The notes under the pieces were generated by a model that saw only the letters and a program-made list of their open reading frames with translations, was not told the DNA's origin and did no database searches. Position numbers and translations under genes: made by a program. Source: an uncultured Acidimicrobiales bacterium (lineage in GTDB: Bacteria; Actinomycetota; Acidimicrobiia; Acidimicrobiales; Hopanoidiivorantaceae). Taken from it: a DNA stretch of 64,000 bases. Location of the stretch: the NCBI GenBank assembly GCA_958295755.1, contig OY282367.1, positions 781,087 to 845,086 on the forward strand, in the 5' to 3' direction. Shown here piece after piece: positions 1 through 64,000 of the stretch (positions within the stretch are counted from its first letter, which is position 1; each line of letters starts with the position of its first letter).

Positions 1-517
1 AGAACCTCTAGCAGCCGCATGCCAAGATACAGAGGGTGTTGTCTTTGTGCCAGCCTTAGAAGGCTTAGGCGCACCTCAGTGGGACTTCGGGGCGAGGGGT
101 ACTTTCTTAGGTTTAACTAGAGGCACCGAAGCTAGCCACATTACAAGGGCAGTGTTAGAAGGCGTGGCATATCGCGGCGCAGAACTGCTAAAGGCAGCAG
201 AAGCCGATGGCAACATTCACCTCAGCAGTCTCAGAATAGATGGCGGAATGAGCCGCAACAAAGTCTTCGCCCAGGCCTTAGCCAATGCTACCGAACGACC
301 CATAGAAATCTCAAGTGATACCGAAGGCACTTCACTTGGTGCTGGCTACTTGGCAGGATATGCCACTGGCATTTGGTCGAGCCTCGAAGAAGTTTCCCAC
401 CTCTGGCAACCAGCCGACATACTAGAACCTACTGCTCCGTCTAGGTGGGATCGCTGGCAAGAAGCTGTTTCTCAAAGCCTCCGCTGGGAAGAAGGTCTCT
501 CGGAAATATCGTTCTAA
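1..517 (+). CDS. glpK: Glycerol kinase, C-terminal part (5' end outside window)
   Basis: This is the ATP-dependent kinase that makes glycerol-3-phosphate from glycerol in the cytoplasm; only about the last 170 residues are present. The frame is open from base 2 to the TAA at 515-517, so the GTG at 47 is an internal valine codon, not a start. The segment VPALEGLGAPQWD, then ARGTFLGLTRGT, then RIDGGMSRN, then GTSLGAGYLAGYATGIW follow the order of the FGGY-kinase C-terminal ATPase domain and are close to the glycerol kinase versions (GLGAPYWD, LRVDGG, ALGAAYLAGLAVGFW). The tail with RWDRWQEAVSQSLRWEE also resembles glycerol kinase. Another FGGY sugar kinase is possible because the substrate-binding half is missing. 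No gene follows on this strand for about 500 bases. Confidence 0.78.
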   Translation, partial: EPLAAACQDTEGVVFVPALEGLGAPQWDFGARGTFLGLTRGTEASHITRAVLEGVAYRGAELLKAAEADGNIHLSSLRIDGGMSRNKVFAQALANATERPIEISSDTEGTSLGAGYLAGYATGIWSSLEEVSHLWQPADILEPTAPSRWDRWQEAVSQSLRWEEGLSEISF

Positions 518-853
518 CCGCATTATTGACATTAACCCTAAACATGAAGGTTAGACAATTTTGCTACTTTTGTAAGGTTTTTTGGCTGTATTTATCTAAC
601 TCGTGGTCGGGTAGCTCGAGTTTATTGGCTTGTCTGTCTCGGTGAGTGCTGGTGAGATTTTATGGGGTCAAAGAGGGAGCTTTGTAATGTGAAGTTTGTG
701 AGGTGCTGCTAGAAGAATTTAAGAGGTTGCAGTTGCCAAAATATTAACAAGTTGCTAGTAAGATTTATCTATGCGAAAACTGCTAAGTAAGTAGCCTGAA
801 GTGGTAAAATATTTGTTGTCAAAAGTAACCGCCTGAATCAAAGTTATTATTAT

Positions 854-859
854 ATAATG
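854..859 (+). promoter_or_regulatory. Candidate -10 box for the giant gene
   Basis: A perfect TATAAT hexamer lies in an AT-rich stretch about 167 bases before the ATG at 1026. No recognisable -35 box sits 16-18 bases upstream, so the assignment rests on the -10 alone. If it is used, transcription would begin near 866 and the first G10 run would be in the 5' untranslated leader or early coding sequence. Confidence 0.3.
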
Positions 860-957
860 TTTCAATAACCTAGATATCTGAAAGCCCATCTATCACATCA
901 TGTTTGATCATGTCTGACTTCACAGCAGAAGATTCAAAATCACTATACCGACAAGAC

Positions 958-967
958 GGGGGGGGGG
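958..967 (+). repeat. G10 homopolymer in the leader
   Basis: Ten consecutive Gs lie 58 bases before the ATG at 1026 and 16 bases before the alternative GTG start at 984. Runs of this length are prone to slipped-strand mispairing. The position allows effects on transcription, on translation initiation, or on reading frame if translation starts at the ATG at 910: that frame reads through the run as Gly-Gly-Gly and is out of frame as given, but would join the signal-peptide frame with 8 or 11 Gs. Confidence 0.85.
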
Positions 968-1025
968 TGCTCGCCGCGATGCGGTGGAAGAGAGTAGGGC
1001 TTTTCACAAACGGCGAGTTATAGCT

Positions 1026-1151
1026 ATGGATGTTTACAGAAGCATCTCGCAGGGGGTCTCTCAGCGGGCACAGTGGATAGGCTGGCGCAGTCTGTTTGTG
1101 CTGTTTATGGTGGTGGCGTTGTTCGCCTCGGTGTTATTTGCTGCGACAGCG
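1026..1151 (+). other. Signal peptide of the giant protein
   Basis: Residues 1-42 from the ATG show a polar, mildly basic start (arginines at 5, 14 and 21), a hydrophobic core of about 17 residues (LFVLFMVVALFASVLF) and an Ala-Thr-Ala at 40-42 that fits signal peptidase I cleavage. This supports Sec-type export. No lipobox cysteine follows. If cleavage fails, the segment could act as an N-terminal membrane anchor. It lies in a different frame from the repeat domains because of the downstream G10 run. Confidence 0.82.
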
Positions 1152-4100
1152 GTTGATGTTGACGCCATGCAGATTGATCAACAGCAGGATGGCGAACAGC
1201 AGGGCGGTGATGATGAGGGCGATGATGGCGAGCAAGAGGGTGGCGATGGTTCAGAAGGTGCAGGTGGAAGTGAAGGCGGTGATGGCTCAGAAGGTGAGGG
1301 CGGTGATGGTGAGCAAGAGGGCGATGATGACGAACAGCAAGGTGGTGATGGTGAGCAAGAGGGTGGTGACGGTTCTGAGGGCGAAGGCGGTGATGGCGAA
1401 CAGGGTGAGGAGTCAGAGGGTAATGGAGAAGGTGCGGGGGGGGGGTGCGGGTTCTGGAGGCGGTGATGAGTCTGAGGGTGAAGGTGGCAGCGAAGGCGGT
1501 GATGGTAGTGGTGAGGATGATGGCGGACAGCAGGGCGGTGATAGGTCAGAGGGTGCAGGTGGCAGCGAAGGTGCAGAGGGTGCAGGTGGCCAGGGCGACG
1601 ATGACCCCCCAGAAACACCTGAACCTACCCTAGAGGAGCGCGAAGGGCCTGAAGCTCAAAGGCAATTTTCTACAGGAGCGGTCAATATTCGAGCAGGGGC
1701 GATTGTCTATATTGATACTTTACGGTTTGCTATAAACCCACAACACCTGAATCAACCTTGCTCTTCATATTCGTTCGTCCCTCCGACTACCGCTAGCAGC
1801 GATTCAAAGATTGCCGACACGGATTGCCTCTTAAAATTCACATATAACGCACCTGGAGCAATATCTGTTGTTGCAGAAGGATCTCCCTTTGGGTATCGAG
1901 TAAATCTTGTAACCGACAATACAAGCAGAGGGAATATAACTTTCACTGCCCCGCCAACTCAAAATGTAGCAGCTGGCCAGAAGATCACTTTCAACGCCAC
2001 CACCTATTTACAAGAGGCCACTTCCGCTTACAGCATCTTTTGCCTTGAGCCCACCAATGTTAGCTCCAAGATCACCGTTAATCGTAAAGACTGTAACTAC
2101 GAGATCACCGCCAATAGCAACACAGCAGGCGCAGCCCAATTCACAGCGCGCTTCTCATCCACCGGTGGTGGCGCAACCGACGGTACCGAATATGTGATAG
2201 ACCGCGTCATATCGGTAGCCATCAGGGGCCCCGACCACATAACCTTCACTTCTCCAGCAAGTAACCCACCTGTCTCTGCGGGGCGAAGTATCACGATTGA
2301 TGCCTCAGATTATGCGTCCATCGCTAGCAGCTACACAATCACTTGCCAAGCACCCACCAGCATAGACGCTACCAAACTCACCTCCGTTACTCTCACCGCC
2401 AACACCTGCAACTATGTGGTAACAGCTAAAGCCGATGCTTATTCATCTGCACCTGGGGCAGATAACACAGCCACTTTCACTGCTAACTATGAAGGCAACC
2501 TCGGCTCCACTCAAACGGGTGTAATCACCGTCAGCATAAGACCACCCTCCAACATCACCTACACTGCGCCCCCAACCCTCAATGTAGCTCGCAACCTTAC
2601 GCTCACAATCAACGCTTTGGACTATATAACAGAAAACGCCGCCCATACCGTGTCATGTAATGATGCTGTCATCGCAGACTCTAGCCGAGTCTCTGTTTCC
2701 CATACTGGCAGTAGTTGTACTTTTACAGTAGACCCAGTAGACACCTTGGCTACCAACCTTCTGGGCGAAACTACATTTGATATACCCTTCACCTCCACCG
2801 GCGGCGATACTGAGACAGGCACATTCACAATCAACGTTGGTTCTGATTCAGTAGTTACTCGCTCCTCCACTATTCCCACAACTATTTCCAGAGGCAAGAA
2901 CCTAACAACATTCACCATTGACGCAACTGGCTGGGTTACCGACGGCGACTATGAAATCTCATGTGAAGATGCCACGATCGATAACAGAATCTATATCTCA
3001 CAAATCACACGAAGCGGCTGCATCTACACCATCACTCACACGGGTGTCGAAGGCTCTGGCAGTTATGCGACCTTCAAGTTTTCATCATCAAGCGGGGCAC
3101 CTACCTTCAATGTCACACCTACGATTACTATCGGCCCCAACTCCAACCTCATCTACACTACTCCAACAGGCTTGGAAGTGCCAAAAAACAGAACGATCAC
3201 CATCAATGCCTTAGATTACGCTACCGACGATTCAGCTTGGACGATCTCGTGTGGCGATGCCACCAGTGTTGATACCATCAAACTCACATCGGTAACGCGA
3301 GACACCAGTGGCGAGGGCTGCAAATTTACCATAGACCCCATAGATACCTTGGCTGATAGTGCGTTAGGCACTGCCACATTCAACATTCCATACACATCTT
3401 CAGGCGGTGCCACTCACATTGGACAAGTTAGTGTAGTTGTCGGACGTGCCACCAGCCTAACTTTCACACCACCCACTGGCTTAAGAGTTGCTAGCAATCG
3501 CACCTTAGAGATCAACGCTTTGTTGTATGCGACTGATCTCTCGCCTCACACTGTTACCTGCGGTGAAGCCGCGAATATCAACTTCACAAAGCTGATCTCA
3601 GTCACCCGCAATGGCTGCACCTTCACCGTTGATGCGATAGACGATCTGGCAGCCAACCTGCTGGGCAATACCACTTTCAATGTGGCGTTCACATCCACAA
3701 GCGGCAGTGCTTTACTCGGCACCTTTACCGTAAACATAGGCACTGCCTCCAATATCGCATTCACTCCCCCACCGACCACAGATAGCCTAATCGTGGGCAA
3801 GAATCTTACCAAAGTAATCAGTTTCAGTAGCTATGCCACAGATGGTCTCTACACTATCACCTGCGGTGCCGCAACTGGATTTGACAATGCCAAGCTCACT
3901 TCTGTTACCCGTAGCACTGGTTGCGACTACACCCTAGACCCAGTCGACACCTACGAAGGCACAGCTGCATTCACCATTCCATACACCTCCTCAGGCGGTG
4001 CCACCCACAACGGTGCAGTCACAATAACCATCGGTCCCGCTTCCAATATCGTATTCACTCACCCACAGACCGGGATGAGCATGATTAGAAATGAAACTTT

Positions 4101-7100
4101 TGTCATAGATGCATTAGCACATGTTTCAGACGGCTCCTATACCATCACCTGCGGAGACGCCACAGGCGTAGACACCACCAGATTGACAGCAGTCACCCGC
4201 GATGGTTGCTCCTTCACCGTTGATGCGATAGACGATCTGGCAGCCAGCCTGCTAGGTAACACCACTTTCTCCGTGCCTTTCACATCATCAGGCGGAGCGA
4301 CACTCAACGGAACCTACACAATCAACATCAGTGCTAATTCTGCCATAGAGTTCCTTGCTCCTAACCCACTCTCGGCTACTGGCGGACAAAGCATCACTGT
4401 TAATGCCGGTGATTACGCAACAGAAACTGGCCATACGATTACTTGCGGAGATGCTACTGGAGTGTCATCCGTCTTTTCTTCGGTGACACATATAGCCGAT
4501 TCCTGCACTTTCACAGTTGCAGTCTCAGACTCTGCCACGGGTGGTACCTATACATTCGTCGTCCCTTACATATCTTCTAGTGGAGCAAGTCGTCAAGGTG
4601 TCATATCTGTCGAGGTCTCTAATATCGTCTTCACTGCTCCCACAATGTTTATTATAAGACATGGAAGAAGCAGAACTTTAAATATCTTGGACTATGCACA
4701 AGACGGAAACTTTGATATAACTTGTTCAGATGCAGTCAACATCTCTAGTCAGATCTCTTCAGTAACCCGTAATCCTACTACACCTTGCCTTTTGAACATA
4801 GCGGTTCGTGGTGGAAGTAGGTCAGGCTCTGCTACATTTGAAGTGCCATTGAGATCCTCCGGGGGCGATACCTTCAACGCTGAGATAACCATTATTATCT
4901 CACACTTCAGGTTAACTGGCGCACCAGGTGCTGGCGGTATCCTTGTACCTAGAAACCAAACATTTATCCTGGATGCTACGGTTTATGCAGATGATGGTGT
5001 GGTTCCTCTCATTTGTGGTGGTCTCCACAGTTGGACTGCTGCAGTAATATCTGTTACGCCCATTGCTGGTACTTGCACTTATTTTGTAGATCCGGTGGAT
5101 ACTGCTCCTATCGGGTACTATGCCGAGTTTGTTACCAGGATCGATTCGTCAGCTGGTGGTGGAATTCATGTCGCCTTTACGATTATCATTGGTGCTGATT
5201 CTGAGATTGTAATTTCTCCTAGGGTTCCATCTGTTGGTATTCGCGGTGGCAGGGTTGTTTATGTTGATGCTAGGCAGTTTGTTTCTGATGATGGTTATGC
5301 GATTACTTGTGATGCGAGTCCGGATTATAATACTAGGGGTGTGGGTAGGCCACCTGTAGAGATAACCAATCCTGCTAACTGTATTTATCGTTTTCGCTTT
5401 AGTGGGGCGGCGGGAAATTATCATTTGTTGACTGTTGGGGTTTCGTCTACTGCTGTTGGGGTTACTTCTTCTGGTGGTCCTACAGGTGTTGTTTCTACGG
5501 GTTCTGTGACTATTAGATTGAATCGTGATGATACTGCTATAGGGAGTGTTAATTTTGTTGCCCCCAGTGATTTGGCTGTAAGTGCTGGGGGTTCTATTGA
5601 GGTGAATGCTGCTTTGTATGCACAGGAAGGTCATTCTGGTTATGGTATTGTTTGTCTTGATCCCACTGGTATAGATAGTAAGATTTCTGTTCGTCTTGTT
5701 GGTTATTGTAGGTATAGGGTTACGGCAGGTAATACACTGGGCAGTGCTTCATTTACTGCCCGGTATGCTTCCACAGGTGGCGGTGCTGGTGTGGGATCGG
5801 AGTTTGTGGGAGAGGGTGTGATTACGGTAAGTATTCGTGAGCGTAGTTTTATTTCGTTTACACCTCCTACCAGGAATCCAACGGTTAGTATTAATCCTTC
5901 TACTGCTACGATAGATGCTTCGGCTTTTGTGTCTACTACTAGGAGGGCTAGTATTACTTGTGAAGGAGCTACATTTGTTGATTCTAAGTTTGTGTCTGTT
6001 ACTCTCGCTTCTGGTACTTGCAACTATACAGTTACTATCAAGCCTGATGCTTATTCTTTTGCTGCAGGAGCTGACAACACTGCCACATTCACTGCCAACT
6101 ATAGAAATTCTCTAGGCACTTTTAGAAGCGGAACAGTTACAGTTGAAATACTTTCTGGCTTCGAAGTAGATTTAGATACGAAGATAGTCAGTAACTTTAC
6201 TTTTGATTTTGATGCTTTGGATCATTGGGAGGATAATCACGGCTATACCATAACTTGTGCTGACGCTACTGGGGTAGATACTACCAGGCTAACTTCAGTT
6301 ACTCGTAGCACTTCTGGTAATGGCTGTTCTTTTACAGTAGATCCTATAGACAATCTGGCAGCAAATCTGCAGGGCAAAACCTCCTTTTCTGTGCCATTCA
6401 CCATCAACAGCAATACTATAGACATAGGCACCTTTGAGGTAGAGATAGGACCCGCTTCAAATATAGTCTTTACAGCACCATCTAGATTATCAGTAAATAG
6501 AACGCAAGAACGCAACCATAACTTACTTCCTACAGTAGATGATGGCGACTATGAAATAACTTGTTCGGCAGCCACTAATGTCAACTCAGCACACTTCACG
6601 AGTATTACTCAAAGTAGCAGTAGTAGTTGCACCTACAGGTTGAATCCAGTCGACACCTTTACTGGGGGTGCTACCCAATTTACAGCTAATTTCATATCAG
6701 CTGGAGGAGCAACCGCATCACACAATATTCCCATATATATAGTTGGTGAAGTATGTCACAATCCTGTTAACCCAACTCCCAGAAGAACTACGACCAACCG
6801 AGCCATATTTGTTAACCTTGGCGAAAATGCTGATACCTGTGGACATGCTTTATCTTGTCGGCGTCTTACGTGGGACGCTACCAAGATCACAGTCCGCCCT
6901 TATGGCGGATGTCTCTACCATTTTGCTCCCACTGGGGTCGTAGGTCAAGCCAACGTCACTTTTGACGGTCGCGCAGGGGCTTTTGCCTGGCACAGGTATA
7001 CTTTAGAATTTTATATTGACCATGTTAGTAATTTAACTTATACTGCGCCGAGTAATCTGCAAGTGAAACGTGGTAGTATGCTTGTAATTGATGCTTCAAC

Positions 7101-10100
7101 TTATGCGAGCGAAGCAGAAGGTAGTAGTTATACGATTTCTTGTAGAGACGCTACCGGCATAGATACCTCAAGGCTTACTTCTGTTATTCGTGATTCCGGT
7201 ACTAATGGTTGCAGATATACTATAGTTGCCAAAACTCATGCACCTGATGGTTCAGCCACATTCACTATTCCCTATTCATCTAGCAGTGGGGTTACCTTAA
7301 ATGCCAGAGTGTCGGTGCGCATCTTTGGCGTAGTCTTCACTCCTCCGACTGATCTGAAGGTAGCGGCCGGGAGCAGTCTGGTTGTAAATGCTGCCGATTA
7401 TGCAACCGAGACTTCACATACGATCACTTGTGGTGACGCCACTAGTGTTTCTTCTAAGTTCACTTCGGTAACCCGCGCTGCTAACTCTTGTACTTACACT
7501 CTTATGGCGGCATCTGGGGCTACGGCAGGTGCTGCTACCTTCACGGTGCCATATAGGAGCAGTGGCGGAGCAACACTCAACGGCGTGATAAGCGTGGTAG
7601 TCTCCAACATAGCTTTCACAGCTCCCAGTGCTTTTGCTTTGGACCGCAGGCAGAGTGTTACTTTTGATGCTTCCGATTATGTGGCTGACGGAAGTTTTAC
7701 TGTTACATGCGGTAATGCTACCGGCGTAGATACCGGCAAGTTGTCGGTTACCCGTGCGGCTACTCCTGCTAATTCGTGTAGCTATACGGTTACCGCTACT
7801 GCCACAGCTACCTATGGGTCAGCTAGCATCATGGTTCCCTATACTTCGACAGGCGGCGATACCCACAGCGGACTGATCCGCTTTGCCATCCAACCTGTTT
7901 CAAAAATCACCTTCAACGCGCCAGTTGGTTTAGTTGTAAGGCCAGCAGGAACATTGGTGGTAAACGCGTCAAGTTATGTATCTGATGCCAACTTCTGGAC
8001 AGTATCTTGTGGAAATGTCACTAGCTATGATACCACCAGACTCACCTCGGTAACCCGCGAAACTTCTGGCGATGGTTGCTCATTCACAGTTGATCCGATA
8101 GATACCCTTGCTCTGAATCTGCGAGGCGCAGCTACTTTTTCAGTTCCCTTCACCTCCACAGGTGGCGACACCGCCACATTTACATTCACTGTTACCGTTG
8201 GACCAGACTCTAGCATTGTTACTAGCCCTAGCACCCCGTCTGTGAACATTCGGGCAGGCAGGGTCGTCTATATTGATGCCAGACGTTTCGTGTCTGACGG
8301 ACCCTACGATATCACCTGCACAGGGCGAACTTACGACCGAAGGGGAGGTCTGGGAGCTGGGCCGATCACTTCTCCTTCTAATTGCATCTATCGTTTCCGC
8401 TTTAGCGGGTCGGCGAATGACTATCAATTGTTGACCGTAAATCTTTCGTCTTCGGGGGGTGCCACAGGATCTGTGGCAATAAGGCTGAACAGAGAAATTA
8501 TCGCTACTGGGAATATCAGTTTTGTTGAGCCCCCAGGCATTGAAATAGTGGCAGAACAAAGCATCACCCTGGATGCTTCAGAATACGCAAGTGAAGCTCA
8601 GTCAGCATACAGCATTTTCTGCCTTGGCCCCGCCGATATTGACAGCAAGATAAGTGTAACGCTTGTAGATGACTGCACATACAAAGTCACAGCTACCTCC
8701 ACGACAGGCGCAGCCACCTTCAATGCCCGGTATGCTTCCACAGGTGGCGGTGAGAATAGCAACACTGAGCTAGTTAGAAAAGGCAGAATATCTGTAACAG
8801 TTCTTGCCGCCGACTACATTGCTTATACTCCGCCTAGCACCAATCCTTCTGCTGTTGTAAATACTGCTGTCACGATTGATGCTTCCCGTTTTGCCTCGCT
8901 AGCCTTTCCCTACCGTCTTTCGTGCCTAGACGCCACCAATATAGATACCGCAAAGTTTGTTTCTGTAACTCGCCAAGACTGCAACTACACAGTCAGTGTC
9001 AAAGCCGACGCCTATACTACTGCAGAAGAAGCTGACAACACAGCCACTTTCACTGCGAACTACGTATCTAACGAAGGCTTCTCTCGATCAGGCGTAGTTA
9101 CCGTTGATATACTTCCTGTTTCCCAGATTGTCTATTTTTCGGCGTTCGGGCTGGCAGTTGCCCCTGGAAGGTCTCTTACTTTTGACGCCTCGCTCTATGC
9201 TTCAGACGGGCCTTATGCCATTACCTGCACCGGTGATGCCACAGGATTCGATACTACCAAACTCTCTTCTGTAACTAGAGAAGATGCCGCTACTAAACCC
9301 TGCAGCTATACGATCACCGCATCAGGTACAACCGCACAGGGTACGGATTCAATCATTATTCCGTTTTCTTCAGCTGGTGGCGACGCATCTAGTGGCACAT
9401 TTGTTGTGACAATTGGACCTGCCTCAAATATCACGATCTCACCGACCAACCCACAGGTTTCAGTACGCTCCGACAGATTTGTCTATGTTGACGCCTCGCG
9501 CTACGCCTCAGACGGGCCTTATGCCATCACTTGTACTTCTGCCATCAGTGGCACTTTAGCCGATTTCACGAATCCTTCCAACTGCCTCTATCGGTTCCGC
9601 TTCAATGCTAGCCAGTCACAGCAATATAATTTGCGTGTCAATTTAACCTCATCAGGTGGCGATTCGGGCTTTGTGAATATCAGGTTGAATAGAGCCCCAT
9701 TCAATACAGGAAACATTACATTCACACCTCCGACAGGTTTGATTGTGAGAGAGCGCGATAGTGCCACGATTGATTTTTCTGAATATGTGCGCGAAGCCAC
9801 ACCCGATTTCTCAATATTTTGTTTAAATCCCACAAATATAGACACCAAGATAGCTGTCATTCGCACCAGCGACTGTAGCTTCAACATCGTAGCAGGTGCG
9901 ATACTAGGCACAGCTACATTCACTGCCCGTTATACTTCCACAGGTGGTGGCAGAGATCCAGGCCAGGAGCATGTGATAAGTGGCAACATATCCATAGCAA
10001 TCGTGCCTGAAGATTTCATCAGTTTTTCTGCACCTGCCACCAATCCTTCTGTTACAGAAGGTGACACCATTGTCATAAACGCATCAGATTACGCATCCAT

Positions 10101-13100
10101 TCGTAGCCCCTACACCTATGTTTGTGATTCGGCTACAAATATAGACACCAACACTATAGCTTCTGTCACCCTCCAAGCCAACACCTGCAACTACACAGTC
10201 GTAGCCAAAGCCAACTCTTATTCTGATGCAGAAGCAGCCGCCAATACTCTTACTTTCAGAGTCAACTACAGAAGTAGTGGAGGCTTCAGTCAAACAGGGG
10301 ATGTCACAATAGATTTACTTGCTGAATCCAATGTCCGCTTCTCTGCGCCCAGTGGTTTGAGTGTTGGTCGCAACCGAACTCTCTTGATCAACGCTTTGGA
10401 CTATATAAATGAAAATAATCCATATGTTGTGTCTTGTGGCGATGCCGCTGGAGTAGATAACACCAAGTTGACTTCAGTTGCTCGCGACTCTGCTGGGGAT
10501 GGTTGCTCATTCACAGTAGATCCGATAGACAACCTAGCTACTAGCTTGCAGGGTGATACTACCTTTACAGTAGAATTCACTTCATCAGGTGGTACCGACG
10601 CCTCAGGCACATTCACTGTGAGAGTCCTGCCTGATTCAAATATTGTTGTTAGTCAACCAGGAAACTTGAAGGTGAGTCGCAATAAGACACTCACAGTTAA
10701 TGCCGCCAGGTATGCCTCTGACGGTAATAATGTTATCTCTTGTGGGGATGCTACTGGTGTGGATGCCACTAAGTTGGCTTCAGTTGCTCGCGACTCTGCG
10801 GGGAATGGTTGCTCATTCACAGTAGATCCGATAGATAACCTAGCCGCGAGACTGCAGGGCGATACTACCTTTTCTGTGCCACTTTCATCCGCAGGTGGTG
10901 ACACCGCCACAATCACACTCAGCGTAAATATCGGCCCCGATAGCACAATTTCTTTCACTGCTCCGACTGAGTTGAGGGTGGGTCGTAATCGAACTCTTGA
11001 AATTAATGTGCTATCTTATGCCACTGAAGCCAATCCGTCTAGCTATATAATTTCTTGTGGTGATGCCACTGGTGTGGATGCCACTAAGTTGACTTCAGTT
11101 GCTCGCGACTCTTCTGGGGATGGTTGCTCATTCACTGTAGATCCGATAGATAACCTAGCGGCTAGTCTACAGGGCGATACTACCTTTTCTGTGCCACTTT
11201 CTTCCACAGGTGGTGACACCGCCACTGCCACATTCACAGTCAATATAGGGCATGATTCTGGGATTGTGGTTTCTCCTAGAGTTCCTTCTGTTGGTTTTCA
11301 TAGCGATAGGGTTGTTTATGTTGATGCTAGGCAGTTTGTTTCTGATAGTGGTTATGTGATTACTTGTGATGCGAGTCCGGTTTATGGTACTAGGGGTGTG
11401 GGTAGGCCACCTACGGTGATAACCAGTCCTTCTAACTGTATTTATCGTTTTCGTTTTAGTGGGGCGGTGGGGCATTATCATTTGTTGTCTGTTGGGATTT
11501 CATCGTCTGGGGGTTCTACAGGTTTTGTGGCTATTAGATTGAATCGCGATGATACTGCTACTGGAAGTGTTAACTTTGTTCCGCCTAGTGGTTTGGCTGT
11601 GGGTGTGGGGGACTCTATTGTGGTGAATGCCGGTTTGTATGCACAGGAAGATCATTCAGGTTATGGTATTGTTTGTCTTGATCCCACTGCTGTAGATAGT
11701 AAGATTTCTGTTCGTCTTATTGGTTATTGTAGGTATGAGGTTACTGCTGGCTCTATGCAGGGTACTGCTTCTTTTGCGGCGCGTTATGCTTCTACTGGTG
11801 GTGGTGCCAGTATTGGTTCGGAATTTGTGAAAGATGGTGTGATTACGGTAAGTATTTTGGGCTCTGGTTATATTTCGTTTACGCCGCCTGTTGAGAATCC
11901 AGTGGTTGGAGTGGGTGCTTCTACTATGATAGATGCTTCGGCTTTTGTGTCTAGTGCTAGGGGGGTTAATATTACTTGTGAAGAGGCTACATTTGTTGAT
12001 TCTAGATTTGTATCTGTTACGCTGGCTTCTGGTACTTGCAGCTATACAGTTACTGCCAAGCCCGATGCTTATTCTTTTACTACTGGAGCTGATAATACTG
12101 CTACATTCAATGCCAACTATAGAAATTCTCGAGGCAGTTTTAGAAGCGAAGCAGTTACAGTTGAGATACTTTCTGATTTTACTGTGGATGATTTAGAGAT
12201 AGGCCGTAACTATACTCTGGTATTTGATGCTTTGGACTATTGGGTTGATACTCCCGGCTATACCATAACTTGTGCTGACGCTTCTGGGGTAGATACGACC
12301 AAGTTAACTTCAGTTACTCGTAGCTCTTCTGGCAATGGTTGTTCATTCACGGTGGATCCTATAGACACTCTGGCAGCAAATCTGCAGGGCAAAACCTCTT
12401 TTTCTGTGGCATTTAGCACAAACAGCAACACCATAGCCACAGGCACCTTTGTGGTAGACATAGGCCCCGACTCAAATATAGTCTATACAACACCAACTAG
12501 GTTTGGCTTACATAAAGCGGGCTTAGCTATTTTTGACGCACTGCCTACCGTAGATGATGGCGATTATACCATAACTTGTTCAGAAGCCACAAATTTCAAC
12601 ACAGCACATATTCTTGGCATCCGTCGAATAGGTGATTCCTGTAGATATGTTCTTATAGGCAACCGGGGATATGCTGGCCCAGCCTCATATGATATCACCT
12701 TCACATCTTCTGGTGGATCAAATACCACAGAAACCATCCCCGTACGAGTGGAGCATTCTTCTGCGTGCATCAATGGTACTAACCCTGGTGCCAAAACCAC
12801 ACCTCGTAACCGAAGCATCACATATAATTTTGCAGAAAATGTAAGTACCTGTCGCTATTATGCAACTTGCTTTTCCCTTAGCCAGGACGAAAATAAACTC
12901 ACTGTAACTCGCCCCATAGAGATCCCAGTGGCACTTCAAAATACAACCTATACCCAAGGCTGTATTTTTACCGTAACTCCCAAACCTCATGCCGTTTTGG
13001 GCACAGCAAACTTTTCTTACTGCGTTAGGTTAACTTCAATAACATCCCTTAATTCGTACACCTCATATTCCGATTGGCAAAATTTGCTGACGTCTGGAAA

Positions 13101-16100
13101 CGCCCTAGAGACCGCCTCTACTACGCAGCGTATACATCAATCTTGTGGATTTGTAGGTTTTACTATCGGCCCTGATACTAATTTAACTTATACTGCGTCG
13201 AGTAGTCTGCGAGTGAATCGCGGTGGCACGCTTGTAGTTGATGCTTCTAGTTATGTGAGTGAAACTGCTGATAGTAGTTATACGATCTCTTGTGGAGACC
13301 CTGCCAGTGTAGATACTTCAAGGCTTACTTCTGTTACGCGCGGCACCGGTGCTAATGCTTGCCAATACACTATACTTGCTAAAGCTAATGCTCTTGCGGG
13401 CACAGCCACATTCACTATCCCTTACTCTTCTACTAGTGGCGACACCCTTGACGCAGAAATAGAGGTATTCATTTCCGGCCTTGTGTTTATCCCGCCGGCT
13501 GATCTGAAAGTAGTTGCTGGGGATACTTTGGTTGTGGATGCTAGTAGCTATGCATCAGAAACAGGACAGACGGTTACCTGTGCTGACGCTACTGGTGTGG
13601 GTTCTAGGTTTACTTCGGTAACCCGCACTTCTAACTCTTGTACTTTCACTATTATTGCAGCGTCTGGGGCAACAGCAGGTTCTGCTACTTTCACAGTGCC
13701 ATATAGTAGCAGTAGCGGAGCAACTCGCAACGGCACAATAAGTGTGAAAGTCTCTAATATCACTTTCAGACCTCCCAGTGCTTTTGTTATAGACCACAGG
13801 CAGAGTGTTACTTTTGATGCTTCTGAGTATGTGGGCGATGGAGATTTTATTTTTACATGCGGTAATGCTACCGGCGTAGATACGGGCAAGTTGTCGGTTA
13901 CCCGTGCAGCTACTCCTGCTAATTCGTGTAGCTATACGGTTACTGCTACTGCCACAGCTGCCTATGGCTCGACGAGCTTCAGTGTGCCATATACATCGAC
14001 AGGCGGCGATACCCGCAGCGGAGAGATTCTCTTTACCATACGGCCTGCTTCAAAAATCACCTTTACCACACCAGTGGGTTTGAGCGTGAGTCGCAACAAG
14101 ACTTTAATCATAAATGCACTAGATTATGTGACAGAACACAGCTACCACACGGTAACTTGTGCTGACGCCGCAGGTGTTGATAATACTAAGCTAACCTCGG
14201 TAACCCGCACTCTGAACACTTGCATCTTCACAGTAGATCCGATAGATAATCTGGCGGCTAATCTACAAAGTACTACTACTTTCTTTGTGCAATTCACTTC
14301 CACAGGTGGCGATACAGCTAGAGAGGCATTCACCGTGAATATCGCTCCAGATTCCAGTATTGCTATCAGCCCTAGCACTCCATCTGTTAACATTCGCGGC
14401 GACAGATTTACCTATATTGATGTCACGCGTTTCGTCTCCGATGGTGACTATGCCATCACCTGCAACGCAAACCCCAGATATAATACGCGAGGTTCAGGTA
14501 CCTACCCAACAGAGATAACGAATCCTTCTAACTGTCTTTATCGTTTCCGTTTTACTGGGGTAGTTGGGCATTACCATCTGCTGACTGTCAATGTTTCATC
14601 TTCTGGCAGTAGCTCAAGTTCTGTGCCTATCAGATTGAACCGCAACGACACTGCTACAGGCAGTATTAGCTACACCGGACCCACTAACTTGCGCGTCGGC
14701 GTAAACGGCAGCATGACATTAGATGCCGCTCAATATGCCCAAGAAGCCAATTCTGCTTACTCAGTCTTCTGCCTTGACCCCACTGCGATAGACAGCAAAA
14801 TTACGGTAGTTCGCACCAAAGATTGCAGTTATAAGATCTCTGCAGGCACAACCACAGGTGCTGCCACCTTCAAGGTGCGTTATGCATCAACTGCTGGCGG
14901 TGCCACTGCTGGCGAAGAGTATATTAAAGAAGGCACAATATCGGTAGCAATCCAAATTTTTGATCCGATTACATTCACTCCCCCAGCAACCAACCCTATC
15001 ATCGGTAAAAGCCTCACAATAGATGCATCGGAGTTTGCTTCTATTAGTGACGGTTACAGCTTCGTTTGCGAAGGGGCAACTCTCATAGATCCTAAGCTTC
15101 TATCGGTTACTCGTGAAGCTAATACTTGCAACTACACAGTCACAGTTCGCCCCAGTGCCTATTCCACCTTCAGAGGAGCTCTCAACACAGCAACTTTCAC
15201 AGTTAACTACAGAGGTAGCGCAGGCTCCACCCAATCAGGTGTAATCGTTCTTAGTTTGCGTCCTTATTCAGATATCGTCTTCACGGCACCTACGGGATTG
15301 AGTGTTGGGCGTAACCAAACTTTGGTATTAAACGCTTTGGATTATATAACAGAAGATGACTACTGGACTGTATCTTGCGCGGATGCTACAGGAGTTGACA
15401 ATACAAAGCTGACTTCGGTCACACGTAGCACTTCTGGCACTGGCTGTGTCTTCAGAGTGGATCCAATAGATACTTTAAACCAGCGGGGCAATACTACTTT
15501 CTCTGTGCCTTTCTCCTCCAGCGGTGGCGACTTAGAAACGGGAATCTTTACTGTAAATATCACTGGAGACTCCACTCTTATCATCAACGTTCCAACAGAT
15601 CTGACAGTGGGCCGTAACCAAACTTTAACAATCGATGCTCTGACTTACGCAAGAGAAACCAGTAACAATCAAATCTCTTGTGCCGATGCCACCGGAGTTG
15701 ATATCACTAGACTTGTCGTAACTCGCGATATTACTGCACCAGGTTGCACATTCACAATAGATCCGATAGATGATCTCTCTGCTTCATTGCAAGGTAACAC
15801 TACTTTTTCTATTGAGTTCAGTTCAAATAGTGTGACTGTCAGCAGCCTTGTGCCTGTATATATTGGCGTAGATTCTGATGTCTCCTATACTGCTCCGACT
15901 GATTTATCCGTCGCTCGCAACCGGACGGTCTCAGTTGACGCTTCGCTCTATGTTTCAGACGGCAACTATAGTATCTCTTGTGGAGACGCCATAAGAGTTG
16001 ACAATACTCGGCTGACTTCGGTTACTCGCGAAGTCAACACTTGCAATTTCACGGTGGATCCCAAAGATTCTCTCTCTTCAGAACTGCTGGGCAACGCTGT

Positions 16101-19100
16101 TTTCTCTGTGCCATTTACTTCTACTGGTGGCGCAACTGCCACTGAGGTATTCGAGGTCAATATTAGTCCTGATACAAGCATTTCTTTCGTTGCACCGTCG
16201 GGGTTGGTCGTGCCGAGGAATCGCACTTTGGCTATCAACGCTTTGTCTTATGCGTCAGATGGTGCTTACACGATTAGCTGTGGTGACGCCACAAATATTG
16301 ACAGCACTAGGCTGACTTCAGTCACACGCGACCCCTCTGGCACTGGCTGTGTTTTCACGGTAGATCCGATAGACGCCTTGTCTGCGGGCTTGCAAGGTAC
16401 TGCCACATTTACTGTGCCGTTTTCTTCTGCTGGTGGAGCCACAGGCAATGGGACTTTTAGTGTCACCGTAGGTACTGATTCTACCTTTGAATTCACCGCG
16501 CCGACAGACTTGAAAGTTGTGGTTGGGCAATCTTTGGTTGTGGACGCAGGTGCTTATGCATCCGAAGAAGGGTCTACTATAGGGTGTTTTCCCGCAACTG
16601 GGATCTCTTCTAAGTTCTCTTCGGTGGAGCATACTCCGAATACCTGCATGTTTACTGTCACAGCTTCATCTACAGCAACAGTCGGCCCAGCTTCTTTCAC
16701 CGTTCCTTATAACACTTCCAAAGCAACGGCTTATAACGGTGTTATATTTGTGAGCGTCTCTAAAATCACTTTTACCACGCCTCAGAGTGTGGTGATAAAT
16801 CGCGGGCAGAGCATTACTATTCATGCGGCAAACTATGCGTCTGACGGGAGCTTTGGTATCACTTGTGGAGCGGCTACTGGCGTAGATGCATTAAAGCTTG
16901 TTGTGTCGCAAATGGACACAACAAATAAATCCTGCGACTATACGGTAACGGCTGGAGCCTCGGCAGCTTATGGTGTGACCACCTTCACTGCGCCATATAC
17001 CTCAGCTGGCGGACACACCCAAAACGGTACTATCTCTGTATCAATAGAGCCTCCTACTGCCATAGCCTTTAATGACCCTGGCACATTGACTGTAGGTCGC
17101 AACCAGACTTTGGTGATAGACGCGTTGGATGGTTATGTGACTGAGAACTTCCACACGGTGACTTGCGCGGATGCCACAGGAGTTGACAATACAAAACTGA
17201 CTTCGGTCACACGCGACCCCTCTGGCACTGGTTGTGTCTTTACGTTAGATCCGATAGATGCCTTAGCGCAGAGTCTGCAAGGCGATACTACTTTCTCGGT
17301 GGAATTTAGTTCCGCAGGTGGTGGTACTGTCACAGGAACCTTCACGGTGAACATCGGCCCCGACTCCAACATCAGATTTGTTCAACCTGAGTTCTTCCTT
17401 GGTCGCAACCGCACTTTGACAATCAACGCTCTGGAACATATAACCGAGGACTCTTCATATACCGTATCTTGTGCTGATCCTACAGCCATAGATACTCTTC
17501 GACTGACTTCTGTTACTCGCAACGCAGGTGGTAATGGCTGTACTTTTATAGTTGATCCGATAGACAATCTCAGTGAAGTAAATCATGGTGAAGCTACTTT
17601 TAGTGTGGTATTTAGTTCCACAGGTGGTAGCACTCTTCAAGGACAATTCAGGATTACCATCGGTAGCGACTCTATTATTACTTTCACTGCGCCCACGAAT
17701 TTGAAAGTTGGGCGCAACCGCACCCTAACGATAAACGCGCTGGACTATGCAACAGAAAGCGAAGTGGGCTATATCATCGAATGTAGCAGTGCTACCGATA
17801 TTGATATATCTAGCCTGGCTTCGGTAGCCCGCCCTGATCCAGCTCGTTCATGCAGATTCACAATAGACCCTATAGATACCCTCACTATTGGCTCACAGAC
17901 CAAGACTGCCTTTTTCTCTGTGCCTTTCACATCTATTGGTGGAGCAACAACTAGGGGTACCTTCACGGTTGAAATTGGTAACGATTCCAATATCTCATTT
18001 ACTGCTCCGTCGGGGTTGAGCGTGCCGAGGAATCGCACTTTGGCTATCAACGCTTTGGCTTATGTGTCAGATGCTGGTTACACGATTAGCTGCGGTGAAG
18101 CTACAAGTATTGACAATACTCGGCTGACTTCGGTCACTCGTAGCACTTCTGGCTCTGGCTGTGTTTTCACGGTAGATCCGATAAACGCCTTGTCTACGAG
18201 CTTGCAAGGTGCTGCCACATTTACTGTACCGTTTTCTTCTAGTGGTGGGGCCACAACCAACGGAACTTTTACCGTCAATGTAGGTGCTGATTCTGCTATT
18301 GTATTTACCGCGCCAACAGATTTGAAAGTTGCGGCTGGACAAACTTTGAATGTGGATGCGGGTAGTTACGCTTCAGAAGCTGGGCAAAGGATTTCCTGCA
18401 GTGATGCTACGGCAATATCACGGCAGTTTTCGTCTGTAACGCGCTCTCCTGACACCTGCAGCTTTACGGTTGCAGCAAAATCTGCCGCAACGACTGGCTC
18501 AGCTTCTTTCACTGTGCCCTACGCAAGCACTAGCGGAGCTACTTTAGAAGGCATCATATTTATTGTTATTTCTAAAATCACATTTACCGCGCCTCAGAGA
18601 GTGGCAGTGAATCGCGGTCAGAGTGTTACAGTTTATGCGGGAAATTATGCGTCTGACGGGAGCTTTGCTATCACTTGCGGAGCAGCTACTGGCGTAGATA
18701 CTTCAAAGCTTACTGTATCGCGAATGGACGCAACGAATAAATCTTGCGACTATACGGTCACCGCTGGAGCCTCAGCAGCTTCTGAGGTAACCAGTTTCAC
18801 TGTGCCTTATATTTCAGCCGGCGGACATACCCAAAACGCTACTATCTCTGTCTCAATAGAGCCTTCGTCTGAGTTGCTTTTCCCTAATCCGGTTTCTTTC
18901 GATTTGGGGCGCAATAATACTTTGACATTCAACGCGCTAGATTATGTGGAAGAACATAGCTTCCACACGGTGAGTTGTGCGGATGCCACAGGAGTTGATA
19001 ATACAAAGCTGACCTCGGTCTCACGCGATACTTCAGGCACCGGCTGTAACTTTACTGTAGATCCGATAAATACTTTGGTGGTAACTCCCCCAGTGACTAC

Positions 19101-22100
19101 TACTTTTTATGTGACATTTAGGTCGACAGGTGGAAGGATTGCCAATGGAAGCTTTACTATCTCTATAGGCCCCGACGCCAACTTTTATTTCACCCCTCCA
19201 GCAACTTTCATGACTGGGCGCAACCGTTTTCTTAGATTCAATGTCTTGGATTATGTAAGCGAAAGCCCGGATCACACCGTTACTTGCTCTGACGCTAGCG
19301 GAGTGGTTTCCACGAAGGTGAGGGTTTTACGATCTTCGTCTGGGGATGGTTGTGGCTTTACAGTAATCCCGGTCAGTACTTTAGCTACAACGCTGCAGGG
19401 TGAAACTTCTTTCTCTGTAGTCATCAGCAGCACTGGCGGCGATGTTGTAACAGGCACTTTCACTTTTTACATCGGAGGCGATAGCACAATCACATACACT
19501 GCCCCCACCGATTTGGCGACTGGTCGCAACAAAGCCTTGACAATAGATGCTACCAACTATGTAACCGAAGCTGATCCCACTTGGAGGATCATCTGTGGAG
19601 ATGCTATTCGTATTCATAGCCGGCTCGCTTCTGTCTCACGCGTAGCCAATAGTTGTCGCTTCACAATAACTCCGCGCGCCGACGTTGGATCGGGATCAGC
19701 TTCGTTTACGATTCCATACTCTTCTACTGGAGGTCACACAATCAACGCCAAAGTCTCTCTTGAAGTTGGCAAAGATTCATTCATTGACTTTACAAGCCCG
19801 ACACTGCCTGTGCTTGCCGTGAACAGGACACTAGATATCAGAGCTTTGGAGTATGTGGATGAGGATTCTTCATTTACTGTTACTTGTTCTGATGTTACAA
19901 ATTATGACAGAACCAGATTGACTTCAGTTACACGTAACACCGACGGCGATGGTTGCACCTTCACTGTAGATCCTGTAGACACTCTTACGGCAAGACTTTT
20001 AGGCGATGCTACTTTCCAGGTGGGTTTTGTTTCCACAGGCGGAGACAGAGCCGTAGGAGTTTTCACAGTGAGGTTAGGACACTCTACCGATATCCAATTC
20101 AGTGCGCCTCCAGGTTTAGGCGTGGGGCGCAATCGTGTTTTGCTGATAGATGCCTCAGGTTATGCTAGCGACGGCACTTATGGCATCACTTGTGGCGATG
20201 CCACTATTTTAGATTCTGCTAAGATCTCTACTGTTACTCATACTGGTAGCAGTTGCAGTTTCACCATCACTCCCGACACTACGGCATCTCCGGGAGTGGC
20301 TAGATTTTCTATTCCCTACTCTTCCACCGGTGGATCTGCAATCACAGGCACGATTTCTGTAAACATCGGCTCTGATTCTGAGATCTCCTATACTGCCCCG
20401 ACTGGTCTGATTATCGGTAGAAATCGTGTCTTGCAGATAGATGCCTCAGGTTATGTCAGCGATGCTAGCCACACCATATCTTGTGGTGATGCCATTGGCG
20501 TAGATACAGCGCAAATGGCTGTTACCCGCACTGACTGCAGCTTTACAGTAGATCCGGTTGATACTTTGACATTTGGCAGCAACAGAGATTTAGATGCCTC
20601 ATTCACAATTCCATATGTTTCATCAGGTGGTCACGCGCTTAACGGTAGGGTCGCCTTGAAAATCGGCCCAGACTCTAACTTGATATTTACCAATCCGGGC
20701 GTGTTGCCATTAGGACGAAATCGCACACTGGATATCAATCTGCTGGACTACATAACCGAAGACGGCTACTTCAGCACTACTTGCGCGGATGCCACAGGAG
20801 TTGATAATACAAAGCTGACTTCAGTTACACGCAATACCGGTGGGGATGGTTGTACCTTCACCGTAGATCCCATAGATACCCTCACCGGTAATGCTCTTGA
20901 TGATACCAGTTTCACAGTTGCTCTAACAACAAACGGTGGCTCTAGTGTCACGGCCAGATTAACGGTTAATATTGGCCCGGATTCTGAAATCTCCTATACT
21001 GCTCCGACTGATTTGTTTGTCGCTCGCAATTTGTCATTGACGATTGATGCCTCTGGGTATGTCAGAGACGGTAGCTACACCATATCTTGTGGCGATGTCA
21101 CAAATGTAGATACCACGAAGCTTGTTTCTGTTACTCGTACTGGTTGCAGTTACATCGTTACTCCCAAAGATGATGCCATTTCAGGCGACGCTACTTTTGA
21201 CATTGCGTATGCTTCATCAGGCAGGGCAACAGGAGTCGGCACGGTTAGTGTGGAGGTTGGTCCTGATTCTGAAATCGAATTTACCGCCCCTGCGGCATTA
21301 GAAGTGCCGAGAAACCGCACACTGAATGTGTATGCTCTGCGACATCTGACAGAAACCTCTGCCTACACAGTAACCTGTGCAGATGCCACAGGCGTGGATG
21401 CAACGAGGTTTGCGGTTTCTCGTAGCACTTCTGGAGATGGTTGCACGTTCACGGTAGATCCGATAGACACTTTAGCTGTGAGCCTGCAGGGGAATACTAC
21501 TTTTTCTGTACTGCTTACTTCTACTGGCGGAGATACTGAGACTGGCACATTCACCGTCAATATCGGCGGAGACTCAAGTATTCAGTTCACACCGCCTAGC
21601 GGTCTTGAGGTGCGTGCACGCAGTAACATAACAGTAAATGCCGACGACTATGTATCTATTGTGGGTGCGTCGCAAACGATTACCTGTGCAGATGCCACTG
21701 GGATAGATGCCAGCAAACTGACTATAACTCGCCCAGACTCCAGCACTGTCCCAGGCACTTGCGATTTTAATGTTGCGGCTCAAAATACTTCAGTTGGGCC
21801 GACTTCATTTACTGTTCCATACACTGCATCTGGTGGCGATCAATTAAACGGTATTATCACAATCAATATTACAAAAGCCGCCAGACTTCGTGCAAAACCA
21901 GTCGATGATTTGACCGAAGCACAAAAGAATTTGAGAGTGAGTAGCAACTTTACTTTAGAAATCAACGCGCGGGATTATGTGCTAGAGCGTAGCTTCTATG
22001 TTGTTACTTGCGGTGACGCCGCCGGAGTAGATGCCACGAAGATGGCTGTTACCCGCAATGGCTGCACTTTCACAGTAGATCCGATAGACAACCTAGTGAC

Positions 22101-25100
22101 GAGTTTGCAGGGCGATACGACTTTTTCTGTGCCCTTCACCTCAAACTCTGCTGGCAACCCGAGTGTCACACTTACTTTCACGGTAAATATTGGCCCGAGT
22201 TCTGAAATCTCCTATACTGCTCCGACTGATTTGTTTGTCGCTCGCAATTTGTCATTGACGATTGATGCCTCTGGGTATGCCAGAGACGGTAGTTATGTGG
22301 TTTCTTGCGGCGACGCGACTAATCTTCATAGCAGGCTGAGATCTGTAGTGAGGACAGCGAACACTTGCGAATTTGTTATAACGCCCGAAAGAGCAGCGAC
22401 GGTGGGAGAAGCCACATTCACTATCCCCTATTCCAGCACAGGCGGAGCCACTTTAAATGCTGTGGTTACCGTTGAAGTTGGCGTGGATTCCAGATTGAGC
22501 ATAGCCAGTCTGACAGAAAGGACAAGATTTATTAAACACCGCAGAGCTGTCTATTTTGATTTTCTGCGTTTTGTCTCAGACGGCGATTATGCTGTAACTT
22601 GTTCTAGTCCCAGTCCCGTATTCCTAAACGCATTTGACGAGCCTCCTACTAGCAGGTCCCAAGTGAGATCCTTTGAGCGTCTCGCCAACTGCCTCTATAA
22701 GATAGATGTTGCGCTATTCTTTGACTCCGAGGGCATTCGCGATGTTCTAAAGCTGACAGTCATGCTCACATCCTCTGGTGGCGCAACAGGTACTACAACT
22801 GCCATTTTTGGACGAGATAATACCTTGAGCCCATTCCTAACTACTTCATCTCCACCAACCTTAGAAATTAATCAAGGCCAAGAAGTCTCATTTAACGCAA
22901 GACCTTATGCCTCGTCAGGCCAGGCTTTCTTCTGCTTGTTGCCAGAGAATCCAACGAGCGGAATTACTGTGGAACGCACTGGGGATTGTATCTATACAAT
23001 CACAGCAGGACAAACGATCGGCCAGAACAGCTTTGATGTAAAGTATGGCTCCGTTGTGGGAGGAGCGCGGCAAGGTCAAGACTTAACAGCGACCCTCACG
23101 ATACCCGTACAGATATTTTCAGCCAATCATATTTTCTTCACTCCACCTAGCCCAAACCCGCAGGTGGTTGCGAGTGGAAGCATCACTATTGACGCTAGTG
23201 ACTATGTGACAAACAAAGATGATATCGCAACTTTTACATGTCAAGACACTTCAAATTTTGACTCCACAATCGCATCCGTAGCTAGAACAGCAAATACCTG
23301 CAGGTATGTAATAACCGCCGGTTCTACCTCTGGCACAGCCACACTTACCGTCAACTACTTGAATGGAGATGGCGTTGCTCAAACGGGGACTGTGAGTGTG
23401 GATATTCTTCCTGTGTCTGATATTGGATTCACCTCTCCGACAGGCTTGGTTGTGGGTCGGAATCGCATTTTGGTGATCGATGCGCTAGATCATGTAAATG
23501 AAGACGATAGCTACACTGTTAGTTGCTCTGAACCTTTCGGCGTAGACACCACGAAGCTAACCTCGGTAACACGCGCTACTTCAGGCACCGGCTGTGTCTT
23601 CACAGTGGATCCGATAGACACTCTGGCTACGAACCTGCAGGGAGATACCACTTTCACTGTTGATTTCACTTCCACAGGTGGCGACTCTGAGACAGGCACC
23701 TTTACTGTGAATGTTGGCCCGGATAGTGCTATTAGTTATTCTGCGCCGTCGGGGCTGCTCGTGGGTCGCAATCACACGCTTGAGATCAATGTGCTGTCAC
23801 ACTTAACTGAGAACTCTGCCTTTACCGTTTCTTGTGGTGATGCGACTGGGGTGGATAACACCAAGCTCACAGGCGTAACCCATACCGACTCAAGCTGTAC
23901 CTTCACTGTTGACCCGATAGACACTCTTGCTAGCGGTTCACAGGGCAATACGACTTTCTCTATCCCGCTCACCTCTACAGGCGGGCACAGCACCACTGCT
24001 ACTTTCACAGTGAATATCGGCCCGGATAGTGCTATTAGTTATTCTGCGCCGTCGGGGCTGCTCGTGGGTCGGAATCGCACTTTGGCTATCAATGTTTTGG
24101 ATTATGCCTCTGACGGTAGCTATGGCGTTTCTTGTGGTGATGCGACTGGGGTGGATAATACCAAGCTCACTGGCGTAACTCATACCGGCTCAAGCTGTAC
24201 TTTCACGGTAGATCCGGTAGATGCTCTGGCTAGTGGTTCACAGGGTGATACGACTTTCACTATCCCGCTTACCTCTACTGGCGGTGACAGCACCACAGCT
24301 TCGTTCAGTGTGAATGTTGGCCCGGATTCAAGTATCACTATTACTCCGCCTAGCTCAAATTTTGCTATAGCTGCTGGCCGTTCTATCCTGGTTGATTTTG
24401 CTGATTATGCTTCTGAAGCTAACCCTCTTACTGCGGGCACTCCTGATGGCTATAGCATCGCTTGTGATACTCCTACTACCACATCTAACTTGATTACCAT
24501 TGACGCTACCAGTGGGTGCAGTGCTACTATTACCTCTGGATCAAGCATGGGCACAGCTACTGTTTCTGTGGTTTATACATCTAGTGGCGTGGCTAGGGTT
24601 ACGGGCCGATTTACCTTTGATGTGGGTGCAGCTTCAGTTATCGACTTTAGTGCTCCTTCTGGGCTGCTCGTGGGTCGGAATCGTACTTTGGCTATCAATG
24701 TGCTGGATTACGCTTCTGACGGGAGCTATACCGTTTCTTGTGGTGATGCGACTGGGGTGGATAATACCAAGCTCACTGAGGTAACCCGTTCTGGTTGTAC
24801 TTTCACGGTTGATCCGATTGATACTTTGGCTAGTGGTTCACAGGGTGATACGACTTTCACTATCCCGCTTACCTCTACTGGCGGTGACAGCATTTCTGCT
24901 TCGTTCACTGTGAATGTTGGCCCGGATTCAACTATTAGTTATTCTGCGCCGTCTGGGCTGAAGGTGGGTCGCAATCGCAGCTTGGCTATCGATGTGCTGT
25001 CACACGCTTCTGACGGTAGCTATGGCGTTTCTTGTGGTGATGCGACTGGGGTGGATAATACCAAGCTCACAGGTGTTAGTCGCTCTAGTTGTATCTTTAC

Positions 25101-28100
25101 TGTTGATCCGATTGATACTTTGGGTGGCAGCTTGCAGGGTGATACTACTTTTACTGTGCCACTCACCTCCACAGGCGGCCATACCCTAGATGCCACTTTC
25201 ACTGTGACTATTGGCCCTGATTCAACTATTACTTACAATGCTCCGTCGGGGCTGCTCGTAGGTCGCAACCGCACCCTTGAGATAGCTGTGCTGTCACATG
25301 TTTATGAGGCCAATCCCTCAAACTATGGCATTTCTTGTGGTGATGCTACTGGGGTGGATAATACCAAGCTCACTGGGGTAACCCGCTCTAGCTGTACCTT
25401 TACCGTTAATCCGATAGATACTCTTGGTAGCTCTTTACAGGGTGATACTACCTTTACTGTGCCACTCACCTCCGCAGGCGGCCACACCTTAGCTGTTACA
25501 TTCACGGTGAATATCGGCCCCGACTCAACTATTACTTTTACTGCCCCTACTGGCACAGGTAGTTTGCAAGTTGCTAAGAACCGCACTCTCACGCTAGATG
25601 TCTCTGGCTATGCTTCTGAGACTGCTGGGTACACCGTTTCTTGTGGCGATGTTGTCACTTTTGACACAACAGAGCTGAGCTCAGTAACACACACTGGCGA
25701 TAGCTGTGAGTTCACTGTCAATCCTAAAAATGTGGAAGGATCTGCAACCTTCAATGTGCCTTATATCTCAACAGGTGGCCACACCTTAGTCGGCACAGTG
25801 TCAATAACAGTTGGCCCGGATTCTGATATTTCATATAGTGAGCCTGCTGGGTTGGAGGTTGGTCGTAGCCACACGCTTGTGGTTGATGTTGTGGCCTCTG
25901 ACGGAAGCTACATAGTTACTTGTGGTGATGCGACTGGGGTAGATACCAGCAAATTTACAGTTACTCGCAGCACTTCTGGCGATGGCTGTTCTTTCACGGT
26001 AGACCCGGTAGATAATCTCGCTAGTGGCGATCAAGGCGATGTTACTTTCAATGTGCCACTTACTTCTACTGGCGGTCACAGCAGATCTGCCCCAGTTGCT
26101 GTTTTTATAGGCCCAGATTCCGCTATTACATATAGAGCTCCTTCTGGACTGCTCGTCGGCATTAATCGCACTCAAGTGATCAATGTTTTGGATTACGCTT
26201 CTGACGGGAGCTATACCGTTTCTTGTGGTGATGCTACTGGGGTGGATAATACCAAGCTCACTGGGGTAACACATAGCGGCTCTAGCTGTACTTTCACGGT
26301 TGACCCGGTAGATGGTCTTACTAGTGGCGATCAGGGCGATACTACTTTCACTATCCCCCTCACCTCCACTGGCGGTGACAGCACCTCTGCCACTTTCACT
26401 GTGAATATTGGCCCTGATTCAACTATTACTTATACCGCGCCGTCTGGGCTACTCGTGGGTCGGAATCGTACCCTTGAAATAGCTGTGCTATCTCATGTGT
26501 CTGAAGCCAACCCTTCAAACTATGTGATTTCTTGCGGCGATGCGACTGGGGTGGATAATACCAAGCTCACTGGGGTAACACATAGCGGCTCTAGCTGTAC
26601 TTTCACAGTAGATCCGATAGATACTCTGGCTAGCTCTTTACAAGGTGATACGACTTTTATTGTGCCACTCACTTCTACTGGCGGCCATGTCCTTAATGCA
26701 TCTTTCACGGTCAATGTAGGTACAGATTCTGATATTACTGTTACTCCGCCTAGCTCTATTGCTGTTGCTACTAGCCGTTCTCTGACTGTTGATTTTGCTC
26801 GGTATGCTTCTGAGACTGCTGGCAGTGGTTATGTGATCTCTTGTGGCACTCCTACAACTGCATCGTCTTTGATTACTATCGGGAGTCCTACTGGTTGCAG
26901 TGTTCAGATTACTGCTGGTGCCGCAACTGGCTCAGCTACTGTTTCTGTGGCTTATACCTCAGATGGTGGTGCTACTGCTAGGGGGTCGTTTACTTTTGCT
27001 GTGGGTGCTGCTTCTAGTATTGTTTTCAACGCTCCTTCTGGGCTGAAGGTCGGCACTAATCGCACAAAGGTTATCAATGCGCTGTCATATGCCACAGACG
27101 GTGGCTATACCATTACTTGCGGTGATGCGACCGCCATCGATAGCACTGAGCTAGACACAGTAGTGCGTAGCACTTCTGATGATGGTTGTTCGTTTACTAT
27201 TACGCCTAAGAGTGTTCAGGGCGTAGCTAGCTTTACTGTGCCTTATACTTCAGGTGGCGGCGATACTCATGATGGAGTGTTTTCTATAACTGTCGGCCCT
27301 GAAAGCACTATTACCTATAGTGGGCCCAGTGGGTTGAAGGTGGGGCGCAACCGCACTTTGGTGATTGATGCTTCTGGTTATGTGTCTGAGGAAGCTGGTA
27401 GCGGCTATGTGATCTCTTGTTCAGACGCTTCTAATTTGCATGCCAGGCTTACCTCAGTTACTCGCACTGCTAATAGCTGTTCTTACACCATTACGCCATC
27501 TAGTACTGCGATGGCAGGCAGCGCGACTTTCTCTATTACTTTTACCTCCGATGGTGGTCATTCTCTCACTGAGACAATAACGATTGAGATAGGCCCGGAT
27601 TCAACTATTACCTATAACGAGCCTTCTGGGCTGAAGGTTGGTCGCAATCGCGCCTTGACTCTCAATGTGCTGGAGTATGCCACTGAAGCTAATCCCTCTG
27701 ACTATGCCATTTCTTGTGGTGATGCTACTGGGGTGGATAGTAACAAACTGACTGGAGTTTCTCATAGCGGCTCTAGTTGTACCTTTACGGTTGATCCGAT
27801 TGATGCTCTGGGTAGCTCTTTACAGGGTGATACGACTTTCTCGGTGCCGCTTACTTCTACTGGCGGTCACACACTGGATGCTAGTTTCACTGTGAATGTT
27901 GGCCCTGATTCAACTATTTCCTACAATTTGCCAACAGGTCTGAAGGTTGGTCGGAACCACACACTTGAGATCAATGTGCTGGAGTATGCTTCTGAAGCTA
28001 ATCCCTCTGACTATTCCATTTCTTGTGGTGATGCGACTGGGGTGGATAATAGCATATTGACTGGGGTAGCCCATACCGGCTCTAGTTGTACCTTTACGGT

Positions 28101-31100
28101 TGATCCGATTGACACTCTTGTTAGTGGCTCACAGGGCGACACTACCTTCACTATCCCCCTCACCTCCACCGGCGGTGATAGCACTTCTGCCTTATTCACG
28201 GTGAATATTGGCCCCGATTCAACTATTACTTTTACTGCTCCTGCTTCTAGTGGCGCAGGTAGTTTGACAGTTGCTAAGAACCGCACTCTCACGGTAGATG
28301 TTTCTGGCTATGCTACCGAGACTGCTGGGTACAGCATTTCTTGTGGCGATGTAACTAGCTTTGACACTACTGAACTGAGCTCAGTAACTCACACTGGTAA
28401 TAGCTGTGAGTTCACTATTACTCCTAATAATGTTGCTGGTGCTGCTACTTTCACTGTTCCCTATATTTCAGATGGCGGAGACACTGAAAGCGGTGTAGTA
28501 CCGATAAGGGTTGGCCCTGATTCAACTATTTCTTATACTGCGCCTTCTGGGCTGAAGGTTGGTCGCAATCGCACCTTGACTATCAATGTGTTAGATCATG
28601 CCACTGAAGCTAATCCCTCTGATTATGTGATTTCTTGTGGTGATGCTACTGGGGTGGATAGTAGCAAGCTAACTGGTGTTTCTCATACTGGTTCTAGTTG
28701 TATTTTCACTGTTGATCCGATTGATGCTCTGGGTAGCTCTTTACAGGGTGGTACGACTTTCTCGGTGCCGCTTACTTCTACTGGTGGTCACACACTGAAT
28801 GCCACTTTCACTGTGAATGTTGGCCCCGACTCAACTATTACTTATAGAGCACCAACAGGGCTGAAGGTCGGCATCAACCGCACTCAGGTGATCAATGTTT
28901 TAGATTACGCCTCTGACGGCAACTATAGCGTTTCTTGTGGTGATGCGACTGGGGTGGATAATAGCAAGCTGGTTGGGGTTTCTCATAGCGGTTCTAGTTG
29001 TACTTTTACTGTTGATCCGGTAGATGGTCTGGGTAGTTCTTTACAGGGTGATACGACTTTCTCGGTGCCGCTTACTTCTACTGGTGGTCACACACTGGAT
29101 GCTAGTTTCACGGTGAATGTTGGCCCTGATTCAACTATTACTTATATCGCGCCAACAGGGCTGAAGGTTGGGCGGAACCAAACACTTGAGATCAATGTGT
29201 TAGATCATGCTTCTGAAGCCAATCCCGCAAACTATTCCGTTTCTTGTGGTGATGCGACTGGGGTGGATAATAGCAAGCTGGTTGGGGTTTCTCATAGCGG
29301 TTCTAGCTGTACTTTCACTGTTGATCCGATTGACACTCTGGTAAGCGGTTCACAAGGTGATACGACTTTCTCGGTGCCGCTTACTTCTACTGGTGGTCAC
29401 ACACTAGATGCTAGTTTCACTGTGAATGTTGGTCCCGATTCAACTATTACTTACATCGCGCCTTCTGGGCTGAAGGTTGGTCGCAATCGCACCTTAACTC
29501 TCAATGTGTTAGATCATGCTTCTGAAGCTAATCCCTCTGACTATTCCATTTCTTGTGGTGATGCTACTGGCGTGGAGAATGTCAAGCTCAGTGGGGTAAC
29601 CCATAGCGGTTCTAGTTGTACCTTCACGGTAGATCCCATTGACACTCTGACTAGCTCTTTACAGGGTGGCACAGCCTTCTCGGTGCCGCTTACTTCTACT
29701 GGCGGAGATACTACTTCTGCGACTTTCACGGTATATGTTGGTCCGGATTCTGATATTGATGTCACTCCGCCTAGCTCTGATATTCCTATTCCGACGAGCC
29801 GTTCTCGCACGGTTGACTTTGCTGGTTATGCCACTGAAGCTAACCCCCTTACTGCGGGCAACCCTGATGGCTATACCATCTCTTGTGGCACTCCTACAAC
29901 CGCGTCGTCTTTGATTACTATCGGGACTCCTACTGGTTGCAGTGTTGAGATTACAGGTGGAGCCACCTCTGGCACAGCAACTATTTCTGTGCCTTATACC
30001 TCAGATGGCGGTGCTACGGCAATGGGGATGTTTACATTAGATGTGGGTGCGGCTTCTAGCATTATGTTCACTGCGCCGTCTGGGTTGATGGTTGGCACTA
30101 ATCGGACTCGCGTCATCAATGCGCTGGAGTATGCCTCTGATGGTGGCTATAGCATTTCTTGCGGTGATGCGACCAGCATAGATACCACTGAGCTGCAGTC
30201 AGTTGTGCGTGACTCTTCTGGTGATGGTTGTTCGTTTACTATCACGCCTAAGAATGTTCAAGGTGCAGCTACCTTTACTGTGCCTTTGACATCTGATGGC
30301 GGTGCTACTGAAAATGCGGTGTTCTCTATCACTGTCGGCCCTGACAGCACTATTTCTTATAGCGCGCCTTCTGGGCTGAAGGTGGGGCGCAACCGCACCT
30401 TGGTGATTGATGCTTCTGGCTATGTGTCTGAGGAAACTGGTAGCGGCTATGTGATTTCCTGTTCAGACGCTACAAATTTGCATGTGAGGCTGACCTCGGT
30501 TACTCGCACTGCTAATAGTTGTTCTTATACCATCACGCCATCTAGTACTGCGATGGCGGGCAGAGCTACTTTCTCCATTGCTTTCACCTCTACTGGTGGC
30601 CATTTCCTCACTAGGACAATAACGGTTGAGATAGGCCCGGATTCAACTATTTCTTATATGGAGCCTTCTGGGCTGAAGGTTGGGCGTAATCGCACCTTGA
30701 CTCTCAATGTGCTGGATCATGCTTCTGAGGCTAATCCTTCTGACTATTCCATTTCTTGTGGTGATGCGACTGGGGTGGATAGTATCGTATTGACTGGGGT
30801 AGCCCATAGCGGTTCTAGTTGCACCTTTACGGTTGATCCGATTGATACTCTTGCTAGTGGCTCACAGGGCGATACTAGTTTCACGATCCCCCTCACCTCC
30901 ACCGGCGGCCATACCTTAGATGCTTCCTTCACGGTCAATGTTGGCCCTGATTCAACTATTTCCTATAGCGCACCTACCGGGCTGAAGGTCGGTCGCAATC
31001 GCACGCTTGAGATAGACGTGTTGTCACATGCCTCTGAGGCAAATCCATCTAGCTATGTGATTTCTTGTGGTGATGCGACTGGGGTGGATAGTAGCGTATT

Positions 31101-34100
31101 GACTGGGGTAGCCCATAGCGGCTCTAGTTGTACTTTTACCGTTGATCCGATTGACACTCTTGCTAGTGGCTCACAGGGCGACACTAGCTTCACTATCCCG
31201 CTCACCTCTACAGGAGGCCATACTTTAGATGCTTCCATCACTGTCAATATTGGCCCGGATTCAACTATTACTTATACTGCTCCCACTGGCACAGGTAGTT
31301 TGAATGTTGCTAAGAACCGCGCTCTCACGGTAGATGTTTCTGGCTACGCTTCTGAGATTGCTGGTAGCGGCTATGTGATTTCCTGTGGCGATGTAACTAG
31401 CTTTGACACAACTGAGCTGAGTTCAGTAACTCACACTGGTAGTAGCTGTGAGTTCACTATCACTCCCAAAAATGTTGCTGGTGCAGCTACTTTCACTGTT
31501 CCATATATTTCGACCGGTGGTCACAGCATAGACGGTGTAGTACCTATAACTGTCGGCCCCGATTCAGTTATAACTGTTACTCCGCCCAGCTCAAATATTA
31601 CTGTTGTAGTGAGCCTCGCTGTTACTGTTGATTTCTCAGATTATGCTGATGAGACTCTTGGCAGTGGTTATGTGATTTCTTGTGGTACTCCTACTACTGC
31701 GTCTAGTTTGATTTCTATTGGCACTCCCAATGGTTGTAGTGTTGAGATTACTGCTGGATCAACCACGGGAGCAGCTAGTGTTTCTGTGGCTTATACCTCT
31801 GATGGTGGTGCTACGGCTACGGGTTCGTTCACCATTGATGTGATCCCTGACTCTGACATCTCGTTCACCGCACCGGATGGGCTGAAAGTTGCTACCAACC
31901 GCACGAGGGTTATCAATGTCTTAGATCATGCTTCTGATGGTGGCTATACGATTACCTGTGAGGATGCGACCGCTATAGATACCACAGAGCTGCAATCGGT
32001 AGTGCGTGATTCTTCTGGTAATGGTTGTTCGTTTACTATTACGCCTAAGAATGTTCAGGGGGCAGCTAGCTTTACTGTGCCACTGACCTCCGCTGGCGGT
32101 GACACCGAAAATGCGGTGTTTTCAATAGAGGTTGGCCCGGCTTCAACTTTTGCCTTTAGTGCGCCATCTGGATTGAAAGTGGGTAGGAATCGTACTCTTA
32201 CTATTGATGCGCTGGAGAGTATTACTGAAGATGCGGCTTATGTGGTGTCTTGTGGTGATGCGGCTGGGGTGGATGCTTCTAAGTTCGCGGTTACGCGGAC
32301 TACTTCTGGTGATGGTTGTACTTTCACTGTGGATCCTGTAGATACATTGACCCCAAGCAATCAAGGAGATGTGACTTTCACGGTTACCTTCACCTCTAGC
32401 GGGGGCACTGATTCAGCTTCTAGCATTGACGGCACATTCACTGTAAACATCGGCCCCGATAGCACTATTTCCTACACCGCACCCGATGGGCTGAAGATAG
32501 GGCGTAACCGCACTCTTGAGATTGATGTGTCAGCTCATGCTCGCGAAGTTAGCTCGTCTAGCTACGACATTTCTTGCGGTGATGCTACTGGGGTGGATAA
32601 TACCAAGCTGGTTGGGGTTACCCATACCGGTAGTAGCTGCACCTTTACGGTAGATCCGATAGATACTTTGGCTAGTGGTTTGCAGGGCGATACTACCTTT
32701 ACTGTGCCAGTTAGCTCTACTGGCGGGCACAGCTTAGACGCCACCTTCACTGTCAATGTTGGCCCGGATAGCACTATCACCTATACCGCACCGACTGGGC
32801 TGAAGATAGGGCGTAACCGCACGCTTGAGATTGATGCTTCTGGTTATGTGGAAGAGACTGCTGGTAGCGGCTATGTGATCGCTTGCTCAGATGCTGCGAG
32901 TTTGCATTCCAGGCTTACTTCAGTTACCCGTACTGCTAATAGTTGTTCTTATACCATCACGCCAGATACTACTGCTACATCGGGTGATGCTACTTTCAGT
33001 GTTACTTTCACTTCCGATGGGGGCCATTCTCTTAGCGAGACGATAACCGTTGAGATCGGCCCTGATTCCAGCGTCACATTCACTCCCCCATCTGGGCTGA
33101 AGGTTGGTCGTAATCGCACTTTGGTGATTGATGCGTTGAGTCACATAACCGAGAATTCCGCCTACACAGTTACTTGCGGTGAGGCTACTGGTGTTGACAC
33201 CTTGAAGCTCACCTCTGTCACGCGCACCACTTCTGGCGATGGTTGCTCTTTCACCGTAGACCCGATTGACAATCTTGTTGTCGGCTCACAAGGCGATACG
33301 ACTTTCATAGTCGCTTTCACTTCAGACGGCGGAGCCACAGCCAACGGCACATTCACCGTCAATATTGGCCCTGACAGCACTATTTCCTACAATGCACCCG
33401 ATGGGCTGAAGGTTGGTCGTAATCGCACTTTGGTGATTGATGCGTTGAGTCACATAACCGAGAATGCCGCTTACACAGTTACTTGCGGTGAGGCTACTGG
33501 TGTTGACACCTTGAAGCTCACTTCTGTCACGCGCACCACTTCTGGCGATGGTTGCTCTTTCACCGTAGACCCGATTGATACTCTTGTAGCTGGCTCACAA
33601 GGCGATACGACTTTCATAGTCGCTTTCACTTCAGACGGCGGAGCCACAGCCAACGGCACATTCACCGTCAATATCGGCCCCGACTCAACTATTACCTATA
33701 CCGCGCCAACTGGACTGAAGGTGGGGCGTAACTTTACTCTTGAGATTGATGTGTCAGAGCATGCTACTGAGGCGAATCCGTCTAGCTATGACATTTCTTG
33801 CGGTGATGCTACTGGGGTGGATAACACCAAACTCACTGGGGTTACCCGTTCTAGTTGTACCTTCACCGTGGATCCCATAGATACTTTGGCTAGTGGCGAC
33901 CAAGGCAACACGATGTTTACTGTGCCAGTTAGCTCTACTGGCGGGCATAGCTTGGACGCTACTTTCACTGTCAATATTGGCCCGGATTCAAGTATTACTG
34001 TGGATACTTCTAGTTCTATTGCTGTTGCTGTTAGCCGTTCCCGCACGATTGATTTCTCAGATTATGCCACTGATGGTAGCTACACGGTTTCTTGTGGCAC

Positions 34101-37100
34101 TCCTACTACTGCGTCTAGTTTGATTTCTATTGGCACCCCTACTGGTTGTAGTGTTGAGATTACTGCTGGATCTACCACTGGCTCAGCTACTGTTTCTGTG
34201 GCATTTTCTTCTGATGGTGGTGCTACCGCTACCGACTCATTTACTATTGCTGTGGGTGCTGCTTCTAATATCGTGTTTGACGCGCCGTCTGGATTGAAAG
34301 TTGCTACTAATCGCACGAGAGTGATCAATGCGCTGTCACATGCCACAGACGGTGGTTATACCATTACTTGTGCAGATGCGACCAACATAGATACCACAGA
34401 GCTGCAGTCAGTTACGCGTATCACTTCTGGTGATGGTTGTTCGTTTACTATTACGCCTAAGAGTGTTCAGGGCGTAGCTACCTTTACTGTGCCTTTGACT
34501 TCAGATGGCGGCGACACCGAAAATGCGGTGTTTTCAATAGAGGTTGGCCCGGCTTCAACTTTTGCCTATAGTGCGCCGACTGGGCTGAAAATCGGTAGGA
34601 ATCGTACCCTTACTATTGATGCGCTGGAGAGTGTTACTGAAGATGCGGCATATGTGGTTACTTGTGGGGACGCTGCTGGGGTGGATGCTTCTAAGTTGAC
34701 GGTTACGCGGACTACTTCTGGTGATGGCTGTACTTTCACTGTGGATCCTGTAGATACACTGACCCCAAGCAATCAGGGTGATGTGACTTTCACGGTTACC
34801 TTTACTTCTAGCGGGGGCACTGATTCAGCTTCTAGCATTGACGGCACCTTCACCGTAAATATCGGTCCCGATTCAACTATTTCTTATGCCGCACCTGATG
34901 GGCTGAAGGTGGGGCGTAACCGCACACTTGAGATCAATGTGCTGGATCATGCTTCTGAAGCCAGCCCGTCTAGCTACGACATTTCTTGCGGTGATGCTAC
35001 CGGTGTGGATAACACCAAACTGACTGGGGTTACCCATACCGGTTCTAGCTGCAGCTTTACGGTAGATCCGATAGACGCTCTGGGTAGCTCTTTGCAGGGT
35101 GATACTACCTTCACTGTGCCGCTGACTTCCACTGGCGGTCATAGCTTGAATGCCACATTCACTGTCAATGTTGGCCCGGATAGCACTATCACCTATACCG
35201 CACCGACTGGGCTGAAGGTGGGGCGTAACCGCGCGCTTGAGATTGATGCTTCTGAGTATGTGGAAGAGACGGCTGGGAGCGGCTATGTGATTGCGTGCTC
35301 AGACGCTTCGGCTTTACATTCCAGACTTACCTCAGTTACTCGTACTGCTAATAGTTGTTCTTACACCATCACGCCAGCTAATACTGCCACATCGGGTGAT
35401 GCTACTTTCTCTATCACTTTTACCTCTGATGGTGGTCATTCCCATAGCGAGACGATAACGGTTGAGGTCGGCCCTGACTCAACTATTTCTTATGCCGCAC
35501 CCGATGGCCTGAAGGTGGGGCGTAACCGCACCTTGACTCTCAATGTGTTGTCTCACGCTTCTGAAGCTAGCCCCTTTACTGCGGACAACCCTAATGGTTA
35601 TACCATTTCTTGTGGCGATGCTACCGGTGTGGATAACACCAAACTGACTGGAGTTACCCATACCGGTTCTAGCTGTACTTTCACGGTTGATCCGATAGAC
35701 GCTCTGGGTAGCTCTTTGCAGGGTGATACTACCTTTAGTGTGCCGCTGACTTCCACTGGCGGCCATACCCTAGATGCCGCTTTCAGTGTGAACATCGGCC
35801 CCGACTCAATTATTACCTATAGTGCGCCCGATGACCTGTCGATTGCTGCTGGTCGGAGCTTTGTGGTTGATGCTTCTGGTTATGTGGAGGAGACGGCTGG
35901 GAGTGGTTATGTAATTACCTGTGGTGATGCTGTTGGAGTGGATAGCACTAAGTTGGCTGGGGTTACTCGTTCGGGTTGTTTCTTCACGGTTGAGGCATCT
36001 GCTACAGCCGCTAGCGGTGTGACTACCTTTGTTGTGCCGTTCTCTTCTGAAGGTGGTCATAACCTTAATGGAACTTTCAGTGTTGATATTGGTGCGACAT
36101 CTGACATTACATTTACGGCTCCCTTGGGCGGGTTGAGTATTCCTGTGGGACAGTTCAGGAATTTCAGTGTTTCTAGCTACGCCACAGACGGCGACTACAC
36201 CATTTCTTGTCGTTTTGCTGATGCTTCTCGCCATGCCCTGATTGCTTCTGTGGCCAATACTGGCTGTGATTTCACTGTGCGTGCCGGCAGGGTTGCTGGT
36301 GCGGCAACGCTTAGTGTTATCTATAACTCATCTGGTGGTGATGAGGTTACTGGTGTGATTCCTATCACGGTGGCGTCTAGTTCTAGTTTGACTTTCACCT
36401 CGCCTAGTGCTTTGAATATGCGCATAGGCCAGACAATAGGCATCAACGCTCGGCTATATGCTTCTGATGGTGCTAACGCGGTTAGTTGTGGGGTAGCAAC
36501 TGGGGTACAAGGTGGGATTACTGTTGCTTCTCCGGTGGGTTGTTCGTATCGGGTAACAGCAGGCAATGTGACTGGGACGGCTTCATTTGTAGTGCCTTAT
36601 GCCTCTAGTAGTGGTAGCACGCTAAGTGGTCGCATTGATATCAATATCTTGGGCGACAGATCAGATATTGACTTCACTGCGCCGGCTGGGTTGTCGGTTG
36701 CAGCTAATGGTGTTATCACGATAGACGCTTCAAGTTATGTTTCTGATGTTCCATTTAGTGTTTCTTGTGGCACTATTACACAAGCTCACTCGCTCATTTC
36801 TAGCATTTTTGAAGATGGCTGCTCTTATGAGGTAACCGTTGGAGCTACTGCGGGAACAGCTACTTTCACTGTGCCATATATCTCAACTGGGGGCGATACC
36901 CATGATGGTGTGATTTCTTTGGTTATAGGTGCTGTTCCCACTCTGGACGCTACCGGATGTACCGATGGCACCTTTGTGGATGTCACTGCCAATCCCAGAG
37001 TTACGGGTGCTAATAACGATCTAGTAGAAGATTGCCAAGCATTGGTAGCGGCTCAGAATTTGTGGGCTGGGGTTGCTGCCAATGGTGAACTGCGTTCTTC

Positions 37101-40100
37101 TTATTTCATTCGAACTTGGGGCACGGGCACTCCCGAACAGCAAAATATAACTAGCTGGGAAGGTGTAACAGTTACCTCAGGGCGTGTAACAGGGTTGGAG
37201 ATAGACAATATTGGCGAAGAAGACGGTATCTCAGGTAGTATTCCTACCGAGCTAGGCAATCTTACTGCGCTTAGCAGTCTGGATATTTCATATAACCAGC
37301 TCAGCGGTGTTGTCCCCACTCAGATAGGTTCGCTTACCGCGCTTACTTCTCTGGATCTTTCTGGCAACCAGCTAACTGGTGCTATTCCCACCCAGATCGG
37401 CTCTTTGACGGCTCTTACTTCTTTGGATCTTTCTGCTAACCAGATAAGCGGTGCTATCCCGACGCAGATCGGTTCGCTTGTTTCTCTTACACAGCTCTCC
37501 TTGGGTAGTAACGATCTCTCCGGTGCTATCCCCACCCAGCTTGGCTCCCTTACTTCTCTTACTGATCTTTATCTAGGCGGTAACCGCCTCACCGGGTCTG
37601 TTCCCACACAGCTAGGCACTATCACAACTCTCACTACGCTCAGTATCTGCAACAACCAGCTCACTGGGGATCTGCCCACAGCCCTGCGAACAGGTGTTAC
37701 CTTGCTCGGCTACCCCACTGCTGATGGCTATACCCCCGTAGCCTGTCAGAACGCGGTATCCAACATCGTTTTCACTGCTCCCCTGAACCTCAAAGTTGGT
37801 CGGAACTTCACCCTTGAGATTGATGCCTCTGATTACATTACTGAGGATGCTAGCTACACGGTTTCTTGTGGTGATGCTACGAGCGTGGATAGCACCAGGT
37901 TGACTTCGGTTTCTCGTACTGCTGATACTTGTACTTTCACTGTGGATCCCATTGACACTTTGGTCGTGGGTTCTCAGGGTGATGCTACCTTTGTTGTGTC
38001 GTTTACCTCAACTGGCGGTGCTACAGCTAGTGGCACCTTCACTGTGAATATTGGTCCGGATTCATCAGTTGCTGTTGATTCGTCTAGTTCTATTGCTGTT
38101 GCTGCTAGCCGTTCTATTGCTGTTGATTTCTCTGATTATGCTTCTGATGGGGATTACACCGTTTCTTGTGGCACTCCTACAACTTCATCTAGTTTGATTA
38201 CTATCGGGACTCCTACTGGTTGCAGTGTTGAGATTACTGCTGGATCTACTACTGGCTCAGCTACTGTTTCTGTCGCCTTTACCTCTGATGGTGGTGCTAC
38301 GGCTACGGGTTCGTTTACTGTTGATGTGGGTGCTGCTTCTAATATCGTGTTCAGCGCGCCGCCTGGGTTGAAAGTTGCTACTAACCGCACGAGAGTTATC
38401 AATGCCTTAGATTATGCTTCTGATGGTGACTACACCGTTACTTGTGGTGATGCGACTGCTATAGATAGCACAGAGCTAGACACAGTAGTGCGTGCTACTT
38501 CTGGTGATGGTTGTTCGTTTACTATTACGCCTAAGAGTGTTCAGGGCGTAGCTAGCTTTACTGTGCCACTTACCTCCGCTGGTGGAGACACACGCGATGG
38601 GGTGTTTTCTATAGAGGTCGGCCCGGCTTCAACTTTTGCCTTTAGTGCGCCGTCTGGATTGAAAGTCGGTCGTAATCGCACTTTGGTTATTGATGCGCTG
38701 GAGCATATTACTGAAGATGCTGCCTATGTGGTTACTTGTGGTGATGCGGCTGGGGTGGATGCCTCTAAGTCGACGGTTACGCGGACTACTTCTGGTGATG
38801 GTTGTACTTTCACTGTGGATCCTGTAGATACTCTGGCAGTTGGTGATCAGGGGGATGTGACTTTCACGGTTACCTTTACTTCTAGCGGAGGCACTGATTC
38901 AGCTTCTTCTATTGAAGGCACATTCACCGTCAATATCGGCCCTGATAGCACTATTTCTTATAGCGCACCGACTGGGCTGAAGATCGGTCGTAATCGCACT
39001 TTAGTTATTGATGCGCTGGAGCATATTACTGAGAATTCCGCTTACACAGTTACTTGCGGTGAGGCTACTGGTGTTGACACCTTGAAGCTCACCTCTGTCA
39101 CGCGCACCACTTCTGGCGATGGTTGTACTTTCACCGTAGACCCGATTGACACTCTTGTTGTCGGCTCACAAGGCGATACGACTTTCACAGTCACTTTCAC
39201 CTCAGACGGCGGAGCCACAGCCAACGGCACTTACACCGTCAATATCGGCCCTGATAGCACTATTTCTTATAGCGCACCGACTGGACTGAAGATAGGTCGG
39301 AACTACACCCTTGATATCAATGTATTATCTCACGCTAGTGAAGTTAGCTCGTCTAGTTATTCGGTTTCTTGCGGTGATGCTACTGGTGTGGATAACACCA
39401 AACTCACCGGTGTAACCCATACAGGTTCTAGTTGTACGTTCACGGTAGATCCGATTGATACTCTCGCTAGCAACTTGCAAGGTGACACTACCTTCACTAT
39501 CCCCCTCACCTCCACTGGCGGCCATACCTTAGATGCCGCTTTCACTGTAAATATTGGCCCGGATTCATCAGTTACCGTTGATTCGTCTAGTTCTATTGCT
39601 GTTGCTGCTAGCCGTTCCCGCACGATTGATTTCTCTGATTATGCTTCTGATGGGGATTACACCGTTTCTTGTGGCACTCCTACAACCGCGTCGTCTTTGA
39701 TTACTATCGGGACTCCTACTGGTTGTAGTGTTGAAATTACTGCTGGATCTACTACTGGCTCAGCTACTGTTTCTGTCGCCTTTACTTCTGATGGCGGTGC
39801 TACGGCTACGGGGTCGTTTACCTTTGCTGTGGGTGCTGCTTCTAATATCGTGTTCAACGCGCCTGCTGGTCTAAAAGTTGGTACTAACCGCACGATAGTT
39901 ATCAATGCGTTGTCACATGCCACAGACGGTGGCTACACGATTACTTGCGGTGATGCGACCAGCATAGATAGCACAGAGCTAGACACAGTAGTGCGTGATT
40001 CTTCTGGTGCTGGTTGTTCGTTTACTGTTACGCCTAAGAGTGTTCAGGGCACTGCTAGCTTTACTGTGCCACTCACATCAGAAGGTGGTGACACCGAAAA

Positions 40101-43100
40101 TGCGGTATTTTCTATCACTGTTGGCCCTGAAAGCACTATTACCTATAGTGGGCCAACTGGGCTGAAAGTGGGCCGTAATCGCAGTCTCATTATTGATGCT
40201 TCTGGTTATGTGGAGGAGACGGTTGGGAGTGGCTATGTGATCTCTTGTTCAGACGCTTCTAGTTTGCATTCCAGGCTTAACTCAGTTGCCCGCACTGCTA
40301 ATAGTTGTTCTTATACCATCACGCCTTCTAGTACTGCCACATCGGGTGATGCTACATTTACTATTGCTTTCACATCCGATGGCGGTCATTCTCGTGGTGA
40401 GACAATAACGGTCGAGATAGGCCCTGACTCAACTATTACCTATACCCCACCTTCAGGGCTGCTGGTTGGTCGTAATCGCACTCTTGAGATTGATGTGTTG
40501 GATCATATAACCGAGGACAGTGTCTATACCGTTTCTTGTGGCGATGCTACTGGTGTGGATAACACCAAGTTGACTGGGGTAACTCATACCGGCTCTAGTT
40601 GTACCTTTACGGTAGATCCGATAGACACACTAGGAAGTAGCTTGCAGGGTGATACTACCTTTACCGTGCCTCTCACTTCCACTGGCGGCCATAGCTTGAA
40701 TGCCACCTTCACTGTCAATGTTGGCCCGGATAGCACTATTTCATATACCGCACCTACTGGGTTGAAGGTGGGGCGTAATCGCACCTTGACTCTCAATGTG
40801 CTCTCTCACGCTTCTGAAGCCAGCCCGTCTAGTTATTCCATTTCTTGTGGTGATGCCACTGGTGTGGATAACACCAAGTTGACTGGAGTAACTCATACCG
40901 GCTCTAGTTGTACCTTTACGGTAGATCCGATAGATGCTTTGGCTAGTAGTTTGCAGGGTGATACTACCTTTACCGTGCCTCTCACTTCCACTGGAGGTCA
41001 TACCTTAGATGCTGCCTTTACCGTAAACATCGGCCCTGATAGCACTATTTCCTACAGTGGGCCAACTGGGCTGAAAGTGGGTCGCAATCGCAGTCTCATT
41101 ATTGATGCTTCTGGTTATGTGGAGGAGACGGCTGGGAGTGGCTATGTGATCTCTTGTTCAGACGCTTCTAGTTTGCATGCCAGGCTTACCTCAGTTACTC
41201 GCACTGCTAATAGCTGTTCTTATACCATCACGCCAGCTAGTACTGCCGCATCGGGTGATGCTACATTTATTATTGCTTTCACATCCGATGGTGGTCATTC
41301 TCGCAGCGAGACGATAACGGTTGAGGTCGGCCCCGATTCAACTATTACATATAGTGCGCCAGATGACCTGTCGGTTGCTGCTGGGCGGAGTTTCGTGTTT
41401 GATGCTTCGGGCTATGTTGAGGAGACAGCTAGTAGTGGTTATGTGATCTCTTGTGGTGAAGCTACTGCGGTGGAGACTTCCAAGATCACTGTTACTCGCA
41501 ATGGCTGTATCTTTACTGTTACTGCAGATAGTTCAGCAGCTGCGGATGCGACTATCTTTGTTGTGCCGTTCTTTTCTACTGGTGGCCATAGCCTTGATGG
41601 GCCTTTCAGAATTGATATTGGCGCGACATCTGATATTACCTTTACTGCCCCTGCGGGTGGGGTGAGTATTCCTGTGGGGAATTTCAGGAATTTCAGTGTT
41701 TCTAGCTATGCCACTGATGGGGATTACACCATTTCTTGTCGTTTTGCTGACTCCAGCCGCCATGCTTTGATTGCCTCAGTTGCCAACACTGGTTGTGATT
41801 TCACTGTGCGAGCTGGCAGTGTCGCTGGCGCGGCGACGTTGTCTGTTATCTATAACTCATCTGGTGGTGATGAGGTAACTGGTGTGATTCCAATAACGGT
41901 GGCGTCTACTTCTAGTTTGACTTTCACTGCGCCTAGTGCTTTGAATGTGCGCATAGGCCAGATAATTGGCATCAATGCTCGCCTTTATGCTTCTGATGGT
42001 GCTAACGCGGTTTCTTGTGATGTAGCAACTGGGGTAGTCGGTGGGATTACTGTTGCTTCTCCGGTGGGTTGTTCGTATCGGGTAACAGCAGGCAATGTGA
42101 CTGGGACGGCTTCATTTGTTGTGCCTTATGCCTCTGCTAGTGGCAGCACGCTTAATGGTCGTATTGATATCAATATTTTGGGTGCTAGTTCTGATATTGA
42201 CTTCACCGCGCCGACAGGTCTATCAGTAACAACAGGGGGTGTTATCACCATAGAAGCTTCAAGTTATGTTTCTGATGGCCCGTTTAGTGTTTCTTGTGGC
42301 ACTATTACACAAGCTCACTCGCTTATTTCTAGCATTTTTGAAGATGGCTGTTCTTATGAGGTAACTGTGGGAACTAGCACGGGCACAGCTACCTTTACAG
42401 TGCCCTATACCTCAACTGGTGGCGATACCCACAATGGTGTGATTTCTTTGGTTATAGGTGCTGTTCCCACTCTGGACGCTACCGGTTGTACCGATGGTAC
42501 TTTTGTTGATGTCACTGCCAATCCCAGAGTTACTGGTGCTAATAACGATCTTGTAGAAGATTGTCAAGCTCTAGTTGCGGCTCAGAATCTGTGGGCTGGG
42601 ATAGCAGTCAATACTGATTTGCGTTCTTCTTATTTCATTCGAACTTGGGGCACAGGCACTCCCGAACAGCAAAAGATAGCTAGTTGGGAAGGTGTAACAG
42701 TTACTTCTGGGCGCGTAACAGGGTTAGAGATAGACAATGTCGGCGAAGAAGACGGCATTTCAGGTTCTATCCCCACACAACTAGGCTCTCTAACAGCACT
42801 CACCGGCCTAGATGTTTCATATCATCAGCTCAGCGGTGCTATTCCTACACAGATCGGCTCTCTCACGGCACTCACAGCCCTGGATCTTTCTGGCAACCAG
42901 CTAACTGGTACTATTCCCACCCAGATCGGCTCTTTGACGGCTCTTACTTCTTTGGATCTTTCCGCTAATCAGATCAGCGGTGCTATCCCGAGCCAGCTTG
43001 GTTCTCTTGCGGCTCTTACTCAGCTTTATCTAGGTAGTAACCAGCTTTCTGGTGCTATTCCTACGCAGTTAGGTTCGCTTAGCTCTTTGACTGATCTTTA

Positions 43101-46100
43101 TCTAGGTGGTAACCGCCTTACTGGGTCTGTTCCTACTGAGCTTGGCACCATCACGACTCTTGGCACCTTTAGTATCTGTAACAACCAGCTCACCGGAGAC
43201 CTGCCGGTAGCTCTGCGAACAGGTGTTACTCTTATCGGCTACCCAATCGCAGATGGTTATACACCGATTGCTTGTCAGAACGCGGTTTCTAACATCGTGT
43301 TCAGCGCGCCACAGAATCTCAAGGTCGGTCGGAACTTCACCCTTGAGATTGATGCTTCGGATTACATTACTGAGAACAGTGCTTACACGGTTTCTTGTGG
43401 TGATGCTACTGGTGTGGATAGCACTAGGTTGACTTCGGTTTCTCGCACTGCTGATACTTGTACTTTCACTGTGGATCCGATTGATACTCTGGCTAGTAGC
43501 TTGCAGGGTGATACTACCTTTAGTGTGCCTCTTACCTCCACTGGCGGCCATAGCCTAGATGCCACTTTCACTGTTAATGTTGGCCCTGATTCAGATATTT
43601 CATATACCGCACCCACTGGGCTGCTCGTCGGCCGTAATCGCACCCTTGTGATTGATGCTTCTGGTTATGTGGAGGAAACGGCTGGGAGTGGTTACACCAT
43701 TACTTGCTCAGATGCTTCATCTGTTCATGTCAGGCTCACATCTGTAACCCGCACAGCCAATACCTGCTCCTACACCATCGACCCAGCCGACACTGCCACA
43801 TCAGGTAATGCTACATTTACTGTTACTTTTACCTCTGATGGCGGACATTCTCGCAGCGAGACGATAACTGTTGAGGTCGGCCCTGACTCAACTATTACCT
43901 ATACCCCACCTTCAGGGCTGCTGGTTGGTCGTAATCGCACTCTTGTGATCGATGTGTTGGATCACATAACCGAGGACAATGTCTATACCGTTTCTTGTGG
44001 GGATGCTACTGGTGTGAATGGCACTAGGTTGACTGGGGCAACTCATACCGGCTCTAGTTGTACCTTTACGGTAGATCCGATTGATACTCTGGCTAGTAGC
44101 TTGCAGGGCGATACTACCTTTAGTGTGCCTCTCACCTCCACTGGCGGTCATAGCCTAGATGCCACTTTCACTGTTAATATTGGCACTGATTCAGCTATTG
44201 CGGTTACTCCGCCCAGTTCCATTGCTATTGTTGCAAGCCGTTCCCGTACGGTTGATTTCTCAGATTATGCTTCTGATGGTAGCTACACCATTTCTTGTGG
44301 TACTCCTACTACTTCGTCTTCTTTGATTTCTATTGGCACTCCAACTGGTTGTAGCGTTGAGATTACTGCCGGTGCTAGCACTGGTCAAGCTACTGTTTCT
44401 GTCGCCTTTACTTCTGATGGTGGTGCTACAACTACGGGTTCGTTTACTGTTGATGTGGGTGCTGCATCTAATATTGATTTCACCGCCCCCACCGGTCTCA
44501 AAGTCGCTACTAACCGCACGAGGGTTATCAATGTCTTAGATTTTGCTTCTGATGGCGGTTACACCGTTACTTGTGGGGATGCGACCAACGTAGATACCAC
44601 TGAGCTGCAGTCAGTTGTGCGTGATACTTCTGGTGATGGCTGTTCGTTTACTGTTACGCCTAAGAATGTTCAGGGCGCGGCTAGCTTTACTGTGCCACTC
44701 ACCTCCGCTGGTGGCGATACCGAAAATGTGGAGTTTTCTATAGAAGTTGGCCCGGCTTCAACTTTTGCCTATAGTGCGCCGTCTGGGCTGAAGGTGGGTC
44801 GAAATCGCACTTTGGTTATTGATGCGCTGAGCCGTATAACTGAAAATAGTGCCTATGTGGTGTCTTGTAGCGACGCTTCAGGAGTGGATGCTTCTAAGTT
44901 GACGGTTACGCGGACTACTTCTGGTGATGGTTGTACTTTCACTGTGGATCCGGTAGATACACTGTCAAGTGGCGATCAGGGTGATGTGACTTTCACAGTT
45001 ACTTTTACTTCTAGCGGGGGCACTGATTCAGGTTCTAGCATTGACGGCACATTTACTGTAGAGATCGGCCCCGATAGCACTATTTCTTATACCGCACCCA
45101 CCGGCTTGAAGGTTGGTCGTAATCGCAGCCTTGAGATTGATGTGTTGTCTCATGCTTCTGAAGCCAACCCGTCTAGTTATTCCATTTCTTGTGGTGATGC
45201 TACGGGGGTGGATACAGACAAGCTGACTGGGGTAACCCGTACGGGTGCTAGTTGCACCTTTACGGTTGATCCGATAGATAATCTCGCTAGTAGCTTGCAG
45301 GGCACCACTACCTTTTCTGTGCCGCTGACCTCTACTGGCGGTCATAGCCTAGATGCCACCTTCACTGTAAACATCGGCCCCGACTCAACTATTACCTATA
45401 GTGCGCCAGATGACCTGTCGGTTGCTGCTGGACGGAGTTTCGTGTTTGATGCTTCGGGTTATGTTTCAGAGACGGCTGGGAGCAGTTACACCGTTTCTTG
45501 TGGTGAGGCTACTGGTGTAGATACTTCTAAGATCACGGTTGCTCAAAGAACTGCTGTGTCTACTAACACTGGTCTTCCAACTACTGGCACGAATTGTCTC
45601 TTTACTGTTACCGCAGATAGTTCAGCAACTAGTGGTGCGACTACTTTTGTTGTGCCGTTTTCTTCTGATGGTGGCCATAGCCTTGAGGGGACTTTCAGTA
45701 TTGCTGTTGGCGCGGTTTCAGATATTGTATTTACGGCTCCTGCGGGTGGGTTGAGTATCCCTGTGGGGAATTTCAGTAATTTCAGTGTTGCTAGTTATGC
45801 CGCAGATGGGGATTACACCATTTCTTGTCGTTTTGCTGATTCCAGCCGCCATGCTTTGATTGCATCTGTGGCCAATACTGGCTGTGATTTCACGGTGCGA
45901 GCTGGCAATGTCGCTGGCGCGGCGACGCTTAGTGTTATCTATAACTCATCAGGTGGTGATGAGGTTACTGGGGTGATTGCTATCACGGTGGCTTCTACTT
46001 CTAGTTTGACTTTCACCGCACCTACTGCCTTGAATGTGCGCATAGGCCAGACGATTGGCATCAATGCTCGCCTTTATGCTTCTGATGGTGCTAACGCGGT

Positions 46101-49100
46101 TGCTTGTGATGTAGCAACTGGGGTACAAGGTGGGATTACTGTTGCTTCTCCGGTGGGTTGTTCTTATCGGGTTACAGCAGGCAATGTGACTGGGACGGCT
46201 AGCTTTGTTGTGCCCTACACCTCAAGTAGTGGCCGCACGCTTAGTGGTCGTATTGATATCAATATTTTGGGTGCCAGTTCTGATATTGACTTCACCGCAC
46301 CAACAGGTTTGACGGTTGCTGCTAGTGGTGTTATCACCATAGATGCTTTGGGGTATGCGTCTGATGGGCCGTTTAGTATTTCTTGTGGCACTGTCACGCA
46401 GTCTCACTCGCTTATTTCGAGTATTGCTGAAAATGGTGGTTGTTCTTATGAGGTAACCGTTGGAGCTACTGAGGGCACGGCTACCTTCACAGTGCCATAT
46501 AGCTCTACTGGTGGCGATACCCATAATGGTGTGATTTCTTTGGTTATTGGTGCTGTCCCAACATTGGCGGCTACGGGTTGTACTGATGGCACTTTTGTGG
46601 ATACCACAGATAACCCCAGAGTTACAGGTGCTAATAACGATCTAGTTGAAGATTGCCAGGCATTAGTAGCAGCCCAGAACCTATGGGCTGGGGTTGCAGC
46701 TAATGGTGAGCTACGTTCTCCTTATTTCATACGAAGCTGGGGCACGGGCACTCCCGAACAACAAAAGGTATCTAGTTGGGAAGGTGTCACAGTTACTTCA
46801 GGGCGTGTAACAGGGTTGGAGATAGACAATATCGGTGAAGAAGACGGCATCTCAGGTACTATTCCTACCGAGTTGGGTAACCTCGTGGCACTCACCAGCC
46901 TTGACCTCTCTTATAACCAGCTCAGCGGCACAATCCCCACACAAATCGGCACCCTTATCGCGCTTACTTCTTTGGATCTTTCTGGCAACCAGCTAACTGG
47001 TACTATTCCCACCCAGATCGGCTCTTTGACAGCTCTTACTTCTTTGGATCTTTCTGCTAACCAGCTAAGCGGTGCTATTCCCACCCAGATTGGTTCGCTT
47101 ACTTCTCTAACTGAGCTGTCTTTGGGTAGTAACGATCTCTCTGGTGCTATCCCCACTCAGCTTGGCTCGCTTAGTTCTCTTGTTCAGCTTTATCTAGGCG
47201 GTAACCGCCTCACCGGTTCTGTTCCCACACAGATAGGTGCTATCACCACCCTTAACATGCTCAGTATCTGCAACAACCAGCTCACAGGTGATCTGCCTAC
47301 AGTCCTGCGCACAGGCGTTACTTTGCTGGGTTACTCAACTGCTGATGGCTATACCCCGATTGCTTGTCAGAACGCGGTTTCTAATATCGTTTTCGAAGCT
47401 CCCCAGAACCTCAAGGTTGGTCGGAACTTAACTCTTGAGATTGATGCTTTGGATTACATTACTGAAGATGTCAGTTACACGGTTTCTTGTGGTGAAGCTT
47501 TGAGCGTGGATAGCACTAGGTTGACTTCGGTTTCTCGTGCTGCTGATACTTGTACTTTCACCGTGGATCCCTTAGATACTCTGGCTAGCAGCTTGCAGGG
47601 ATCCACTTCCTTTACTGTGCCGCTCACTTCTACTGGTGGTGCTACAGCTAGTGCCACCTTCACTGTAGAGATCGGCCCCGATTCAAGTATCACCGTTAGC
47701 CCGCCTTCCTCTATTGCTGTAGCGGCTAGCCGTTCCCTCACGGTTGATTTTTCTGATTATGCCACTGATGGCAGCTATACCATTTCTTGTGGCACCCCCA
47801 CTACCTCATCTACTTTGATTACTATTGGCTCTCCAACTGGTTGTAGTGTTGCTATCACTGCTGGAGCCAGCACTGGTCAAGCTATTGTTTCTGTGGTTTA
47901 TACCTCAGATGGTGGTGCTACGGCTACGGGTTCGGTTACTTTTGATGTGGGTGCTGCTTCTAACATTGTGTTCAGCGCGCCTACAGGTCTGAAAGTTGCT
48001 ACTAATCGCACGAGGGTGATCAATGTCTTAGATCATGCTTCAGATGGCGGTTACACCGTTACTTGTGGTGATGCGACTGCTATAGATACCACTGAGTTGC
48101 AGTCGGTAACGCGTGATTCTTCCGGCGATGGTTGCTCGTTTACTATCACGCCTAAGGCAGTCACTGGCACTGCTAGCTTTACTGTGCCTCTCACCTCAGA
48201 TGGCGGCGATACCGAAAATGCGGTGTTTGCTATTGAAGTTGGCCCGGCTTCTACTTTTGCCTATAGAGTGCCCTCTGGTTTGAGTGTCGCTCGTAACCGC
48301 ACTCTTAGTATTGATGCTTTGGATCAGATAACTGAAGATGCTGCTTATGTGGTGTCTTGTAGTGATGCTTCAGGTGTAGATGCCAGCAAGTTGACAGTTA
48401 CCCGCACTACTTCTGGTGATGGTTGTACTTTCACTGTGGATCCCGTCAATACTCTCACTCCAAGCAATCAGGGTGATGTGACTTTCACAGTTACCTTCAC
48501 TTCTAGCGCAGGCACTGATTCAGCTTCTACTATTGAAGGCACCTTTACCGTAAACATCGGCCCTGATTCAACTATTTCTTACACCGCACCCACTGGTTTG
48601 AAGGTTGGTCGTAACCATACCCTTGAGATTGATGTGTTGTCTCATGCTTCTGAAGCCAGCCCGTCTAGTTATTCCATTTCTTGTGGTGATGCTACCGGGG
48701 TGGATAACACCAAACTCACAGGTGTAACCCACACGGGTTCTAGTTGTACTTTCACTGTAGATCCCATTGATACTCTGGCTAGTGGCTCGCAGGGCAACAC
48801 TTCTTTTGCCGTGCCGCTTACCTCCACTGGCGGTGCTACAGCTAGTGCCACATTCACCGTAAACATCGGCCCCGACTCAACTATTGCGGTTACTCCGCCT
48901 AGCTCTATTGCTGTTGCTGCTAGCCGTTCCCGCACTATTGATTTCTCAGATTATGCCACAGATGGTAGCTATGACATTTCTTGCGGGACTCCTACTACTT
49001 CGTCGTCTCTGATTACTATTGGCACTCCAACTGGTTGTAGTGTTGCTATTACTTCTGGTGCTTCTATGGGTACAGCTACTGTTTCTGTGGTCTTTACTTC

Positions 49101-52100
49101 TGAGGGTGGTGCTACGGCTACGGGTTCGTTTACCTTTGCTGTGGGTGCTGCTTCTAATATCGTGTTCACCGCTCCTACAGGTCTAAAGCTCGGCACTAAC
49201 CGCACGAGAGTTATAAATGCGCTGGATTACGCCACTGATGGTGGTTATACCATTACTTGTGGTGATGCGACTGCTATAGATACCACAGAGCTGCAGTCAG
49301 TTACGCGTGATAGCTCCGGCGATGGCTGTTCGTTTACTATCACACCTAAGAATGTTCAAGGCACTGCTAGCTTTACTGTGCCTCTCACCTCAGATGGTGG
49401 CGATACTGAAAATGCGGTATTTTCTATAGAAGTTGGCCCCGCTTCAACTATTACCTATATCGCACCTACTGGCTTGAAGGTTGGGCGGAACCGCACTTTG
49501 GTGATTGATGCTTCTGGGTATGTGGAGGAGACGGCTGGTAGCAGTTACACCGTTACTTGTTCAGATGCTGCTTCTGTTCATTCCAGGCTTACCTCAGTAA
49601 CTAGAGCTGCTAATAGCTGTTCTTATACCATCACGCCTACAAGTTCTGCCACATCGGGTAATGCTACTTTTGGGATTACTTTCACTTCTGATGGTGGCCA
49701 TTCCCGTAGCGAGACGATAACTGTAGAAATCGGCCCCGATTCAACTATTACATATAGTGCGCCAGATGACCTGTCGGTTGCTGCTGGGCGGAGTTTTGTG
49801 TTTGATGCTTCGGGTTATGTTTCAGAGACGGCTGGTAGTGGCTATGTGATTACTTGTGGTGAGGCTACTGGGTCGCTTCCTGCGGGGGTCACTATTGTTC
49901 GTGGTGGTGATGCTTCTCGTGTGGATCTTTCTGATGCGGAAGCTGTAGCTCGCAATGGTTGTATCTTTACTGTTACCGCAACTAGCTCAGCTACTGCGGG
50001 GGCTACTTCCTTTGTTGTGCCGTTCTCTTCTACTGGCGGCCATACCTTAGATGCGACTTTCAGTGTTGATGTCGGAGCGGTTTCAGATATTACATTTACA
50101 GCACCTGTAGGCGGGTTGAGTATTCCTGTGGGACAGTTCAAGAATTTCAGTGTTGCTAGCTATGCCACTGATGGGGATTACACAGTTTCTTGTCGCTTTG
50201 CTGATTCCAGCCGACATGCTTTGATTGCCTCAGTTGCCAATACTGGTTGTGATTTCACTGTGCGTGCTGGCAGTGTCGCTGGCGCGGCGACGCTTAGTGT
50301 TATCTATAACTCATCAGGTGGCGATGAGCTAACTGGGGTGATCCCTATCACGGTGGCGTCTACTTCTGCGCTGACATTTACAGCACCTAGTGCTTTGAAT
50401 GTGCGTATAGGTCAGACAATAGGCATCAATGCTCGCCTTTATGCTTCTGATGGTGCTAACGCGGTTGCTTGTGATGTAGCAACTGGGATACAAGGTGGGA
50501 TTACTGTTGCTTCTCCGGTGGGTTGTTCTTATCGGGTTACAGCAGGGAACACTACTGGAGTGGCTAGTTTTGTTGTGCCTTATGCCTCTGCTAGTGGTAG
50601 AACGCTTAATGGTCGTATTGATATTAATATTTTGGGTGCTAGCTCAGATATAGACTTCACCGCGCCAACAGGTTTGACGGTTGCTGCTAGTGGTGTTATC
50701 ACGATAGATGCTTCAAGCTATGTGTCTGATGGGCCGTTTAGTATTTCTTGTGGCACTGTCACGCAGTCTCACTCGCTTATCTCGAGCATTGCTGAAAATG
50801 GTGGTTGCTCTTATGAGGTAACCGTTGGAGCTACTGAGGGCACGGCTACCTTCACAGTGCCATATAGCTCTACTGGTGGCGATACCCACAATGGTGTGAT
50901 CTCTTTGGTCATTGGTGCTGTCCCAACATTGGCGGCTACAGGATGTACCGATGGCACCTTTGTAGATACCACAGATAACCCCAGAGTTACAGGTGCCAAT
51001 AACGATCTAGTAGAAGATTGCCAAGCATTGGTAGCCGCTCAGAATTCGTGGGCTGGGGTTGCTGCCAATGGTGAGCTACGTTCTCCTTATTTCATAAGAA
51101 GCTGGGGCACGGGTACACCCGAACAGCAAAAGGTTGCTAGTTGGGAAGGTGTGACAGTTACTTCAGGGCGTGTAACAGCACTAGAGATAGACAATATTGG
51201 CGAAGAAGACGGCATCTCAGGTTCTATTCCTACCGAGTTGGGCTCCCTCACCTCACTCACCAGCCTAGACATCTCATATAATCAGCTCACCGGCACAATC
51301 CCCACACAAATCGGCACCCTTACCGCGCTTACTTCTTTGGATCTTTCTGGCAACCAGCTAACTGGAGCTATCCCGACTCAGATTGGTTCTCTCACCGCGC
51401 TCACAACCCTAGACCTTTCTGGCAATCAGCTCAGCGGTGCTATTCCCACCCAGATTGGTTTGCTTACTTCTCTTACTGAACTCTCCTTGGGTAGTAACGA
51501 TCTCTCTGGTGCCATCCCCACCCAGCTTGGCTTGCTTACTTCTCTTGTTCAGCTTTATCTAGGCGGTAACCGCCTCACCGGTTCTGTTCCCACACAGATA
51601 GGTGCTATCACCACCCTTAACACACTCAGTATCTGCAACAACCAGCTCACAGGTGATCTGCCTACAGCCCTGCGCACAGGCCTTACTTTGCTGGGTTACC
51701 CAACTGCGGATGGTTATACCCCCATAGCTTGTCAGAACGCGGTTTCCAACATCGTTTTCACAGCTCCCACCGGTCTCAAAGTCGGTCGGAACTTCACCCT
51801 TGAGATTGATGCTTCGGATTATTTTACTGAGGACAGCTCTTACACGGTTTCTTGTGGTGAAGCTTTGAGCGTGGATAGCACCAGGTTGACTTCGGTTTCT
51901 CGTGCTGCTGATACTTGTACTTTCACCGTGGATCCCATTGACACTTTGGTGGTGGGTTCTCAGGGCGATGCTACCTTTACTGTGCCGCTCACCTCAACTG
52001 GTGGCCATAGCTTGGATGCCACATTCACAGTCAATATTGGCCCGGATTCTAGTGTTTCGGTTTCTGCGCCTTCCTCTATTGCTATTGCTGCTAGCCGTTC

Positions 52101-55100
52101 CCGCACTATTGATTTCTCAGATTATGCCACTGATGGCAGTTATACCATTTCTTGTGGTACTCCTACTACTGCTTCGTCTTTGATTACTATTGGCACTCCA
52201 ACTGGTTGTAGTGTTGCTATCACTGCTGGAGCTAGCACTGGTCAAGCTAGTGTTTCTGTGGTCTTTACTTCTGAGGGTGGTGCCACGGCTACGGGTTCGT
52301 TTACTTTTGATGTGGGTGCTGCTTCTAACATTGTGTTCAGCGCGCCTACAGGTCTGAAAGTTGCTACTAACCGCACGAGGGTTATCAATGTCTTAGATCA
52401 CGCCACAGACGGCGGCTACACCATCACTTGTGCTGGTGCAACTGCTGTAGATACCACAGAGTTGCAGTCAGTTACGCGAATCACTTCTGGCGATGGCTGC
52501 TCGTTTACTGTCACACCCATGGCAGTCACTGGCACTGCTAGCTTTACTGTGCCTTTGACTTCTGATGGTGGCGATACCGAAAATGCGGTGTTTGCTATTG
52601 AAGTCGGCCCGGCATCAACCTTTACTTATAGCGTGCCGACTGGGCTGAAAGTGGGGCGTAACCGCACTTTGGTTATTGATGCGCTGGCGCGTATAACTGA
52701 AGATTCTGCCTATGTAGTGTCTTGTAGCGACGCTTCAGGAGTGGACGCTTCTAAGTTGACGGTTACTCGGACTACTTCTGGTGATGGTTGTAACTTCACT
52801 GTAGATCCAGTCAATACTCTCACTCCAAGCAGTCAGGGTGATGTGAGTTTCACAGTTACCTTCACTTCTAGCGGAGGCACTGATTCAGCTTCTACTATTG
52901 AAGGCACCTTCACCGTAAACATCGGCCCAGATAGCACTATTTCTTACACCGCACCCACCGGGTTGAAAGTGGGTCGTAACCATACCCTTGAGATTGATGT
53001 GTTGTCGCACGCTTCTGAAGCCAGCCCGTCTAGTTATTCGGTTTCTTGTGGTGATGCTACTGGTGTGGATAGCACCAGGCTAACTTCGGTTTCTCATACG
53101 GGTTCTAGCTGTACCTTCACGGTAGATCCGATAGATAATCTGGCTACCAGCTTGCAGGGCGACACTACCTTCACAGTGCCGTTGACCTCCACTGGCGGCC
53201 ATACCTTAGACGCCACCTTTACTATGAATATTGGCTCGGATAGCACTATTACCTATACCCCACAGACTGGATTGAAGACTGGCCGTAACCGCACCTTAGT
53301 GATTGATGCTTCTACCTATGTTTCTGAGACTTCTGGTAGTGGCTATGTGATTGCGTGCTCGGATGCTTCGGCTTTGCATTCCAGGCTTACCTCAGTTAGC
53401 CGCACGGCTAATAGCTGTACTTACACCATCACCCCTTCAACCGCCGCAACAGCGGGTAATGCTACATTCTCTATTACTTTCACCTCCGACGGTGGCGATT
53501 CCCGCTCTGGGACGATAACAGTTGAGATCGGCCCCGATAGCACTATTACATATACCGCGCCCACAGGGCTAAAGGTCGGTCGTAATCGCACGCTTGTGAT
53601 TGATGTGACAGAGTATGCTACTGAAGCGAATCCATCTAGCTACAACATCTCGTGTGGTGATGCTAGCAGTGTGGATAGCACCAAGTTGACTTCGGTTTCT
53701 CATACGGGTTCTAGCTGTACTTTCACGGTTGATCCGATTGATACTTTGGCTAGCAGTTTGCAGGGTGATACTACCTTCACTGTGCCGCTCACCTCTACTG
53801 GTGGACATACCTTAGATGCCACTTTCACTGTAAATATCGGCCCGGATAGTACTATTTCTTATACCGCGCCTACCGGGTTGAAGGTGGGCCGTAACCGCAC
53901 ACTAGTGATCGATGTGACAGATCACGCCACTGAAGCCAATCCTGCTAGCTACGACATTTCTTGTGGGGATGCTTCTGGGGTAGATAGCACCAAGTTGACC
54001 GGGGTAACCCACACTGGTAGTAGTTGTACCTTCACGGTAGATCCGATAAATACTCTGGTTAGTGGCTCACAGGGTGATGTGACTTTCACTATTCCACTGA
54101 CCTCCACTGGCGGTCACAGCCTAGATGCCACCTTCACTGTAAATATCGGCCCCGATAGCACTATTACCTATACCCCACCATCTGGGCTGCTCGTGGGGCG
54201 TAACTTTACCCTTGAGATAGATGTGTCAGAGCATGCCACTGAAGTCAGCGCGTCGAGCTACGACATTTCTTGTGGTGATGCCACTGGTGTGGATAATACC
54301 AAACTGACTGGGGTTACTCACACGGGTTCTAGTTGTACCTTCACTGTAGATCCGATTGATACTTTAGTTAGCGGCTCACAGGGCCCGACTTCATTTACTG
54401 TGCCGGTTTCATCTACTGGAGGCCATACCTTAAATGCCACTTTCACGGTCAATATTGGCCCGGATTCTAGTGTTACGGTTTCTGCGCCTTCTTCTATTGC
54501 TGTTGCTGCTAGCCGTTCCCGCACTATTGATTTCTCTGATTATGCCACAGATGGCAGTTATACCATTTCTTGTGGTACTCCTACTACTGCTTCGTCTCTG
54601 ATTTCTATTGGTGCTCCTAGTGGTTGTAGTGTTGCGATTACTGCTGGTGCTACTCAGGGCACAGCTACTGTTTCTGTGGTTTATGCCTCTACCGGTGGTG
54701 CTACCGCTACGGGTTCGTTTACTTTTGATGTGGGTGCTGCTTCTAACATTGTGTTTAGCGCGCCTACAGGTCTGAAAGTTGCTACTAATCGCACGAGGGT
54801 TATCAATGTCTTAGATCACGCTTCAGATGGCGGTTACACCGTTAGTTGTAGTGATGCGACTGCTATAGATGCCACAGAGCTGCAGTCAGTTACGCGTATC
54901 ACTTCTGGTGATGGTTGTTCGTTTACTGTCACGCCTAAGAGTGTTCAGGGTGCCGCTACTTTCACTGTGCCTTTGACTTCTGATGGTGGCGATACCGAAA
55001 ATGCGGTGTTTTCTATAGAGGTTGGCCCGGCTTCAACTTTTGCTTATAGTGCGCCGACTGGGCTGAAAGTGGGGCGTAACCGCACTTTGGTTATTGATGC

Positions 55101-58100
55101 GCTGGCGCGTATAACTGAAGATGCTGCATACACCGTGTCTTGTAGCGATGCCGATGGTGTGGATGCTTCCAAGTTGACTGCTACTCGGACTACTTCTGGT
55201 GATGGTTGTACATTCACTGTAGATCCCGTAGATACACTGACCCCAAGCAATCAGGGTGATGTGACTTTCACAGTTACTTTCACTTCTAGCGCAGGTACTG
55301 ATTCAGCTTCTAGTATTGATGGCACTTTCACCTTAAATATTGGTCCTGATTCAACTATTTCTTACACCGCGCCCACTGGTTTGAAGGTTGGTCGTAATCG
55401 CACGCTTGAGATTGATGTGCTGTCGCACGCTTCTGAAGCTAGCCCGTCTAGTTATTCGATGTCTTGCGGTGATGCAACTGGTGTGGATGCCGACAAGTTG
55501 ACTGGGGTAACCCATACTGGTTCTAGCTGTACTTTCACGGTAGATCCGGTAGATACTCTGGCGTCAAGTAATCAGGGTGATACTACTTTCACTGTGCCCC
55601 TCACTTCCACCGGCGGACATACCTTAGATGCCACATTCACTGTAAATATTGGCCCCGATAGCACTATTACCTATACCCTACCGTCTGGCTTGACGATAGG
55701 CCGTAACCGCACCTTAGTGATTGATGCTTCTACCTATGTTTCTGAGACTTCTGGTAGTGGCTATGTGATTGCGTGCTCGGATGCTTCGGCTTTGCATTCC
55801 AGGCTTACCTCAGTTAGCCGCACGGCTAATAGCTGTACTTACACCATCACCCCTTCAACCGCCGCAACAGCGGGTAATGCTACATTCTCTATTACTTTCA
55901 CCTCCGACGGTGGCGATTCCCGCTCTGGGACGATAACAGTTGAGATCGGCCCCGACAGCACTATTTCTTATACCGGACCCACTGGTTTGAAGGTCGGTCG
56001 TAACCGCACCCTTGAGATTGATGTGACAGAGTATGCTACTGAAGCGAATCCATCTAGCTACGATATTTCTTGTGGTGATGCTACCGGCGTAGATAGCACC
56101 AGGTTGTCTTCGGTTTCTCATACGGGTTCTAGCTGTACTTTCACGGTTGATCCGATTGACACTCTGGCTAGTAGCTTGCAGGGTGATACTACCTTTACTG
56201 TCCCCCTCACCTCCACTGGTGGCCATACCTTAGATGCCACTTTCACTGTAAATATCGGCCCGGATAGCACTATTTCTTATAGTGCGCCGTCTGGTTTGAA
56301 GGTGGGTCGTAACCGTACACTAGTGATCGATGTGACAGATCACGCCACTGAAGCGAGCGCGTCGAGCTACGACATTTCTTGTGGTGATGCTTCTGGGGTA
56401 GATAACACCAAGTTGACCGGGGTAACCCACACTGGTTGTACTTTCACGGTAGATCCGATAAATACTCTGGCGAGTGGCTCACAGGGTGATGTGACTTTCA
56501 CTATTCCATTGACATCTACTGGCGGACACACCTTAGATGCCACTTTCACGGTAGACATCGGTCCTGATAGCACTATTACCTATACCCCACCATCTGGGCT
56601 GCTCGTGGGGCGTAACTTTACCCTTGAGATAGATTTGTCAGAGCATGCTACTGAGGCGAATCCGTCTAGCTATGACATTTCTTGTGGTGATGCTTCTGGT
56701 GTGGATAACACCAAGCTAACTGGGGTTACTCACACGGGTTCTAGTTGTACTTTCACTATTGATCCGATAGATACTCTAGCTAGTAGCTTGCAGGGCACCA
56801 CTTCCTTTACTGTGCCGCTGACCTCTACAGGCGGCCACAGCTTAGATGCCGCCTTCACCTTAAACATCGGCCCCGACTCAAGTATCACCGTTAGCCCGCC
56901 TAGTTCTATTGCTATTGCTGCTAGCCGTTCCCGCACGGTTGATTTCTCTGATTATGCTTCGGATGGTAGCTACGACATTTCTTGTGGGACACCTACTACT
57001 GCTTCGTCTTTGATTTCTATTGGCACTCCAACTGGTTGCAGTGTTGCGGTTACTGCTGGTGCTACTCAGGGCGCAGCTACTGTTTCTGTGGTGTTTACTT
57101 CTACCGGTGGTGCTACGGCTACGGGTTCATTTACCGTTGATGTGGGTGCTGCTTCTAACATCGCCTTTACCGCGCCTACAGGTCTAAAAGTTGCTACTAA
57201 CCGCACGAGAGTTATCAATGTCTTAGATCACGCTTCAGATGGCGGTTACACCGTTACTTGTAGTGATGCGACTGCTATAGATGCCACAGAGCTGCAGTCA
57301 GTTACGCGTATCACTTCTGGTGATGGTTGTTCGTTTACTATTACGCCTAAGAGTGTTCAGGGTGCCGCTACTTTCACTGTGCCTTTGACTTCTGATGGTG
57401 GCGATACTTTAGATGCGGTGTTTGCTATAGAGGTTGGTCCGGCTTCAACTTTTGCTTATAGTGCGCCGACTGGGCTGAAGGTGGGGCGTAACCGCACCCT
57501 TGTGATTGATGCGCTGACCCGTATAACTGAAGATGCTACCTATGTGGTATCTTGTAGCGACGCTGATGGTGTGGATGCTTCTAAGTTGACTGTTACCCGT
57601 ACTACTTCTGGTGATGGTTGTACCTTCACTGTTGATCCGGTAGATACGTTGTCGACTGATAATCAGGGTGATGTGAGTTTCACGGTTACCTTTACTTCTA
57701 GCGGAGGCACAGACACTGCTTCTACTATTGATGGCACATTCACCGTAAATATTGGTCCTGATAGCACTATTGCTTATACCGCACCGACTGGTTTGAAGAT
57801 CGGTCGTAATCGCACCCTTGAGATTGATGTGTTGTCGCACGCTTCTGAGGCGAACCCGTCTAGCTATTCGGTTTCTTGTGGTGATGCAACTGGTGTGGAT
57901 AGCACCAAGCTAACTTCGGTCTCCCATACTGGTTCTAGTTGTACCTTTACGGTAGATCCGATAGATAATCTGGCTACCAGCTTGCAGGGTGATACTACCT
58001 TCACTGTGTCTCTTACCTCCACCGGCGGTGCGACAGCTAGTGCCACCTTCACCGTAAACATCGGCACTGATAGCACTATTTCTTATACTCCTCCGTCTGG

Positions 58101-61100
58101 CTTGATGATAGGTCGTAATCGCACCCTTGAGATTGATGCTTCTGGTTATGTGGAGGAGGTTGCTGGTAGCGGTTATGCCATTACTTGTTCAGATGCTACG
58201 AGTTTGCATTTCAGGCTTACCTCAGTTACTCGCACTGCTAATAGCTGTTCTTATACCATCACACCTTCAACCACTGCCACACCAGGCAATGCTAGTTTCT
58301 CGATTACTTTCACATCAGATGGCGGTGACTCCCGCATTGAGATGATAACGGTAGAGATCGGCCCCGATAGCACTATTTCCTATACCGCACCGGATGGACT
58401 GAAGATAGGGCGTAACCGCACCCTTGAGATTGATGTTTCGGACTATATATCTGAGAACAGTGCCTACACAGTGTCTTGCGGCGATGCTACCGGCGTAGAT
58501 AACACCAAACTCACTGGGGTAACTCATAGCGGTTCCAGTTGCACCTTCACCGTAGACCCCATCAACACTCTCGCTAGCGGCTCACAAGGCGACACTACCT
58601 TCACTATCCCCCTCACCTCCACTGGCGGCCATACCTTAGATGCCACATTCACCGTCAACATCGGCCCTGACTCAACCATCACCTTCACTGCGCCACCCAC
58701 CTCTGGTGCTGGCAGCTTACTGGTAGGCACCAACCGCACTCTGAGAATAGACGCTTCGGACTATGTCACAGAAGCCCACAGCGGTTATATCATCACCTGC
58801 GGCAACGCTACAAACATCAGCAACGAAATAGACAGTATTGTGCGTGATTCAGGTAGCTGCTCTTATGACATTACTCCCAAACCCACAGCAGCTCAGGGTG
58901 GGGCTAGTTTCACTGTGCCTTATACCTCAGACGGTGGACATACTCTGAGCGGCACGATCATTGTGAATATTGGTGCCGACTCAACTATCAGCTACACCGG
59001 ACCGCCCATTAGTGGCGCAGGCAGTTTAATCGTTCCCATAAGCACATCTAAAACGATTGATGTCTCCAGCTATGCCACCGACGGTGCCTACACCATAACC
59101 TGCGGTGATGCTATCAATCTCCACTCCAGACTCGAATCTGTTACTCACACAGGCACCAGCTGCAGCTATGAAGTAACAGCAGGTGCTATAGAGGGTTCAG
59201 CAAGCTTCAATGTGCCTTATAAATCCACAGGCGGACACGAGATGACCGCTCTAGTTCGCCTTACCATCGGCCCAACCTCTGCCATACAATTCAGTGCTCC
59301 GACTGGGTTGCAAGTAAATATCGGGAGCACCATCACCATAGATGCTTCAAACTACGTCACAGACGGCCCCTACGACATCACCTGTGGCACAGCTACTGGT
59401 GTTTCGCTGGCATCAGTAGTACAGTCGGTGTCAGATACTACAGGTTGTACCTATGTGGTGACACCCAGCAGCACTGGAACTGGCACATTTACGGTGCCTT
59501 ACACCTCCAGCGGCGGCGACGCTCTCCCCGACTCTGGCCCACCCGCCCGCACGTCTCAGATATCTATCAGCATCTATCCGGCATCTAGTATCAGCTTCAC
59601 TGCTCCGACAGGTCTGTCGGTATCGGCAGGTAACTCCATCACAGTAGATGCTTCCAGCGCATCAGATGCCAACCCCACCTATACCGTCTCATGTGGCAAT
59701 GTCACTAGTTCACATGAGAGAATCAACAGCATTACTCGCACAGGATGTGAGTATGAGATAAGGGCAGGCAGTGAGGCAGGCACCGCTTCTTTCAGCTTTG
59801 AGTTAATCTCCAGAGACAGTGGAGGCACCATACAATCCACTGGCAATTTCCAAATCACTATCACCATTACAGAGCTTTCTAATATCATCTTCACCGTGCC
59901 TACAGACTTGGTGGTGCAAGCAGGCAGTGCCATCACAATCAATGCAGCCGACTACGCCACAGACGGCAGCTATACGATCACCTGCGGCGATGCCGTTGCG
60001 AGCTCTCTTGTTTCGGTAACCCACACTACCAATACTTGTACATACACAGCGACCGCTGCTGCAAGCACGACTGTTGTACCTCTTAGTGCTGGCTTCTCCG
60101 TGCCTTACACTTCTAGCGGTGGCGACAGCTACAACGGTCGCATAAATATCATTATCAACCCGACTTCCAATATCATCTTCACCGCTCCGACAGATTTGGA
60201 GATAGGCGCAGGCAATACCCGCACTGTGAACCTCTTAGCAGGCTATGCCACTGACACTATCTACACCATCACCTGCGGCAACGCCACAGCTTCAGACACA
60301 GCCAGGCTCACCTTAATAGAGCGCAACGGGTGCGACTACACCATAACAGCAGCCGCAGATGCCACACAGGGCGACACCACCTTCACTCTTACTTATACCT
60401 CCACTGGCACAGATACCCACGACGCCACGATCACTATAGATATAGGCCCGCCTTCTGAGATTATCTTTACGGCCCCGTCACAGATTCCTGTCGTTCCTGC
60501 CGGCACCACTATGACAATCGATGTCGGCTCTTATGTGGAAGATGGTTTGTACACCATCATTTGCGCTCCGGCTACAGATGTGGATGAAAACAGAATTGCA
60601 AGCATTGTCAACAACGGTTGTAGTTATACGGTCACAGCAGCGGCAGTGCTAGGCGAAGCCACCTTCACCGTACCTTATAGGTCAACTGGCGGTGACACTA
60701 TGGACAGTGCCGTCACTGTTAGGATTTCTGCTCCTCCAGCACCGTCAAGGCGGACCGGTATTGTTAGAGATGCAAGCGCAGATGATCCTCCGCCTGTGTT
60801 CATTGAAGCAGCTGAACCTGACGAGTTGGGATTGCGTTGGGTAACCTTCACGGTGCAACAAGGCGGCACTACGGCTTTGCGAGTTCTCAGGGCAATGGGT
60901 CTTCCAGACAACCAGAGCATCTACTACTGGAGCACGAGAACGCTGTCGTGGGTGCGTGTTACCAGCCTCAGCCAAAGACTGCCTTCTGGCACGATGATCT
61001 CCTTCCAGATAGACGCGGAAGTTTCACAAGATAGGACTGAAGTCAGCAACCTTGGCAGTGGTACTCAGCAAGCCAGTCTTACTCAGGGATGGAACATTGT

Positions 61101-61419
61101 GAGCCTACCTGCGGGTGTGACTGGACTGGACGGTGAGAACTCACTGTTGGATACTTCCCTCACCGACTGCAGACAGCGTACAGGAGTGATCGCTATTGCC
61201 AACTTGCGTCCAGGAACCGACAGGTGGCAAATTCGCCTTCCGTGTCAACCACAGACTGAAGCCCGTCTAACCACAGGCGAAGACGCCGAATTTGATCTGC
61301 TTACCAGCATCCAACCGGGCGATTTCACCTACTTCTTCTATCAGTCTCCTATAGCAACCACTATCGTCTGGGATTCTGACTTACTCAGATACGAACCTCA
61401 AGATGATGCCGAGGAATAG
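1026..61419 (+). CDS. Giant exported Ig-like/LRR repeat protein, frame interrupted at a G10 run
   Basis: No named family was recognised for the whole protein; the architecture suggests an exported fibre-like surface protein or adhesin. The signal-peptide frame runs from ATG 1026 to a TGA at 1464-1466. All later domains are in the +1 frame, open without a stop to the TAG at 61417. The frames meet at the ten Gs at 1436-1445; removing one G gives a single protein of about 20,130 residues, near 2 MDa by estimate. Order: signal peptide, acidic low-complexity linker, about 186 Ig-like domains with paired cysteines, four LRR cassettes, C-terminal domain. ATG 1026 is chosen because the basic and hydrophobic signal-peptide segments follow it; the upstream GTG at 984 is an alternative, and neither has a strong ribosome-binding site (weak GGCGAG at 1012-1017). 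The frame break may be phase variation, sequencing error or programmed frameshifting. Confidence 0.85.
1167..1665 (+). repeat. Acidic Gly/Asp/Glu/Ser/Gln low-complexity linker (minisatellite-like DNA)
   Basis: The segment is composed almost only of G, D, E, S, Q and A, in short recurring words such as GGDGSEG, GEQEGGD and GGDDEGDD. At DNA level these are imperfect repeats of the ggtgatggtgag type. It follows the signal peptide and ends in a Pro/Glu-rich piece (PPETPEPTLEE) before the first folded domain. A flexible, strongly acidic spacer in the cell envelope is the likely role. The second G10 run lies inside it. Read in the +1 frame, the 5' part becomes a Met/Val/Arg/Lys-rich sequence that looks like a frame artefact, which supports the frame-0 reading before 1436. 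Confidence 0.85.
1436..1445 (+). repeat. G10 homopolymer at the frame switch point
   Basis: Ten Gs sit inside the acidic linker. Upstream, frame 0 encodes the signal peptide and linker. Downstream, frame 0 gives only Cys-Gly-Phe-Trp-Arg-Arg and a TGA at 1464, while the +1 frame continues the same Gly/Ser/Glu/Asp-rich linker and all later domains. With nine Gs the codons would read GCG GGG GGG GGT GCG GGT TCT, joining the two halves smoothly. The same holds for twelve. As given, the gene is off. Confidence 0.92.
5203..8206 (+). repeat. Segmental duplication within zone 1, copy 1
   Basis: This run of about ten domains, from EIVISPRVPSV to the next triad start, has the same domain order as 11257-14352. 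Shared idiosyncratic strings include GVGRPP, NCIYRFRFSG, IRLNRDDTA, SKISVRL.GYCRY and PDAYSF. The paralogous starts are 6057 bases apart. Copy 1 carries an extra Gly/Ser/Thr/Val insertion (near 5450-5505) in its first module. Partner: 11257-14352. Confidence 0.8.
6742..7029 (+). other. Cysteine-rich variant domain, copy 1 (four Cys)
   Basis: This domain breaks the Ig-like consensus. It begins VGEVCHNPVNP, contains DTCGHALSC and ends near GGCLYHF, giving four cysteines instead of two. A matching domain at the same place in the partner duplication (12742-13173) begins SACINGTNPG. It is probably a specialised module with two disulphides; its function is unknown. Confidence 0.65.
11257..14352 (+). 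repeat. Segmental duplication within zone 1, copy 2
   Basis: This is the partner of 5203-8206 in the same domain order: VVSPRVPSVGF, SVNFVPPSG, YISFTPPVENP, a DALDYWVD module, Cys-rich variant, NLTYTAS module, LVFIPPADL, ITFRPPSAF and KITFTTPVG. Identity varies strongly along the pair; the first three modules are much closer than the Cys-rich one. That indicates either uneven selection or partial gene conversion. Confidence 0.8.
12742..13173 (+). other. Cysteine-rich variant domain, copy 2 (six Cys, enlarged)
   Basis: This is the counterpart of 6742-7029 but about 145 bases longer. Cysteines lie in SACING, STCRYYATC, QGCIF, SYCVRL and QSCGF, six in all. An additional tyrosine/serine/threonine-rich loop (near 13020-13140) is absent from copy 1. 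It starts VEHSSACING and rejoins the array at IGPDTNLTYT. Confidence 0.65.
23413..35806 (+). repeat. Array zone 2: about 41 homogenised Ig-like domains of about 103 residues
   Basis: The consensus is clear: start ISYTAPSGLKVGRNRTL, then YxISCGDATGVDNTKL, then GSSCTFTVDPIDTL, then QGDTTFTVPLTSTGG, then FTVNIGPDS. The commonest period is 309 bases (for example between the domains at 30744 and 31053). Two shorter variants alternate in a fixed pair: type B (PPSSIAVA.SRS, CGTPTTASSLI) followed by type C (GLKVATNRT or GTNRT, TELQSVVRD). Within-zone similarity is much higher than in zone 1, indicating recent amplification or homogenisation. Confidence 0.85.
36931..37755 (+). other. LRR cassette 1 of 4
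   Basis: A 275-residue cassette lies in frame inside the Ig-like array. It has an N-cap region (CTDGTFVD, NDLVEDCQALVAAQ, a Trp-Gly pair, SWEGVTVTSGRVTGLEI), then seven leucine-rich repeats of about 24 residues with the plant-type pattern LTALTSLDLSGNQLTGAIP, then a cap with TLSICNNQ and a final IPVACQ-like Cys. The cysteines at both ends could close the solenoid. LRR solenoids usually bind protein or glycan ligands, so this is a plausible ligand-binding head on the fibre. The partner is unknown. Confidence 0.88.
42460..43290 (+). other. LRR cassette 2 of 4
   Basis: Same build as cassette 1, with the N-cap differing at NLWAGIAVNTDL and seven 24-residue LRRs. Differences concentrate at exposed positions of the repeats: for example SYHQLSG replaces SYNQLSG, and LYLGSNQLSG replaces LSLGSNDLSG. 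Variation on the solenoid surface with conserved leucines fits changing ligand contacts, though drift is possible. Confidence 0.87.
46552..47382 (+). other. LRR cassette 3 of 4
   Basis: Same build. The N-cap reads CTDGTFVDTTDNPRV and SPYFIRSWGTG, shared with cassette 4 and different from cassettes 1 and 2 (VDVTANPRV, SSYFIRTWGTG). Cassettes 3 and 4 are therefore the closer pair, suggesting the most recent duplication step. Confidence 0.87.
50917..51750 (+). other. LRR cassette 4 of 4
   Basis: Same build and closest to cassette 3. The N-cap has AAQNSWAG in place of AAQNLWAG, and the first repeat has VTALEI in place of VTGLEI. It is the last LRR cassette; the following module starts NIVFTAPTGLKVGRNFTLEI and leads into the 8-domain higher-order repeat. 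Confidence 0.87.
53281..53537 (+). repeat. Perfect 257-bp direct repeat, copy 1
   Basis: The 257 bases spanning most of domain F in block 1 appear identical, base for base on manual comparison, to 55699-55955. Flanking bases differ. Identity of this length against diverged flanks indicates recent gene conversion or duplication. Confidence 0.8.
55699..55955 (+). repeat. Perfect 257-bp direct repeat, copy 2
   Basis: This is the partner of 53281-53537 at an offset of exactly 2418 bases, one higher-order unit downstream. It is domain F of block 2, from GRNRTLVIDAS to the start of the next linker. Confidence 0.8.
58366..60744 (+). repeat. Array zone 5: diverged C-terminal Ig-like domains
   Basis: The last eight Ig-like domains depart progressively from the zone 2-4 consensus: for example TSGAGSLLVGTNRT, GLSVSAGNSITV, DLVVQAGSAITI and QIPVVPAGTTMTI. 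They resemble the zone 1 end in sequence style and in a C-rich wobble base composition. Low similarity at both array ends with homogeneous copies inside is typical of tandem arrays that evolve by unequal exchange. Confidence 0.75.
60745..61416 (+). other. Non-repetitive C-terminal domain of the giant protein
   Basis: About 224 residues follow the last repeat, starting at a Ser-Arg-Arg linker. Recognisable pieces are LRWVTFTVQQGG, SIYYWSTRTLSWVRV, LTQGWNIVSLPAG and a cysteine pair in TDCRQRTG / LPCQPQ. The GWNIVSLPAG string resembles the W-N-x-V-S-L-P motif seen at the ends of some secreted bacterial repeat proteins; this is a resemblance only. The end is acidic (PQDDAEE) with no LPxTG-like motif, hydrophobic helix or basic tail, so no sortase or membrane anchor is visible. 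Roles in secretion, capping or polymerisation are possible. Confidence 0.7.
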
Positions 61420-61460
61420 CAACAGTTAGGTGGGGCGGTGTATCTATCGGTTGCGAAAGT

Positions 61461-61814
<354 letters not shown>

Positions 61815-61843
61815 CAGGTTTTAGCTTACAAGAAGAGTTGTGG

Positions 61844-62635
61844 TTAGTCTTCTCGGTTGGCAACTATAATCAAGCGACCACATTCGGAACAGTCCACGGG
61901 GATGCCTGAAGGAGATTGGCGCATGCGTTCAACTTCGGCTATGGGGTGCATTAGGTTTAAGTCGCAACCAATGCAGTGGCGACCTTCTAAAGCGGCTACC
62001 CCTATGCCCCCTAGGCGGTCACGGCGTTCTTCGTAGTCGCTTAGCAGATTAGGCGGGATTTTGGCGGTCAGCTCTTCGCGTTGCTGTTGGAGCCCTTGGA
62101 GAATTTCGCCTATTTTGTCTTCCTCAGACTTCAATAGATTGGCTTTCTCGGTATGGCGAGCTTGGATTTCGTCGTGCTTTTCGTTTACCGTTGCGCTCTT
62201 GGATTCTATGGATTCGCGTCTTTCCAAGATTTCCAGCACTATTTCTTCTGAGTTTTGCTTGCGGCGTTTCAACACTGCGATTTGCTCTTGGAGGGCTTCT
62301 ATGGCACGGACACCTGTGATCTCACCTGAGTAGAGACGGGTGTTGGACTCTTGTAGGGACTCTTCTGTTTCGGCAATTTCTGCTTCAGTTTTGGTTTGAT
62401 CTTGTTCTAACTCTTCAATGTGTACTTTGATGCGCTCTTGCAGGGCGACTGCCTGCTTTAGTTTTTCGTCTAAAGCTTCAAAAGCTGACCGCTCTGGAAG
62501 CAGTTCTCGTTTGTGGATCTGAAGGGCTATTGCATTGTCAGACTCTTGAACTAGCAGAAGCTGTTGGAGTGCCGCGTCTGCCTGCGCTACCTGTGTCTCT
62601 TGCGCCGAGTCTGGCTGTATCTCTTGTGTCTCCAT
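61844..62635 (-). CDS. Coiled-coil protein with C-terminal C4 zinc ribbon
   Basis: The protein has 263 residues from the chosen ATG. Residues about 15-200 are Glu/Gln/Lys/Leu-rich with heptad spacing and form a long antiparallel coiled coil, containing the family-typical LYSGEITGVRAIEALQ. The end carries two CxxC knuckles (HCIGCD near 221-224 and DCSECG near 249-252), which form the zinc ribbon. Family members lie beside rnpB or RNase H genes in many Actinomycetota, as here, and are presumed nucleic-acid binding; the exact role is unknown. A TTG 60 bases upstream (62695) would add 20 polar, His-rich residues and overlap the PPOX gene; I prefer the ATG because the family starts near it, but neither start has a clear ribosome-binding site. 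Probably an operon with the PPOX gene. Confidence 0.85.
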   Translation of the reverse strand: METQEIQPDSAQETQVAQADAALQQLLLVQESDNAIALQIHKRELLPERSAFEALDEKLKQAVALQERIKVHIEELEQDQTKTEAEIAETEESLQESNTRLYSGEITGVRAIEALQEQIAVLKRRKQNSEEIVLEILERRESIESKSATVNEKHDEIQARHTEKANLLKSEEDKIGEILQGLQQQREELTAKIPPNLLSDYEERRDRLGGIGVAALEGRHCIGCDLNLMHPIAEVERMRQSPSGIPVDCSECGRLIIVANRED

Positions 62636-62678
62636 GATGCTATTTCTGTGGTGATGGCGTTTCTGTGAATTCAGAGGC

Positions 62679-63140
62679 TCAGTATGAGCCGCCAAGCTTG
62701 GTGTGATCCCAGCTGATGGTTTTCTCAGCTTTGATCACCACAGCTGTGCGTTTGTTGGCAAGGTTGGCGGCGGCGTTGGTGGCGTCTTTGAGGTCTATGC
62801 CGTGGTTGCGGGAAATCACCGCAGCGGCGTATTTCTGCACATCTTCTGGCTCGCTGTAGAGTTCGGCTGTGCCGTTTATCGTTATTCCCCTGAGTTTCTC
62901 GTACTCAGTGCCGTCCTCTAGCAACACGGTGATGCGAGGGTCGCGGTGCAGATTAAGGATTTTCTGCGATTTGGTGTATGTCTCAAACACAATCTCGTCG
63001 TCTATGATGCCGAACCAGAGAGTGCTGAGGTGCGGTGTGCCGTCTTTGTTGAGGGTGGCGACTTGAAGGCTTTTCTGCTCGGAGATGAATTGGCGCATCT
63101 CATCTGAGGTCATCCGTATAAGATCTCGACGTTTTGCCAT
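62679..63140 (-). CDS. PPOX-class (pyridoxamine-phosphate-oxidase-fold) F420/flavin-binding protein
   Basis: This is a 153-residue split-barrel protein of the class that binds FMN or deazaflavin F420 and reduces small substrates in the cytoplasm. Diagnostic features are the N-terminal LQVATLNKDGTPHLSTLWFG strand pair, the DDEIVFETYTKSQKILNLHRDPRITV segment around the cofactor site, and the LRGITINGTAEL strand. Length matches the family. A clear ribosome-binding site (GAGGAG, 63147-63152) lies six bases before the ATG and fixes the start. It is divergent from a luciferase-like F420-type oxidoreductase gene, and its stop is 43 bases before the ATG of the zinc-ribbon gene on the same strand. The substrate cannot be told from sequence; F420 use is likely but FMN or heme is possible. 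Confidence 0.85.
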   Translation of the reverse strand: MAKRRDLIRMTSDEMRQFISEQKSLQVATLNKDGTPHLSTLWFGIIDDEIVFETYTKSQKILNLHRDPRITVLLEDGTEYEKLRGITINGTAELYSEPEDVQKYAAAVISRNHGIDLKDATNAAANLANKRTAVVIKAEKTISWDHTKLGGSY

Positions 63141-63146
63141 TTATAT

Positions 63147-63152
63147 CTCCTC
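63147..63152 (-). promoter_or_regulatory. Ribosome-binding site of the PPOX-family gene
   Basis: On the minus strand GAGGAG precedes the ATG at 63140 by six bases (ATATAA). It is the only strong Shine-Dalgarno match found upstream of any start in the window. Confidence 0.8.
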
Positions 63153-63223
63153 ACTCTGGTGATGTCGCCTTGCCATTAAGTAAATTTCATCATATCGCCA
63201 GCAAGAGAGACTGAGTTATGCCG

Positions 63224-63229
63224 TAAAAT
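63224..63229 (+). promoter_or_regulatory. Candidate -10 box of the luciferase-like gene (leaderless start)
   Basis: TAAAAT lies seven bases before the ATG at 63237, and no Shine-Dalgarno sequence precedes that ATG. A transcript starting at or next to the ATG would be leaderless, which is common in Actinomycetota. The divergent spacer to the PPOX gene is only 96 bases, so both promoters must lie within it. Confidence 0.4.
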
Positions 63230-63236
63230 AGCTTTT

Positions 63237-64000
63237 ATGGAAATATCTTGTGGGATCGCCCCATCACCCCAAACAACCGAACTTGCCAAGCTAGCCGAAA
63301 ACCTAGGCTACGACCGAGTTTGGCTTTTTGACTCAGCAGCTGTTTACGAAGATGTCTGGATGCATCTAGCCCTTTGTGCCAAAGCGACAGAACGCGTCGG
63401 CTTAGGCACAGCCGTCCTAGTCCCCCATCTGCGCCATGTAATGGCAACAGCGTCGGCTGTGGCAACTATGGAGAGTTTGGCACCAGGCCGCCTTGCTTTG
63501 GGGTTCGGCACTGGTGCTTCAGCTAGATGGTGCCTAGGACAACCTGCCCTATCTTGGAACTATCTGATTACATACATTGAACAACTGCGAGGATTATTGC
63601 GCGGAGAAGTGGTGACGGTGGACGGCCAACCTTGCCAGATGATGCACTTCCGCACAACAGTAGAACGCCCGATTGAAGTGCCTATCTTGATTAGTGCGAT
63701 GGGACCCAAAGGACAAAAACTCACGCAAGAACACGCTGACGGCATCTTCGGAATCGGAGGCGGAGATTTCTCTATGGACTGGCAGGTGCAGATGGCGAAC
63801 GGGACTGTGCTAGATGAGGGCGAAGAGTTGAGCGATGAGCGAGTGAAGTTAGCTTTGGGGCCTTGGTATTTGATGATGTATCACGGTGCGTATCAGACTG
63901 ATCCAGCAGCAGACGGATTGCCTGGGGGTGCCCAATGGCGGGCGAAGTTGGAAGCTGAGCGACCTGAAGGCGAACGGCATCTTGTGGTGCATGAGGGGCA
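63237..64000 (+). CDS. LLM-class (luciferase-like) F420-dependent oxidoreductase, 3' end outside window
   Basis: About 254 residues are visible from the ATG, with no stop before the window ends. The protein begins MEISCGIAPSPQTTELAKLA and shows the TIM-barrel order of the luciferase-like monooxygenase / F420-dependent reductase family: LGYDRVWLFDS, ERVGLGTAVLVP, LAPGRLALGFGTG, IEQLRGLLRGE with a VDG turn, and PIEVPILISAMGPKGQKL followed by ADGIF. The LGFGTG and ISAMGPKG loops match the cofactor-phosphate-binding positions. Hydride transfer from reduced F420 is the likely chemistry; the substrate is unknown. The neighbouring divergent PPOX-fold gene is another F420-type enzyme, so shared cofactor use is plausible. 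Confidence 0.88.
   Translation, partial: MEISCGIAPSPQTTELAKLAENLGYDRVWLFDSAAVYEDVWMHLALCAKATERVGLGTAVLVPHLRHVMATASAVATMESLAPGRLALGFGTGASARWCLGQPALSWNYLITYIEQLRGLLRGEVVTVDGQPCQMMHFRTTVERPIEVPILISAMGPKGQKLTQEHADGIFGIGGGDFSMDWQVQMANGTVLDEGEELSDERVKLALGPWYLMMYHGAYQTDPAADGLPGGAQWRAKLEAERPEGERHLVVHEG

Follow-up and report, generated by a model that had tools for sequence, protein, structure and literature searches.

Homopolymeric runs act generally as switches (PMC2831843). The Campylobacter phasome, in which 53% of poly-G tracts are G9 and 26% G10 by PhasomeIt, resembles the tract set described below in its many poly-G tracts per genome, its G9-G10 peak and the location of most tracts inside reading frames, and differs from it in carrying C on the coding strand in 5% of tracts, against 25 of the 43 5'-proximal tracts here (PMC6321876). 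Bifidobacterium breve, also a member of the Actinomycetota, likewise has surface-protein genes split by an intragenic G-tract (the sortase pili of bbr_0113 and bbr_1889; PMC9187656). In bbr_1889, G10 is the off state and G9 fuses the frames, and tract lengths vary within the population (PMC9187656). For B. breve a reference length of G11 also contrasts with a population that is mostly G12 (PMC9187656). The B. breve case differs from the present one in that its targets are pilus clusters and its slippage has been measured, and no second serial tract was seen described there (PMC9187656). Gardnerella, another actinobacterial example, is rich in tracts of at least 8 nucleotides at surface-protein and methyltransferase genes, and a tract length of 9 versus 10 was confirmed by Sanger sequencing; its genomes hold a median of 20 G/C tracts and A/T tracts are commoner, as opposed to 69 G/C and 25 A/T here (PMC11287997). 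Apilactobacillus kunkeei, a symbiont with a small genome, also encodes several giant surface proteins, of 3,000-8,000 aa compared with about 20,000 here (PMC12863079). A survey states that proteins of more than 20,000 residues are unlikely to bear a signal peptide (PMC11573180).

Poly-G switching of surface proteins is therefore already established, Actinomycetota included, and what the present locus brings is a new lineage and an exceptionally large target. The window, a stretch of 64,000 nucleotides, spans positions 781087-845086 on a single contig of 2.29 Mb from an uncultured bacterium of the same genus as Candidatus Hopanoidivorans cymbastelae (Acidimicrobiales, Actinomycetota), the sole congener among the genomes searched, whose metagenome-assembled genome is referred to as the sister species. 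Positions in the giant gene and its neighbours, such as 958 and 1436, are window coordinates; those of paralogs (209346 and the like) and of other loci in the genome refer to the whole contig. The relative's species name and isolate label suggest that it came from a marine sponge. A scan of genome contigs for a second assembly of the same species returned the sister species alone. A literature search, with most subscription journals outside its reach, found no paper on phase variation in this group; lineage, target size and the locked orientation of the tracts are new within the literature that could be searched, and it is the strand lock that could turn out to be novel. A ten-G run (tract 2) near the start of the window is read here, with a probability of about 0.8, as a simple-sequence contingency locus that switches an exported, adhesin-like giant protein by replication slippage. 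The features of the locus are as follows.

2 to 517, + strand: end of an FGGY-family sugar kinase gene, the left neighbour (Pfam FGGY_C 8e-30)
910 to 957, + strand: candidate true N-terminus from ATG910, MSDFTAEDSKSLYRQD, leading into tract 1, from local alignment to tract-bearing paralogs
958 to 967, + strand: tract 1, a G10 run absent from the sequence-only reading made earlier
984 to 1466, + strand: frame-0 open reading frame from GTG984, with signal peptide and acidic linker, stop at 1464-1466
1026 to 1166, + strand: signal peptide from ATG1026, MDVYRSISQ...VLFAATAVDVDA, an alternative start 3' of tract 1, read by eye and aligned to paralog signal peptides
1167 to 1435, + strand: acidic Gly/Glu/Asp linker in frame 0, 98% G/E/D/S/Q over 84 residues
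1436 to 1445, + strand: tract 2, a G10 run at whose assembled length the frame breaks
1446 to 61419, + strand: giant body in the +1 frame, about 19,990 codons free of stops, beginning with the same linker composition
1930 to 60735, + strand: 185 Ig-like repeats, median spacing 101 aa, exactly two Cys in 183 of 185
36937 to 37761, + strand: LRR block 1, about 275 aa (Pfam LRR_1 8e-24)
42466 to 43290, + strand: LRR block 2, a gap in the Ig repeats, sequence resembling block 1
46558 to 47382, + strand: LRR block 3, a gap in the Ig repeats, sequence resembling block 1
50923 to 51747, + strand: LRR block 4, a gap in the Ig repeats, sequence resembling block 1
60727 to 61416, + strand: C-terminal domain common to 19 loci here and 12 in the sister species
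61456 to 61814, - strand: RNase P RNA gene (Rfam RF00010), directly after the giant

The signal peptide, with SLFVLFMVVALFASVLFAATAV as its hydrophobic core, and the tandem Ig-like domains give the gene the make-up of a candidate giant Ig-repeat surface adhesin. A two-repeat model reached pLDDT 97.3, and its Foldseek matches were Ig, cadherin and SraP-type sandwich folds. The C-terminal domain occurs almost nowhere else in the order; it had no match among NCBIfam or PDB sequences, and its AF2 model was poor (pLDDT 59). Paralogs of the giant in the genome measure 14266, 8809, 6868, 6001 and 5763 aa. An LRR-like module (CTDGTFVDLTANPRV) also heads further tract-bearing secreted proteins (548083, 603864, 2206935 and 2216766). 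The sister species has an orthologue of the FGGY kinase (on its contig C4), followed directly by the RNase P RNA gene (L144:2033-2411) with no giant between, and the syntenic place from the kinase to the PNPOx gene spans 2.7 kb. Relative to the flanking genes, the RNase P RNA gene has opposite orientations in the two species, at the site where one carries the giant and the other lacks it.

The sequence-only reading had placed a frame break at tract 2, with a signal peptide and acidic linker in frame 0 ending 19 bases past the run, the same linker composition resuming in the +1 frame ahead of some 20,000 open codons, and nine or twelve Gs joining the two, and each part of this anatomy holds. 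The frame-0 stop lies at the expected place; residues G, E, D, S and Q account for 98% of the translation upstream of the run in frame 0 and for 90% downstream of it in frame +1, compared with 13-18% in the other frames; codon log-odds move from frame 0 to frame +1 at the run; no stop interrupts the +1 frame (in the codon phase of 1096) before 61419; and frame arithmetic gives -1 or +2 as the changes that fuse the frames. A length change at tract 2 thus switches the reading frame of one gene. The window contains two G10 runs, both at or above the slip-prone length of 8, against a shuffle mean of 0.05 (at least two in 2 of 100 shuffles). A scan upstream of the giant gene turned up no promoter, and no obvious Shine-Dalgarno sequence was seen at ATG910, GTG984 or ATG1026. 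Around tract 2, a 51-nt fold was no better than shuffles (z -0.34, with DNA parameters, a weak test), and a structured frameshift signal was rejected on this result. A mobile-element origin of the tracts was likewise rejected, tracts 1 and 2 having only a 14-nt context in common.

That context, CG10TGC (CGGGGGGGGGGTGC), is identical at the two runs. Read from ATG910, the assembled length of tract 1 puts translation out of register with the signal peptide and brings it to a TAG at 1021-1023. Three paralogs (209346, 230128 and 234039) begin with a short N-terminus (..SKSL..) that continues through a G9 into RDAE..ER and the signal peptide, all in frame. Pieces of the window upstream of tract 1 align to these paralogs with scores reached by 0 to 55 of 2000 shuffles, and those downstream with scores reached by 0 of 2000; because the pieces flanking tract 1 align in this way, ATG910 is probably the start typical of the family. 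With ATG1026 or GTG984 as the start, tract 1 falls in the leader, and the break at tract 2 stays regardless. Two serial tracts, both off-frame to the family start, are an unusual consensus state and count against a switch.

Runs of at least 9 Gs number 62 in this genome and 67 in the sister species, as against mostly 0-12 in 57 further genomes from the family and order, three of which have 27-33. Run lengths here are distributed as 33 of G7 (excluding a repeat array at 50.4-53.5 kb), 7 of G8, 32 of G9, 18 of G10, 8 of G11 and 4 of G12-G14, with 69 runs of at least 8; the sister species has 40 of G9 and 23 of G10. Because of the dip at 8 and the peak at 9-10, the runs of nine and more are treated as a separate class, and this class is seen in two separate assemblies, that of the present genome and the fragmented one of the sister. 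Runs of at least 8 As number 25 in all. Of the 62 tracts, 43 are 5'-proximal, falling between -150 and +350 nt relative to the beginning of an open frame no shorter than 200 codons, compared with 28% of random positions drawn from the tract-centred stretches examined; enrichment in the sister is weaker (41 of 67, or 61%, against 46% of random positions) under a looser criterion. The associated genes, counted as open frames without curation, encode secreted repeat proteins, Type ISP, HsdM and HsdS proteins and several DNA methyltransferases, and some appear pilin-like from a reading of their N-termini; a few tracts are found at housekeeping genes, such as those for PEPCK and ribonucleotide reductase. 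The tracts are over-represented in the genome and are found at surface and restriction-modification genes, as in contingency loci.

Several individual loci in the genome are also of interest. A Type ISP restriction-modification gene (L056, 282251-285894) has three tracts (282251, 285213 and 285362), with two more in an overlapping frame downstream, and a second three-tract locus (L069, 1094620-1095040) resembles, in its flanks, a sister-species locus with two tracts; these are multi-switch modification genes, possibly a phasevarion. In two copies that are identical over 610 nt (L059, 410779 and 413176), a C10 lies between the Shine-Dalgarno sequence (AAGGAGGA) and a GTG start, possibly acting as a spacer-length translation switch, not a frame switch. 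A G7-bearing repeat recurs about 44 times, every 70-75 nt, in the region 50422-53534, which is probably a CRISPR array and has a G10 (52107) in one spacer region. Genes with a pilin-like N-terminus (ERGITLQTLIVTAVLVLVAVGAA) cluster at L065 (926000-942000), L066 and L075, each gene with its own G/C tract, and the sister genome has scattered tract-bearing homologues of these pilin-like genes. The longest tracts (13-14, at 1720563, 1973659 and 1995805) are found at a pair of genes for DNA methyltransferases, of the N6/N4 and C5 types, and at an open frame.

Coding tracts are assembled in both frame states, in frame at 209346, 230128, 234039 and 400674, and out of frame at 403012, 417872, 548083 and 603864; at 417872 the run lies right behind the signal peptide and is out of frame, the same arrangement as in tract 2. 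The paralogs at 400674 (G10) and 403012 (G9), 86.5% identical, are in opposite states. At a locus other than tract 2, the duplicates at 937353 (C9) and 939623 (C10) share 97.6% identity across 409 nt; the sole indel between them is one tract base, which flips the frame. No other observation points as directly to slippage in the lineage as this length difference between near-identical copies, itself taken from assembled lengths. In the sister species, tracts inside the hydrophobic core of signal peptides leave some genes in frame and others out. A search for an orthologous tract of differing length between the two species gave no clean one-to-one pair, flanks of the tract loci aligning weakly, and only pilin-like and restriction-modification genes of the same families could be matched. 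Together with the genus-wide tracts and the length peak, the paralog states and the duplicate pair support the poly-G phase switch that had been proposed from the sequence.

The tracts are also oriented with respect to replication. With the origin side set near dnaA at 2.036 Mb, 60 of the 62 runs of at least 9 have G on the leading strand, whichever the gene direction (binomial p 8e-16, somewhat optimistic because both switch points were set by eye on the same data), compared with 2 of 7 G8 runs and a mixture among G7 runs. In the sister, 62 of 69 same-contig tract pairs agree in orientation (0 of 20000 shuffles). Since orientation follows replication and not the gene, C is on the coding strand in the 25 of 43 5'-proximal tracts noted above. 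A search for MutS found none here or in nearly all relatives searched, both genomes of the genus being incomplete; NucS was found in the assembly. In mycobacteria, NucS is not known to repair indels. A wider proposition, possible but put forward only tentatively, is a replication-oriented phasome throughout the genus, in which some 60 leading-strand poly-G tracts per genome, slipping in the direction set by the fork and with no MutS match, would switch giant Ig/LRR proteins, pilin-like proteins and DNA methyltransferases, the 20,000-aa protein being placed under two serial tracts.

The strongest rival to a switch is a miscount at tract 2, the true run being in frame in essentially all cells and the gene constitutively on. 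The assembled count of 10 could be one off: G-homopolymers of 9-10 commonly attract sequencing or assembly errors, the published G-tract lengths of B. breve UCC2003 disagree with deep single-molecule counts (PMC9187656), and the giant body, whose runs of 5-6 were called correctly because the frame holds, has no longer run on which the platform could be judged. Such an error would account for the count at best, and not for the tract, the genus-wide set or the length class, which recurs in the separate, fragmented assembly of the sister; paralogs, moreover, occur in both states, although a slippery tract is itself compatible with a miscall, and a constitutively expressed giant is considered unlikely. 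About equally unlikely is that mutational G-expansion on the leading strand produced the runs as a side effect, with no selection for switching. The orientation of 60 of the 62 runs, the agreement within contigs of the sister and the tracts at housekeeping genes would fit such a bias, which by contrast predicts neither the lack of strand preference in G7 and G8 runs nor the clustering of tracts at 5' ends, many of them in surface and restriction-modification genes. Bias and selection may also act together, the one shaping the supply of tracts and the other retaining them.

Slippage during expression can arise at homopolymers through the polymerase or the ribosome, and some full-length protein might be made in this way from G10 with the DNA unchanged, perhaps beside DNA slippage. 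No stimulating structure was seen, however, in the weak 51-nt fold test (z -0.34, DNA parameters), and the two DNA states of near-identical paralogs require DNA slippage anyway; this explanation of the G10 is held to be very improbable. Least probable of all is a young pseudogene, permanently silenced by a frameshift at the run. As assembled, neither tract is in frame and the syntenic place in the sister lacks the giant, as silencing would allow; yet a 60-kb gene, once silenced, should soon lose its intactness, and tracts this long should easily revert. Decay is argued against because the body is intact over some 20,000 codons, with no stop or second frameshift and with the two Cys kept in 183 of 185 repeats.

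The switch at tract 2 would accordingly work by replication slippage that adds or removes Gs. When the run length brings linker and body into a common frame, an exported, adhesin-like giant of about 20,100 residues would be made (ON), and at other lengths translation would stop soon past the run (OFF), the assembled state corresponding to OFF. Tract 1 would probably form a second gate if translation begins at ATG910. Slippage at tract 2 in the living population, export and adhesion are the steps that we infer.

Should this reading hold, poly-G slippage, hitherto known mainly from pathogens and gut bacteria, would control in a probable sponge symbiont a protein that ranks among the largest exported ones predicted for bacteria, together with dozens of other surface and DNA-modification genes. 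The locus also illustrates how the signal peptide of a giant protein can escape gene callers, and the leading-strand lock provides a testable clue to the origin and persistence of the tracts. Metagenomic reads would then allow a direct test of phase variation in an animal-microbe symbiosis.
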